From the NCBI GenBank assembly GCA_946800325.1, contig OX326957.1, positions 22,755,007 to 22,819,006 on the forward strand: a stretch of 64,000 bases of DNA, in the 5' to 3' direction. This stretch comes from Luzula sylvatica. Its lineage: Eukaryota > Streptophyta > Magnoliopsida > Poales > Juncaceae. Of this stretch, positions 1 through 64,000 are shown in pieces. The first letter of the stretch is position 1. Each line of letters begins with the position of its first letter. Both the position numbers and the translations under genes were made by a program. A model generated the notes under the pieces. The model ran no database searches. It was not told the DNA's origin and saw nothing but the letters and a program-made list of their open reading frames with translations.

Positions 1-7
1 AGAAAGA

Positions 8-14
<7 letters not shown>

Positions 15-69
<55 letters not shown>
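15..69. repeat. (GA)n microsatellite
   Basis: An almost pure GA dinucleotide run that begins in a degenerate GAAA-rich stretch at the window edge. It lies just outside or inside the CACTA terminal region that follows. Confidence 0.95.
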
Positions 70-71
<2 letters not shown>

Positions 72-302
72 AAGGGAAAGTGTCACGGGAATATTTGGGT
101 CGGTTTAATTTTTGGGGCGGCTATAACTACCGACCCTAACACCTTTTGGGGCGGCCCGACCCAAATATAAACCGACCCTAACACATTTTGGGACGGGCAG
201 ACCCAATTTTAACCGACCCAAATGTTTTTTTGGGGCGGGCCGACCCAATAACAGCACAAATTTAGGGACGGCCCGACCCTAAAAAACAATTATGTTGTAG
301 TG
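70..302. mobile_element. CACTA (En/Spm-type) transposon terminus with subterminal repeats
   Basis: The segment ends at 302 with TTGTAGTG, whose reverse complement is CACTACAA, the canonical CACTA terminal inverted repeat. Inside it, variants of GGGRCGGSCCGACCC recur about every 35-60 bases (near 115, 150, 190, 235, 270), often with the complementary form GGGTCGG. This is the pattern of subterminal repeats that bind CACTA transposase. No transposase coding is visible, and the rest of the element lies left of the window. The terminus directly abuts LINE coding sequence that lacks its N-terminal part, so the simplest reading is that the CACTA element inserted into the LINE ORF1. A 3-bp target duplication cannot be checked because the other end is absent. 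Confidence 0.8.
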
Positions 303-866
303 GATGCACTAGGAACCACCCTATCCGAACCGGTTCAGGGCTTTATAAACGCGAGGAAGTTCTTTAAGGTTAAGATGGTGATATCGACTACCGCCCCGGT
401 CAAAGATAGGCTCGAGGTCACGCTGCCATCTGGTGAATCTTTCCCGGTGTTCTTAGTATACGAGAAGTTGTATCGAATTTGTACTTTCTGTGGTACTATT
501 GGCCACGAAGTAAGCAACTGCGAGGCTCACAGGAGACTGCTAGATATTTACAATCGGGGTAACAAGCCAAACGAACAGATCGAGCAACTTATTACGAAAA
601 GATTAGGCAGATGGATCGTAGAGCCTACTCTGGTACCCCGCCTTGCGCCAAGAACAAATAGAGCTCCGCAAGCTCAGCGCAATCAATCCAGTACCAAGCG
701 TCCAATGGCTTATGATAGGAGCTACTCAATCAACAACTCTCCATCTGCTAAGTCCTCCGAAATTCAGTACCCAGATAATCACGTGGGGACAGATGTCCCA
801 AACACCTCATCGACTCCGTTAAAACAGATCAAAGCGGCGGGTCCTACGGGACCGCCGCTCCATTAA
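303..866 (+). pseudogene. LINE ORF1 C-terminal part with CCHC zinc knuckle
   Basis: The open frame has no natural start: its first codons lie at the CACTA junction and the expected N-terminal RNA-binding part is missing. The remaining 188 residues carry the segment ending YEKLYRICTFCGTIGHEVSNC, a Cys-x2-Cys-x4-His-x4-Cys knuckle of the zf-CCHC_4 type that follows a DUF4283 region in plant LINE ORF1 proteins. A low-complexity, Ser/Pro/Asn-rich tail follows. Such proteins bind the element RNA as a ribonucleoprotein. The stop overlaps the ORF2 start (TAATG at 864-868), suggesting coupled translation of the two ORFs. Classification as ORF1 is firm; the true start is lost. Confidence 0.85.
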
Positions 867-3399
867 TGCATCTCTTCTCGTGGAACGGCCGGGGGTGTGG
901 AGGACCGGCTACCATTCGTTCCATTAAACATTACATCCACTGTGCCCGTATCGACATCGCTTTCATCTTCGATACGCGGTGCAACGCTTCGAAATCACTT
1001 CACCTCATCTCTTCTATCCCCATGGATAACTCTTTTTTTGTTCCCTCAATTGGATTTTCAGGAGGCTTATGGCTTCTCTGGAAAAATACTGTTCAAATGA
1101 AAATCTTGAATTCGAGTAGATACTTTATTTTAGCAGAAGTATGCCTCCCTGGAGGCGTACAACCATGGCTTCTTTTCGCGGTTTATGGAGACCCCCACCA
1201 TTTACACAACCAAGAAATTTGGGATACCATGATCCAACTCTCGCTCAATCCAAATAGCTCATTACTGGCAATAGGGGACTTCAATGCTACGTGTTCATCC
1301 AATGAGAAATGGGGCGGGAAAAAATTGAGGCAAGATAGGAACACGAAGGCCTTTAACGACTCTATCCAGCGAGCCGGATTGATCGATATGGGTTTTTCAG
1401 GCCCAGCCTACACCTGGTGTAATTGGCGTTTTAATCCACAAGCCTTAATCATGAAAAGACTTGACCGAGCTCTTGCAAATCAACGCTGGCTACAGTTTTT
1501 TCCTCGTGCAAAAGTCCTACACCTGCCTCAACTCTCTAGTGATCACAACCCTCTTCTGATTAAGCTCAATCCGATTCTCCTTAATAATCCACGTCCTTTT
1601 TATGTCGAAAACTGGTGGCTCTCAATGCAGTCTTTTAAAGAAGCTACTGCCACAGCATGGAAAGAAGATGATATTCTGGGGTGGGACCAAAGCATTTCGT
1701 GTGTCAAAAAGGAAATAAAAACCTGGGCCAAGAGATATGCTTTTAATCCTACTAAGGAATTAAAAGTCATTGAGAACAGGCTTTTGACGGCCCAAAACTT
1801 ACTCCCTTTGGGCCCGATAAATTTTGGTCATGAGATGACTAAACTCCAATTGAGACATGAGGAATGTCTCAGATATGAGAATATGTATTGGGCCCAAAGG
1901 GCTAAAGTTAAATGGGCTGCTAACGAAGATTTAAATACAAAATTCTTTCACGCATCGACAATTATCAGGAGACGGGCCAATAGGATTGATCACGTAATGG
2001 ATGATGGGAATAATTGGTTGTCAAACCCAACGGACATTAGGAGGGGTCTGGTTCGGATCTATAAAAAGTTGTATACATCCACATACCCGAAAGAACTAGA
2101 TACTGTCCTTACACCTCAACTGCTCGACGAAATGCCTGGTTTGAACCAGGATCAGAGAGATACTGTTTGCTCTATTCCGACTGTACAAGAAATAACCAGG
2201 GTAGTCAAATACATGGGTCCGGATAAGGCACCTGGACCGGAAGGTATATCCGCCAGATTTTTTCAGACAAATTGGCACCTCTCTAGGACCCTTATCGAAA
2301 GCGCAGTCAGAGGATTCTTCGTTAAGAAGGAGATCCCGAACTCCTTTGGCCACCCCAAAATAACATTAATTCCAAAGATTCCCAACCCAACAAGAATTGC
2401 AGAATACAGACCGATAAGTGTCTGTAACTTCCTATACAAAGTAATCGCTAAGCTACTAGCGGAGAAAATCAAACCCTACCTACCTGACCTCATATCCATT
2501 AACCAGTCTGGTTTTGTGTTAGGCCGACACATACAAGACAACACAATCCTGCTGCATGAGGTTCTGCACTCTTTTCGTACAAACGGGAAAATGAAACCAT
2601 GCTTTGCTATGAAGATAGATTTAAAGAAGGCGTATGACTGTTTGGAATGGGTTTTTATCCGAAAAATACTGGAACTGTACAGGCTTCCGGCGGATTATAT
2701 TGAATGGGTGATGATGTGTGTACAATCACCACAATACTCTTTTAATCTTACTGGTTCGACTTCGGGCTTTTTCAAACCTCAGCGAGGCATTCGACAAGGA
2801 TGCCCGATATCGCCTTATATTTTCATCCTCGCCACAAATTTTTTATCAAGACTGTTCAAGGTGTACCAGTCAGAAGGAAAAATTAAAGGGATTTCACTAG
2901 GGTATAAAGGACCCCACTTTACTCATATGATGTATGCCGATGATCTCGTTGTATATGGAGAGGCATCAGAATCAGAGGCCCTTCATATAATGGAGATTTT
3001 CAGGATTTTCTCCTCTGTCTCTGGGTTGTGTATTAATCCGGAGAAAACAAAATTATGGTTTAACGATCAATCTACTGAGGCTACGAGATTCCTTCTAAAG
3101 CAGATTTTTCAAGCTAGAGAGGCCACGGGGCAAGAGATTTATCTGGGATCCTATGTGAAGATAGAACGATCACTAATTCTAGACTTCAATTTCATGATCC
3201 AGAAAGTTCAGTCTAAATTAGCAGGCTGGAAAATGGGTCTTCTGTCTCAAGCGGGAAGAGTGGTACTAATTAATACGGTATTACAATCTATCCCACAATA
3301 TTTCTTTTCAAGCCAATTAATCCCTACAACGATTGTCAAGAGAATTACGTCTATTATTAAGGGGTTCTTCTGGAGTAAGAAAGAAGGGTCTAATAATTA
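866..3399 (+). pseudogene. LINE ORF2 5' part: endonuclease and reverse transcriptase
   Basis: This frame encodes about 844 residues before the Helitron junction creates a stop. The N-terminal endonuclease of the exonuclease-endonuclease-phosphatase fold shows WNGRG near residue 6, GDFNAT near 138, RLDRA near 192 and SSDHNPL near 221. The reverse transcriptase follows, with KAPGPEGIS near 455, LIPKIPNPTRIAEYRPIS near 495, the INQSGFVLGR block, KIDLKKAYD near 590, GIRQGCPISPY near 640 and the catalytic MYADDL near 693. The protein nicks target DNA and copies the RNA by target-primed reverse transcription. The motifs look intact, so this part decayed less than the 3' part. The start ATG overlaps the ORF1 stop. 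Confidence 0.93.
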
Positions 3400-3428
3400 C
3401 TAGCTATACGCCCGCGCGATTGCGCGGG
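3400..3428 (-). other. Helitron 3' terminal hairpin and CTAG end
   Basis: The palindrome CCCGCGCGATTGCGCGGG at 3411-3428 is followed on the minus strand by a seven-base spacer and CTAG at 3400-3403. In Helitrons this hairpin acts as the transposition terminator. It differs by one base from the hairpin of the second Helitron at 10822-10839. Confidence 0.88.
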
Positions 3429-4184
3429 TTCGTTTGCGGTGATAAGAAAATAATTTGGTTTTGGTTTGGCCCGGTTTACTTGATGGGAATGGTAAGAGAA
3501 ATGATTGTTGGATTTTGAGCGTATTGATGAGCTTCAATTTTATCGATATTATTATTGTCAATTATTCACATATGCATGTACGCTAGTGCCTATTTAAAGC
3601 GAACTACAGTCATGAATTATGCAGCAACGACTTTACAAAAGGTTCCGTTCACAGATAAAGTAAATGGTTGTCATGCATCACGCATTACCAGTTCGGACAT
3701 ACAAACTTCTTGTAAATACAAATGGTAAACCTATTCAAAATATTTTCACGGGACATGTTTTTGTGCAAAAGTTTGATGCGGTCGTCCTACTAAGCATTCT
3801 CTGATTTGGATCTGAAAATATTTCCACGGGACATGTATGTGTATTGTTGATGAAAGGATATTTTTTGTGTTGACATTTGGTTTATTTTTTCTATCATTTG
3901 ATCAGTCATTGCTTTTTGTACGTGATAACTAATTTCTTTGTGGATTGTTTTTTTGCTGGCGGTACTGTGTTTGTCGAACCGGCTTGGTCTTTTTTTCCTT
4001 TTCCTTGGGCCGCATAGCTATTTTGACATGGCAAAATGGAAGAAATTGTTTGGTCATTATTCTTTTTTTATTTGAATTTAAGAATTAATTTCACATACCT
4101 TTGGACCGACCTTTTGGTCACAGCTTTCTTGGCATGGGTTTTGGGATTGGCTGGCGGCTGCGAGGCGGAGGATTGCCACGTTTT

Positions 4185-4760
4185 TTATGATGTGATTATT
4201 TTCGCTGCTCCTATTCTGGCGGGTTGGGCATTATCGGAGACTTCTCTCTCTGGTGTGCATGTTCTGAGGCGTTCCACTTGTATTATAGTGAATGAAGGAG
4301 TTTCGATAATGTCAGTTGTTGCGGTCCGCATCACATTGAACATAAATATTTGTTCCTCGAGCGCTTTTATCCTCAGAGGAAGTAGTCCACGTTCTTCCGG
4401 TTTATATTCCAGCTGCAGAGCCAATGTTGGTATGCCGACCAGGTATTTTGCACTGTTTCCGAGGATTACGATGTCAGCTTCATCATCGCCATTGTCCAAT
4501 ACTGTTGCCGTTATTTTGTACATGTTGATAGCAAATAAATTTCGTTTATATTTATTGGATATTGTATTTTTTTGTGTTTTGGTGAATTAGTTTTGTACCA
4601 CGACACTGTTTTCATTATTGACGTCTTGCAATATTCGCATTGGTAAACCTTTCCTTTTTTATTGAGCTTTACGGTATGGTCCCCGCATGTATCATAGTAC
4701 CATCTTGATCCTACATCGATGTCCACAATTGTTGCCACACATTGATACTCTTTATTCTGG
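4185..4760 (-). pseudogene. RPA70-like C-terminal OB-fold/zinc-ribbon fragment
   Basis: Two adjacent minus-strand frames, 4738-4511 and 4523-4185, together resemble the C-terminal domain of the replication protein A large subunit. The first has VATIVDIDVGSRWYYDTC (the V lies just upstream of the ATG), then CEYC, giving paired cysteines of the zinc ribbon, with an open frame upstream of the ATG. The second has YKITATVLDNGDDEADIV then a GNSAKYLVG stretch, the second half of the OB fold. The frames are separated by about 90 bases that may be an intron; no convincing splice acceptor was found. RPA binds single-stranded DNA. RPA-like ORFs are known passengers of plant Helitrons and may protect the displaced strand, so the location in a Helitron on the same strand supports the call. 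N-terminal OB folds were not found. Confidence 0.75.
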
Positions 4761-6373
4761 AGTGACAGAAATGGATTATGATGTTGTGCAAATTTTTTGG
4801 TTTTTTTTATTTTCTTTGCTTTTGTGTCATTACCTGGCCCTTATTGTATGTAGCGAGTAGCTCTTTCACCGAGACTACGGGTATTGGTTCCCGGTTTTGT
4901 GTTGCCGATATTCTTGGTTGCTCTGTGTTGATTGGTATGAGTCGGTACCAGTTTCAGATTGCTCGATTTCTCATCCACCTCTGACACTTCACTGCACTCG
5001 CAAGTACTTCAGATGGTAAAAGAAAATTGAATTTCCCGATTTCTAAATTTGATGAAAGTGAAAAACCTGAATACAATATCAACAGTGGATGGTTAATCGC
5101 AAACTGAAATTGAACAATTCTTAGCTCGATGTCAGACCAAGAATACCAAAATGAAATTGACCAATTCTTCAATAAATTCAATATCTTACTCCAACCCTAA
5201 ATTTCAGAAAAGAACAAATATCAGACAAAAAAATGCAAAGTGAAATTGAACAATACGTTAATAAGTTCATTGTCGTACTCCAACACTAAATATCATTTCC
5301 GCAATTGAAATAACGACTTGTACATACCATTACAGTATCAGCGTGTTCGACCCGAATCCAGCATTGCACTTGAAGCTTACGCGACCTAAATCAAAGAATA
5401 AACTGATAAAAATATCCAAACGGTACCGGTATGTACCAGTACATACATGGCGAGCACAAAACTCGCATTTGGAATATGTGCACACTGCCAGAGGTCATCC
5501 CAAGGCAGGTTCGTATCTTTTGTCGGGGAATAACGCTCTTGCAATTGCTGGCTGTCAATACCTCGGAATTAGAATAAAAAATGTGAAAAAAAAATTAGCA
5601 GATTTTGAACAAACGTTCAGAGAAATAAACAACCAAAACAAAAAAAATTCGAAAACGGAAAGTACCAGCATCAAAATCAGGTTCTTCCTCTCTTTCTTCC
5701 CTAGAAGACATTTTCGCGAATAACTTTCCTTCTTTCTCCTGATCCAAACCTAGAAAGCAAACAAATCACACATAATGAGCAAACAATTTAATGAACCCTA
5801 AAAAATCTCCAATAAAAAATCCGAAAGAAAAAATAGCAATGAAATTCGTAATTACGGTTTTGGCTCAGCGGGATTTAGGGTTTTAGCTTCCTCTCACGTT
5901 AGCGTTTGCTTCCTCTCGCTTTCTCCCTAAGTCTAGGGTTTACAGAGGTCGTTTCGTGCCATGGCGTGGAGAAATGGCGATCAGACTCATTCCCATCTCT
6001 CTCGCGGGCGTTGAGTCGATGTTTTAACGGTCGGAGCAACAGAGAGAGAAGTTCGTTGCCCCGATTTCGCCGTCGTATACGCCAATTTTTTCCGCTAGGG
6101 TTACTTCGTGGTTCTCCGCTTGGTTTTTTCTCTTTTTTTTTGGCTTACGCAAATGACAGGAAAGAGAGAGAGGAGGGGAGTAAGTGCATGAGGGGCAAGT
6201 ATTACTGGGTAAACTCGGCTCACGTGGTCCATGTGATGTTAGCCTCTTCTGGTCCATGTAAGCCGGGTCTATTCAAATTGTGACCGTCCGATCTTGATCG
6301 AACGGTCCAAAATAAATGGGTGACGTGGCAACATGTGAGAGCAGAAAAAAGGATAAAATTATACTAATTAAAA

Positions 6374-7919
6374 TATGGCTTGGATCTCCTGGGCAAATAT
6401 CACGGCCTCAAAAGACAATGGGGGTTTGGGAATCAGGGATTTAAAGCTTTTGAATCAGGCTATGTTAATGAAACAACTAGGGTTCTTTATTTCAGGAAAG
6501 GACGCCATTTGGATTGATCAGTTGAAAGCCAAATATTTACCAAGATCCTCTATATGGTCAACCAAAAGGAAAAAAGATATGTCACCATTATGGAGAGCCT
6601 TTTTAAACCTAAAAGATGAGATAGCAGGAGATTGTAAATGGATTCTAGGAGACGGTAAGACATGCAGGGCCGTAGGGCATCCATGGTTTCCAGGGGGGGA
6701 GGATAGAGCCCCTATTAGTATACAGGAAATTAAGCTCACAGTACGAGATATCTATGATGATGAAGCACTCGATTGGAAGTGGGAAGTTATTCAAGAGATT
6801 TTCTTGGAAAATCAAATAGCGGAAATCAAGATGCTGGATTTTAATCCAACGGTAAATGAAGGGTGTGCAGATCTTTTTATCTGGATGAGAAGTGAGAGAG
6901 GAAATATTAATACAAAAGAGATGTATAAGTGGCTATGGGAAAAAGAAAAGGGATTCATGGTAAACCACCGAGCGGATAATCAGGATATATGGCGATATAT
7001 TTGGGGAATCAAAGGGGTTAAACCAAAAATCTTATTGTTTCTTTGGAAGCTTATAAATGGTGCATTACCCACAAGAGATCGGGTCCACCAGAGAATACAG
7101 ACTGTCACACAGTTATGCCCACTATGTTTAAATACATACGAAACCATTCCCCACCTGTTTTTCACGTGCCCGGAGGCAGTAGCTTTTTGGCTTACTACGC
7201 CATTTTCTATTCAGAATATCGATCCCACTCAACCAATTATGCTCTCCTTCAAAAACTGGTTTAAGCAAATCGACAAATCGAAAGCACCGCTATTAATGGC
7301 GGTCATGTGAAACTGGTGGAAGGCACGAAACAAAGTCATTTTTCAGAATACCCCCATGAATTTCTCTAGTATTATGAAACAAGCAGAGCTTGATGAAAGA
7401 TGGGGTACGATTTCGAATTTCGTTTACCCCTCTGTTAGCATGCCTTTTCATAAGGATGTACCCATAACTGATTTAGGATGTTATTAGGACTTCTCGGGGG
7501 ATCCTACTGGAAATTGCGGGTTTGCGGTGGTCATCAAGGATAGAGAAAATAGGATTCTCTATGTCTGGGCTCGAGGAAAACGAGGTGAGAGTCACAGTTT
7601 AGAAGGGGAGTGCGAGGCCATGTTAAAAGGGCTGCAACTGGTTTCACGAGAGTTTACAAGTAGACAATGCTGCTTTTGCACGGATAATGCGGAGGTCTTT
7701 ACTCTGTTGCAAGATAATATGAACCCAACCACAGCATCGCCTTCCAGATGGCAAGCGATCCAAACCGCACGCGACTGTATCTTGTGGAAGAGACAGGTAA
7801 AAGACCCAACTTTCAAATGGTTACCCAGAGAATTCATTGGAGAGGCCCACCAGCTAGCCAACATGGCTAGGATCTTACAGATCGAATATGAGGATTCGGT
7901 CCTTCCATCTTTTGTGTGA
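6374..7919 (+). pseudogene. LINE ORF2 3' part: zf-RVT and RNase H domains
   Basis: Continues the ORF2 frame after the Helitron. It opens with the post-RT segment (WANITASKDNGGLGIRDLK), then the zf-RVT domain around 6970-7190 (PKILLFLWKLINGALPTRDR, then CPLC and HLFFTC). The frame is broken by TGA at 7308-7310 and TAG at 7485-7487. The last part, 7488-7919, is a plant-type RNase H (RVT_3) domain with the EGECEAMLKGL acid helix and the CTDNAEV motif. RNase H removes the RNA template during cDNA synthesis. All pieces share one frame, so the damage is point mutation rather than rearrangement. The 3' UTR and A-tail follow from 7920 to 8149. Confidence 0.9.
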
Positions 7920-8149
7920 TGGAAAACTGGACACGACGGCAGGGAACGAAAAGAGATATTATTGTCTCTCGTGTTATTTAGGGTTATTTACTTTTTGGTA
8001 GTTTGTGTGTGTCTTTGGTTTATTTTTAGTTCTTATTTTCAAGCTTTCTTTTAGCTTTTGTCTATTTTGTAAACGCCTCAATCCAGACTGATGTGATTTC
8101 CTTTATTTACTTAATGATATACCTACGGGTTTTTGATCAAAAAAAAAAA

Positions 8150-8518
8150 CATACCATTGTTTCATGGATTCAATAGTTAACACGGCAAACGATGTAATGA
8201 TACTCGAACGTCTTGGTATAATTGATAATGTGATTGCCAGTGAGGAGGCAGTAGCCCTTTATTACAACCAATCTGGTCAGTATGTCGAGATAGATGACGA
8301 CCATTATCTGGTTGAGTTGTTTAAGAAAATAAATGAGTATTGCAAAAAAAAAGTCAAAGGAACAGGACAAAGCTGATGCGAGATTACTTCAACAGTCCTT
8401 GGTCCATGCTCTCCCTGGGCGCAGCAATCTTTATTATTCTTCTCACATGTACGCAAACCATCTATGCCATATTCGCTTACCACCTCCCTCCTCATTGATG
8501 ACTTCGTGTCCTTGCTTA
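8150..8518. other. Gap between LINE tail and Helitron; 70-codon ORF of unknown nature
   Basis: This 369-bp stretch holds one small plus-strand ORF (8164-8376, starting MDSIVNTANDVMILERLG) with an acidic centre and a Lys-rich end. I recognise no domain and no homologue by eye, and no splice or promoter signals support it. It may be coding remnant of the sequence into which the LINE inserted, or chance. Confidence 0.3.
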
Positions 8519-8573
8519 TTCTTCTTATATATAAAGTAAGAAAAATTTGGGCACCTACGTGAGGCCACGTCAT

Positions 8574-10310
8574 CACTTCACATTTTGGTCCTTTTTTTAT
8601 TTATTTATATTTTGGTCATTTTTATTTACATTTTGGTCCTTTTTTTTATTCTAAATTTTGGTCCTTTTTTTGGTTTATTTACATTTTGGTCCTTTTTTAC
8701 ATTTTGATTTTTTTTCCTATTTTATATTTTGGTCATTTTTTACATTTTGATATTCTTTTTATATTTTGGTCATTTATTTACATTTTGGTCCTTTTTTATT
8801 TATATTTTGGTCCTTTTTTACATTTTGTTCCTTTTTTCTTATTTTATATTTTGGTCCTTTTTTTGATTTATTTATATTTTGGTCCTTTTTTACATTTTGA
8901 TCCTTCTTTCCTATTTTATATTTTGGTCTTTTTTACATTTTGATCATTTTTTCTTATTTTTCAATTTTTTTTTTAATTTCCTCATTGGGCAGGGTCATGT
9001 ATGCAATTTCATAAGTTCAATTTTTTTTTTGTAATTTTCCTTTTTACCCATTTTTTTTCCTTTTAACATTTTTGTCCATTGTTTGCTTTTCAATTTTTTT
9101 TGTATTTGCTCATTTTGCACGGGTATATATGAAATTTTATAACCTCAAATTTATGCGAGTTTTTTTGTCATTTGCCCATTGTATCCATATGACACATTGT
9201 GATCCTTTAATGAACCGTAACTTTCTTATATATAAAGTTAGAAAAATTTTGGTCCTTTTTTATTTATTTACATTTTGGTCCTTTTTATTTATATTTTGGT
9301 CCTTTTTATTATTTTATATTTTGGCCCTTTTTTACATTTTGATCCTTTTTCCTATTTTATATTTTGGTCCTTTTTTACATATTGATATTTTTTTTATATT
9401 TTGGTCCTTTATTTCGGTTTTGGTCTTTTTTTATTTATATTTTGGTCCTTTTTTACATTTTGTTCCTTTTTTCTTATTTTATATTTAGGTCCTTTTTTTG
9501 GTTTATTTACATTTTCGTCATTTTTTATATTTTGATCCTTTTTTCCTATTTTATATTTTGGTCCTTTTTTACATTTTGATTATTTTTTCTTATTTTTCAA
9601 TTTTTTTAATTTCCTCATTGGGCAGAGTTTTGTATGCAATTTCGTAAGCTCAATTTTTTTTTTGTAATTTTCCTTTTTACCCAATTTTTTTTCTTTTTAC
9701 ATTTTGGTCCATTTTTTCCTTTTCAATTTTTTTGTATTAGCTCATTTTGCACGGGTATATATGAAATTTTATAATCTCAAATTTATGCGAGTTTTTTTGT
9801 CATTTGTCCATTGTATCCATATGACACATTGTCATCCTTTAATGAACCGTAACTTTCTTATATATAAAGTTAGAAAAATTTGGGCTCCTACATGAGGCCA
9901 CGTCATCACTTCACATTTTGGTCCTTTTTTATTTATTTACATTTTGGTCCTTTTTATTTATATTTTGGTCCTTTTTCTTATTTTATATTTTGTTCCTTTT
10001 TTTGGTTTATTTACATTTTGGTCCTTTTTTACATTTTGATCCTTTTTCCTATTTTATACTTTGGTCCTTTTTTACATATTGATCTTTTTTTTTATATTTT
10101 GGTCCTTTATTTACATTTTGGTCTTTTTTATTTACATTTTGGTCATTTTTTACATTTTGTTCCTTTTTCTTATTTTATATTTTGGTCTTTTTTTGGTTTA
10201 TTTACATTTTCGTCCTTTTTTACATTTTGATCCTTTTTTCCTATTTTATATTTTGGTCATTTTATACATTTTGATAATTTTTTCTTATTTTTCAATTTTT
10301 TTTTAATTTC
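8574..10310 (+). repeat. TTTTGGTCC minisatellite tracts
   Basis: Three tracts (about 8574-8975, 9245-9600 and 9915-10310) are built of degenerate units of ACATTTTGGTCCTTTTTT type, 17-25 bases long, with pyrimidine-rich spacers. They lie at the same place in each of the three multiplied Helitron segments. The long open frames across them (Phe/Tyr/Ile/Leu-rich) are by-products of composition. Confidence 0.9.
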
Positions 10311-10821
10311 CTCATTGGGCAGGGTTATGTATGCAATTTCGTAAGTTCAATTTTTTTTTGTAATTTTCTTTTTTACCCAATTTTTTTTCTTTTTACATTT
10401 TGGTCTTTTTTTTTCCTTTTCAATTTTTCTTGTATTTGCTCATTTTGCACGGGTATATATGAAATTTTATAACCTCAAATTTATGCGAGTTTTTTTGTCA
10501 TTTGTCCATTGTATCCATATGACACATTGTCATCCTTTAATGAACCGTAACTATAATGCATCTATTGACATCAAATATATTTGCGAATATGTCATGATTA
10601 TATTAATCGATTTTAAAACCACCTGAACAAATGCTATTTATACAAAATAATATCCCTGATAGATTAATTTCATGAATCTTATGCATATATTGACATCATG
10701 ATATTTGCAAATATGTCATGATTAAATTAATTTAGTTCAAACGCACGCGCGTTAATTCGCACACGAGTTAATTCTATTTAAATAATTATATAAAAAACAT
10801 GTAACAAAATAGATATGTTAT

Positions 10822-10850
10822 CCCGCGCAATTGCGCGGGGATAAAGCTAG
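10822..10850 (+). other. Helitron 3' terminal hairpin and CTAG end
   Basis: CCCGCGCAATTGCGCGGG is a perfect 18-base palindrome, followed by a seven-base spacer, CTAG and then T. This is the standard transposition terminator arrangement. Confidence 0.9.
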
Positions 10851-11680
10851 TTCTCATTATTATTTGTGTTTTTATTTTTCGTTTATTTTTCTTCTTTTGC
10901 TTGGGTGTGCACTTCCTCTTGTTTTTTAATATCTTCCGTTTGCCTAAATTTTTAATTTGGGACCAATAAATTTCAATTGTGTTTGTGCTTCAACTTATTT
11001 GCTTGTGTTACTTTTCTGCATCTCCTGTAATTTGTATTGAACATTCTCATACGTTGAATTATGGACTGAAAAGAATATTGACTTGACTTTTATCATTGTG
11101 AAGGAATAGAACATATTTCGGAGCTTATTTGTTGATTTGTTGATTGAAGATTAATTGGGGGATTTGAACTTGGAGTTGGATAACAAAGATTAACTAATAA
11201 TTTCACCGAAATAATCAGAATACATGGAGAGAGATGTTATTTTGGGGTTACATGTCCTTGAACTTTATTATTTCTAAATTTTCTAGGACTAAATAAATTT
11301 AAATCGAGTGTATCAACTTTCAAGCATGAAAACTTCAATAATTTAAAATTTATTAAATTATGTATTTTTAAATATTGTCATTCTATCATTAACTTTAATA
11401 AATTTATTATAAAAAAATAATATTATATGAAATTATCAAGATTACTTAGCATTGCGATAACATAGAATTAAATAAAATAAAACATTAATATTTTGTTAAA
11501 ATTAAAATACTATGATGGAGATGATAAAAATATTTATTTTTCATGAAATTAAATCCATAACATTCTCTAGTGATGTATATCACATCTATGCGGTTGGATT
11601 TTATTTTTATGTATATATTGTGAGAAATAAACGTTGTTGGCCGAGTTGGCCAAACAAGAGTGTTGACCATTGAACCTAGT

Positions 11681-11682
<2 letters not shown>
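10851..11682. other. AT-rich sequence without recognised features
   Basis: About 830 bp of AT-rich DNA with no convincing ORF, repeat or RNA gene. It may be the original site in which the second Helitron inserted. Confidence 0.5.

Positions 11683-11726
<44 letters not shown>
11683..11726. repeat. (TA)n microsatellite
   Basis: An uninterrupted TA run of about 44 bp. Similar TA runs border several presumed insertions elsewhere in the window. Confidence 0.95.
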
Positions 11727-11727
<1 letters not shown>

Positions 11728-12551
11728 CCGTGCTAAAGAGAATCCACAAATCGAATCCGCGCTACGCGAAATGGATTATTTGCAAATTAGTCGCTCGCTG
11801 TCGCTGACGATTCGTGATGAACATTTCTCTACCCACATGGCAAGCTTCTCTCCTAGTCTCCACTTAGCCATTCTCTCTCCCCGTCTCTGTTTTTCTTCTC
11901 ACAAAGCTTGCTTCGCCATACCTTCTCCCCCTTTCCATTTTTCTTCCCATCAGAATCTCGCTTCCCCCTTCAATAAAATACGCCTCTTTCTCGGTTAAAT
12001 CTCAAGTCACGACGAGCAAGAGCCAGCGAGAGAGCAAAATTGCCTCTCTTCTCCCTGTCACATCTCAAATCGCATTACTGTAGCGAGAGAAGATCCAGCG
12101 CCGATAACCTAACTTACTTTGCTGATGACTTTCTCTCCGATTTTTCATGGACGACGAGGACGACGAGCTCAACACGATAACTACTCCGGCCGATTGTCCT
12201 CCAGTTAAGATTCAATCTCTTTGAATCTGATGCCGGTAATTTATATTGACCGCTCAAAAGATATTTAAAATTTTTTTTACACATTTTGAGTTTGTTTACT
12301 ATTATTTTCGGATTGAAGCTTTTTGGTTCTCCTGGATTAGTATAAATTGAGATTTCTAGACCACCTGGCCTTTTTACTGTAATTAGTCTCATTGCCCAAA
12401 ATAAAAACAGGAGCTCCATTCACCCACCTGTCTGCTCCTTTTGTAATTAGTCTCATTTCGTACAAGTATTTTGTACTTCAATATGGTTTCTATTTTTTTA
12501 ATTAATTTCGAATTTTCATAATTAATCTGCAATTTAATTTAATTGTGAGTG
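11727..12551. other. Pyrimidine-rich leader-like sequence, no gene recognised
   Basis: From about 11830 to 12060 the plus strand is rich in CTCTCTC and TTCTTC stretches like a plant 5' UTR; after that it becomes AT-rich and intron-like. No protein domain is visible. It lies upstream of the PUR2 fragment, but I cannot connect it to PUR2 exons. Confidence 0.35.
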
Positions 12552-13122
12552 ATAATTGAGGAGTTTCTAGAAGGCGAATAGGCCTCGTTTTTCGTGATGT
12601 TCGATGGAGATGTCGCGTTGCCTCTCGAATCCGGTCAAGATCATAAACGGGTCGGGGATTTCGATACGGGTCCCAATATTGGTCAGTTTAATATACTGAA
12701 TTAATTGAATTGAATATGAGACTCGATTTGAAGTTCAGATTGATGAATGTTAGGGGGGGTGGCAGAGTACTATCCAGCAGCAGTGCTAAATGGAGAACTC
12801 CATTCCGTGGTAATGGAGAGGATAATTCGACCTACGATGAAAGGAATGGCTGCAATGGCAGCAGAGGGGTGCATGTTCGTAGGTGTTCTTCTATACGTCG
12901 GTCTTATGATCGGGAAGATATTTGGTTTGCCTAAATTAATCGAATATAATGTCCGATTCAACGATCATGAATGCCAAGAAAAACATGATTATACGAAACT
13001 CGAGGAGGCGAATACAATTTCGCCATTTTTGAAGATATTTCACGCGGGGCCAGGATTGGACCAGAATGGAAATTTCGTTGCTTTGGGAGGGGTAGGGTTT
13101 TGGGGGTTACTGCGAAAGTAAA
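12552..13122 (+). pseudogene. PUR2: GAR synthetase (PUR2, PurD-like) gene fragment
   Basis: Translation shows conserved blocks of phosphoribosylamine-glycine ligase, the ATP-grasp enzyme of step two of purine synthesis. These are [22 protein letters not shown] with DTGPNIG (to about 12678), then YYPAAVLNGELHSVVMERI, a GMAAMAAEGCMFVGVL block, GLPKLIEYNVRFNDHECQ and FHAGPGLDQNGNFVALGG. A retained GT...AG intron of about 75 bp separates DTGPNIG from the next block, so this is a DNA-level copy rather than a retrocopy. Damage: TAG directly after EFLEGE (near 12588), a frameshift inside the GGRVLGVTAK-like block near 13090, and a gap in which most of the C-terminal domain between DHECQ and FHAG is missing or unrecognisable. 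Both gene ends are absent. The adjacent 13225-13250 repeats part of its 3' edge. Confidence 0.85.
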
Positions 13123-13434
13123 GGATATTTATTTTCTATGAATTCAGTACTAGTGTAATCTTGATTTTGTTTATTTGGTTTGAAAATTTGTTAACTATTA
13201 AGATGACATAAATTTATAACTTGTATGGGTTACTGCAAAAGAAAAGGACATTTATAACTTGTATGTATCGTCTTTTTATCTATCTGTTTTCATGCTAGAA
13301 GTGCACATGGATTAAGATGGCACAAATTTACTAAAATTGCAATAAGGACCTTGAAGTATTGAAGAGCAAATGAAAAAATATTATTTTCTCTGGTATTTTC
13401 TGTTAACTCGGGGGCATATGACAATCGTATATTT

Positions 13435-15215
13435 AAATAAATTCAATCATACATTTAGATAAATTCAATCATACATTTAGATAAATTCAATAATATATTT
13501 TGTTAAATTCTATGATATATTTAGCTGAATTATGTGAAATTAATGATCGTGTTCATTAGATAATTAACTATATTTTGTTAAATTTAATTGCATATTATGC
13601 TAAATTCAATCGTATATTTTGCTAAATTCAACAATATATTTTGCTGAATTATATGAAATTAATGATTGTGTTCATCGGATAATTAACTATATTTTAGTAA
13701 ATTCAATCGTATATTCTGTTAAATTCAATCATATATTCTGTTAAATTCAATAATATATTTTGCTGAATTATAAGAAATTAATGATCGTGTTCGTCGGATA
13801 ATTAACTATATTTTGCTAAATTCAATCGTATATTCTGTTAAATTTAATCGTATATTTTGCTAAATTCAATAATATATTTTGCTGAATTATATGAAATTAA
13901 TGATCATATTCATCAGATAATTAACTATATTTTGCTAAATTCACTCGTATATTTTGCTAAATTCAATCATATATTTTGCTGAATTCAATAATATATTTTG
14001 CTGAATTATATGAAATTATTGATCGTGTTCATCGGATAATTAACTATATTTTAGTAAATTCAATCGTATATTATGTTAAATTCAATCATATATTCTGTTA
14101 AATTTACTCGTATATTTTGCTAAATTCAATAATATATTTTGTGATTCTATGAAATTAATGATCGTGTTCATCGGATAATTAACTATATTTTAGTAAATTC
14201 AATTGTATATTCTGTTAAATTTAATGGTATATTTTGCTAAATTCAATAATATATTTTGCTGAATTATATGAAATTAATGATCGTGTTCATCGGATAATAA
14301 ACTATATTTTAGTAAATTCAATCGTATATTCTGTTAAATTTAATCGTATATTTTGCTAAATTCAATAATATATTTTGCTGATTATATGAAATTAATGATC
14401 GTGTTCATCGGATAATTAACTATATTTTAGTAAATTCAATCGTATATTCTGTTAAATTTAATCGTATATTTTGCTAAATTAAATAATATATTTTGCTGAA
14501 TTATTTGAAATTAATGATCGTGTTCATCGGATAATTGACTATATTTTAGTAAATTCAATTGTATATTCTGTCAAATTCAATCAAATATTTTGTTAAATTT
14601 AATCGTATATTTTGCTAAATTCAATAATATATATTGCTGAATTATTTGAAATTAATGATCGTGTTCATCGGATAATTAACTATATTTTAGTAAATTCAAT
14701 CATATATTCTGTTGAATTTAATCATATATTTTGCTAAATTCAATAATATATTTTGCCGAATTATATAAAATTAATGATCATATTCATCAGATAATTAACT
14801 ATATTTTGCTAATTTCAATCGTATATTTTGCTAAATTCAATCATATATTTTGCTAAATTCAATAATATATTTTACTTAATTATGTGAAATTAATGATCGT
14901 GTTAGTCGGATAATTAACTATATTTTAGTAAATTCAATCGTATATTATGTTATATTTAATCGTATATTTTGCTAAATTCAATAATATATTTTGCTGATTA
15001 TATGAAATTAATGATCGTGTTCATCGGATAATTAACTATATTTTTAGTAAATTCAATCGTATATTCTGTTTAATTTAATCGTATATTTTGCTAAATTCAA
15101 TAATATATTTTGCTGAATTTATTTGAAATTAATGATCGTGTTCATCGGATAATTAACTATATTTTAGTAAATTCAATCGTATATTTTGCTAAATTAAATA
15201 TTAAATAATATATTT
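13435..15215. repeat. Tandem array of ~118-bp AT-rich units
   Basis: About 14 units, each marked by GAAATTAATGATCGTGTTCA followed by TCGGATAATTAACTATATTTT and two or three internal subrepeats of AAATTCAATCGTATATTTTGCT. Unit starts are roughly 117-146 bases apart because the number of subrepeats varies. This is a higher-order minisatellite built from a 22-24-base subrepeat. Units lack the unique spacers of a CRISPR, and no ORF runs through them. Confidence 0.92.
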
Positions 15216-15889
15216 TACAAAAGTGTCATATGAACTACTTTTTGCCAAAATTCACTTGTGCTAAAACTTCTATATAACGTGGAATTACAATTATGACAAG
15301 TTAAATTTGTAAAATACCATCTTAACAGAATCAAAATACAGTCAGTACTGGTAATAGATTCATTCACCATCTCATTTTCAATTTTCTTCTTCTCAAAACA
15401 TTAGTAAAAACCCAACTGATTATTCACACACATTAACCCACTAAGAAAGTAATTTTGCATATTAACCCCTCTATTTCTAAAATTGAATGATCGCAACTAG
15501 CCTTACTATGTTGAATGATCACGAATTATTCATCCTCAAAAATTAAATTCCAAAATTGATTTCAAATCAAACAAACTTTTGAATTTATTAAACAAAACAA
15601 GTTTTTCAAAGTCCAATTAAGAACTCTTACACATATAAACAAACTAAATAATCGCAAAAGCTCTCGAGGTCCCAGCAGGGGCATTTAAGGTAATTTGCCA
15701 CTAGATCCTCTAATGGCTCCTTTAACTAAGTTTCAAACGCCTCGACCAACAAACCTCACGCACCAATAGTCGTCGACGTAAACCCCGATCGAATCGCTAC
15801 TACTGCCTTCCAGCTTGCCGCGCTCATGCTTCTCCAAACTCCAGGCACTTCGAAAGGTCGCACCTCCACGCGTCGCTCCTCCACAGGCG
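15216..15889. other. Flank between tandem array and BTB pseudogene
   Basis: AT-rich, no ORF to about 15700. From 15720 to 15889 the minus strand continues the BTB pseudogene frame but with unrelated, Ser/Val-rich residues. A copy of the VEERR codons (CGTCGCTCCTCCAC, near 15871-15885 and 15931-15945) is duplicated here, marking where the homology breaks. Confidence 0.5.
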
Positions 15890-16900
15890 CGAATCTCACA
15901 TGACGAAGGAGACGAGACGCGATAACCTCGCGTCGCTCCTCCACGCGCGTGTACTGTGACCTTGCCCACTTGAGGACAAAATCGTAAATCGCATCCTCGG
16001 ATGCCACTTGCATATCGTTGCTTGATAAAATCGCTTCTATTCCGGCCAAGGGCAGTCCCATCACCGCCTCTTGAAACCTACAAAAAAAAAATATGCGAAA
16101 TCAATACCAATTTTTAACAAAAAAAATTAAAGAAGAAAATCGTACTTGGTTAAATCTTTGTATTTAGTGGCAAGGAATTCCTTGGCAGCGTCAGTGAGGG
16201 GTTGAACGGCCTGAGCGATGGAGACGGAGGAGGGTAAGTCGAGATAGAGAAGGGCCGATTCGGTGGTCACGGGAGACTGCAAAGCATTTGGCTGCAGTGT
16301 CGCATACATGAAGCCACTTCGAATTTGTCTGCAGCCATTAACACGTCTAAGAGCCGATTCGACGCTGACGTGGCAAGCTTCCCGTTGTACATGAAACTCA
16401 GCAGGTCCATTAAAGCCAACTCCTCTGGAAGAAAGAGAGTTGAGTTAACGAGGAGTGTATTTGATATATTTATGTTTTGTAGGGGTGTATTTCTAATTTG
16501 GAAGTTATCAGAGGCATTTATTCTGAAGGTAGCGTGTCTTTCTTCAGATTCTTTCATGCCGTTAAAGAAAAGCTAAAAAGATTGAAGAAAAGAAAAGAAA
16601 CTAAATGAAAGAATGGAAAAGAAAACGTAGAATTGAAATAGTATAATAATACCTTGTAGAAGAAAGGGCTTTTTGCGGCTAAAATAACGGAGCTAATATA
16701 AATTTCCTTTACTCTCAAGACTTCTGGGATTTCCATTCCCCATGATTGAGAATCGTTACTGTGTGTATCGTCTCCTACAATTATCAAAATTGCATTCGCA
16801 ATTTAGGAAAATATTATGTAGTAAGAAATTAGGGTTTCGTTAGTTATTTGTATTTACCAGCATCTGAAGCTGATCCCTCCACCATGGCAACTACTTCTTC
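15890..16900 (-). pseudogene. POB1: POB1/LRB-type BTB-BACK protein gene fragment
   Basis: Minus-strand exons match plant POB1/LRB proteins, BTB-BACK substrate adaptors of CUL3 ubiquitin ligases. In order they show MVEGSASDAG (about 16885), then SQSWGMEIPEVLRVKEIYI with ILAAKSPFFYK (BTB start, 16770-16657), [16 protein letters not shown] (16557), [16 protein letters not shown] and [20 protein letters not shown] (16427-16290), [20 protein letters not shown] with [18 protein letters not shown] (to 16142), and after a GT...AG intron [20 protein letters not shown] with [19 protein letters not shown] (BACK, to 15895). Introns are retained, so it was copied or inherited as genomic DNA. Damage: a frameshift between CSLP and TTESALL near 16275, a non-canonical donor at the intron near 16510, and loss of the end after RHVRFA. 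The N-terminal region is also missing. Confidence 0.87.
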
Positions 16901-17424
16901 ATCTTGATTATCGTCATAACCATCTTATCTTCTACTTCTTCGCCCTCCTCGCCCAATGTTAGCATGAACTTTCCTGCCTCTGTCAATCAATTCAAATTAT
17001 CATAAAACAGTTCAAAATTTACTCGAGAAGAAATCAGTTCAATTCTGCCGGATTTCTTGCTTAAATGCATAATTGAAGACAATTCGTGCTTTAATACATA
17101 ATTGAAGGCCAAAACAGTACTCGATTGTATCATGAAATAATTCAATGAAACCCTAAAGTATCAATCACCTTTCTCTTTTTTCAACTCCTCCCGCCGCCGC
17201 TTCCTCTGACCTGCCCAGTCAGACAGAGACGAGCACCACCGGAACAAGGTTTAATCTCCGGCGGATCTGCGACGATCTCGAAAAGGATGGAGAGACGAGA
17301 GACGAGCTGAGATCGAAATGTCTCTGGCTCTGACATGGCGAGACGAGATCGGAATAGGAAATGGTGGAGGGAGTGCATGCACCGCCGTAGAGGATGGAGA
17401 GGAGTGGGCATTACTGTCATGTGA
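16901..17424 (-). other. Upstream part of BTB fragment, CT-rich exon-like block
   Basis: On the minus strand an acidic stretch (EEGEEVED, near 16950) and a further open block (MSEPETFRSQLVSRLSILFE at about 17335) precede the BTB exons, separated by GT...AG-like intervals. I cannot match these to POB1 N-terminal sequence. They may be diverged first exons, a 5' UTR, or a different captured fragment. Confidence 0.35.
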
Positions 17425-17591
17425 AGGGGAATATCCTCGACCCCGGGCCCGCGCAGCGGAATGAAGGCCCGGTCCGATTCCCCGATTCCCGAGATCACGC
17501 CGCGACTTCGAGGGTACGATGCAATTAGAAGGACAGATTCATACCGGTGCAAAATTGATTGCACTCGAAGGGTTGATCGCTGCCTTCTATC
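17425..17591 (-). repeat. Copia LTR fragment, 3' part (split by gypsy insertion)
   Basis: Reverse complement of the 3' portion of the copia LTR seen at 46267-47444 and 52254-53268: the GGCCCGG-rich end, the CTTCGAGGGTACGATGCAATT block and the AAGGGTTGATCGC block match. It is interrupted at 17591 by the gypsy element and resumes at 27717; CTATC is present on both sides. The last bases of the LTR terminus are missing at 17425. Confidence 0.9.
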
Positions 17592-19143
17592 TGATGTGAG
17601 GCAAATAGAGCACGTTTTACATGCTTAATTTGGAGGTTTTAGCCTTGTGAAAGTGTATTCTACATAGTTTATTCATCATATTTTAGATAAATTGAATATT
17701 ACTTCACTTAATGTGTTTTATGCCTATTCACAGGAATTAGAAGGATTTGCTTAAGATTTGGAGAGTGTAGTTGTCTCCAGAATGCCAAAGGGAGTCGAAA
17801 TGATATATCATACCGCTATTTTCGGTACACGGACAAGGCTGGAGGCAAATAAAACCCATGTTAGAGAAAGCCCAAAAAGCTACACGAAATCCACTCAAAC
17901 CCAATGCCTTATCCTTCCCACCTATCCTGGTGGAAATGTCCTCAATACCCCCAATCCTCTCCATCAACCCCTGGCCAATCAGAATACACCTTGCATGCTA
18001 TAAATAAGACCCAAGGGCCTTGAGTTGAGACTCTCTCACTGACTCTCCCCCCCTCATTCTGTTCTTTCTTCTTCTTTCTCTCTTCCAAGCACATGCAAGA
18101 CAATCCAAGATACTTCAAGATTCTTCAAGAAAGCCATTGAGGTTTCGTACCGTGACCAGGATTCATTCCTTTCAGGCGATTCCTCCTCCTCCTCGAAGAT
18201 CGTACCGTGACCAGGGCTCATTCTTTTTCGGGCGATTCAGAAGTGACCGTGACTCGATCCGTTTTCTTCGCAGCGAGCTGGATTCGTGACTCGGAGAGAA
18301 GAGTTTTCGACCAGTCATCGACGAGACGTGAGAAATTGATCTTTCGGCACGAGGAGAGAAGACCAAGAGCTGCATCACGAGTTTCCCTCATTCTAGGTGT
18401 ACTCTTTCTTATCTCTTGATGTTCTTGTTGTTTGGTTTAGTCTAAACTTTGTGTATGGAAAATTCTGCGATTTATTGAATCTTTTAATCTCAAAACTTCT
18501 TGCTTGTTTGTGTTACTCTAGTTTTGAATCGTGCTTAATTTTCGTTATAATCGCACCATAATTGAACCGTTCTTGCAACTTCTTGAATTGCTTGAAATTA
18601 GTTTCTGAACCATAATTCAGCCTTATTTGTCAATCTAGTTAAAAATGCACCAAATCTTAATCGTTCTTGAAACTTTTTGAATTGGTTATTTGTGTGTTAC
18701 ATTATAACTCTGAACCTCTCGTGAAGCTCTAGGTTAATTGTCTTGCTTGAAATAAGCTTCAAAATCTCATTTCAGCCTTGTTTGCAAAAACGCAGAAATA
18801 TGCGTTTTCTTGATTTTCTTGACTAGTTTGATGTGCTTTAAATCGTGTATAAATCTGAACCCTTATGAAATTCTCAAAATTTGGTATCAATGGAATTTCT
18901 TGGTCAAAAACTTCTCTTTAACCTCTGAAACACCATAATCAAGTGAGAAATTCCATAGAAACAAAAGTTAGAATGTTTTTGTGAGTAGTTTAAATGAAAA
19001 TTTTTGAATCGTAATTGATGCACCAGCTCTCTGTGGATCGATCCTCATATTTACCACTGTAAAAACATGATATTAAATTCTTTGATATTTGAGGTTTAAA
19101 ACAACGACGATACTTTTCAAGTGTCTAAAAAAACCCCAAATCA
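17592..19143 (+). repeat. Gypsy 5' LTR
   Basis: 1,552 bp, TG...CA. It is about 80 bp shorter than the 3' LTR because of a deletion near 18310 (the 3' LTR has extra sequence at about 26790-26875). Otherwise only scattered substitutions separate the two. U3 carries CCAAT and a TATA box; the R/U5 part is AT-rich. Confidence 0.95.
17999..18006 (+). promoter_or_regulatory. LTR TATA box
   Basis: TATAAATA with a CCAAT motif 25 bases upstream (near 17975). The same pair is conserved at 26492-26499 in the 3' LTR and at 40828-40835 in the related solo LTR, which supports it as the retroelement promoter. Transcription would start roughly 25-35 bases downstream. Confidence 0.8.
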
Positions 19144-19145
19144 AA

Positions 19146-19163
19146 TGGCGCCGCTGCCGGGGA
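19146..19163 (+). other. Primer binding site
   Basis: TGGCGCCGCTGCCGGGGA, two bases after the 5' LTR. This is the tRNA-primer site typical of Athila/Tat-like plant gypsy elements. The same 18-mer occurs in the minus-strand gypsy at 56956-56973. Confidence 0.9.
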
Positions 19164-19284
19164 GCGGTGTTTAAGTCAATGGTTCGATTTAAATTTTCAG
19201 AATTTTAGTTCATAAAAAAATGTACTCACATCTTGGTTTTTCTTTGTGATCATTCTAGGTGTGTGTTTGTGGTGGAAGAAGTCT

Positions 19285-22200
19285 ATGCACAATACACGAT
19301 CTCGCAAGGGCACATTACTACCAATTGACGAGGATATCGAAAACAATTTTTTCAGCACGAAGAAGAGCAAGAATCCTCTTCAAGAAGATCAAGAAGAACC
19401 TGAACCAGAACTGCAAACACAAACTTTTTCTTCTTTCTCTCCTCCTTTACAATTCAATATGGCTGATGAAACAAGAGTTCCAAGGCCAAAAACCTTGAGA
19501 GAACTTGTAGCACCAAGACACGTAGATGATAATTATAACTTCATTAGGCCGAATATACCCAATTTTAAAGCTGATCCGAGCATTTTAGGCTCATTGCCTA
19601 TTTTTCACGGGAAAGCCACTGAAAACCCTCACAAGCATTTAAAAGACTTCAAAATACAGTTAAATATATATTCGAACTATGAAGGTTTTAATGACATTCT
19701 TCTTCTTATATTTCCATATTCATTAGGTGAAGGGCCAAAGGACTGGTTTTACAAGCTAAGGGGGCCTCTTACTTTCAGCGATGTATCAAACCTCTTCAAG
19801 GAGAAGTATTACTCGGCGTCTCGATTAGCAGCGATAAGGCATGAACTCTTGGCAATCACACAAAAGGTGAATGAGGTCTACCACGAGTATTTCGACCGTT
19901 TTATGCGATTGATGGAAGAATGCCCCAGCCACAGTGTCGAGCTGCATTACCTTTACGAACAGTTCATAAACGGGCTATGCTACTCCGATTACCAATTCCT
20001 CAATGCATGTGCGGGAGGAAACATTGCGAATAAAGAAATCGTGGAGATCCAGAAACTGTTAGAGATGATGGCGTCAAATTCGCAAGCAAGACGTAACGTG
20101 GAGTACCGAGTGAACGCATGTACCGACCTCAATGTCGACATGTTAAATAACAAACTCGAAATAATAATGAAAGCGCTGGGCAAGGAAGAAACGAAGAAAT
20201 GTGGGGTTTGTAGCGCAACCACCCACCACACGGACGAATGCCCTAGTGTGGTTGAAGAAGCAAATGCCGTTTACAGAAAATTTGAAGCCTCGAACTCGTA
20301 CAATCCTAATCTTCGAAACCACCCGAATTTCTCTTGGTCGAATCCCAACAATGCTCAACCAGATCCGTATCGCCAACCAGTTACAAAACCAGCCACTTAC
20401 CAACACCCGAATGCCTCTCAAGCAAAACCGGCTCAAACTCAGGAGCAAGATCTTAAAACGATGATGGAGGGCATGATGAGCTTCATGACTTCGATGAAGC
20501 AAGAAATCGGTGGGGTAAAGCAAGAAATTGGTGGGGTTAATAAAAATGTGGATTCTGTGAGGCAAGAATTAAAAAGCGAGATTGCGAACACGAATCGCCA
20601 CGTTGGGAGCTTAGAAACTCAAATCGCTCAAATCGCCACTTGCGTGAACGTAATCGAATCTCAAGGTACATCTCGACTCCAATCTCAATCTTTAGCACCT
20701 CCCGAGCAAAGGCATGTCAATGCAATATCGCTCCGAAGCGGTACTGAAATTGGTGAAAGCTCAAGACAAGCAAAAGAGGTGGAAGAAGAAAAAGAAATCG
20801 AGCTACATGTGCCTAAGGAGAAACAATCTCAAGTCCAGATTTTACCAACTCAAGCAAAGGCACCTGAATCGACTCAAGTCCAGCCACCTTTTCCTAGTCG
20901 CCTCCCAAAGTCTACCGAATCGAATGACGACGTGCTGGCCATTTTAAAGAAAGTAGAGGTTAACATTCCTCTAGTCGAAGCTATCAAGGAAGTGCCTCGC
21001 TTGGCAAAATACCTCAAGGCACTATTGAGCACGAATAAAAGAAAGGGTAAAAAGGACGAAATGATAAGTGTGGGGGAGAATGTTTCAGCAATTTTGAGAC
21101 TTCCCCAAAAACACAAAGATCCAGGGATGTTTGCAATTCCATGCAAAATCGGGCAACACGAATTGCCCAAATGCATGCTCGATTTGGGTGCATCCATAAA
21201 CATAATGCCTTTATCGGTATTTAAGACTCTAGATCTCGGCCCTCTCGAAGATACACACGCGGTGATTAGTTTGGCTGATCGATCTACGACAAAACCTGTG
21301 GGATTAATCGAGGATGTGATTTTTATGGTAAACGGACTCTATTTCCCTGCCGACTTTTATGTAATCGACATGAATGATGGAGATAACGAGTCGACCCCGA
21401 TTCTCCTTGGCCGCCCATTCTTGAAGACAGCCCGAACGAAGATTGACGTTCATGCAGGAGAGCTTACGATGGAGTTCGACGACGAGGTAATAAAATTCAA
21501 TATTTTTGATAAACTAAAAGAATCCATTGCAGGTACACATAATTTGAGCGATATGGACATAATCGATGAATGTGTGCATGAAGTCGCGAATCAAACTTTC
21601 GAGGAATTCAAGGCTTACAAGAGTCCTACTTTTCAAGATTTTGAAGAATTCAACAATCCTCTATTAGAAACTGAGCCAGAAACACAAGCAGTTTCGAATG
21701 CAGCTGAAGTGATGTTTTCAAGGGAAATCGAAATTCCGTTGGAAAGAAGCCCGCCTTCAACTGAGAAAGTTCCAAAGGTAGAATTAAAACAATTACCATC
21801 TGAGCTAAAGTATGTTTTCTTAGATGAAGCAAAGACGCTTCCAGTCATCATCGCCTCAAATCTAACGACGGAGCAAGAAGAGAAGCTCATCACCATGCTG
21901 AAAAAGAATAAGAAGGCTTTTGGGTGGACACTTGCCGACATTCCGGGAATTAGTCCATCATTGTGCACACACCGAATACAACTCGAAAACGAAGCCAAAC
22001 CATCTCGCGAACCACAGAGGCGGCTCAATCCGCCCATGATGGAGGTTGTAAAAAAGGAGCTGATAAAACTGTTGGATGCGGGTATAATTTACCCCATCGC
22101 TGATTCCAAATGGGTCTCACCTATTCACGTGGTACCAAAGAAAACGGGGATCACTATTGTCGAGAATGAAGAAGGCGATCAAGTGCCAACTCGAGTGCAA

Positions 22201-24678
22201 AATGGATGGCGAGTGTGCATTGACTACCGCAAGCTTAACAAGGCCACCAAAAAGGACCATTTCCCACTTCCTTTTATCGATCAAATGCTGGAGAGACTCG
22301 CAGGGAACCCTTTCTACTGTTTCCTCGACGGATTCTCGGGATACTTCCAAATTCCTATTGCACCCGAGGACCAAGCAAAAATGACATTTACATGCCCGTT
22401 TGGTACCTTCGCGTACCGACGCATGCCGTTTGGGCTCTGCAACGCACCGGGCACTTTCCAAAGGTGTATGCTCTCTATTTTTAGTGATTACATTTCAAAA
22501 TTTATTGAAGTATTTATGGATGATTTTTCGGTGTTTGGAGACTCATTTGATTCCTGTTTAGACCATTTGTCCCAAATACTGGAAAAATGCATCGAATCTA
22601 ATCTCGTTTTAAACTTTGAAAAGTGCCACTTCATGGTGAGTAATGGAATTGTTTTAGGTCATTCAATTTCAGAAAAGGGGCTCGAAGTCGACAAGGCAAA
22701 AATCGACGTAATAAAGACGCTGCCCTATCCAAAGACGGTGAAGGACGTGAGATCTTTCTTAGGCCAAGCTGGTTTCTATCGACGGTTCATAAAGGATTTT
22801 TCAAAGATCTCGCAGCCCATGTGCCAACTTCTCCAGAAAGACGTAAAGTTCGAATTTGACTCACGGTGCAAGGAATCATTCGACAATTTGAAGGACAAGC
22901 TTTGCTCTGCACCGATTATCAAACCACCGAATTGGGGGCTTCCATTCGAAATTATGTGCGACGCAAGTGATACGAGTGTGGGGGCAGTGCTTGGCCAAAG
23001 AATCGGCAAAGATCCTCACGTGATTGCCTATGCCTCGAAGACCCTCGTTAGCGCACAAAGAAACTACACAACTACTGAAAAAGAACTTCTTGCGATTGTG
23101 TTTGCTTTAGAAAAATTTCGTTCTTACCTTGTAGGTGCGAAGGTGATAGTGTTCTCTGATCACGGCGCGCTAAAGCATTTAATGAGAAAAAAGGAGGGCA
23201 AGCCTAGATTGCTGCGATGGATCCTTTTGTTGCAAGAATTTGATTTGGAGATCAAGGATAAGAAGGGCTGTGAGAATCTCGTGGCGGATCACCTAAGCCG
23301 ACTCCCGTTCATAGAAGACGATGCTGTACCGATTCGAGAGGAGTTTTCGGAAGAGCATATCCTCGCGGTTCAAATCGATACGCCTTGGTACGACGACTTG
23401 GTAAATTATATGGTTGCCAAGAAAATTCCGCCGAGTTTCACCAGATCTCAACGCGACAAATTAAAAAGCAACTCGCGATTCTACATTTGGGACGAACCAT
23501 TCCTGTACCGCGTATGTGCAGATCAAGTGATAAGGAAGTGTGCTCATCAAAACGAGGTTAAATCTATTTTGTCATTTTGTCATAATTTGCATTGTGGGGG
23601 ACATTTTGGAGTGACACGTACAGCCCACAAAGTATTAGAATGCGGTTTTTACTGGCCAACTCTTTACAAAGATGCTTCAAGCTTTGTAAAGGGTTGCGAA
23701 AAATGCCAAAGGACAGGAAATGTGAGTCGAAGAAATCAAATGCCCCTGAACAAAATTGTACCATGTGAACCATTCGATGCATGGGGCATTGATTTTATGG
23801 GACCATTTCCACCGTCCTTTGGATATACTTACATTCTTCTTTGTGTAGATTATGTGACAAAATGGATCGAAGCAATTCCAACGAAGCAAGCAGATTCGAA
23901 ATCAGTGTGCGAATTTCTCAAGAAGAATATCTTTCAACGTTTCGGCGTGCCACGAGTGCTAATCAGCGACCGAGGGAGTCACTTCTGCAATAAGAGCTTA
24001 CAAACCGTGCTAGAGAAATAGCACGTTAGCCACCGAACCTCCACAGCGTACCACCCTCAATCAAACGGGCAAGCCGAAGTCTCGAACCGAGAAATCAAGT
24101 CTATTCTGGAAAAGGTGGTGAACCCCTCAAGAAAGGATTGGAGCATCCGATTAGGCGACGCCTTGTGGGCATATCGTACAGCGTTCAAAACTCCAATCGG
24201 GATGTCCCCTTTCAAGATGGTGTACGGCAAAGCATGCCACTTACCCGTAGAAATCGAGCATAAGGCCATATGGGCCATTAAACAACTCAACCTCGACTAT
24301 CCGAACGATGCAATGGCCCGAAAACTCCATTTAGTCGAGCTAGAAGAATTTCGACAAAATGCCTATGACAATTCGAATTTATGCAAGGAAAAGGCAAACG
24401 CGTTTCACGACAAAATGATCAGAAAGAAAGAATTTAATGTGGGAGATAGTGTGCTTCTATTCAACTCCCGTCTCAAACTGTTTCCCGGGAAGTTGAAATC
24501 TCGCTGGATTGGGCCCTTCACGGTGACGAATGTAAATCCATTTGGAGTAATCGAAATCCAGAGCAACGACACGAAGGAAGAGTTCAAGGTGAATGGGCAC
24601 CGGCTAAAGCATTTCTACTCCGGTTTCGACAAAGGGTGGATGGACGAGCAAAAGCTCGGTTTGATGGAGCGTCAATGA
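19285..24678 (+). pseudogene. Gypsy gag-pol polyprotein, one nonsense codon
   Basis: One frame from the ATG at 19285 (MHNTRSRKG, like other Athila-type Gag starts; the ATG at 19246 only extends it) to 24678, broken by TAG at 24019-24021. In order, with residue numbers counted from the 19246 ATG: Gag (150-250), CCHC-like knuckle CGVCSATTHHTDEC near 325, protease MLDLGASINIMP near 645, reverse transcriptase with FCFLDGFSGYFQI-type block and catalytic FMDD near 1090, RNase H with CDAS and TTTEKELLA near 1240, integrase HHCC zinc finger near 1450 and the first two catalytic Asp residues ([14 protein letters not shown]). The third catalytic residue lies after the stop ([12 protein letters not shown]). 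The remaining 24022-24678 stays in frame. A single point mutation therefore separates this copy from an uninterrupted frame. Confidence 0.95.
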
Positions 24679-25395
24679 AGATGAGCTCAGCTGGGTCGAG
24701 CTCAAGACGTTAAACAAGAGCGCTAGCGGAGGAGGCACGCCTCACGCATCAAAGGTTGTATTTCTCTATTATCCCTCTTTTTGAAATTTTTGATCTTTTA
24801 TACTTGAGGACAAGTAATCTCTAAGTGTGGGGGGGTAACACAACCTTTGAACTGTATGGTAACACAACCTTTGAACTGTATGAGCCCAAATTAAACTTCA
24901 AAAACATGGGAAATTTGAAAATTTAAAAACATTAAAAAAAAAAAAAATATTTCATAAAAAGTATCCACTTAAATCTAGGAGCATTGCTAATCACAAAACA
25001 ACTCTGAATTGCAATAAAAGATTTTTCTCCACCGAATTGAACTAAATCGTCGTTTTTAAAACAAAATTTCATTTAACTCTGAATTTCGCTCTCAAAATTG
25101 AAAGTTTGCAAAATATTTTAAAGGATTTGGTTATTATTTGGAAGAGATCTATTCGGGGATTCCAGCCCTATTGTTTCAAAATTCACGAGTTTGAGACACT
25201 TGATCGATGTGCGGTTCATGCGATACGTTTTAACTCGATTTTCGAACCCGTAATTGATATGGGACTTATGAGTAAAGTTCTTAGCGTGGCCGTTAAAGTA
25301 CGTTTTGCTAGATTTAAAACATGACCAATTGCACTATGAAATAACCGTTTGTGGGGACCCGTTAGTAGATCAAATATACCCGCTCGTTCAAAAAG

Positions 25396-25426
<31 letters not shown>

Positions 25427-26084
25427 TATAAGTGAGAAAAGATGAAGGTCAAAAGACAACACCGAGAGTAACCTCATTGCATTTCGGTGTAGTGGGGCGT
25501 TCGGTTAAAGACTTCCAAGAGAAAAAAAAAAAAAAAAAGTGAGAAAAGATGAAGGTCAAAAGACAACACCGAGAGTAACCTCATTGCATTTCGGTGTAGT
25601 GGGGCGTTCGGTTAAAGACTTCCAAAGAGAGAAAAGAAAACGAATGAGCGCGGAAATTGATCGAAAACGGGTATGAACCTTGTACCATTGTACCAAACGT
25701 GTTTTAAAATGAATAACTTGCATTTAAGATCATCTAGCAAAACGGGAAATTTTGGCCCGATAATAGCTTTCGAATTGAGTTCTTTTGAGATTGTGGAGTG
25801 AAGAAATTCGAAGTAAAAACGTTTAAGTCGCTCTTACCGCTTGAGATCGAGTGTCATGAAAAACTCTTATGAAATTTCGAGTTAATTTCGAGATCTAATA
25901 ATGAAAAGACCAATATCATTCTAAATACTAGTGAACTTGATGAAATGAGAGTGAACCATTTGATTCATGAAATGAGTTTTTAAATAACGAATACAACTTC
26001 AACAAAATCTACTGCGATTATTTGTTTTGTGATATAATTCTCCAATTGATCGAGGACGATCAAGGGTTTAAGTGTGGGGGTATT
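24679..26084 (+). other. Gypsy 3' noncoding region with two PPT-like tracts
   Basis: This 1.4 kb has no meaningful ORF. It begins and ends with near-identical purine tracts: AAGTGTGGGGGGGT near 24822 and AAGTGTGGGGGT near 26070, the latter directly before the 3' LTR and hence the functional polypurine tract. It also contains a 24-base direct duplication (about 24837-24880), an A-run at 25391-25416, and a 107-bp-period duplication (25431-25520 and 25538-25626). No transmembrane or envelope-like coding is seen. Confidence 0.75.
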
Positions 26085-27716
26085 TGATGTGAGGCAAATA
26101 GAGCACATTTTACATGCTTAATTTGGAGGTTTTAGCCTTGTGAAAGTGTATTCTGCATAGTTTATTCATCATATTTTAGATAAATTGAATATTACTTCAC
26201 TTAATGTGTTTTATGCCTATTCACAGGAATTAGAAGGATTTGCTGAAGATTTGGAGAGGGTAGTTGTCTCCGGAATGCCAAAGGGAGTCGAAATGATATA
26301 TCATACCGCTATTTTCGGTACACGGACAAGGCTGGAGGCAAATAAAACCCATGTTAGAGAAAGCCCAAAAAGCTACACGAAATCCACTCAAACCCAATGC
26401 CTTATCCTTCCCACCTATCCTGGTGGAAATGTCCTCAATACCCCCAATCCTCTCCATCAACCCCTGGCCAATCAGAATACACCTTGCATGCTATAAATAA
26501 GACCCAAGGGCCTTGAGTTGAGACTCTCTCACTGACTCTCCCCCCCTCATTCTGTTCTTTCTTCTTCTTTCTCTCTTCCAAGCACATGCAAGACAATCCA
26601 AGATTCTTCAAGAAAGCCATTGAGGTTTTGTACCGTGACCAGGATTCATTCCTTTCGGGCGATTCCTCCTCCTCCTCGAAGATCGTACCATGACCAGGGC
26701 TCATTCCTTTTCGGGCGATTCAGAAGTGACCGTGACTCGATCCGTTTTCTTCGCAACGAGCTGGATTCGTGACTCGGAGAGAAGAGTTTTTGTGAAGATC
26801 AGTGGAAAAGACCCCTTGACCAGAGCTTGCTCTTTTAGGGTGATTTCGCGAACCTCACGACTCGAGCTCGATCTCCTTTCGACCAGTCATCGACGAGACG
26901 TGAGAAATCGATCTTTCGGCACGAGGAGAGAAGACCAAGAGCTGCATCACGAGTTTCCCTCATTCTAGGTGTACTCTTTCTTATCTCTTGATGTTCTTGT
27001 TGTTTGGTTTAGTCTAAACTTTGTGTATGGAAAATTCTGCGATTTATTGAATCTTTTAATCTCAAAACTTCTTGCTTGTTTGTGTTACTCTAGTTTTGAA
27101 TCGTGCTTAATTTTCGTTATAATCGCACCATAATTGAACCGTTCTTGCAACTTCTTGAATTGCTTGAAATTAGTTTCTGAACCATAATTCAGCCTTATTT
27201 GTCAATCTAGTTAAAAATGCACCAAATCTTAATCGTTCTTGAAACTTCTTGAATTGGTTATTTGTGTGTTACATTATAACTCTGAACCTCTCGTGAAGCT
27301 CTAGGTTAATTGTCTTGCTTGAAATAAGCTTCAAAATCTCATTTCAGCCTTGTTTGCAAAAACGCAGAAATATGCGTTTTCTTGATTTTCTTGACTAGTT
27401 TGATGTGCTTTAAATCGTGTATAAATCTGAACCCTTATGAAATTCTCAAAATTTGGTATCAATGGAATTTCTTGGTCAAGAACTTCTCTTTAACCTCTGA
27501 AACACCATAATCAAGTGAGAAATTCCATAGAAACAAAAGTTAGAAAGTTTTTGTGAGTAGTTTAAATGCAAAATTTTGAATCATAATTGATGCACCAGCT
27601 CTCTGTGGATCGATCCTCATATTTACCACTGTAAAAACATGATATTAAATTCTTTGATATTTGAGGTTTAAAACAACGACGATACTTTTCAAGTGTCTAA
27701 AAAAAACCCCAAATCA
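26085..27716 (+). repeat. Gypsy 3' LTR
   Basis: 1,632 bp, TG...CA, with TATAAATA at 26492-26499. It includes about 80 bp absent from the 5' LTR. Confidence 0.95.
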
Positions 27717-28594
27717 CTATCTCCTGTCACGTTGGTGACAATCCGCGCGTCCCATACCACGCGTCCTTCACCACTCGTTAACTACGCCGGTTCACTCGAC
27801 TTCGTCTTCGTGCGTCCAAGCGTTTCCACCGTCTTTCTCACTCGAGTCGATCACAATCGAAGAACCACAAACGTCGTTCCTCTACTTGTATCCACGTTGA
27901 TTCGTAAGACGTCGGTCACGGATGCACCTGCCTAGACGATGCACCGGCGAACTTGCTCGATCTAATCGATTCTCTATCACTCGAGAAACTCCTTTCTCGA
28001 TTTCTCTCTCTTCGCACCTTTTCACTATCGAAAGATTAAATCTGAATTCTCTCTTTCTTTTAGTGTCTCTGGCAGAATGAACTGATTAGACTTGCATAGT
28101 GAGGAGAGAGAAAGTATCCTATTTATATCTAATAGGATCAGGATTAGCCAAAAGGCATGTATATCCAATATACACCCTTTCACACAGAATACTGCATGAA
28201 CCTGGTCAGTATTCTCTCCAGACGAAATTTATAAATTTCTCTGACAAACAATCACCTAACATGAAAGTTGTAGATAATCTAATTATCTACAAAACCCAAT
28301 TTGGCCCAGGCCAATTGGAGTTCGTATGCAAACGTTATGACTGTTTTACTAAATGTATGTCATACTGTTGCACCATTTCGGTATTTCACATAAACGACAC
28401 TGATACTTCGTTCATATGAAATATATTTCTACATGAAGGTTATAGATAATCTAATTATCTATCTAACCCAATTTGAACCATTCAAATCGGATTTTCCCAC
28501 TGACAGTTATGGCCACGAACGTACTCCTACATTCGTTTATCCTTGTGTACACTTTTACGGTTCATCCTGAAACTGTATTTCCTTCATCATGTCG
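27717..28594 (-). repeat. Copia LTR fragment, 5' part (split by gypsy insertion)
   Basis: Continuation of the minus-strand copia LTR interrupted at 17591. It carries the TATA box (TATAAATA on the minus strand at 28130-28137) and the GTAAAAGTGTACACAAGG block, and homology stops at about 28594 (GATGAAGGAAATACAG on the minus strand). The first ~160 bp of the LTR are missing, so it is not a clean solo LTR. Confidence 0.9.
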
Positions 28595-29496
<902 letters not shown>

Positions 29497-29876
29497 TGTC
29501 GGGTTCCTCGATAAAACCCGCAAGAATCCCACTCGCAAAAGCTCAAAATCACACAAAAATGGCTAAGTAAAAGAAGAAATAGAAAGAGCTAAAAAAATAC
29601 TAATTGAAAGAGAAAGTGGTTTACAATACTTAATGCTTAATCTCTCTCTCCTCACACTCTCCTCCTTTTAACTACCCACTCCTCCCAATAACTATTTACA
29701 AACCCCACCCTTAGATTTAATAATAATTACATAACTACCCTTGTCATGATAGCTAAAAGCCAATAACAAATAAACATAATAATTATATACAAAAATAATT
29801 AAGATACATGTTAGTGATATATAAATTAATTAATTAATTTATATATCACCAACCTAATATAATTCGGTTCATGACA
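29497..29876 (-). repeat. LTR of Gag-protease element (3' LTR of the minus-strand element)
   Basis: 380 bp; identical to the other LTR except a T/C difference near 29667 and one in the TTAATTAATT tract near 29839. Confidence 0.95.
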
Positions 29877-29918
29877 ATCACTCCCCCTTAAATGATTTCT
29901 TGTCCTCAAGAAATTTGA

Positions 29919-31058
29919 TTAGCGTACGCGCGATTCTCCGTCTCCTATACTCTCGACTTCATTCGCTAACACCGAATAAACATGAGCCACTACCATTCTT
30001 TCTTCTCCTAATTCCGAGTCATTGCTCGACGCATCCAATTCGCTCCCTTGACTCGGAATACCCCGAATCTTCACTCGTTTACCGCCCATATCAAACTCCA
30101 ATATTTTTTCCTTCCAATTGACTCTCATCTTCCCTTTCATTTCTAGCCAATCCATGCCTAAAATGATATCGTGTCCCGCGACATTCATTATTTTCATCGT
30201 GTCCTCGAACTCCACCTCGTCCAACACATACTTCAACGCGTTACACGACATAGTTGATTTCATTTTCTCGCCATTTGCAACCTTCACCACCGTTGGCTTC
30301 GACTTCACGATTTGACATTCGATTCCCTTCATAAATCTCGGGTTCACGTAGGTATGTGATGACCCACTATCGAATAGCGCAAAAATCTCGTTCTCGCCAA
30401 TTCGTCCCCTAAAAATTATCGCGCGGGAAAAAGAGTTTCCGTACTTCGATTTCAAAACGAAGAGTTGGCCTTCGGGGTTCGTAGCGGCATCGGTTGCGGC
30501 CACCATTCCGTCGTTCATTTCTTCCTCCTCGTCGAGTACGAATAATCCTTTATTACGACATTCATGGCCCCTCACCCACGAGTCACCACAAGTGAAACAC
30601 TCGCCGTTCTTTTTTCTTTGTTCATAAACGTCGTTACTCACCCACGGTTTCTTAGTCGTATTCTTCAACGTTTTTGCGATTTCATCGACCCGTTTCGGAA
30701 TCGTCGATGTGGGTTGGGCCGATCTAAGAGCCGAGAGGCTATTGGTCGAGAGTTCATATTGCGTAGCGACGTTGTATGCTACGTTTGACCTCGTAGGATT
30801 AATCACACTCACCATCGGTTTGATATCATGTCGTAGCCCGAGGATGAACGACCTAATGTAGAATTCCTCGGTTATGAGTGGGTTTTCAATTTTGAAGCGG
30901 TTTTTGAACGACTCAAATTTTCGAACATAATCGGCGACCTTGCCGGTTTGTTTCAAACCGCGAAACTCCTCGGCCGAGTCCGCGATACTCCCTAAAAAAA
31001 ATTGTTCCATCAATTCCTCCTTTAAAATTGACCATGGTGGGTGTTGGGTATTTATCAC
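29919..31058 (-). pseudogene. Gag C-terminal half and retropepsin-like protease
   Basis: 379 residues on the minus strand. The first part is the Retrotrans_gag core (WSILKEELMEQFF, then GKVADYVRKFESFKNRF and FILGLRHDIKP). A CCHC-like knuckle, CFTCGDSWVRGHEC, lies near residue 155. The protease active-site motif ALFDSGSSHTYV is near residue 228 and the second conserved block, DIILGMDWL, near 305, as in Ty3-gypsy proteases. It then ends without entering reverse transcriptase. The apparent N-terminus is artificial: the same Gag continues from the upstream frame through a one-base shift near 31180. Protease would cut Gag during particle maturation. Confidence 0.88.
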
Positions 31059-31096
31059 AATACCGCGGTACCACTCTATAGCGTCACCATCGAAAT

Positions 31097-32398
31097 TTAG
31101 TACCGCGATCTTCGTGCGTTGGTCGTCGGGGATTCGGTAGAGATCGAAGTAAAATTCGGCTTTAAATATCCAATCCTCGCGCCGTTGAATTGGGGAAAAT
31201 CTTGTCGCGGTAGTTGAACGTGGTTTCCCGCGTAGCCCCCACCCATCGGCCCATTACCCCCATAACCATCTCCCATAAACCCGTTACCAACATACCCATT
31301 TGTATAATCACCATTAGCGTACCCGCCATTATCTCCACCCATTACCCCGTTCGATTCGTGTCCGTTAACGGCTCCGACATGTCCGCCGTGTGTACCCACA
31401 ATAAACTCACGAACGTCGTTCTCTATGAATCCGCGGCCTCCTCCATCGTGAACACCCCGATTACCGCCTTCGTAAAATCCTCGATTACCATTCAACCCGG
31501 ATCCACGACCCCGTATTCCGAACCCGCGCCCCCACGGACCCGCTCCGCGACCGCCATCATATCCCATTGTCTCGACGAAACCGCCTCCCACGCCCGGCAC
31601 TCGGTACCCGCCGTTCCCACCAAACGTCTCGGTCCCTCCATACTCACCCGTCCCTACAAAACCCGATCCGCCAACTCCGTGTCTAAGGGCCGCCGTGTTC
31701 GTCGCGACTTGACCCGTATCCGCACCCGCGAAACCCGATCCGCTAAGACCGGTTACACCCGCTCCAACCCCGATCGCACCCGATCCGATAGGTACGGATC
31801 CGCCCCGCACAAACCCATCCGCCCCGGAGCTCCACCCGCGTCCACCGCCTAAGACCGGCCCGCGACCAACCGGGCCACCTCCGACCCCATCCGCACCCGC
31901 CATGATTGCGGCCGACCCGCTCGTCCCGGCTCCCCACCCGCGTCCGCTGCCTAAGAAGGCTCCGCGACCAACCGAACCTTGCCCACGTCCCCTCTCGCCT
32001 CCGACCGCCTCCTCTCCTCGACCAAGAACCCCCCTTTCTCCAAGACCGGTTCGATCCGGATCGGTTTCGTTGTTTGCATTCGGATCCGATCCGATTGGGA
32101 TTGCGGTGTCGGTTCGATCATTAGATGCAACGGGTTCGATAACCGATTTATCCCGATTCGTGTTTTCGAACCTCGCAAAGTATCGTTCTAGCATCTCCGT
32201 CAACCTTACTTCCATGGACTTACATTCTTTTAACACACTCGCGATTGATTCGGTATTTTCTTTAATTCCCGCCTCGATGCTCGTAAATCTTTGATCCGTC
32301 TCTTCTCGTGATTTAAGAGATTGATCTCGCAACTCGTTAATTTGACCTCGTAGATCCTCCATCGTTCTTGTTCGTGTTACTAAGCTCTTTTGTTTCAT
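31097..32398 (-). pseudogene. Gag N-terminal half with a Gly-rich (RGG/GYG) domain
   Basis: 433 residues on the minus strand. Residues 1-110 are charged and probably coiled-coil, as in plant gypsy Gag N-termini. Residues about 130-395 are extremely Gly-rich with GRG, GGG, GYG and GNGG motifs and are locally GC-rich against an AT-rich neighbourhood. The last ~35 residues (QLPRQDFPQFNGA and beyond) enter the Gag core but in a shifted frame near 31180, so the Gag core continues in the other ORF. Whether the shift is a recent lesion or a programmed event cannot be told from one copy. The Gly-rich part may be an RNA-binding disordered segment. Confidence 0.8.
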
Positions 32399-32447
32399 TC
32401 ACGATCCAAGAACCGCTCAAGAAAATTTCGCGCCTCGTAGATCGATC

Positions 32448-32459
32448 GCTCTGATACCA
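32448..32459 (-). other. Primer binding site (initiator Met tRNA)
   Basis: Minus-strand TGGTATCAGAGC, two bases from the LTR; complementary to the 3' end of plant initiator Met tRNA. It confirms minus-strand orientation. Confidence 0.93.
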
Positions 32460-32461
32460 AT

Positions 32462-32841
32462 TGTCGGGTTCCTCGATAAAACCCGCAAGAATCCCACTCG
32501 CAAAAGCTCAAAATCACACAAAAATGGCTAAGTAAAAGAAGAAATAGAAAGAGCTAAAAAAATACTAATTGAAAGAGAAAGTGGTTTACAATACTTAATG
32601 CTTAATCTCTCTCTCCTCACACTCTCCTCCTCTTAACTACCCACTCCTCCCAATAACTATTTACAAACCCCACCCTTAGATTTAATAATAATTACATAAC
32701 TACCCTTGTCATGATAGCTAAAAGCCAATAACAAATAAACATAATAATTATATACAAAAATAATTAAGATACATGTTAGTGATATATAAATTAATTAATT
32801 TATTTATATATCACCAACCTAATATAATTCGGTTCATGACA
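32462..32841 (-). repeat. LTR of Gag-protease element (5' LTR of the minus-strand element)
   Basis: 380 bp, TG...CA, followed by the TAGTC target duplication. Confidence 0.95.
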
Positions 32842-32846
32842 TAGTC

Positions 32847-33825
32847 CCTAACCCAAGACCTATTGAAGAAGCTTGAACTCTCAGTCGCAGAACCCTCGAC
32901 ATTTCGAAGAAGCTTTAACTCTCCTGTAGCAGAACTCTTTGAAGTCTCATTTCACAGATAATTGAGGTATACTGACTACTGAGGCATAATTAGTACAATT
33001 GAGGTATAATTGGTATAATTTGAAAATAATTTTGTATAATGTGGCACTAAACCGGTATAATTGATACTAATTTTGTATAGTTGTGATTAGTTAGTGTTAA
33101 TTATCCTATACGAATCGATGGTAAATTATGCATTTCACCCATTTTTTCGAAATTACAAAAACACCCCTTCAATAATACAAATATATATCTAATAAGAAAT
33201 ACTTTCAGGTTATGCTCACAGGAGCACGAGGTTTGATAAATGGAGAGCACGAGTTCTCTTCGCGCGATAAATGGAGAGCTGTAACGACTCCCACTCTCTG
33301 CCGACGGCTAGAACACGGCAATGGCTTCTGGAAACCTCCTTCTCAAGGTAAGTGTGGTCGAATCTGAGGCGGCTTGAACTCTGTGACGTATGGAACTCGA
33401 CGATTCAAGGAACACTCATCTAGCGAGTCCCTCTTCTGGCCATTCAAGGAATAGACTTATGAGTCTCTCTCTAGCACGACTTTGAGGTATAATTAAGGTT
33501 TTACTTATTTATTTAGGTTTTACTCGAAGTTGGATTGGATTAACAAATCCATGTAATTCTCGTTAATAATTAATTTAGGTTAACAAATGTGGATGAAAAG
33601 AGGGTAAAAAATTCTATTTGGAAGAGAGATTCGAGGTTGAATTGATTTTCAAAAGTTATATTTTTCAAGTGTTGCATACTCGAAGTTTTGCTCGAATTGG
33701 CGCACAAAAGGATTTCTTTTTTCAGGTTTTGATCAAAGTTGGAATGCTCGAAGTTGGAATACTTATATATGGGTTATACTCCAAGTTGTATAGGGAATTT
33801 GTATTAGCTTTAGGTTATAGCACGT
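32847..33825. other. AT-rich sequence with short GGTATAATTG repeats, no gene seen
   Basis: Contains a few direct repeats of GAGGTATAATT/GGTATAATTG type (32960-33080) and a partly duplicated CGAAGAAGCTT(G/T)AACTCTC phrase (32860-32920). The 69-codon ORF at 33618 has no recognisable domain. Confidence 0.45.
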
Positions 33826-34080
33826 GAATTTTGACATTTTTACAAAATACGATAATTGATTTGTTTTGAAAGTGTTAGACTTTATTTTTTGCATTTTTAA
33901 GAATTTTTCGAAGAATTGAAATTTGCGTCTATTAGTCTTCTATTTCCGAGTATTTTCAGGACAACTTGAAAATTGAGTATTTTTCTCATGTTACAAGTCA
34001 ATTTTGATATTTTTCAGAAAATAGAACAATTGATTGTTTTGAAGGTGTTAGACTTCACTTTTTGCATGTAAAAATAGATA

Positions 34081-34124
<44 letters not shown>

Positions 34125-36239
34125 ATTTAAGAGTATTTTGAGGTCAACAAGAAATTAAGTGTCTTGGTCGTGTTACACATCAATTTTGACATTTTGTACA
34201 AAATGGGATAATTGATTTGGTTTGAATGTGTTAGGCTTGAACTTTTGTATTTGTACTATTTCGGAGTATTTTGAGGTCACCATCAAAATTGAGTATTTTT
34301 CTCATGTTACACATCAATTTTGATATTTTTCGAAAATAGGATAATTGATTTCTTTTGAAGGTGTTAGACTTCACTTTTTGCAATTTTTAGAAATATTTGT
34401 AAAAATAGATTATTTGTGTGTGTTAGTCTTATATTTCACAGTATTTTGAGGACAACATGAAATTGAGAATTATTCTTGTGTTACACGTCAATTTTGACAT
34501 TTTTAGAAAATTGAATAAGTGAATTGTTTTGAAGGTGTTAGGCTTCATCTTTTTAATTTTTAATTTTTTTAAAAATAAAATAGATATTTGTGTGTGTTAG
34601 TCTTTTATTAACGGAGTATCTTGAGGACAACATGGAAATTGTGTATTTTTCAAGTGTTACACGTCAATTTTTTACATTTTTTAGAAAATTGGATAATTTA
34701 TTTGCTTTGAAGGTGTTAAGACTTGACTTTTTGCATTTGAAGAATTTTTTGAAAAAATATATATTTGTGTGTAAGTTTTCTATTTCAAAATATTTTGTGG
34801 ACAAAATGAAAATTGAGTATTTTCATCGTGTTACACTTCTATTTTGACATTTTTAAGAAAATGGGATAATTGATTTGTTTAGAAGGTTTTAGACTTTACT
34901 TTTTTTGTATTTTTAAGAAGTTTTTGAAAAAATAGAAATTTGGGTGAGCTAGTCTTCTATTTTCGAGTATTTTGAGGACAACGTGAAAATTGAGTATTTT
35001 TTTCGTGTTACAAGTCAATTTTGATATTTTTCAGAAAATAGGATAATTGATTTGTTTTGAAGGTGTTAAACTCCCCTTTTTGCATTAATTAGATTTTTTG
35101 AAAAAATAGATATTTGTGTGTATTAGTCTTCTATTTATGAGTATTTTGAGGTCAATAAGAAAATGAAGTGTTTTGGTCGTGTTACACATCAATTATGACA
35201 TATTTAAAAAATTGGATAATTGATTTGTTTTAAAGGTGTTAGACTTCACTTTTTGCATTTTTAAGATGAAGAAATAGAAATTTGTGTGTTTTAGTTTTCT
35301 ATTTCAGAGTATTTTGAGGATAACATGAAAATTGAGTATTTTGCTCGTGTTACACGTCGATTTTGACAATTTTTTAGAAAATGGGATAATTGATTTGGTT
35401 TGAAGGTGTTACATTTAACTTTTTTCCATTTTAATAATTTAAAAAAAAAATAGAAATTTGTGTGGGATAGTCTTCTATTTTAGAGTATTTTGAGGACAAC
35501 ATGAAAATTGAGTGTCTTTCTCGTGTTACACGTGAATTTTGACATTTTTTATAAAATTAGATCATTGAATTATTTTGAAGTTGTTAGACTTTACTTTTTG
35601 CATTTTTATGAATTTTTTGAAAAATAGAAATTTGTGTGTGTTGGTCTTCTATTTCCGAGTATTTTGAGGACAAAGTGAAAATTGAGTATTTATCTCGTGT
35701 TACAAGTAAATTTTGATATTTTTCAGAAAATATGATAATTGATTTGTTTTGAAGGTGTTAGACTTCACTTTTTGTATTCATAATATTTTTTTATAGAAAT
35801 ATATATTTGTGTGTGTCAGTCTTTTAGTTCCAAGTATTTTGAGATCAATAATAAAATTAAGTGTTTTGGTCGTGTTACTACTCAATCTTGACATTTTGTT
35901 GAAAATTTGACTATTTGATTTGTTTTGAAGGACTTCACTTTTTGCATTTTTAAGGATTTTTTTAGGAAATAAAAATTTGTATGTGTTAGTCTTCTATTTT
36001 AGAGTATTTTGAGGACAACATGAAAATTAAGTATTTTGCTCATGGTACACTTCGATTTTGACATTTTTTAGAAAATGGAATAATTGATTTGGTTTGAAGA
36101 GACTTCACTTTTTGTAGTTGTAAGAAATTTTTAAAAAAATAGAAATTTATGTGTGTTAGTCTTCTACTTCAGAGTATTTTGAGGACACCATGAAAATTGT
36201 GTGTTTTCTCTTGTTACACATCAATTTTGACATTGTATG

Positions 36240-36308
<69 letters not shown>

Positions 36309-37174
36309 CCTATATAGCTTGTACAAGTTGAGGTGAGATTTTGCTTGTAAGTTTTTGATCGTTGGATCTTCATCAAGATGGTTACTATTTTTAATGATAA
36401 ACGTCGAGTTTGATCCAGTCTAACACCGTTTCATCTCTCCATTCTCTCTCTCTCTCTCTCTCGATCGATCGATCGTCGATCGATCGATCTGTAACTCATT
36501 TCCACATAGCACTAACAAAGTTCTTCAGTGCTCGACCGGCGAAGCTCCTCCTCTACCCCTCTCACTGATACGATGTTATCTCCTCTTCCTCTTTTCAATT
36601 TCCCTCAATCAAAGCTTCAGGACAAGACAAAAAAGATACTCCTGAACTAAATTTGTGAGGTAATTGCTTGATTGATAATGAGGTGATGTATAATTTGCGT
36701 GGATTAGTACACATTTTGAGTTGATTCCTCTTGGCTGTGCTGATTTTATTTGTTTATCGAAAATAGATAAATCAATTTTGTTCAATTCTTGTCAGATGGA
36801 AGCTGATTGCTGGATTTCGTGTAAATCCTAATTGCTGATCTTCAATACCTTTCTACAAGTGCCTTAATTAATCGTTAATACCCTTCCAAGAGTTTCATTT
36901 TCAGGTTCTACTTTTTCTTTTGTGGGGTTTTTAATGTTGTCAGGTAAGTTTTATAGATTATTTTTTATATATTGATTAATTGATCTAATTTAATTTATAT
37001 AGTGGTTTCTAATTTTCAGATTTGTTGGCATTAGGGTTGCTCAAAAATGCACGAGCAGTTTGCCAATTTCTTATCTTTCCCTTTTCCACGACTTGCAGTT
37101 CAAGAATAATATAGGGAGCGAAGTTTTGACCAATGGGAGCTATTAATTGGAATGTATTTCAACTAATTGAAAGG
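33826..37174 (+). repeat. Left arm of a large inverted repeat
   Basis: This arm is the reverse complement of 39939-45012 apart from a solo LTR inserted in the right arm. The outer parts pair about a fixed centre: 34590-34847 on plus encodes the same 85 residues as 43991-44248 on minus (coordinate sum 78838). The inner ends pair with a smaller sum (about 77,115) because of the right-arm insertion. The arm contains the ~175-bp tandem repeats, a (TA)n(GA)n run and the left part of a TIR element. Outside 33826 the homology stops abruptly while the right-hand array continues. Confidence 0.9.
33840..36235 (+). repeat. Tandem array of ~175-bp units, left copy
   Basis: About 14 diverged units, each with TTTTGAGGACAACATGAAAA, a CGTGTTACACGTCAATTTTG-like block and GAAGGTGTTAGACTTCACTT, spaced roughly 165-180 bases. 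A (TG)n run lies within it at about 34083-34120. No plausible coding; the short ORFs repeat with the units. Confidence 0.9.
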
Positions 37175-39281
37175 TATTGTACTGAATTATAGGTACAATA
37201 ATACTTGATTGGGTAAAATTTGCGTTTATATCTTCTGATATTGAGTTGTTGCGGCGAATTTTTTATTTTTTGATTTCAGGAATGATGCACAACATCTGTT
37301 TGACTAAATGCTCACCGTGCCTCGATAGAATGATATTGAACTTAAAAGTGAAGCTCAAATTTCAATGTTGAAGAAGTTATAATTGGAAGTGTTTGTAGAC
37401 AAGTTTCACTAGATGTTTTCGGGAGCTTTTAAAGAGATGGAGTGCGGCGGGCCCGCTTTTCAAAGATAGGAGAAGCAGCTCGGGACTTCATGACAGTTTG
37501 AGAAAGCTTAGGGTGTTTTGTGCAAAAGACAAAAATGAGGGTACGGTAGGTTTTTAGTAGCTCCAATTCAAACGTCGACAAGTTTGAATAAAGAAGAATA
37601 TGGATGTATTGGGGGTATGATATTTTTGCGATTGAATGTGAATGTGAATATGATTGTTTTTAGGGTTTTTATAAGAGTTCAATAAAATTGTGTTATAAAA
37701 GTTTGTACGTGTGTATTAAAATGTGATTGTATTTGTACCGAGGTGTATTGGTACCGGAAATGTATGAGAACTTGTATATAAAACTGAAATGGGAATGTAT
37801 AAATGGTTCTGATATTTGGTACCAGTGATGATTATAAGTCTAAAATTCACATTTTAATTTTTCGATGATACCGTACCATTTTTTAGGGAAAATAATTTAC
37901 TAGTAAGTGTAAAATTCTTATTTCAAATACGATACCGTACCGGTTTTCAGAGAAGCCATTTACTAGTAAGTGTAAAATTACATAAATGTCCTAAAAATTA
38001 CATAAATATCAATTAAATTGAAAATAAGTTGCACAAACAACAAAATTTCTAACAAGTCCAAAAGAAACAATAAAATTACAAATAGGCCCAACCTTAATTG
38101 GTACCTTACCAGTTTTAGTAATTATGTTACTAATAAGTCCAAAATTGCATAAAAGTCCAACAAGCAACAAAATTTCAAATAATCATAACAATAAACCCAA
38201 ATACTTACACAATTATGACCATAATCATAATCATAACCATAAACCCTAATTCATGAATCTCGTATCCATTATGTTTAAATCGAAATGCCCAGAAAATTTT
38301 CAAAAATCCCCTGCCTTATGCAAATATTGCAAAAAAAAACTCTACTGATAGTTCTCAAGAATTCAAATATTGGCACGAATCATGATTGGAGAGAACTACG
38401 ATTGGAGTTATAGCCTCCTACATGCTGCGAATATACGCAGAATTTCAATCAATTTTAATATATCTTAATGCTGAATCCTGAAATAATTTAATTATGTCAC
38501 CTTGACCAAATATAATAATATCCTTCTGAAAACAAATCTTCTTTCCCAGTAGAAACCGTGGCTTTTCCCAAATTCCTAATATTTACAGACAATCTTAACC
38601 TCGACGACGTCACAACAATCAATATCGCAAGCCAATGTTTCCTCAGTAGGAGCCAAAATCTAATAAAAAAACTCTATTATAAACCAAAATTAGACTCTAA
38701 TAAACATCAAAATCAACAAAAAAAACAAGCATGATGATCATCTTAATCGGCAATTGAAGCGAACTGAGTATATATTAAGCACAATTAATCTCAATATAAC
38801 ACAATTATTTTACTTTAACTTCAATCAACACAAAATCATTCACAAATAGAGAGGATGACTCACGGAACAAGCAAACCAGGCAGCAAAACGGAGAATAGAA
38901 AGAAAAAGCTCAATAATCAACTAAGGTGAATCGACTCAAGATAAACAAACCCAAAAACTTGTCCAGTGCAAAAATGAAAAGAATACCGCACTTTGTCTCT
39001 GTGAGGACTCATGAGGCAACAAATTGTGTGAGCGGGGAATGGAGAGAAACCTGCAGGTAACAAACCTTCAATTCTGCGAGAGTGAGGAGAGAGAGGAGAG
39101 AGGGACTTGAGAAGGAGGCTTCCATTTGGGAACGAGAAGAGAATCAGACGGAGAATGAAACGGAGGACGAAAGGAGAAGACTGGTCGTTTGGGAGTTAAA
39201 TCGCACGGATCTTCGAGCAGATCTAACGATACAAAATTTACAAGCAAAAAATGAGGATTGTTTGTACAAGCTAAATAGGTG

Positions 39282-39283
<2 letters not shown>
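36309..39283. mobile_element. Candidate TIR transposon of ~2.97 kb in TA microsatellites
   Basis: Left end CCTATATAGCTTGTACAAG (36309) and a right end that is its imperfect inverted copy (39220-39283) share about 60 bases, including TTTGCTTGTAA and ATCGTT(G/A)GATCT. Both ends abut TA-rich microsatellites (36245-36290 and 39284-39326), consistent with a TA target. The interior shows no transposase: only short AT-rich frames, a 36443-36490 (CT)n/(GATC)n tract, and an 81-codon charged frame at 39082 that runs into the right end. It is therefore a non-autonomous element at best. Its left part is included in the inverted repeat. Confidence 0.5.
37175..39210. other. Unduplicated spacer of the inverted repeat, no gene seen
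   Basis: About 2 kb of AT-rich DNA inside the candidate TIR element. A less AT-rich patch at 37420-37560 has no uninterrupted frame. Nothing else is recognisable. Confidence 0.4.
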
Positions 39284-39919
<636 letters not shown>

Positions 39920-40827
39920 CACATACATATATAAAAAATACCTTTCAATTAGTTGAAATACATTCCAATTAATAGCTCCCATTGGTCAAAACTTCGCTCC
40001 CTAAATTATTCTTGAACTGCAAGTCGTGGAAAAGGGAAAGATAAGAAATTGGCAAACTGCTCATGCATTTTTGAGCAACCCTAATGCCAACAAATCTGAA
40101 AATTAGAAACCACTATATAAATTAAATTAGATCAATTAATCAATATATAAAAAATAATCTATAAAACATACCTGACAACATTAAAAACCCCACAAAAGAA
40201 AAAGTAGAACCTGAAAATGAAACTCTTGGAAGGGTATTAACGATTAATTAAGGCACTTGTAGAAAGGTATTGAAGATCAGCAATTAGGATTTACACGAAA
40301 TCCAGCAATCAGCTTCCATCTGACAAGAATTGAACAAAATTGATTTATCTATTTTCGATAAACAAATAAAATCAGCACAGCCAAGAGGAATCAACTCAAA
40401 ATGTGTACTAATCCACTGATAAGAGGAAAATAAAGCACCTTTTTGATATCTAATTTGGGGATTTTAGCCCTTTTGAATCACAACTTTATATATACAATTG
40501 TTCATATTTGAGATAACAAGAATATTTCTTCACTAAGTGTGTTTTACTGCTTAATTACAGGTTTTAGAAGGAAATTCTGGGAATTTGGAAAGTGTAGTTG
40601 TCTCCAACACGTCAAGAGGAATGAAAACGATATATTGTACCGATATATTCGGTACAAGAATGAGACGGGAGGCAAGCAATCATCATGATAGAAACTTACA
40701 CAAAAGTCCACACGAAAACCACTCAATCCTTAGCCCTTATCCTTCCCACCTACCTTTGGTGGAAATTACTTCATTACCCCCAATCCTCTCCACCAACTCG
40801 TGACCAATAAGAAGACTCCGTGAGTGC

Positions 40828-40835
40828 TATAAATA
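40828..40835 (+). promoter_or_regulatory. TATA box of solo LTR
   Basis: TATAAATA with an upstream CCAAT (40804), in the same context as in the full-length gypsy LTRs. Confidence 0.75.
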
Positions 40836-41509
40836 AGACCAAAAGGGCCACGAGTTGGGGGCGCCCTTCCCCCCGCTCTTCGGAGCACTTTCTCTCTCTC
40901 TCTCTCTCTTCTCTCTCCCTCTCAAGAACTTCCAAGAACCGTCAAGAACTTCCAAGAACCGTGAAGCACAATCAAGAACCTTCAAGATACTTCAAGATCA
41001 ATCAAGAAAAATCTCTCAAGGACTAGTCGAGACAAGGGAGCTCATCCCTTCGACAAATCCTTCTCAACCTTCGAAGATCGGACCGTGACAAGGAGCTATT
41101 CCCTACGGTGGATTTGAGAAGAAGTGCCGTGACTCGATCCGCGTTTCTTCGAAGTGATTGCGATCCGAGACAAGGGAGCTTCATCCTTTCGGGACAATCC
41201 ATCACTCTCGAGACAAGGAGCAAGGATCTTTCGGTGCGAGGCAAGGAGATAAGGAGCTTCACTTCGAGGCTTTCTCAACTAGGTGTACTCCTTTTCAATT
41301 ACTTGATTAATTGTTGTCTGATTGGATTTTGTTGTGTAAAGAATTCTCGGTTTAACGAATCTTTAGTTCTTTTTCTTTGCTCTAAATCTTCTTTGTTTGT
41401 TTGTGTGATTTTAGTGCTTGTTACTTAGTCTAATTACTTCTAAATTCGAATCCAAAACAAACCATCAAACTGCTCCCAATTCAAATCTCAAAACAGAATT
41501 CCAGAACTA

Positions 41510-41860
41510 CTTCCGTTATAATGGAACTCACACTGCGTTACCACGGACTAGACGGTTGATCCTTGAATATTCAGTTGGTTAGAACTCCGTTGTAACGCAC
41601 CTAGAGTTTCGTTTTAACGGACTAGTCAGAATTTCAATTCAAAGGAATCAATACAAGTGCGTTGTAACGGACATCGCGGTCCGTTGTAACGGATTAACCA
41701 ATCCGTTGCAACGCAACCACTGTTCGTTATAACGGACAAGTATAGTGCGTTATAACGGAGTTGCCTCCGTTGTAACGGACGTTCATCTCACTTTTAGCGA
41801 CAGAATTTTCACTCAAGTCCGTTGTAACGGAACCCACTTCCGTTGTAACGGACTATGTTC
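41510..41860 (+). promoter_or_regulatory. Array of TCCGTTRYAACGGA palindromes in the solo LTR
   Basis: About 12 copies, exact or with one to three changes, of the near-palindrome TCCGTTGTAACGGA / TCCGTTATAACGGA, 15-45 bases apart. They lie downstream of the TATA box, so in a full element they would be in transcribed LTR sequence. The arms contain AACGG/CCGTT, the core of MYB-type sites, including the mitosis-specific activator bound by MYB3R factors. The same motif array occurs in the copia leaders at 47703 and 53527. Confidence 0.7.
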
Positions 41861-42246
41861 TGTGAATTTTCTTCGTTATTTCTCATCTAGTTTTGGTTCA
41901 TTATTTGACGCATATACTCCTCGTGGAACGAACTTGCATATTTTTCACTATACACATATATTTTCACACTTGTTGATTGAACCGGGTTTTCGAACACAAC
42001 GATAATTTTGCACGCCAAAAACCCACTCATCATCCGCGCAAATTATACATCACCTCATTATCAATCAAGCAATTACCTCACAAATTTAGTTCAGGAGTAT
42101 CTTTTTTGTCTTGTCCTGAAGCTTTGATTGAGGGAAATTGAAAAGAGGAAGAGGAGATAACATCGTATCAGTGAGAGGGGTAGAGGAGGAGCTTCGCCGG
42201 TCGAGCACTGAAGAACTTTGTTAGTGCTATGTGGAAATGAGTTACA

Positions 42247-42267
42247 GATCGATCGATCGATCGATCG

Positions 42268-42320
<53 letters not shown>
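42247..42320. repeat. (GATC)n and (GA)n microsatellites
   Basis: A GATC run at about 42247-42270 followed by GA to 42318; the inverted counterpart in the left arm is shorter (36443-36490). Confidence 0.9.
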
Positions 42321-42321
<1 letters not shown>

Positions 42322-42452
42322 GAGAGATGAAACGGTCTTAGACTGGATCAAACTCGACGTTTATCATTAAAAATAGTAACCATCTTGATGAAGATCCAAC
42401 GATCAAAAACTTACAAGCAAAATCTCACCTCAACTTGTACAAGCTATATAGG

Positions 42453-42598
<146 letters not shown>

Positions 42599-42599
42599 C

Positions 42600-44713
42600 A
42601 TACAATGTCAAAATTGATGTGTAACAAGAGAAAACACACAATTTTCATGGTGTCCTCAAAATACTCTGAAGTAGAAGACTAACACACACAAATTTCTATT
42701 TTTTTAAAAATTTCTTACAAATACAAAAAGTGAAGTCTCTTCAAACCAAATCAATTATTCCATTTTCTAAAAAATGTCAAAATCGAAGTGTACCATGAGC
42801 AAAATACTTAATTTTCATGTTGTCCTCAAAATACTCTAAAATAGAAGACTAACACATACAAATTTTTATTTCCTAAAAAAATCCTTAAAAATGCAAAAAG
42901 TGAAGTCCTTCAAAACAAATCAAATAGTCAAATTTTCAACAAAATGTCAAGATTGAGTAGTAACACGACCAAAACACTTAATTTTATTATTGATCTCAAA
43001 ATACTTGGAACTAAAAGACTGACACACACAAATATATATTTCTATAAAAAAATATTATGAATACAAAAAGTGAAGTCTAACACCTTCAAAACAAATCAAT
43101 TATCATATTTTCTGAAAAATATCAAAATTTACTTGTAACACGAGATAAATACTCAATTTTCACTTTGTCCTCAAAATACTCGGAAATAGAAGACCAACAC
43201 ACACAAATTTCTATTTTTCAAAAAATTCATAAAAATGCAAAAAGTAAAGTCTAACAACTTCAAAATAATTCAATGATCTAATTTTATAAAAAATGTCAAA
43301 ATTCACGTGTAACACGAGAAAGACACTTAATTTTCATGTTGTCCTCAAAATACTCTAAAATAGAAGACTATCCCACACAAATTTCTATTTTTTTTTTAAA
43401 TTATTAAAATGGAAAAAAGTTAAATGTAACACCTTCAAACCAAATCAATTATCCCATTTTCTAAAAAATTGTCAAAATCGACGTGTAACACGAGCAAAAT
43501 ACTCAATTTTCATGTTATCCTCAAAATACTCTGAAATAGAAAACTAAAACACACAAATTTCTATTTCTTCATCTTAAAAATGCAAAAAGTGAAGTCTAAC
43601 ACCTTTAAAACAAATCAATTATCCAATTTTTTAAATATGTCATAATTGATGTGTAACACGACCAAAACACTTCATTTTCTTATTGACCTCAAAATACTCA
43701 TAAATAGAAGACTAATACACACAAATATCTATTTTTTCAAAAAATCTAATTAATGCAAAAAGGGGAGTTTAACACCTTCAAAACAAATCAATTATCCTAT
43801 TTTCTGAAAAATATCAAAATTGACTTGTAACACGAAAAAAATACTCAATTTTCACGTTGTCCTCAAAATACTCGAAAATAGAAGACTAGCTCACCCAAAT
43901 TTCTATTTTTTCAAAAACTTCTTAAAAATACAAAAAAAGTAAAGTCTAAAACCTTCTAAACAAATCAATTATCCCATTTTCTTAAAAATGTCAAAATAGA
44001 AGTGTAACACGATGAAAATACTCAATTTTCATTTTGTCCACAAAATATTTTGAAATAGAAAACTTACACACAAATATATATTTTTTCAAAAAATTCTTCA
44101 AATGCAAAAAGTCAAGTCTTAACACCTTCAAAGCAAATAAATTATCCAATTTTCTAAAAAATGTAAAAAATTGACGTGTAACACTTGAAAAATACACAAT
44201 TTCCATGTTGTCCTCAAGATACTCCGTTAATAAAAGACTAACACACACAAATATCTATTTTATTTTTAAAAAAATTAAAAATAAAAAAGATGAAGCCTAA
44301 CACCTTCAAAACAATTCACTTATTCAATTTTCTAAAAATGTCAAAATTGACGTGTAACACAAGAATAATTCTCAATTTCATGTTGTCCTCAAAATACTGT
44401 GAAATATAAGACTAACACACACAAATAATCTATTTTTACAAATATTTCTAAAAATTGCAAAAAGTGAAGTCTAACACCTTCAAAAGAAATCAATTATCCT
44501 ATTTTCGAAAAATATCAAAATTGATGTGTAACATGAGAAAAATACTCAATTTTGATGGTGACCTCAAAATACTCCGAAATAGTACAAATACAAAAGTTCA
44601 AGCCTAACACATTCAAACCAAATCAATTATCCCATTTTGTACAAAATGTCAAAATTGATGTGTAACACGACCAAGACACTTAATTTCTTGTTGACCTCAA
44701 AATACTGTTAAAT

Positions 44714-44745
<32 letters not shown>

Positions 44746-46260
44746 AATATCTATTTTTACATGCAAAAAGTGAAGTCTAACACCTTCAAAACAAATCAAT
44801 TGTTCTATTTTCTGAAAAATATCAAAATTGACTTGTAACATGAGAAAAATACTCAATTTTCATGTTGTCCTGAAAATACTCGGAAATAGAAGACTAATAG
44901 ACGCAAATTTCAATTCTTCGAAAAATTCTTAAAAATGCAAAAAATAAAGTCTAACACTTTCAAAACAAATCAATTATCCTATTTTGTAAAAATGTCAAAA
45001 TTCACGTGTAACACGAGAAAACACTCAATTTTCATGTTGTCCTCGAAATACTATGAAATAGAAGACTAACACACGCAAATTTCTATTATTTTTAATTTCT
45101 TGAAAATGCAAAAAGTGAAGTTTGACACCTTCGAACCGAATGAATTATCACATTTTCTAAAATATGACAAAATCGAAGTGTAACACGACCAAAATACTCA
45201 ATTTTCATGTTGTCCTCGAAATACTCTGAAATAGAAGACTAACACACACAAAATTCTATTTCTTCAAATATTTCTTAAAAATGCAAAAAGTAAAGTCTAA
45301 CAACTTCAAAACAAATCAATTATCCAATTTTCTTAAAAATGACATAATTGATGTGTAACACGACAAAAACACTTAATTTTCTTATTGACCTCGGAATACT
45401 CTGAAATATTAGAAAACTAACACACACAAATATCTATTTTTACAAAAAATTTATAAATGCAAAGGGTGAAGTCTAACACCTTCAAGACAAATCAATTATC
45501 CTATTTTCTGAAAAATATCAAAATTGACTTGTAACACGAGAAAAATTCTCAATTTTCACGTTGTCCTCAAAATACTTGGAAATAGAAGACTAACACGCAC
45601 AAATTTCTATTTTTTCAAAAAATTCTTAAAAATAAAAAAAGTAAATTCTAACACTTTCAAAATAAATCAATTATCCCATTTTCTAAAAAATGTCAAAATA
45701 TAAGTGTAACACAGGCAAAATTCCAACATATTGCGTTAAAAGAAGACTAACACGTACAAATATCAATTTTTTTTAAAAATTCTTAAAAATTCAAATCATG
45801 AAGTCTAAAAACGTCAAAACAATTCAATTATCCTATTTTCTAAAAATGTCATAATTAAAGTGTAACACGAGAAAAATTCTCAATTTCATGTTGTCCTAAA
45901 AATACTGAGAAATAGAAGACTAAAACACACGAATATCCATTTTTACAAACATTTCTAAAAATGGATAAAGTGAAGTCTAATACCGTTAAAATAAATCAAT
46001 TATCATATTTTGTTAAAAAGTCAAAACTGATGTGTAACACGATAAAACACTATATTTATCATGTTGTCCTAAAAATACCCCGAATACTCACACACACAAA
46101 TTTATATTTTTTTAAAAAATGCTTTAAAACGCAAAAAATGAAGTCTAACACCTTCAAACCAAATCAATTACACAATTTTCTAAAAAAGTGTCAAAATCGA
46201 AGTGTAACACGAGCAAAATACTCAATTTTCATGTTGTCCTCAAAATACTCTGAAATTGAA
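42600..46260 (-). repeat. Tandem array of ~175-bp units, right copy
   Basis: Inverted counterpart of the left array, with about 20 units. 42600-45012 pairs with the left arm; 45013-46260 holds further units of the same family with no partner on the left. Unit landmarks are GTTGTCCTCAAAATACT and AAGTCTAACACCTTCAAA. Confidence 0.9.
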
Positions 46261-46266
46261 GACTGA

Positions 46267-47444
46267 TGTTGGATATCGGCGTCACTACCGAGCTCCGCGC
46301 AGCGGATTGAAGAGCCCGGTCCGATCCGATCCCGAGGACCAAGTCGCCGATCCGATCATACAAATCCTATATACATGCAACTACCTATGAAATTAACTCT
46401 TAATTCATAGAGAATCACACCGCGTAAAATTGATGAAGGAAATACAGTTTAAGGATCAACCGTAAAAGTGTACACAAGGATAAACGAATGTAACCGTACA
46501 TTCGTGGTCATATCTTTCAGTAGGAAAATCCAATTTGATTGGTTCAAATTGGGTTAGATAGATAATAAGATTATCTACAACCTTCATATAGAAATATATT
46601 TCATATGAACGAAGTATCAGTTTCGTTTCTATGAAATACCGAAAGGGTGCAACAGTATGACATACAGTTAGTAAAACAGTCATAACTTTGCATACGAACT
46701 CCAATTGGGCCAGGACAAATTGGTTCGTGTAGATAATAATATTATCTACAACTTTCGTGTTGGTTTATTTTCTGTCAGAGGAATTTACCAATTTCGTATG
46801 GACAGAATACTGGACAGATTCATGCAACTTTCTGTGTGAAAGAGTGTATATTGGATATACATGTCTTTTGGCCAATCCTAATCATATGTGATATAAATAG
46901 GATAATTCTCTCTCATCTCAAGTGGTTTATTCAGTCCAATTCATTCAGAATATTCCAGAAATTGTGAGACAACTTTCTAGAGAGTGAAAGGGGGTAAAGA
47001 GAGAGAAACCGTGAAAAGGCGTTTTCCGGTATAGAGAATCAAACAATCGAGCAAGTTCGCCGGTGCATCGTCTAGGCAGTTGCACCCGCGAACGACGTCT
47101 TACGAGTCAAGGTGGATACACGTAGAGGAGCAACAATTGGGGCTCATTCAGTTGTGATCGATTCGGACGAGTAATTTCAGTCGGAGACGAAATCGAGTGA
47201 ATCGGCGACGTCAACAAACGGTGAAAGACACGTGGTGTGGGACGCGCGGATTGTCACCAACGTGACACGGAATAGAAGACTAGCAATCAACCCTTCGTGT
47301 GCAATCAATTTTGCACTAGTATGAATCTAATCTTCTTAATTGCATCGTACCCTTCGAAGTCATGGCGTGATCTCGGGAATAGGGCAACCGGGCCGGGCCT
47401 ACATATCCGCTGCGCAGGCCCGGGGCCGGGTAGAATCCCCAATA
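46267..47444 (+). repeat. Copia 5' LTR, copy 1
   Basis: 1,178 bp from TGTTGG to CCAATA. TATAAATA is at 46892-46899. The first ~90 bases resemble the reverse complement of the last ~90 (shared GCGCAGCGGAT, GCCCGG, TCCCGAG), an unusually long imperfect inverted repeat for an LTR. The left boundary rests on the TGTTGG start only, because the other LTR copies are truncated before it. Confidence 0.8.
46892..46899 (+). promoter_or_regulatory. Copia LTR TATA box
   Basis: TATAAATAGG, conserved at 52694-52701 and, on the minus strand, at 28130-28137. Confidence 0.8.
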
Positions 47445-47445
47445 G

Positions 47446-47457
47446 TGGTATCAGAGC
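47446..47457 (+). other. Primer binding site (initiator Met tRNA)
   Basis: TGGTATCAGAGC one base after the LTR, the usual copia primer site. Confidence 0.95.
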
Positions 47458-47702
47458 GATCGCCATGATTCGAGGGTCTAATCATAGTCGTATATTCGAT
47501 ATACGCATGGGTTATCAAAGTTCGTACCCGTTTGCATGATGTTACATATAGAGAAAGTCAAATTCCGTTCAAATCACAAGTAGAATTCGCTAGAGATCGA
47601 TCAAAAGTTGATTGAGAGTATCTAGGAATGATCGTGAAAAGGTTTCATGATTAATCATTTTCGAAACGAGCAAAAACAGACGAAACAACAGAAAAATCGC
47701 AT

Positions 47703-48315
47703 AGTCCGTTATAACGGACTGGTTAATCCGTTATAACGGACACTGTATGAGAAACAGGAAATTGAGAATTTCTGCGAAAATCACATAGTCCATTATAACG
47801 GACTTGGAGTTCCGTTGTAACGGACCCTGTATATGATGCAGGGATGTGAGGAGGACTGTGAATAAACGTATAGTCCGTTGTAACGGACATGGGTTCCGTT
47901 GTAACGGACCTTGTATGTGATACGAGGATGCGGGGATGCCTATGGTGTCTTTTGGAGTCCGTTGTAACGGATATGATCCATTGTAACAGAGTTTGTTCAC
48001 GAGTTAGTCCGTTGTAACGGACCATTGGTTGCGTTATAACGGACATGTTTCTAGCAATTTGGACAAAGGTTTGCAGAAAATAGCGTTGTAACGAACCTAG
48101 GTTGCGTTATAACGGACATGTTTCTAGCAATTTTGGCCAATCTCCGGAATAAATAGCGTTGTAACGGACCTAGGTTGCGTTATAACGGACATGTTTCTGG
48201 CAATTTTGGCCAATCTCCGGAATAAATAGCGTTGTAACGGACTAGTGTTCCGTTGTAACGGAGTGAAGGGAACTGGGGTTCCGTTGTAACGGACCATGGT
48301 GCGTTACAACGGAGT
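47703..48315 (+). promoter_or_regulatory. Array of 18 TCCGTTRYAACGGA palindromes in copia leader, copy 1
   Basis: I count 18 sites in about 610 bases, from exact GTCCGTTGTAACGGAC and perfect-palindrome TCCGTTATAACGGA to variants such as TGCGTTATAACGGA. The last part is a ~74-bp unit repeated about three times, each with two sites. The array lies between the primer site and gag, inside the RNA leader. It could act as DNA (MYB-type sites downstream of the promoter) or as RNA (self-complementary segments). Neither is shown. Confidence 0.8.
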
Positions 48316-48597
48316 CCGGACTAGTTTCTGTTTGCTGATTTTGTTATCGTGATAACTTTGGTTACAAAACTCGGAATTTTGAGTTCTTTATATCGATATG
48401 ATCGGCATCAATCATTCTAGCATATTAGATAATTAATTATTTAGAATAATTAGTCTCCCTAAATAAATCATATGCATTTCGAAAATCTTGTGATAGTGAT
48501 ATAATATGATTATGTCACGAATTATTTAAACATGAATGTCATGATCCCTCATAATATTTAAGTCATAGAAATGCCTTCCATATCATCAACCATCGAA

Positions 48598-48942
48598 ATT
48601 GGTATCACAATATGTGTGTTTCTAGGCCTTCGTCATGCACACATGTTGATGGTACTAATGGGTGGCAAGCGTTAAATGGGGACTTACGTGTTTCTAGGCC
48701 TTCGTCATGCACGTGAGTAGTTCATTTGAACGATACGTTTGATATGGTTATGACTTAACCGTCCAAGCCAATCCGATTGGAGTTCGGGGCATAGTTAGAA
48801 TGCACACACGGAACTGGGATTGTATGTGATACGATCCATCACCGAAATTCTAAAAGGTTCGAGAGTCGCATATGATGCGATTGGATTATATCCTACCTAT
48901 ATAAGCGAGATCCCACTCGATAGGCCTTCGTCACTTGTGGGA
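48598..48942 (+). other. Three leader hairpins sharing an AGGC-NNNN-GTC loop, copy 1
   Basis: Hairpin A (48598-48659): a 21-pair stem with one bulge and G-U pairs, inner arms ATGTGTG/CACACAT. Hairpin B (48671-48731): ACTTACGTG/CACGTGAGT plus an outer AAATG/CATTT. Hairpin C (48911-48942): TCCCAC/GTGGGA. All three loops are 19-20 nt and carry AGGCCTTCGTC. A fourth short hairpin, TCGCAT/ATGCGA with a 3-base loop, lies near 48867-48881. Pairing was read by eye. The likely setting is the genomic RNA leader, where packaging or dimerisation signals are expected. Confidence 0.65.
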
Positions 48943-49102
48943 GGATTGCGAAACATGGATCTCGGGTGTTATGGACTTGGAGTCCTGTATCGGTATGAGG
49001 GTTATCGATTCGATAAAATAACACTATTAATATAATCATGATGTAAGCCTATAGGATAACTACGCAACGTTAGTAATCAATCTTTTATTTCATTTGTAGA
49101 AT

Positions 49103-52100
49103 ATGTCTTCTAGTAACACCAACACCATGTCGATTAGATCGACATTAGAAAAGGATAAGCTAGTGGGTCGGAACTACTTGGACTGGCACCGAAACCTGAG
49201 AATAGTTCTTAGGCAAGAGGGCAAAAGTCACGTATTGGATACGGAACTAGTGGAACCGGGCCCCGATGCTACGGCCGAAGAAAAGGCCGCGTTTGAGAAA
49301 CTTAAGAAGGACTCGAATGATGTTACGTGCCTCATGTTGGCATGTATGGACGCTAGTCTTCAAAAGCAGTTTGAGGACTCGGATGCGCACATAATAGACG
49401 TTGTGCTCAAGGAAATGTTTCAAGAGCAGGAGCGTTTTGAACGGTTCAGTACACTCAAAGAGTTGGTAAACTGTAAGATGCTTTATGGGTCTTCGGTGAG
49501 CACTCACGTTTTGAAAGTGCAAGCTCTCATAGACCGTCTAGAGAAGCTAGGAGAGAAATTGTCGAAGATTATGCAACAAGATTTGATCTTGTTGGCACTT
49601 CCTCCAACGTTTTCTCCGTTTGTGACTAACGATCACATGCATTCGAAGAATAAAACGATCACTGAGCTTCACGGAATGCTCAAGAATTATGAGTCGGAGA
49701 TGTTGAAGGCATCCGGGGAGAACAAGACAAAAGTTGCTGGGAATGTTCTCACGATTCAGAAAAAGGATCGTAAGAGATCGATGTCCAAGGGCAGTTCGGC
49801 TAAGAAACGTTCGAAGCCGAATAAAAAGGGAAAGGAGAAATCCAAGGATGCGACGTGTTACCATTGTCACAAGACTGGACATTGGAAGCGCAATTGCAAG
49901 GCTTACCTCGATGAGGTGAAGAAGGGCAATACGGCTTCGGAAGCCGGTCCATCAGGTATTAACGTTATCGAAATTAATCTTTCAACTATGACTAATTGGG
50001 TATTAGATACCGGTTGTGGGACTCATATTTGTCGAAATATGCAGGTTCTTCAAAATAGTCGAAGGTTGAAGAAAGGCGAAGTTGATCTACGAGTCGGGAA
50101 TGGAGCAAGAGTTGCTGCGTTTGCCGTAGGAGTAGTTAATTTGACTTTGCCAAGTGGACTTATATTAGTACTAAATAATTGTTATTATGTACCGACATTA
50201 TGTAAGAACATAATTAGTGTGTCGAAATTAGCTAAGGATGGCTATGAATTTATTATTAAGAATAATGAATTTTCTATATGTAAGGATAATATTATCTATG
50301 GAAATGTTCTATTAAAAAATGGTCTTTATGTGTTGGATTTTGATCACGAAAATGATAAGTCGCATTATAATGTTAATACGAAAAGGATAAAACCTAAAGT
50401 TGATAATCGTACTTTCTTTTGGCATTGTCGTCTCGGTCATGTGAATGAGAAACGCATTGCTAGACTCCATAAAGATGGAATGCTAGATTCATTTGAATTC
50501 GATTCATATGGGAATTGCGAATCTTGTTTGCTTGGCAAGATGACAAGGGCACCATTCTCCAAGGCCGGAGAGCGGTCCAACGACTTATTGGAACTCATAC
50601 ATTCAGATGTGTGTGGACCGATGAGCATCAAGGCAAGAGGAGGCTATCGATACTTTGTTACATTTACGGACGATTATAGTAGATATGGATATATTTACTT
50701 AATGCGTACTAAAGCAGAGACCTTGGAAAAATTCAAAGAGTTTCAAAACGAAGTTGAAAATCAACTAGGCAAGAAAATTAAAGCCATTCGATTAGATCGA
50801 GGAGGCGAATATTTGAGCTATGAGTTTGAGGACCATCTAAAAGATTGTGGAATAGTTCCACAATGGACTCCGGCAGGAACGCCACAATGGAATGGCGTGT
50901 CTGAGAGGAGAAATCGGACCTTGTTGGACATGGTTCGATCCATGATGAGTCAAACTTCCCTTCCAAAATCGTTTTGGGGATTTGCCCTAGAGACAGCGGC
51001 TTACTTATTAAACCGCATACCTTCTAAATCGGTTGAAAAGACGCCTTATGAGATTTGGTCCGGAAAACCTCCGGTGTTGTCTTTTATTCGGATATGGGGA
51101 TGTCAAGTTTACGTCCGAAAATTAATGTCGGACAAACTAGATCCTAAATCTGAAAAATGTATATTTGTTGGATATCCCAAAGAAACTCGAGGTTATTATT
51201 TTTATAATCCTGACGAAAATAAGATTTTTGTCGCTCGTAGAGGTACCTTCTTGGAGGAGGAATTTATATCTCAAAGAGTTATAGGAAATAAAATAGATCT
51301 CGATGAAGTTGGAGATCCAGAAATTAACACAGAACCGATGAATATTGATCCGGATTCGTCAAATGTTGATGATCCGGAGTCAAGTGCACAAGGCGCAATT
51401 CGTAGATCGGGTAGGATTCGTCAAGAGCCTATACGATATGGTTTTATCGTGGCAAATGACGATGAAGTCGTATTCATAGATGATGAACCGACATCTTATC
51501 GCGAGGCTATGAAAAGCGAGGATTCCATTAAGTGGCAAACTGCCATGAAATCCGAGATTCAATCCATGTACGATAATCAAGTTTGGAACTTGATTGATCC
51601 ACCTCCCGGGGTTAAACCAGTGGGATGTAAGTGGGTCTTCAAGAAGAAGACCGACATGGATGGGAATGTAAACACTTATAAAGCACGGCTTGTGGCGAAA
51701 GGTCTCAAACAAATTCATGGTATAGATTATGAAGAAACGTTTTCTCCCGTAGCAATGCTTAAATCCATACGGATCTTACTTGCTATTTCTGCGTATTATG
51801 ACTATGAGATTTGGCAAATGGATGTCAAAACCGCATTCCTTAACGGGAACTTAGGAGAGGATGTGTACATGACACAGCCCGAGGGTTTTGTCGATTCAAA
51901 GAGTCCGGATAAAGTGTGCAAGTTGCAACGATCCATTTATGGATGGAAGCAAGCTTCTCGGAGTTGGAACATACGTTTCGATGAAGTTATAAGCGAATTT
52001 AACTTCGTGAAAAACGTAGAGGAACCTTGTGTATACAAGAAGGTTAGTGGGAGCCGCGTTATATTTCTTGTACTATATGTAGACGACATCTTGATCATAC

Positions 52101-52253
52101 GAAACGACATTCCGATGCTTACGGATGTTAAGAAGTATTTAAATACTCATTTCGCTATGAAAGATTTGGGCGAGGCCGCTTATATATTAGACGTGAGGAT
52201 TTATAGAGATAGATCCAAGAAATTACTCGGCTTGAGTCAAAGCACGTACATTC
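49103..52253 (+). pseudogene. Copia gag-pol polyprotein, 3'-truncated
   Basis: Open for 1,063 codons, but the last ~14 come from LTR sequence. Start MSSSNTNTMS follows the leader directly. Domains: Gag (1-200) with the KLVGRNYLDWHRNLR type start, zinc knuckle CYHCHKTGHWKRNC near 252, protease WVLDTGCGTHIC near 300, integrase zinc finger from HCRLGHVNEKR to CESC near 445-475, integrase core with Asp in LIHSDVCGPM, Asp in IRLDRGGEY and Glu in NGVSERRNR, then reverse transcriptase with QMDVKTAFLNG near 910 and catalytic YVDDILI near 992. RNase H is missing, so the copy cannot complete replication. No internal stop or frameshift was seen up to the break. Lineage within Ty1-copia was not determined. 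Confidence 0.93.
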
Positions 52254-53268
52254 GGATCAACCGTAAAAGTGTACACAAGGATAAACGAATGTAGTCGTAT
52301 ATTCGTGGCCATAACTTTCAGTAGGAAAATCCGATTTGAATGGTTCAAATTGGGTTAGATAGATAATAAGATTATCTACAACCTTCATGAAGAAATATAT
52401 TTCATATGGACGATGTATCAGTGTCGTTTCTGTAAAATACCGAAAGGGTGCAACAATATGACATACAGTTAGTAAAACAGTCATAACTTTTGCATACGAA
52501 CTCCGATTGAGCTGGGCCAAATTGGGTTGTGTAGATAATGAGATTATCTACAACTTTCGTGTTGGTTGATTTTCTGTCAGAGAAATTTATCAATTTCGTC
52601 TGGACAGAATACTGACCAGGTTCATGCAGTTTTCTGTGTGAGAGGGTGTATATTGGATATACATGCCTTTTGGCTAATCCTGATCCTATTAGGTATAAAT
52701 AGGATATTTTCTCTCTCCTCACTAATGCAATTCTACAGAATTATTCTGCCCAATACACAAGAAAAAGAGCAAATTCAGATTTGACCTTTTGTGAGTGAAA
52801 AGGTGCGAAGAGAGAGAAATCGAGAAAGGAGTTTCTCGAGTGATAGAGAATCGATTAGATCGAGCAAGTTCGCCGGTGCATCGTCTAGGCAGGTGCATCC
52901 GCGACCGACGTCTTATGAATCACCGTGGATACAAGTAGAGGAGTGACGTTTGTGACTCTTCGATTGTGATCGACTCGAGTAAGAAAGACGGTGGAAACGC
53001 TTGGACGCACAAGGACGAAGTCGAGTGAACCGGCGTAGCATACGATTGGTGAAGGACGCGTGGTGTGGGACGCGCGGATTGTCACCAACGTGACAGGAAA
53101 TAGAAGGCGGCGATCAACCCTTCGTGTGCCATCAATTTGGCACTGGTATAGATCTATCCTTCTAATTGCATCGTACCCTCGAAGTCGTGGCGTGATCTCG
53201 AGAATCGGGGAACCGGACCGGGCCTTCATTCTGCTGCGCGGGCCCGGGATCGGGGATATTCCCCAATA
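52254..53268 (+). repeat. Copia LTR, 5'-truncated, between the two copies
   Basis: Matches positions from about 46453 to 47444 of the first LTR; ends CCAATA and is followed by its own primer site. It has TATAAATA at 52694-52701. The first ~185 bp are missing at the junction with the truncated gag-pol. Confidence 0.93.
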
Positions 53269-53269
53269 G

Positions 53270-53281
53270 TGGTATCAGAGC
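53270..53281 (+). other. Primer binding site, copia copy 2
   Basis: TGGTATCAGAGC directly after the second LTR. Confidence 0.95.
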
Positions 53282-53526
53282 GATCGCCATCGATTCGAGG
53301 GTCGAATCATAGTCGTATATTAGATATACGCACGGGTTATCAAAGTTCGTATCCGTTTGCATGATGTTACATATATAGAATGTCAAATTCCATTAAAATC
53401 ACAAGTGAAATTCGCTAGAGATCGATCAATAGTTGATTGAGAGTATCTAGGAATGATCGTGAAAAGGTTTCATGATTGATCGTTTTGGAAACGAGCGAAA
53501 ACAGGCTGAACAACGCAAAAATCGCA

Positions 53527-54065
53527 TAGTCCGTTGTAACGGACTGGTTAGTCCGTTGTAACGGACACTGTATTGGATACAGGAAATTGGGAATTTCTGC
53601 GAAAAATCACATATTCCGTTATATCAGACTTGGAGTCCGTTGTAACGGACCCTGTATAGGATGCGGGGGTGTGAGGAGGACTGTGAAAAACGCATATTCC
53701 GTTGTAACGGACTTGGAGTCCGTTGTAATGGACCTTGTATCTGATACGAGGTTGCGGGGATGCCTAGGGTATCTTTTGGAGTCCGTTGTAACGGACACGT
53801 TCCGTTGTAACGGAGCTCTACGCAGTTGGTCCGTTGTAACGGACTGTATGTTGCGTTGTAACGGACTGGTCTCTGGAAATTTGGACAATGGTTTGCAGAA
53901 AATAGCGTTGTAACGGACCTAGGTTGCGTTATAACGGACATGTTTCTGGCAATTTTGGCCGAACTATGGAATAAATAGCGTTGTAACGGACACGAGTTCC
54001 GTTGTAACGGAATGCCAATAACACTGGATGTCCGTTGTAACGGACTATGGTGCGTTACAACGGAC
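53527..54065 (+). promoter_or_regulatory. Array of 16 TCCGTTRYAACGGA palindromes in copia leader, copy 2
   Basis: I count 16 sites, most as GTCCGTTGTAACGGAC. The arrangement follows copy 1, but individual sites differ (for example one degenerate TTCCGTTATATCAGAC near 53616) and the ~74-bp unit is present fewer times. Confidence 0.8.
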
Positions 54066-54351
54066 TGGTTTCTGGTTGCTGATTTTGTTTTCGTGATAAC
54101 TTTGGCTACACAACTTGGAATTTTGAGTTCTTTATATCGATTTGATCGGCATCAATCATACTAGCATATAATTAGATAATTATTTAGAATAATTAGACTC
54201 CCAAATAAATACATATGCATTTATGAAAATCTTGTGATAGTGATATAATTGGATTAATTATGTCACGAATTTAGAAACATACAATGGTATGATCCCTCAT
54301 AATATTTAAGTCATGGAAATGCCTTCCGTATCCACAACCACCGAGTTTGGT

Positions 54352-54690
54352 GTTACGTTTCACGTGGGTTCAGGCTAAAGTCGGGCACGTGATATTGTAA
54401 TTATCGAAAGGGTGGCAAGCGTTAAATCGGGACTTGTGAGGCACAGGCTAAAGTCGACTCACTAGTAGCCTATTTGAACGATACGTTCGAGATGGTTGTG
54501 ACTTAACCGTCCAGGCCAATCAGATTGGAGTTCGGGGCATAGATAGGATGCACACACGGAACTGGGATTGTATGTGATACGATCCATCACCGAAATCCTA
54601 TAAAGGTTCAAGAGTCGCATTGGATGCGATTGGATATAATCCTACCTAAATAACGGGATCCCACCCGATAGGCTAAAGTCACTTGTGGGA
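54352..54690 (+). other. Three leader hairpins sharing an AGGC-NNNN-GTC loop, copy 2
   Basis: Hairpin A (about 54352-54401): CACGTG/CACGTG plus an interrupted outer stem. Hairpin B (54421-54479): ACTTGTGAG/CTCACTAGT plus outer AAAT/ATTT. Hairpin C (54659-54690): TCCCAC/GTGGGA. The loops all carry AGGCTAAAGTC, where copy 1 has AGGCCTTCGTC. The fourth hairpin TCGCAT/ATGCGA near 54614-54628 keeps its stem and changes its loop. Confidence 0.65.
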
Positions 54691-54849
54691 GGAACGGAAA
54701 TATGGGTCTTGAGTGTTATGGACTTGGAGTCCCGTATCGGTATGAGGGTTATCGATTCGATAAAATAACACTTTCATATAATCATCATATAAGCCCTATA
54801 AGATAAGTACGCAACGTTAGTAATCAATCTTTTAGTTCATTTGTAGATC

Positions 54850-56437
54850 ATGTCTTCTAGTAACACCAACACCTTATCAATTAGATCGGTATTAGAAAAG
54901 GAAAAGCTAGTGGGTCGGAACTACTTAGACTGGCACCGAAACCTGAGAATAGTTCTCAGGCAAGAGGGCAAGAGTCACGTATTGGATACGGAACTAGTAG
55001 AACCGGGCCCCGATGCTACGGCCGACGAAAAGGCCGCGTTTGAGAAACTTAAGAAGGACTCGAATGATGTTACGTGCCTCATGTTGGCATGTATGGACGC
55101 TAGTCTTCAAAAGCAGTTTGAGGACTCGGATGCGCACATAATAGACGTTGTGCTCAAGGAAATGTTCCAAGAGCAGGAGCGTATTGAACGGTTCAGTACG
55201 ATCAAGGAGTTAGTAAAATGCAAGATGCCTTCGGGGTCTTCGGTGAGTACTCACGTTTTGAAGGTGCAAGCTCTCATAGACCGTCTTGAGAAGCTAGGAG
55301 AGAAATTGTCGAAGATTATGCAACAAGATTTGATCTTGTGTGCACTTCCTCCAATGTTTTCTTCGTTCGTGACTAACTATCACATGCATTCGATGGATAA
55401 GACGATCCCTGAGCTTCACGGAATGCTCAAGAATTTTGAATCGGAGACGTTGAAGTCGTCCGGAGAGAACAGGGCAAGAGTTGCCGGAAATGTTCTCACA
55501 ATCCAGAATAAGGATCGTAAGAGATCAAAGTCCAAGGGCGGTTCGGCTAAGAAACGTTCGAAGCCGGATAAAAAGGGAAAGGAGAAATCCAAGGATGAGA
55601 CGTGCTTTCATTGTCACAAGGCTGGACATTGGAAGCGCGATTGCAAATCTTACCTCGAGGAGGTGAAGAAGGGCAAGGCGGTTTCAGCGACCGGCCTCTC
55701 AGGTATTAACGTTATTGAAGTTAATATTTCAACTATGACTAATTGGGTATTGGATACCGGTTGTGGGACTCATATTTGTCGAAATATGCAGGTTCTTCAA
55801 AATAGTCGAAGGTTGGAAAAGGGCGAAGTCGATCTACGCGTCGGGAATGGAGCAAAAGTTGCTGCGTTTGCCGTAGGAGTAGTTAATTTGACTTTGCCTA
55901 GTGGACTTATTTTAGTACTAAATAATTCTTAGTATGTACCAACGTTATGTAAGAACATAATAAGTGTGTCGAAACTGGCCAATGATGGCTATGAATTCGT
56001 TATTAGGAATAATGAATTTTCGATATGTAAGGATTCTATTATCTATGTAAATGGTCTGTTAGAAAATGGTCTTTATGTGTTGGATTTCGATCACGGAAAT
56101 AATAAGTCCATATATAACGTTAATGTAAAAAGGATTAAACCTAAAGTTGATAATCGGACTTTCTTTTGGCATTGTCGTCTCGGTCATGTGAATGAGAAAC
56201 GCATTGCTAGACTCCATAAAGATGGACTACTAGACTCATTTGAATTGGATTCATTTGGGAATTGCGAATCTTGTTTTCTTGGCAAGATGACTAAGGCGCC
56301 GTTCTCCAAGGTCGGAGAGCGGTCCAACGATCTATTGGAACTCATACATTCCGATGTGTGTGCACCGATGAGCATCGAGGCAAGAGGAGGTTATCGATAC
56401 TTTGTTACGTTTACGGGCGATCATAGTAGATATGGAT
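54850..56437 (+). pseudogene. Copia gag-pol copy 2, nonsense codon and truncation
   Basis: Begins MSSSNTNTLS and follows copy 1 through Gag, the knuckle CFHCHKAGHWKRDC and protease WVLDTGCGTHIC. TAG at 55930-55932 replaces a Tyr codon of copy 1. The frame then continues through the integrase zinc finger (HCRLGHVNEKR) to the first catalytic Asp (LIHSDVCAPM) and is cut near 56437. The rest of integrase, reverse transcriptase and RNase H are absent. Confidence 0.92.
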
Positions 56438-56870
56438 CGCAGAGTTGATTCCACGACGTAAAATGTCCATCGGAGTGACCGTAAAGCCATTGTTTTGCCT
56501 TGCCCCTGAGAGAAAAAGGAAAAAGAGTTAGCATGATAGTATCATTCGAAACTCCATTTACCTTTATCGTGCTCGCTATTTCGTATAGATTTTGTAAGTG
56601 AGCGTGCGGATCCTCCATCGCACCACCACCGAACTGATTTGCTTGCACCATATTTAGAAGCGGTGTTTTGAGCTCAAAATTGTTTGCAGCGATACCAAGT
56701 GGCGCGATGCTTCTCCCAATTGCCGTGGCGCTGGGTGAAGTGTATTCACGTAGAGCACGTGCGCGAGGCGGAACTGGTCGGACATTCTCTTCTTGATTCG
56801 GTTGGTTTTGCTCCATCGTAATCTGCGGTGGCCTTCGCGCTTTGCTTCTTAGATTGTATCTTTCTGCCAA
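56438..56870 (-). pseudogene. Gypsy Gag N-terminal fragment
   Basis: Minus-strand frame starting MAERYNLRSKARRPP, followed by a Pro/Arg-rich linker and the beginning of the Gag core (NFELKTPLLNMVQANQFGG, then DPHAHLQNLYEI and FPFSLRGKAKQWLY), as in Athila-type Gag. It breaks at about 56437 against the copia copy; the remaining Gag and all of pol of this element are missing. Confidence 0.9.
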
Positions 56871-56955
56871 CGAAGATCTGAAATCTGAAAATAAAAGAAA
56901 ACTAAAATGGGTGAATCGATCTCGAAAACCAGGAAATCAACTAATATCAAACACC

Positions 56956-56973
56956 TCCCCGGCAGCGGCGCCA
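56956..56973 (-). other. Gypsy primer binding site
   Basis: Minus-strand TGGCGCCGCTGCCGGGGA, identical to the site at 19146-19163. It lies about 8 bases from the LTR boundary I infer, so that boundary may be off by a few bases. Confidence 0.9.
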
Positions 56974-56981
56974 GAAAAGCT

Positions 56982-58537
56982 TGTTGCGTATTTACGTTTA
57001 AGCAGGGCTTTTCAACATTTAAAACCCTAAATGACTCTAATTGAACCACAAGCGCATGGTATTCGTTGAGTACGTTAAGGGTCGATCCACAGAGAGGGTT
57101 GAGTACTAGCGGCGACTTCTGATTCACAATTCGACTCGATCTAAAACTGAGGTTTGTTGGTAGATTCGGGACAGATTTTAACAGAAGAGAAAGGGTTTTT
57201 TAGTATTGGAGAGGACTCTAGGGTATTCGGATTCTACTTGGAAGATTTGGTGTGTTCTAAAGGTTGCTAAACGCTCTCTCGAAATCTGACTTTGGTGGAG
57301 GTGTTATCCTATTCTTCCTAGACCGGCTCTCGCTCGTGACTAGACGTATCCAACCTAAACACTCTTGCTCTCGCTGACTATGCCTAAGAAAGACCCGTTA
57401 CGCTCTATGATAATACTATAATCCCGTGGGTGACGTGTACCAATGTTCTTAGAATACAACGGTCCAAGTTTGTGCGTTTACAATCTGGTTTCTCACTCCG
57501 CTCTCGCTTCGCAAGGTTAACCTAAAACGATCTTAACTACTTGGTTTGACGGGTTTATTTGAGGGCCTAAACAATCCTAAACGTCCACTCTCGCTACTTA
57601 GTCAAGGATGTCCTAACCTATGTCACTTAGGCTGGCCTAAACACGTACAAACGGTTAATTAAGACGAGTAATATCAAGGCACAAAACACAAATCAAATAT
57701 GAAAGAAACAAATCATATAATACTACCAAAACATCACAAGTATTAATGAACCCTAAACCCAAGATAAATGTTTAGCTACTCATGTTCGACAACAAAACAA
57801 ATCTAAATATCAAATACATCATAGAACTAAACACGAGAAAGAGTAAACCAATTTGTTGACGAACGTCTTCTTCTTCGTAAACTCCGGCTCCTAAACGACG
57901 TGATCTTCTTCGACGGTTGACGACTACGAAAGGTGTATGAGGCGAGTGGAGAAAGAGGAGGATGAGAGGTGGATGGTGGCTGGTGAAAGGATGAAAATAG
58001 AAAATGCAAAGGTAACCCTAGCAAAGGCAGCGATAGCCTTTTATAGTCGATGGCTAGGGTTAGGTCACAGCAGACATGGCTGTAGAAAGTCGGCCCAAAT
58101 CAGGGTGTGGGCCACGAAATTTGAGGTGTGAATTGTGCAATCTTTTAGAGGATTCCATCCTGAAGTTATGGCAACTTGAATCACCAAATTTGGAGTTACC
58201 AATCAAAAGATATGGCCATTTTATTACTTGCCAAATTCTGAAATTCTGCAGCTTCTTTCCATAATTTGATCTTCCAACAATAATTTAGATTTTGGCTTGT
58301 TTTGAACTGTGAAAGCCTGGAACAGTGCCGAGACCCTCGATACTTGCATTTCTTCACTTCTAGAGGCCTTATATCATGTATTGTACCTAAATCTGCAAAT
58401 ATACTCAAACAAGATGCCAACGAGCAATTCTCGTGGTTTTGTTAATATTTTAACGTTTAAGAGTTCATTTAGTACAATTTCTAAAACGTTTTAAGTGCAG
58501 ATGAGTGCGTAAAACACTATCATATTCGCACTCATCA
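56982..58537 (-). repeat. Gypsy LTR shared by two incomplete elements
   Basis: About 1,556 bp, minus-strand TGATGAGTGCG...ACGCAACA. The TATA-like TATAAAA is at 58039-58045 (minus). A purine tract (ACTTGGGAGATT, minus) lies just upstream at about 58540 and the primer site just downstream, so it is simultaneously the 3' LTR of the right-hand element and the 5' LTR of the left-hand one. The ORFs within it have no recognisable product. Confidence 0.85.
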
Positions 58538-60587
58538 AAATCTCCCAAGTTTAAATCTCGTTCGTCCCGAACGAGTAAGAAAATGAAAAGCACTTACAAT
58601 GTTCTTTTGTTGGCTTGGAGTGTCGAGTTGTGCTTCACTTCGGTAATGATCTTTTGCGCCCTCGTCGTGAACATCGTCACTAGTCGGTCCACATAGGCGG
58701 GGTCCTCGCTTTCACGAGCACTCCTCAACGTACCGATTTCCTTCCCGGGATTGAAGACCACTTTACATGGCCCGAGTAAGGGACGGGGCTCTTCTCCACA
58801 CTCCTTTTATAATGCCTAATAAGTCTCGCGTAGCGATGGCGCGTATCGGTGGATATTTGGTGGCTTGCTCGCTTCCACAGGTTGCCTAGAACGGAATCAT
58901 CGCACGGCAGCCACTACTTATCACAAATGACCTCCCTCTAACTACAACGACTCGCGGTACGAAGGGTAAATGGGAGAATTCAGATTCGAAATAGGATCGA
59001 AATCTGGTTTTTTGGTGGAATCGAGTCGATTTGAGAGTTGAGGTTTCGAACCGGGTTTGCGCGTATTATTATCGTGCGAAAAAGGTTTAGGGTACCAGCG
59101 TTGCGGACTTTCATTCTTTTCTTTTCTTTTTTCCTTTTTTTTTTCTTTTTTTTTTTTCTTTTTTTTCATATTTTTTTTTCTCTTTTTTTTTCTATTCATT
59201 TTTTTTTTCTTTGCCCCGCAACGCTGCCCTTTTTTAGCCCATTTGCATGCACGGATTTTTCTTCGATGAACGGGGAGAGGGATCAGAATTGCGACGTGCT
59301 CGGAATCCCTTCTCCCAAGTTTACGCCTTTGATGCAACCAGTTTTTGACGTCAGATTTGGGTGAGGTGGAATAGGGTTAGGGTTTGGCCAATTTCGTACC
59401 GCGAGAGCTCTATCTAAATAGGGTTCGGCGGGCCCACGGTCTCACCGTATAAATGTCGAAATTGGGCCCGCCTCACTCTTACGCACATCTACAACTGCCC
59501 CGCTCGGATCACGTTCAGCGGGGCTCTCATTCGGCCTCTCTCCAACACACTCCCCCTACTACTCAAATAATGAACCTCCCTCGATGGCCGCTCGTGAGAA
59601 TTCGTCCGTTCAAGGGTCAACCCTGCAAAATTGAGCGCGAGAAAGACTTGTAAAATTTAGCGCGAAGGCCTGCTTACTTTTTTAGACGCGTTTAGGAGTG
59701 CTTTGAAAGTCCCCCCGTTCCTTGTTCGCATGGGAAGCTTCGCCCCGACCAAGGCTCGCGTACGTCGATTTGGCTCGGTATTTCCCGTCCCCCGCCAGGC
59801 TTCCTCCCAACTTCATCGATTTCAATGTTCAAAATGTCGGCGCGTTTGTTCTTCCCGAAGCTCGGCGTTCGACTTCCAAACCTGCGTTAAAACATCAAAG
59901 GCTTTTTTTTTTTTTGGGTCCAAGAGGGACCCGTTAAATCTGGTCTCGGAAAGTTTTTATCTAAACCCTATTTTTTGTGTTTTATCTTTTCTGATTTTTT
60001 TTTTTTTTTTTTTTTTTTTTGGTGACTACATGCAAAATAAAGATGAAAAGAATAAAATGAAAAATGGATAAGATGCAAGGCCGTGAATGGTATACCCTCC
60101 CAAGTTTAATATTACGCGTCGTCCCCGACGCGATTAAATCTTATTAGTTGGAGAAAAATGAGAGAGTAAAAGATAGAGAGAGATTTAGTTACTGTTTCCT
60201 CCCAATTAAGACAGGTGATGCCCTTGGTCTTGCAGCCAGCCCGACCATCGTTTGGTGTTTTCGTTTTTTCCCGTTTGGTCGTATACGAACTGCTCAAAAG
60301 AACCACGGTCGCGATTGTTTCTGTTTTTCTCTCTTCTCTATTTATGGGGCCTGCACTTAACAAACAGTGAAATATGCAAAATATGCTGAATGCAATGAAA
60401 GAAAACCTAACCGCTGGGGTTGCCTCCCCAAAAGCGCTTGTTTAAGGTCGTTACCTTGACCGTTTGCTCTTGATTTAGAATATCGGCGAATCGGAGAGGA
60501 GGCATGATGCGATTTTCCCCACCGGTTCTCCGTTGATGTAATGCTTCAAACGCTGGCCGTTTACGATGAATTCTCCTTTTCCTTCGC
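58538..60587 (-). other. Gypsy 3' noncoding region with two PPT-like tracts
   Basis: No credible ORF. The purine tract AAACTTGGGAG(G) appears twice on the minus strand: near 60092-60103 and directly before the LTR near 58540. The interval also contains T-rich homopolymer blocks (59115-59215, 59990-60020). The layout mirrors the 24679-26084 region of the other gypsy element. Confidence 0.7.
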
Positions 60588-63500
60588 TCAATAGTGTGAC
60601 TGCACCATACGGGCTAACCTTTGGACTACGAATGGCCCCGACCATCTCGAGCGTAGTTTTCCTGAAAATAGTTTAAGCCTAGAATTGAAAAGAAGTACCT
60701 TATCTCCTTTGTGGAATTCGCGTCGTAGGATCTTCCTGTCATGCCATCTCTTCGTCCGCTCCTTGTACAACTTCGCGTTCTCGTATGCGTTAATGCGGAA
60801 CTCGTCTAGCTTGTGCAGCTCTAAAAGTCTTCGATCGTACGCTGCCTTCGAGTCGAAATTTAAGTATCTGAGTGCCCATAAGGCTTGGTGTTCTATTTCA
60901 ACGGGAAGATGGCAGGCTCGTCCGTACACGAGTTGAAACGGGCACATTCCTATGGGCGTCTTGAATGCTATCCGGTACGCCCACAATGCGTCATCGAGTT
61001 TTGATGACCAATCCCTTCGGGAGCTAGAGACTGCTTTTTCGAGGTTCATCTTGATTTCGCGGTTCGAAATCTCCACTTGACCGCTGGTTTGAGGATGGTA
61101 TGGGCTGGCGACTTTGTGCTTCACTCCGTATCTTCGGAGTAGGGTAGCAAGATGGCTATTGTTGAAATGGGTTCCTCCATCGCTGATTAGGGTTCTCGGT
61201 ACACCGAACCGAGGGAATATGGTCTTCTTAAGGAACTTCTGAACCGTTTTTGAATCTGCGGCTTTGCATGCAGCAGCTCCTACCCATTTCGACACGTAAT
61301 CGACTGCGACGAGGATGTAAGAGTAACCATTCGAGGTCGGAAAGGGGCCCATGAAGTCGATTCCCCATACATCGAAAACTTCTACTTCAAGGATGTTATT
61401 TAGCGGCATTTCATGCCTTCGCGAGATGCTCCCCATTCTTTGGCATCTATTGCAACCTGAAACAAATCTGTGCACATCTCGAAAAATAGTAGGCCAATAG
61501 AAACCCGATTGCAATACCTTTGCGCTAGTTTTTCCCGTGCTAGCGTGTCCTCCATATGGTGAGGAGTGGCAGTGAGCGATAATGTCCATCCTCTCTTCTT
61601 CGGGCACGCATCTTCGATAGATCCCATCTACCCCCTGCTTGTAAAGGAATGGATCGTCCCAATAGTAGTGCTTCAGTTCGTTGAAGAATTTCTTCTTGTG
61701 TTGGGGCGAAAAGTCTGGCGGAACTATCTTGCTTGCGAGGAAGTTCGCGATGTCCGCATACCAAGGCGCGGGGTCTGTCGTGGCGGCTGGATTCATTGTT
61801 CTTTTCGTGCGGAAGGGGTCCCAGTCGTGCTCGGGAAAGTTGCTGTGGCGATCATTTGGTCTTCGTTCGTGGCTGATTGACGCTACATATGCAACCAATC
61901 GATCGTCCTTAAATGCGTCGTCGATCGGGTCGGTCACATCTCTAATGTCGTCGCTGCGTATTCATGATAGGTGGTCGGCCACGCTTTTCTCAGCTCCTTT
62001 CTTGTCTCGAATCTCGATGTCAAATTCTTGGAGCAAAAGGATCCATCGTAAGAGTCGTGGTTTGGCATCCTTCTTATTGATGAGGTACCTAATAGCTGCA
62101 TGGTCAGTGTAAATAATAACTTCGGATCCTACAAGATATGACCTGAATTTGTCGATGGAGAATACGACGGCGAGTAGCTCTTTCTCCGTCGTGGCATATT
62201 TGGCTTGTGCTTCGTCCAGCGTCTTGCTTGCGTAATAGATGGCGTGAAGTTTCTTATCTTTACGTTGCCCCAAAACTGCCCCTACGGCGTAATCGCTTGC
62301 ATCGCACATTATCTCGAAAGGTAGCGAGTAATCTGGTGGCATGATGAATGGCGAAGATACGAGAGCTCCCTTGAGCTTTGTGAACGCCTTCAAACATTCG
62401 TCGTCGAAATCAAACGGCGCGGCGTGTCTTTCAGCAGCAGGTTTGTGAGTGGTTTTGCGACTTTCGAGAAGTCCTTGATGAATCTCCGATAGAAACCTGC
62501 ATGACCAAGAAAACTACGTATACCTTTTACGTCGCGTGGCGGTGGAGTTTCTCGATCACATCTATTTTCGCTCTATCTACTTCAATTCCTCGAGAGGTGA
62601 TAACGTGGCCGAGCACTACTCCTTCTTGGACCATAAAGTGGCATTTCTCCCGATTTAGCACTAGATTAGTTTCTTCGCACCTGCGAAGTACTTTGGAAAG
62701 GTTAGCTAAATAAGAATTGAAATCATTACCGTACACGGAGAAATCGTCCATGAAGACTTCCATGAAATCTTCGATGTAGTCGCTGAAAATGGCCATCATC
62801 GCACGTTGGAACGTGGCTGGGGCGTTGCACAAACCGAAAGGCATTCGGCGATAAGCGAACGTGCCGTATGGACACGTAAACGTCGTCTTTTCCTGGTCAT
62901 TGGGGTGGATCGGGATCTGGAAGAAGCCTGAATAACCGTCGAGGTAACAAAAGTACTCGTGATTCGCGAGTTTCTCGAGCATCTGATCTATGAAAGGCAG
63001 CGGGAAATGGTCTTTTCGGGTCGCTTTATTCAATTTGCGATAGTTGATGCACATCCTCCATCCCGTGGTAGCACGAGTCGGAATTAGGTTGCCATTGCTG
63101 TCTTGTACGACCGTTGTTCCACCCTTCTTGGGGACCACGTGAACGGGACTGACCCATTCGCTATCCGAGATAGGTTAGATGATGCCTGCGTCGAGGAGCT
63201 TCATTATCTCCTTCTTTACCACCTCCTTCATGTTCGGGTTGAGGCGGCGTTGATGCTCGATCGATGTTTTGTGGTCGTCGGTGAGAAATATCCGGTGCAT
63301 ACCGAATGAGGGGCTTATCCCCTTGATGTCGTCGATCGTGTAACCGAGAGCTTTGCGGTGAAGACGGAGCGTATGAAGCAATTTCTCTGTCTGATCGGGA
63401 GGGAGATTTGCGTTCACAATGACCGGGTACGAGTCATTCGGCCAGAGGAATTCGTATCGGAGTCCTGGTGGAAGAGATTTAAGCTCGACTCGTGGTGGAA

Positions 63501-64000
63501 CATCGATTTTTGGTATCTCCACTGGTTCGATAGTTTCTAGTCGCGGCGTTGGTTCGACGAGGTTTTCGCATTGGTCTAGCATCTCCTCAAATTCGTCTAA
63601 CTCCGTTCTCGTGATGCTGGCATATTCGTCCATTGTAGGACATCTTCAACGTCGATTCGATAGCATGAACCGTCCGGGTCGGGGTTTTTGATCGCCTTCT
63701 CTAGATTGAATTCGACTTTCTCCTCTCCCAAGTTAAGAGATAGCTTCCCTTCTCGAACATTTATTATCGCACCCGCGGTGGCCAAGAATGGTCTTCTAAA
63801 ATAATCGGGACCTTTTGGTCCTCCTCCATGTCTACTATGACGAAATCGACCGGGATATAGAATTTCCCGACCTTTATTGGCACGTCCTCTACAACTCCTG
63901 TGGGTATTCGAACTGATCTATCGGCGAGTTGCAAAGTCATTCTCGTCTCCTTGAGTTCTCCCAATCCGAGGGTTGTAAAAATCGAATGTGGCATGAGACT
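60588..64000 (-). pseudogene. Gypsy pol (protease, RT, RNase H, integrase), broken
   Basis: Minus-strand pol that enters from the right edge. In order: protease C-terminal part with LADRSVRIPTGVVEDV (63994-63764), a linker (63785-63175), reverse transcriptase with CINYRKLNKATRKDHFPLPF and catalytic FMDDFSV (63138-62527), RNase H with [14 protein letters not shown] and [10 protein letters not shown] (62393-61962), and integrase with an HHCC finger and the DDE core [28 protein letters not shown] (61937-60588). Breaks: shifts near 63770 and 63610, a stop near 63173, loss of frame between RT and RNase H (62527-62393) and a stop at 61962. The integrase stretch alone is open for 449 codons. Gag is outside the window. 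Confidence 0.93.

What the first reader, a model, noticed from the sequence alone, without database searches (positions are those of the whole stretch)
48598..54690. Three leader hairpins with re-paired stems and a loop motif swapped in concert
In copy 1 (48598-48942) three hairpins carry AGGCCTTCGTC in their loops; in copy 2 (54352-54690) the three equivalent hairpins all carry AGGCTAAAGTC. The stems of A and B changed sequence between copies yet still pair (A: ATGTGTG/CACACAT versus CACGTG/CACGTG; B: ACTTACGTG/CACGTGAGT versus ACTTGTGAG/CTCACTAGT). The stem of C is unchanged. Stem covariation points to selection on RNA structure; an identical four-base change in all three loops points to a shared recogniser or loop-loop contact. 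In a retroelement leader, packaging by Gag or RNA dimerisation is the obvious idea. The core GGC-NNNN-GTC can itself close a 4-base loop. I know of no described element like this.
Basis: partly seen in the sequence, partly recalled or inferred. Interest (0 to 1): 0.88.

Follow-up and report, generated by a model that had tools for sequence, protein, structure and literature searches.

The report
Three matching RNA hairpins before gag
Two related jumping genes in a plant-type genome each carry, just before their gag gene, three RNA hairpins that share one loop sequence within the element, although that loop and two of the three stems differ between the elements, which looks like a changeable "address label" on the element's RNA.

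Summary
AGGCNNNNGTC occurs six times in the 64-kb window, always as the loop of hairpins A, B and C in the leaders of two Ty1/copia elements. All three loops read CTTC in copy 1 and TAAA in copy 2. Stems A and B were largely replaced yet still pair in the same register. A's arms differ at 20 of 33 sites against gag dS 0.20, C's at 4 of 30.

New: L002, a distant copia element (gag 35% identical) in a Streptomyces assembly, has CAAA-loop hairpins 476, 390, 306 and 176 nt before gag. The window loops lie at 475/403/177 and 474/401/176. Its leader is otherwise not measurably alike, and L001, another relative, lacks the pattern.

Best reading: a multi-hairpin recognition signal with a subfamily-specific loop, most likely read by Gag in packaging. 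Self-kissing and a covarying cis partner were tested and not supported. Hairpin C and three of four L002 hairpins fold little or no better than shuffles. The host genome could not be searched, so the many-copy test is missing.

The parts
47446..47457 (+). primer-binding site of copy 1 (TGGTATCAGAGC), start of leader 1
   Evidence: exact match
47705..48313 (+). array of palindromes TCCGTTRTAACGGA in leader 1 (17 sites at up to 2 mismatches)
48604..48655 (+). hairpin A, copy 1; core AGGCCTTCGTC at 48624-48634; loop tetranucleotide 475 nt before gag ATG
48675..48725 (+). hairpin B, copy 1; core at 48696-48706; loop 403 nt before gag ATG
48905..48945 (+). hairpin C, copy 1; core at 48922-48932; loop 177 nt before gag ATG
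49103..52294 (+). gag-pol open frame of copy 1 (gag, Pol_BBD, gag_pre-integrs, rve, SH3_retrovirus, RVT_2), which runs into the next LTR near the end of the RT domain (profile matched to 213 of 244)
52254..53269 (+). LTR of copy 2 (start = start of similarity to the first LTR), joined directly to the truncated pol of copy 1
53270..53281 (+). primer-binding site of copy 2, start of leader 2
53530..54064 (+). palindrome array in leader 2 (16 sites at up to 2 mismatches)
54352..54400 (+). hairpin A, copy 2; core AGGCTAAAGTC at 54372-54382; loop 474 nt before gag ATG
54425..54475 (+). hairpin B, copy 2; core at 54445-54455; loop 401 nt before gag ATG
54652..54695 (+). hairpin C, copy 2; core at 54670-54680; loop 176 nt before gag ATG
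54850..55932 (+). gag and the start of the protease region of copy 2; the frame ends at a stop after 360 codons

Best explanation
The leader RNA of this plant Ty1/copia lineage carries a three-part recognition signal about 475, 400 and 176 nt before the gag start codon. Each part is a short apical helix with a tetraloop, set above an asymmetric internal loop and a lower stem. The lower stems only hold the loops up, so their sequence drifts or is replaced as long as it pairs. The loops are read by one shared recogniser, so all three carry the same four bases and change together when the subfamily changes (CUUC and UAAA in the window, CAAA in a distant element). The most likely reader is the element's own Gag (zinc-knuckle region) during selection of genomic RNA for packaging. 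Repeated copies would give cooperative binding, and a subfamily-specific loop would keep related elements from packaging each other's RNA. Shown: loops, stems, register, divergence pattern and position. Inferred: that the RNA is read by Gag, and that packaging is the purpose.
For: Motif restricted to the six loops. Same stem register in 4 of 4 A/B hairpins and re-pairing of changed positions. Same-tetraloop triples with 3-bp helices reach P 0.024 and 0.018 against shuffles of the last 700 leader bases of copies 1 and 2. Hairpin A arms 20/33 changed against dS 0.20 (P 4e-7) while C arms are 4/30 changed. Leader divergence in 50-column steps is mostly 0.02-0.18 but 0.42, 0.31 and 0.46 over A and B; other raised steps are 0.33, 0.24, 0.23 and 0.20. 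The identical four-base change sits in C with its neighbours intact, so a tract copied into C spans at most 11 bases in copy 2 and 13 in copy 1 (sequence). Third element L002: C-CAAA-G hairpins at 812, 898 (one mismatch), 982 and 1112 with closing-pair probabilities 0.98, 0.99, 0.63 and 0.99. No other triple of same-tetraloop hairpins closed by G-C or C-G, with 4-bp helices and distinct stems, was found in 440 window segments or in L001, L003 and L004; the window's own A-C cannot score in that test because their apical helix is 3 bp. Loop positions 476/390/306/176 in L002 against 475/403/177 and 474/401/176; chance of matching the first and last this closely is 0.0006-0.0009. Gag is under purifying selection, dN/dS 0.28. 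Precedents: GACG tetraloops in retroviral packaging (PMC516450, passages); Ty1/Ty2 loop divergence proposed to keep the families apart (PMC5454406, passages).
Against: Only two leaders of this family were available. L001, another relative, has no same-loop triple closed by C-G or G-C pairs. Without the closing-pair rule same-loop triples are common: 19 in 564 plus-strand window segments, 14 in 46 of L001, and L002 has a second one in its coding region. For L002 the shuffle P is 0 of 500 (4-bp helices) and 0.008 (3-bp) in a 552-base stretch that I chose after seeing the motif, but 0.022 and 0.174 over its last 1,000 bases, and CAAAG was not among the 14 best of 167 k-mers listed in a general scan. 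Three of the four L002 hairpins fold little or no better than shuffles (z 0.0, -0.6, -0.7; the other -2.4), as do C1 and C2. The middle loops match less well (390 against 403/401) and the one at 306 has no counterpart. The L002 leader is not alike in sequence (z 1.6-1.9), so common descent of its hairpins is not shown. Copy 1's A and B share 25 bases, so conversion between hairpins explains part of the concert. No binding data exist. The knuckle change is not clearly adaptive.
Confidence: 0.5

Rival explanations
1. Concerted evolution without a reader: the loops were homogenised by template switching or gene conversion between hairpins during reverse transcription, using AGGC and GTC as microhomology.
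For: In copy 1 hairpins A and B share 25 identical bases, so exchange between them is likely to have happened (sequence).
Against: C received the 4-base change with its neighbours intact, which needs two switches within 11 to 13 bases. Conversion does not explain why both arms of stems A and B changed and still pair.
Confidence: 0.2
2. The hairpins pair loop to loop (RNA dimerisation or an intramolecular kissing complex), which forces the three loops to match.
For: Copy 1's AGGCCU is a 6-base palindrome and GGC can pair with GUC; self-duplex energies are -9.3 and -5.7 kcal/mol.
Against: Among all 256 tetranucleotides in this frame CUUC ranks 74th and UAAA 176th for self-pairing; the cross pair of the two types (-6.9) is stronger than UAAA with itself. 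Copy 2 lacks the palindrome.
Confidence: 0.1
3. A host RNA-binding protein, not Gag, reads the loops, for export or for translation past the long leader.
For: The leaders hold 46 and 29 upstream ATGs, so gag translation probably needs some special route; the hairpins lie directly before gag.
Against: A host reader would not be expected to demand different loops in two elements of one genome (inference).
Confidence: 0.15
4. The four-base agreement and re-pairing are chance or alignment artefacts in a leader rich in inverted repeats.
For: Many other hairpins exist in these leaders; C folds no better than shuffles; same-loop triples with any closing pair are not rare; runs of four adjacent substitutions occur elsewhere too.
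Against: Exact restriction of the 11-base frame to six loops, register identity, and matching first and last positions in L002.
Confidence: 0.05

Closest known systems
GACG tetraloops of gamma- and alpharetroviruses
   Same: leader hairpins with a shared tetraloop, involved in packaging and possibly dimer contacts (PMC516450, passages); that murine leukaemia virus has a pair of them side by side is recalled
   Different: the loop is GACG there and found in several viruses; here CUUC, UAAA or CAAA, different between relatives but equal within an element
Ty1 SL1a/SL3a kissing loops in the yeast Ty1 leader
   Same: Ty1/copia-type element, hairpin loops in the packaging region, loop divergence proposed to keep Ty1 and Ty2 apart (PMC5454406, passages)
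   Different: there two loops are complementary to each other; here three loops are identical and not specially self-complementary
BARE dimerisation and packaging signals (barley Ty1/copia)
   Same: plant Ty1/copia signals; BARE2, which cannot make its own Gag, keeps them and is packaged by BARE1 particles (PMC3735527, passages)
   Different: the passages seen describe no repeated same-loop hairpins; the original description of the BARE signals was not read
Sirevirus palindromic repeat motifs
   Same: family-specific short palindromes repeated in non-coding parts of plant Ty1/copia elements (PMC2829016, passages)
   Different: those lie before the TATA box in the LTR or beside the ENV gene, most with a CGG-CCG core; they resemble the TCCGTTRTAACGGA array here, not hairpins A-C
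Conserved Hairpin Site of fungal GalEa elements
   Same: conserved leader hairpin in Ty1/copia elements (PMC5445492, passages)
   Different: a single hairpin directly after the LTR with conserved stem and the less conserved loop, the reverse of this case

Membership tests
Ty1/copia LTR retrotransposon | copia-type gag and RVT_2 reverse transcriptase, with integrase before RT | tested here: met
   PF14223, PF13976, PF00665, PF25597 and PF07727 in that order in copy 1
Ty1/copia LTR retrotransposon | primer-binding site directly after the 5' LTR | tested here: met
   TGGTATCAGAGC at 47446 and 53270
retroviral/retrotransposon packaging signal | structured RNA in the leader next to gag | tested here: met
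   hairpins A-C 475-176 nt before gag ATG; re-paired stems; folding support weak for B2 and C
retroviral/retrotransposon packaging signal | binds Gag and is needed for encapsidation | not testable with these tools
   needs binding and packaging assays
GACG-tetraloop packaging hairpins | GACG tetraloops | tested here: not met
   loops are CTTC and TAAA
retroviral dimer initiation site | palindromic loop | tested here: not met
   copy 1 holds AGGCCT, copy 2 has no such palindrome; self-pairing rank 74 and 176 of 256
Ty1-type kissing loops | mutually complementary loops that covary | tested here: not met
   loops identical; 5 and 5 complements of 8 or more pairs in copies 1 and 2, none at homologous places (places compared by hand)
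any Rfam family | match at the family's gathering score | tested here: not met
   4 matches up to E 5 over 46300-55000, none reaching its gathering score

The most novel reading that the evidence does not exclude
A fast-changing RNA packaging code: in a broad plant Ty1/copia lineage, three hairpins at fixed distances before gag share one interchangeable tetraloop that is matched by the element's own Gag, and subfamilies diverge by switching all three loops together, making a barrier to cross-packaging.
Probability: 0.3. Interest if true: 0.85.

Novelty: new variant of a known kind. Interest (0 to 1): 0.62.

Why it matters
How plant Ty1/copia elements choose their own RNA among many related transcripts is little known. 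A signal whose reading key (one tetraloop, three times) can be seen directly in DNA would let the specificity of each subfamily be listed from genome sequence, and Gag-loop matching tested across many natural pairs. It would also offer a simple account of how subfamilies stay separate and how parasitic elements borrow a helper's Gag.

Tried and rejected
Search for more copies: gag in viral contigs (none confirmed), a gag alignment of 14 rows (none), RT alignments of 2 and 4 rows (none). Genome contigs gave 2 loci, L001 and L002. Plasmid records gave 4 RT hits, of which I fetched 2; gag found nothing in plasmids, and leader DNA nothing in plasmids or phages. Two translated leader frames of copy 1 gave no protein relatives. 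A third leader inside the window was looked for: the palindrome array recurs at 41512-41852, and LTR pieces lie on the minus strand without a leader match.

Rejected: a cis partner that covaries with the loops; self-kissing as the reason for equal loops; a known Rfam element; the gag hot-spot as proof of a reader (NC dS is raised too). Sequence alignment as proof that the L002 leader is homologous failed (z 1.6 and 1.9; L001 2.6 and 1.8; L001 with L002 -1.6). The count of structure pairs was not used because MAFFT shifted B2 by a gap. A general scan for repeated k-mers with complementary flanks ranked the core of copy 1 first of 170, that of copy 2 seventh of 149, and did not list CAAAG among the best 14 of 167 in L002. 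Counts left things out: one search counts only positions paired in copy 1; one search left out simple-repeat and satellite parts on the plus strand; one search left out window 39301-46300. Papers opened but not used: PMC4974528 (term search found nothing), PMC5086612 (passages on cross-packaging).
Full report
WHAT THE REGION IS. The window is plant-type DNA: the organism names I see among the 120 gag relatives listed (of 517) are flowering plants. From about 46,430 to 56,450 it holds two Ty1/copia elements head to tail. Each has a primer-binding site TGGTATCAGAGC (47446, 53270), a leader of 1,657 and 1,580 bases, and gag starting at 49103 and 54850. Copy 1 has the domains gag, Pol_BBD, gag_pre-integrase, integrase, SH3 and RVT_2; its frame runs into the LTR of copy 2 near the end of the RT domain. 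Copy 2's frame ends at a stop after 360 codons. The two LTRs differ at 161 of 985 aligned sites and gag-PR at 88 of 1,095; gag-PR dS is 0.20 and dN/dS 0.28. I take them to be separate insertions from two subfamilies whose Gag was under constraint.

THE OBSERVATION. All six copies of AGGCNNNNGTC in the window are the six loops. Copy 1 reads CTTC three times, copy 2 TAAA three times. Each core can form GGC/GTC with a tetraloop above an asymmetric internal loop. In A1, B1, A2 and B2 the lower stem sits in one register (5' position = 3' position + 3). Other registers give fewer pairs, although in A1 a shift by two also gives 8 pairs in a row because of its GT repeat. Positions paired in copy 1 and changed on both sides still pair in 5 of 5 (A) and 7 of 8 (B, core-anchored), with null P 0.020 and 0.019; B anchored on its outer ends gives 3 of 4, P 0.19. 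The arms of A changed at 20 of 33 sites, well beyond dS (P 4e-7), and those of C at 4 of 30. In 50-column steps the leader differs by 0.02-0.18 in most steps but by 0.42, 0.31 and 0.46 across A and B; other raised steps are 0.33 (48244, 33 columns), 0.24, 0.23 and 0.20. Outside those three steps it differs at 163 of 1,423 sites (my subtraction). Runs of four or more adjacent substitutions also occur elsewhere in leader and LTR, so a four-base block change alone is not unique. What is unusual is the same change three times.

LIMITS. Folding alone does not make the case for every hairpin: z-scores are -3.5, -2.3 and 0.2 for A1, B1, C1 and -2.3, -1.0 and 0.0 for A2, B2, C2. In a 370-nt context the GGC/GTC helix has probability 0.70-0.79 in copy 1 and 0.81, 0.49 and 0.16 in copy 2. 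Copy 1's A and B share 25 bases, so exchange between hairpins has probably occurred.

INDEPENDENT ELEMENT. A genome-contig scan with gag gave two relatives in bacterial assemblies, which I take to be plant contamination: L001 (36% identity, best segment) and L002 (35%). In L002 a scan of tetraloop hairpins found C-CAAA-G at 812, 982 and 1112 with helices of at least 4 bp. In the 552 bases between its repeat array and gag, a stretch chosen after the motif was seen, 0 of 500 shuffles reached three such hairpins (3-bp helices: P 0.008); over the last 1,000 bases P was 0.022 (3-bp: 0.174). The same test on the last 700 bases of copies 1 and 2 with 3-bp helices gave 0.024 and 0.018. A fourth L002 hairpin, at 898, has one mismatch and a closing probability of 0.99; the other three have 0.98, 0.63 and 0.99. 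Folded alone, one of the four is better than shuffles (z -2.4) and three are not clearly so (0.0, -0.6, -0.7). The loops lie 476, 390, 306 and 176 bases before gag ATG, against 475/403/177 and 474/401/176 in the window: first and last agree within 2 nt, the middle ones do not, and the one at 306 has no counterpart. Placing 3 or 4 hairpins at random matches the first and last positions this closely in 0.0006-0.0009 of trials; two of the three positions within 3 nt in 0.002-0.005. The tolerances were set after seeing the positions. Requiring a C-G or G-C closing pair, as in the window loops, 4-bp helices and distinct stems, no other triple was found in 440 window segments (satellite and simple repeats left out on the plus strand) or in L001, L003 and L004 on either strand; the window's own A-C cannot score there, since their apical helix is 3 bp. 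Dropping the closing-pair rule makes triples fairly common: 19 in 564 plus-strand window segments, 14 in 46 of L001, and a second one in L002 coding DNA. L001 has no C-G or G-C closed triple. By eye I noted one hairpin there 477 bases before its gag ATG, but there are 97 hairpin calls in its last 1,000 leader bases, so I give that no weight. The leaders of the window and L002 are not alike in sequence (z 1.6 and 1.9), and no primer-binding site was found in L002. Position and equal loops are shared, sequence is not.

MECHANISM. Equal loops on drifting stems are what one expects if stems are scaffolds and loops are read by one partner. A cis RNA partner was sought: 5 complements of 8 or more pairs covering the variable four bases exist in each copy, none at homologous places (compared by hand). 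Self-pairing of loops is not special (CUUC rank 74, UAAA rank 176 of 256). A protein reader is left, and for signals next to gag the element's Gag is the first candidate (general knowledge of retroelements). The zinc knuckles differ at 3 of 14 positions (CYHCHKTGHWKRNC, CFHCHKAGHWKRDC), but silent change is raised there too (dS 0.36), and L002 with its CAAA loop has the N form, so no simple match is claimed. The 46 and 29 upstream ATGs leave room for a translation role.

KNOWN KINDS. The functional parallels are GACG tetraloops in retroviral packaging (PMC516450, passages) and the Ty1 kissing loops, whose divergence from Ty2 was proposed to keep the families apart (PMC5454406, passages). BARE2 keeps packaging and dimerisation signals and is packaged by BARE1 particles (PMC3735527, passages). 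In the nine paper searches answered (one search listed nothing), read as listings except for the papers cited, I saw no description of repeated same-loop hairpins in plant copia leaders; most subscription papers are not in that library. PMC12786077 (passages) describes host factors of plant LTR elements; the passages seen name no such signal.

VERDICT. Real, structured and probably functional. The loop concert is seen in two subfamilies, and a similar arrangement in one distant element out of two examined. New variant of a known kind, with a cheap decisive test once the host genome can be searched.

Noticed in passing
window 47705-48313, 53530-54064 and 41512-41852: The palindrome TCCGTTRTAACGGA is repeated 17, 16 and 11 times (up to 2 mismatches, plus strand). 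The third array lies in a different flanking context from the two copia leaders, so two repeat families seem to share one palindrome.
   Followed up: partly
window 28589-27717 and 17590-17426, minus strand: An LTR of the same family split by about 10 kb of other DNA, which includes a long open frame at 19246-24021 that reads like a gypsy-type polyprotein (not tested); no leader match beside it.
   Followed up: partly
window 48496-48518 and 54240-54266: Another leader hairpin in which copy 2 is longer by pairs on both arms (GTGATATAAT/ATTATGTCAC against GTGATATAATTG/TAATTATGTCAC), a paired insertion.
   Followed up: no
window 44003-46300: Tandem satellite with a unit near 174 bases shortly before the first LTR.
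   Followed up: no
L001 1-5141, L002 1-5169, L003, L004: Plant-type copia sequence in bacterial records (Geminicoccus harenae, Streptomyces fumigatiscleroticus, and 'plasmids' of Kitasatospora cathayae and Streptomyces camelliae), probably contamination.
   Followed up: partly
L002 about 600-730: A tandem array of AAAACCCGAGTTGGA-like units upstream of the hairpins (read), as the window elements carry their palindrome array upstream of theirs.
   Followed up: no
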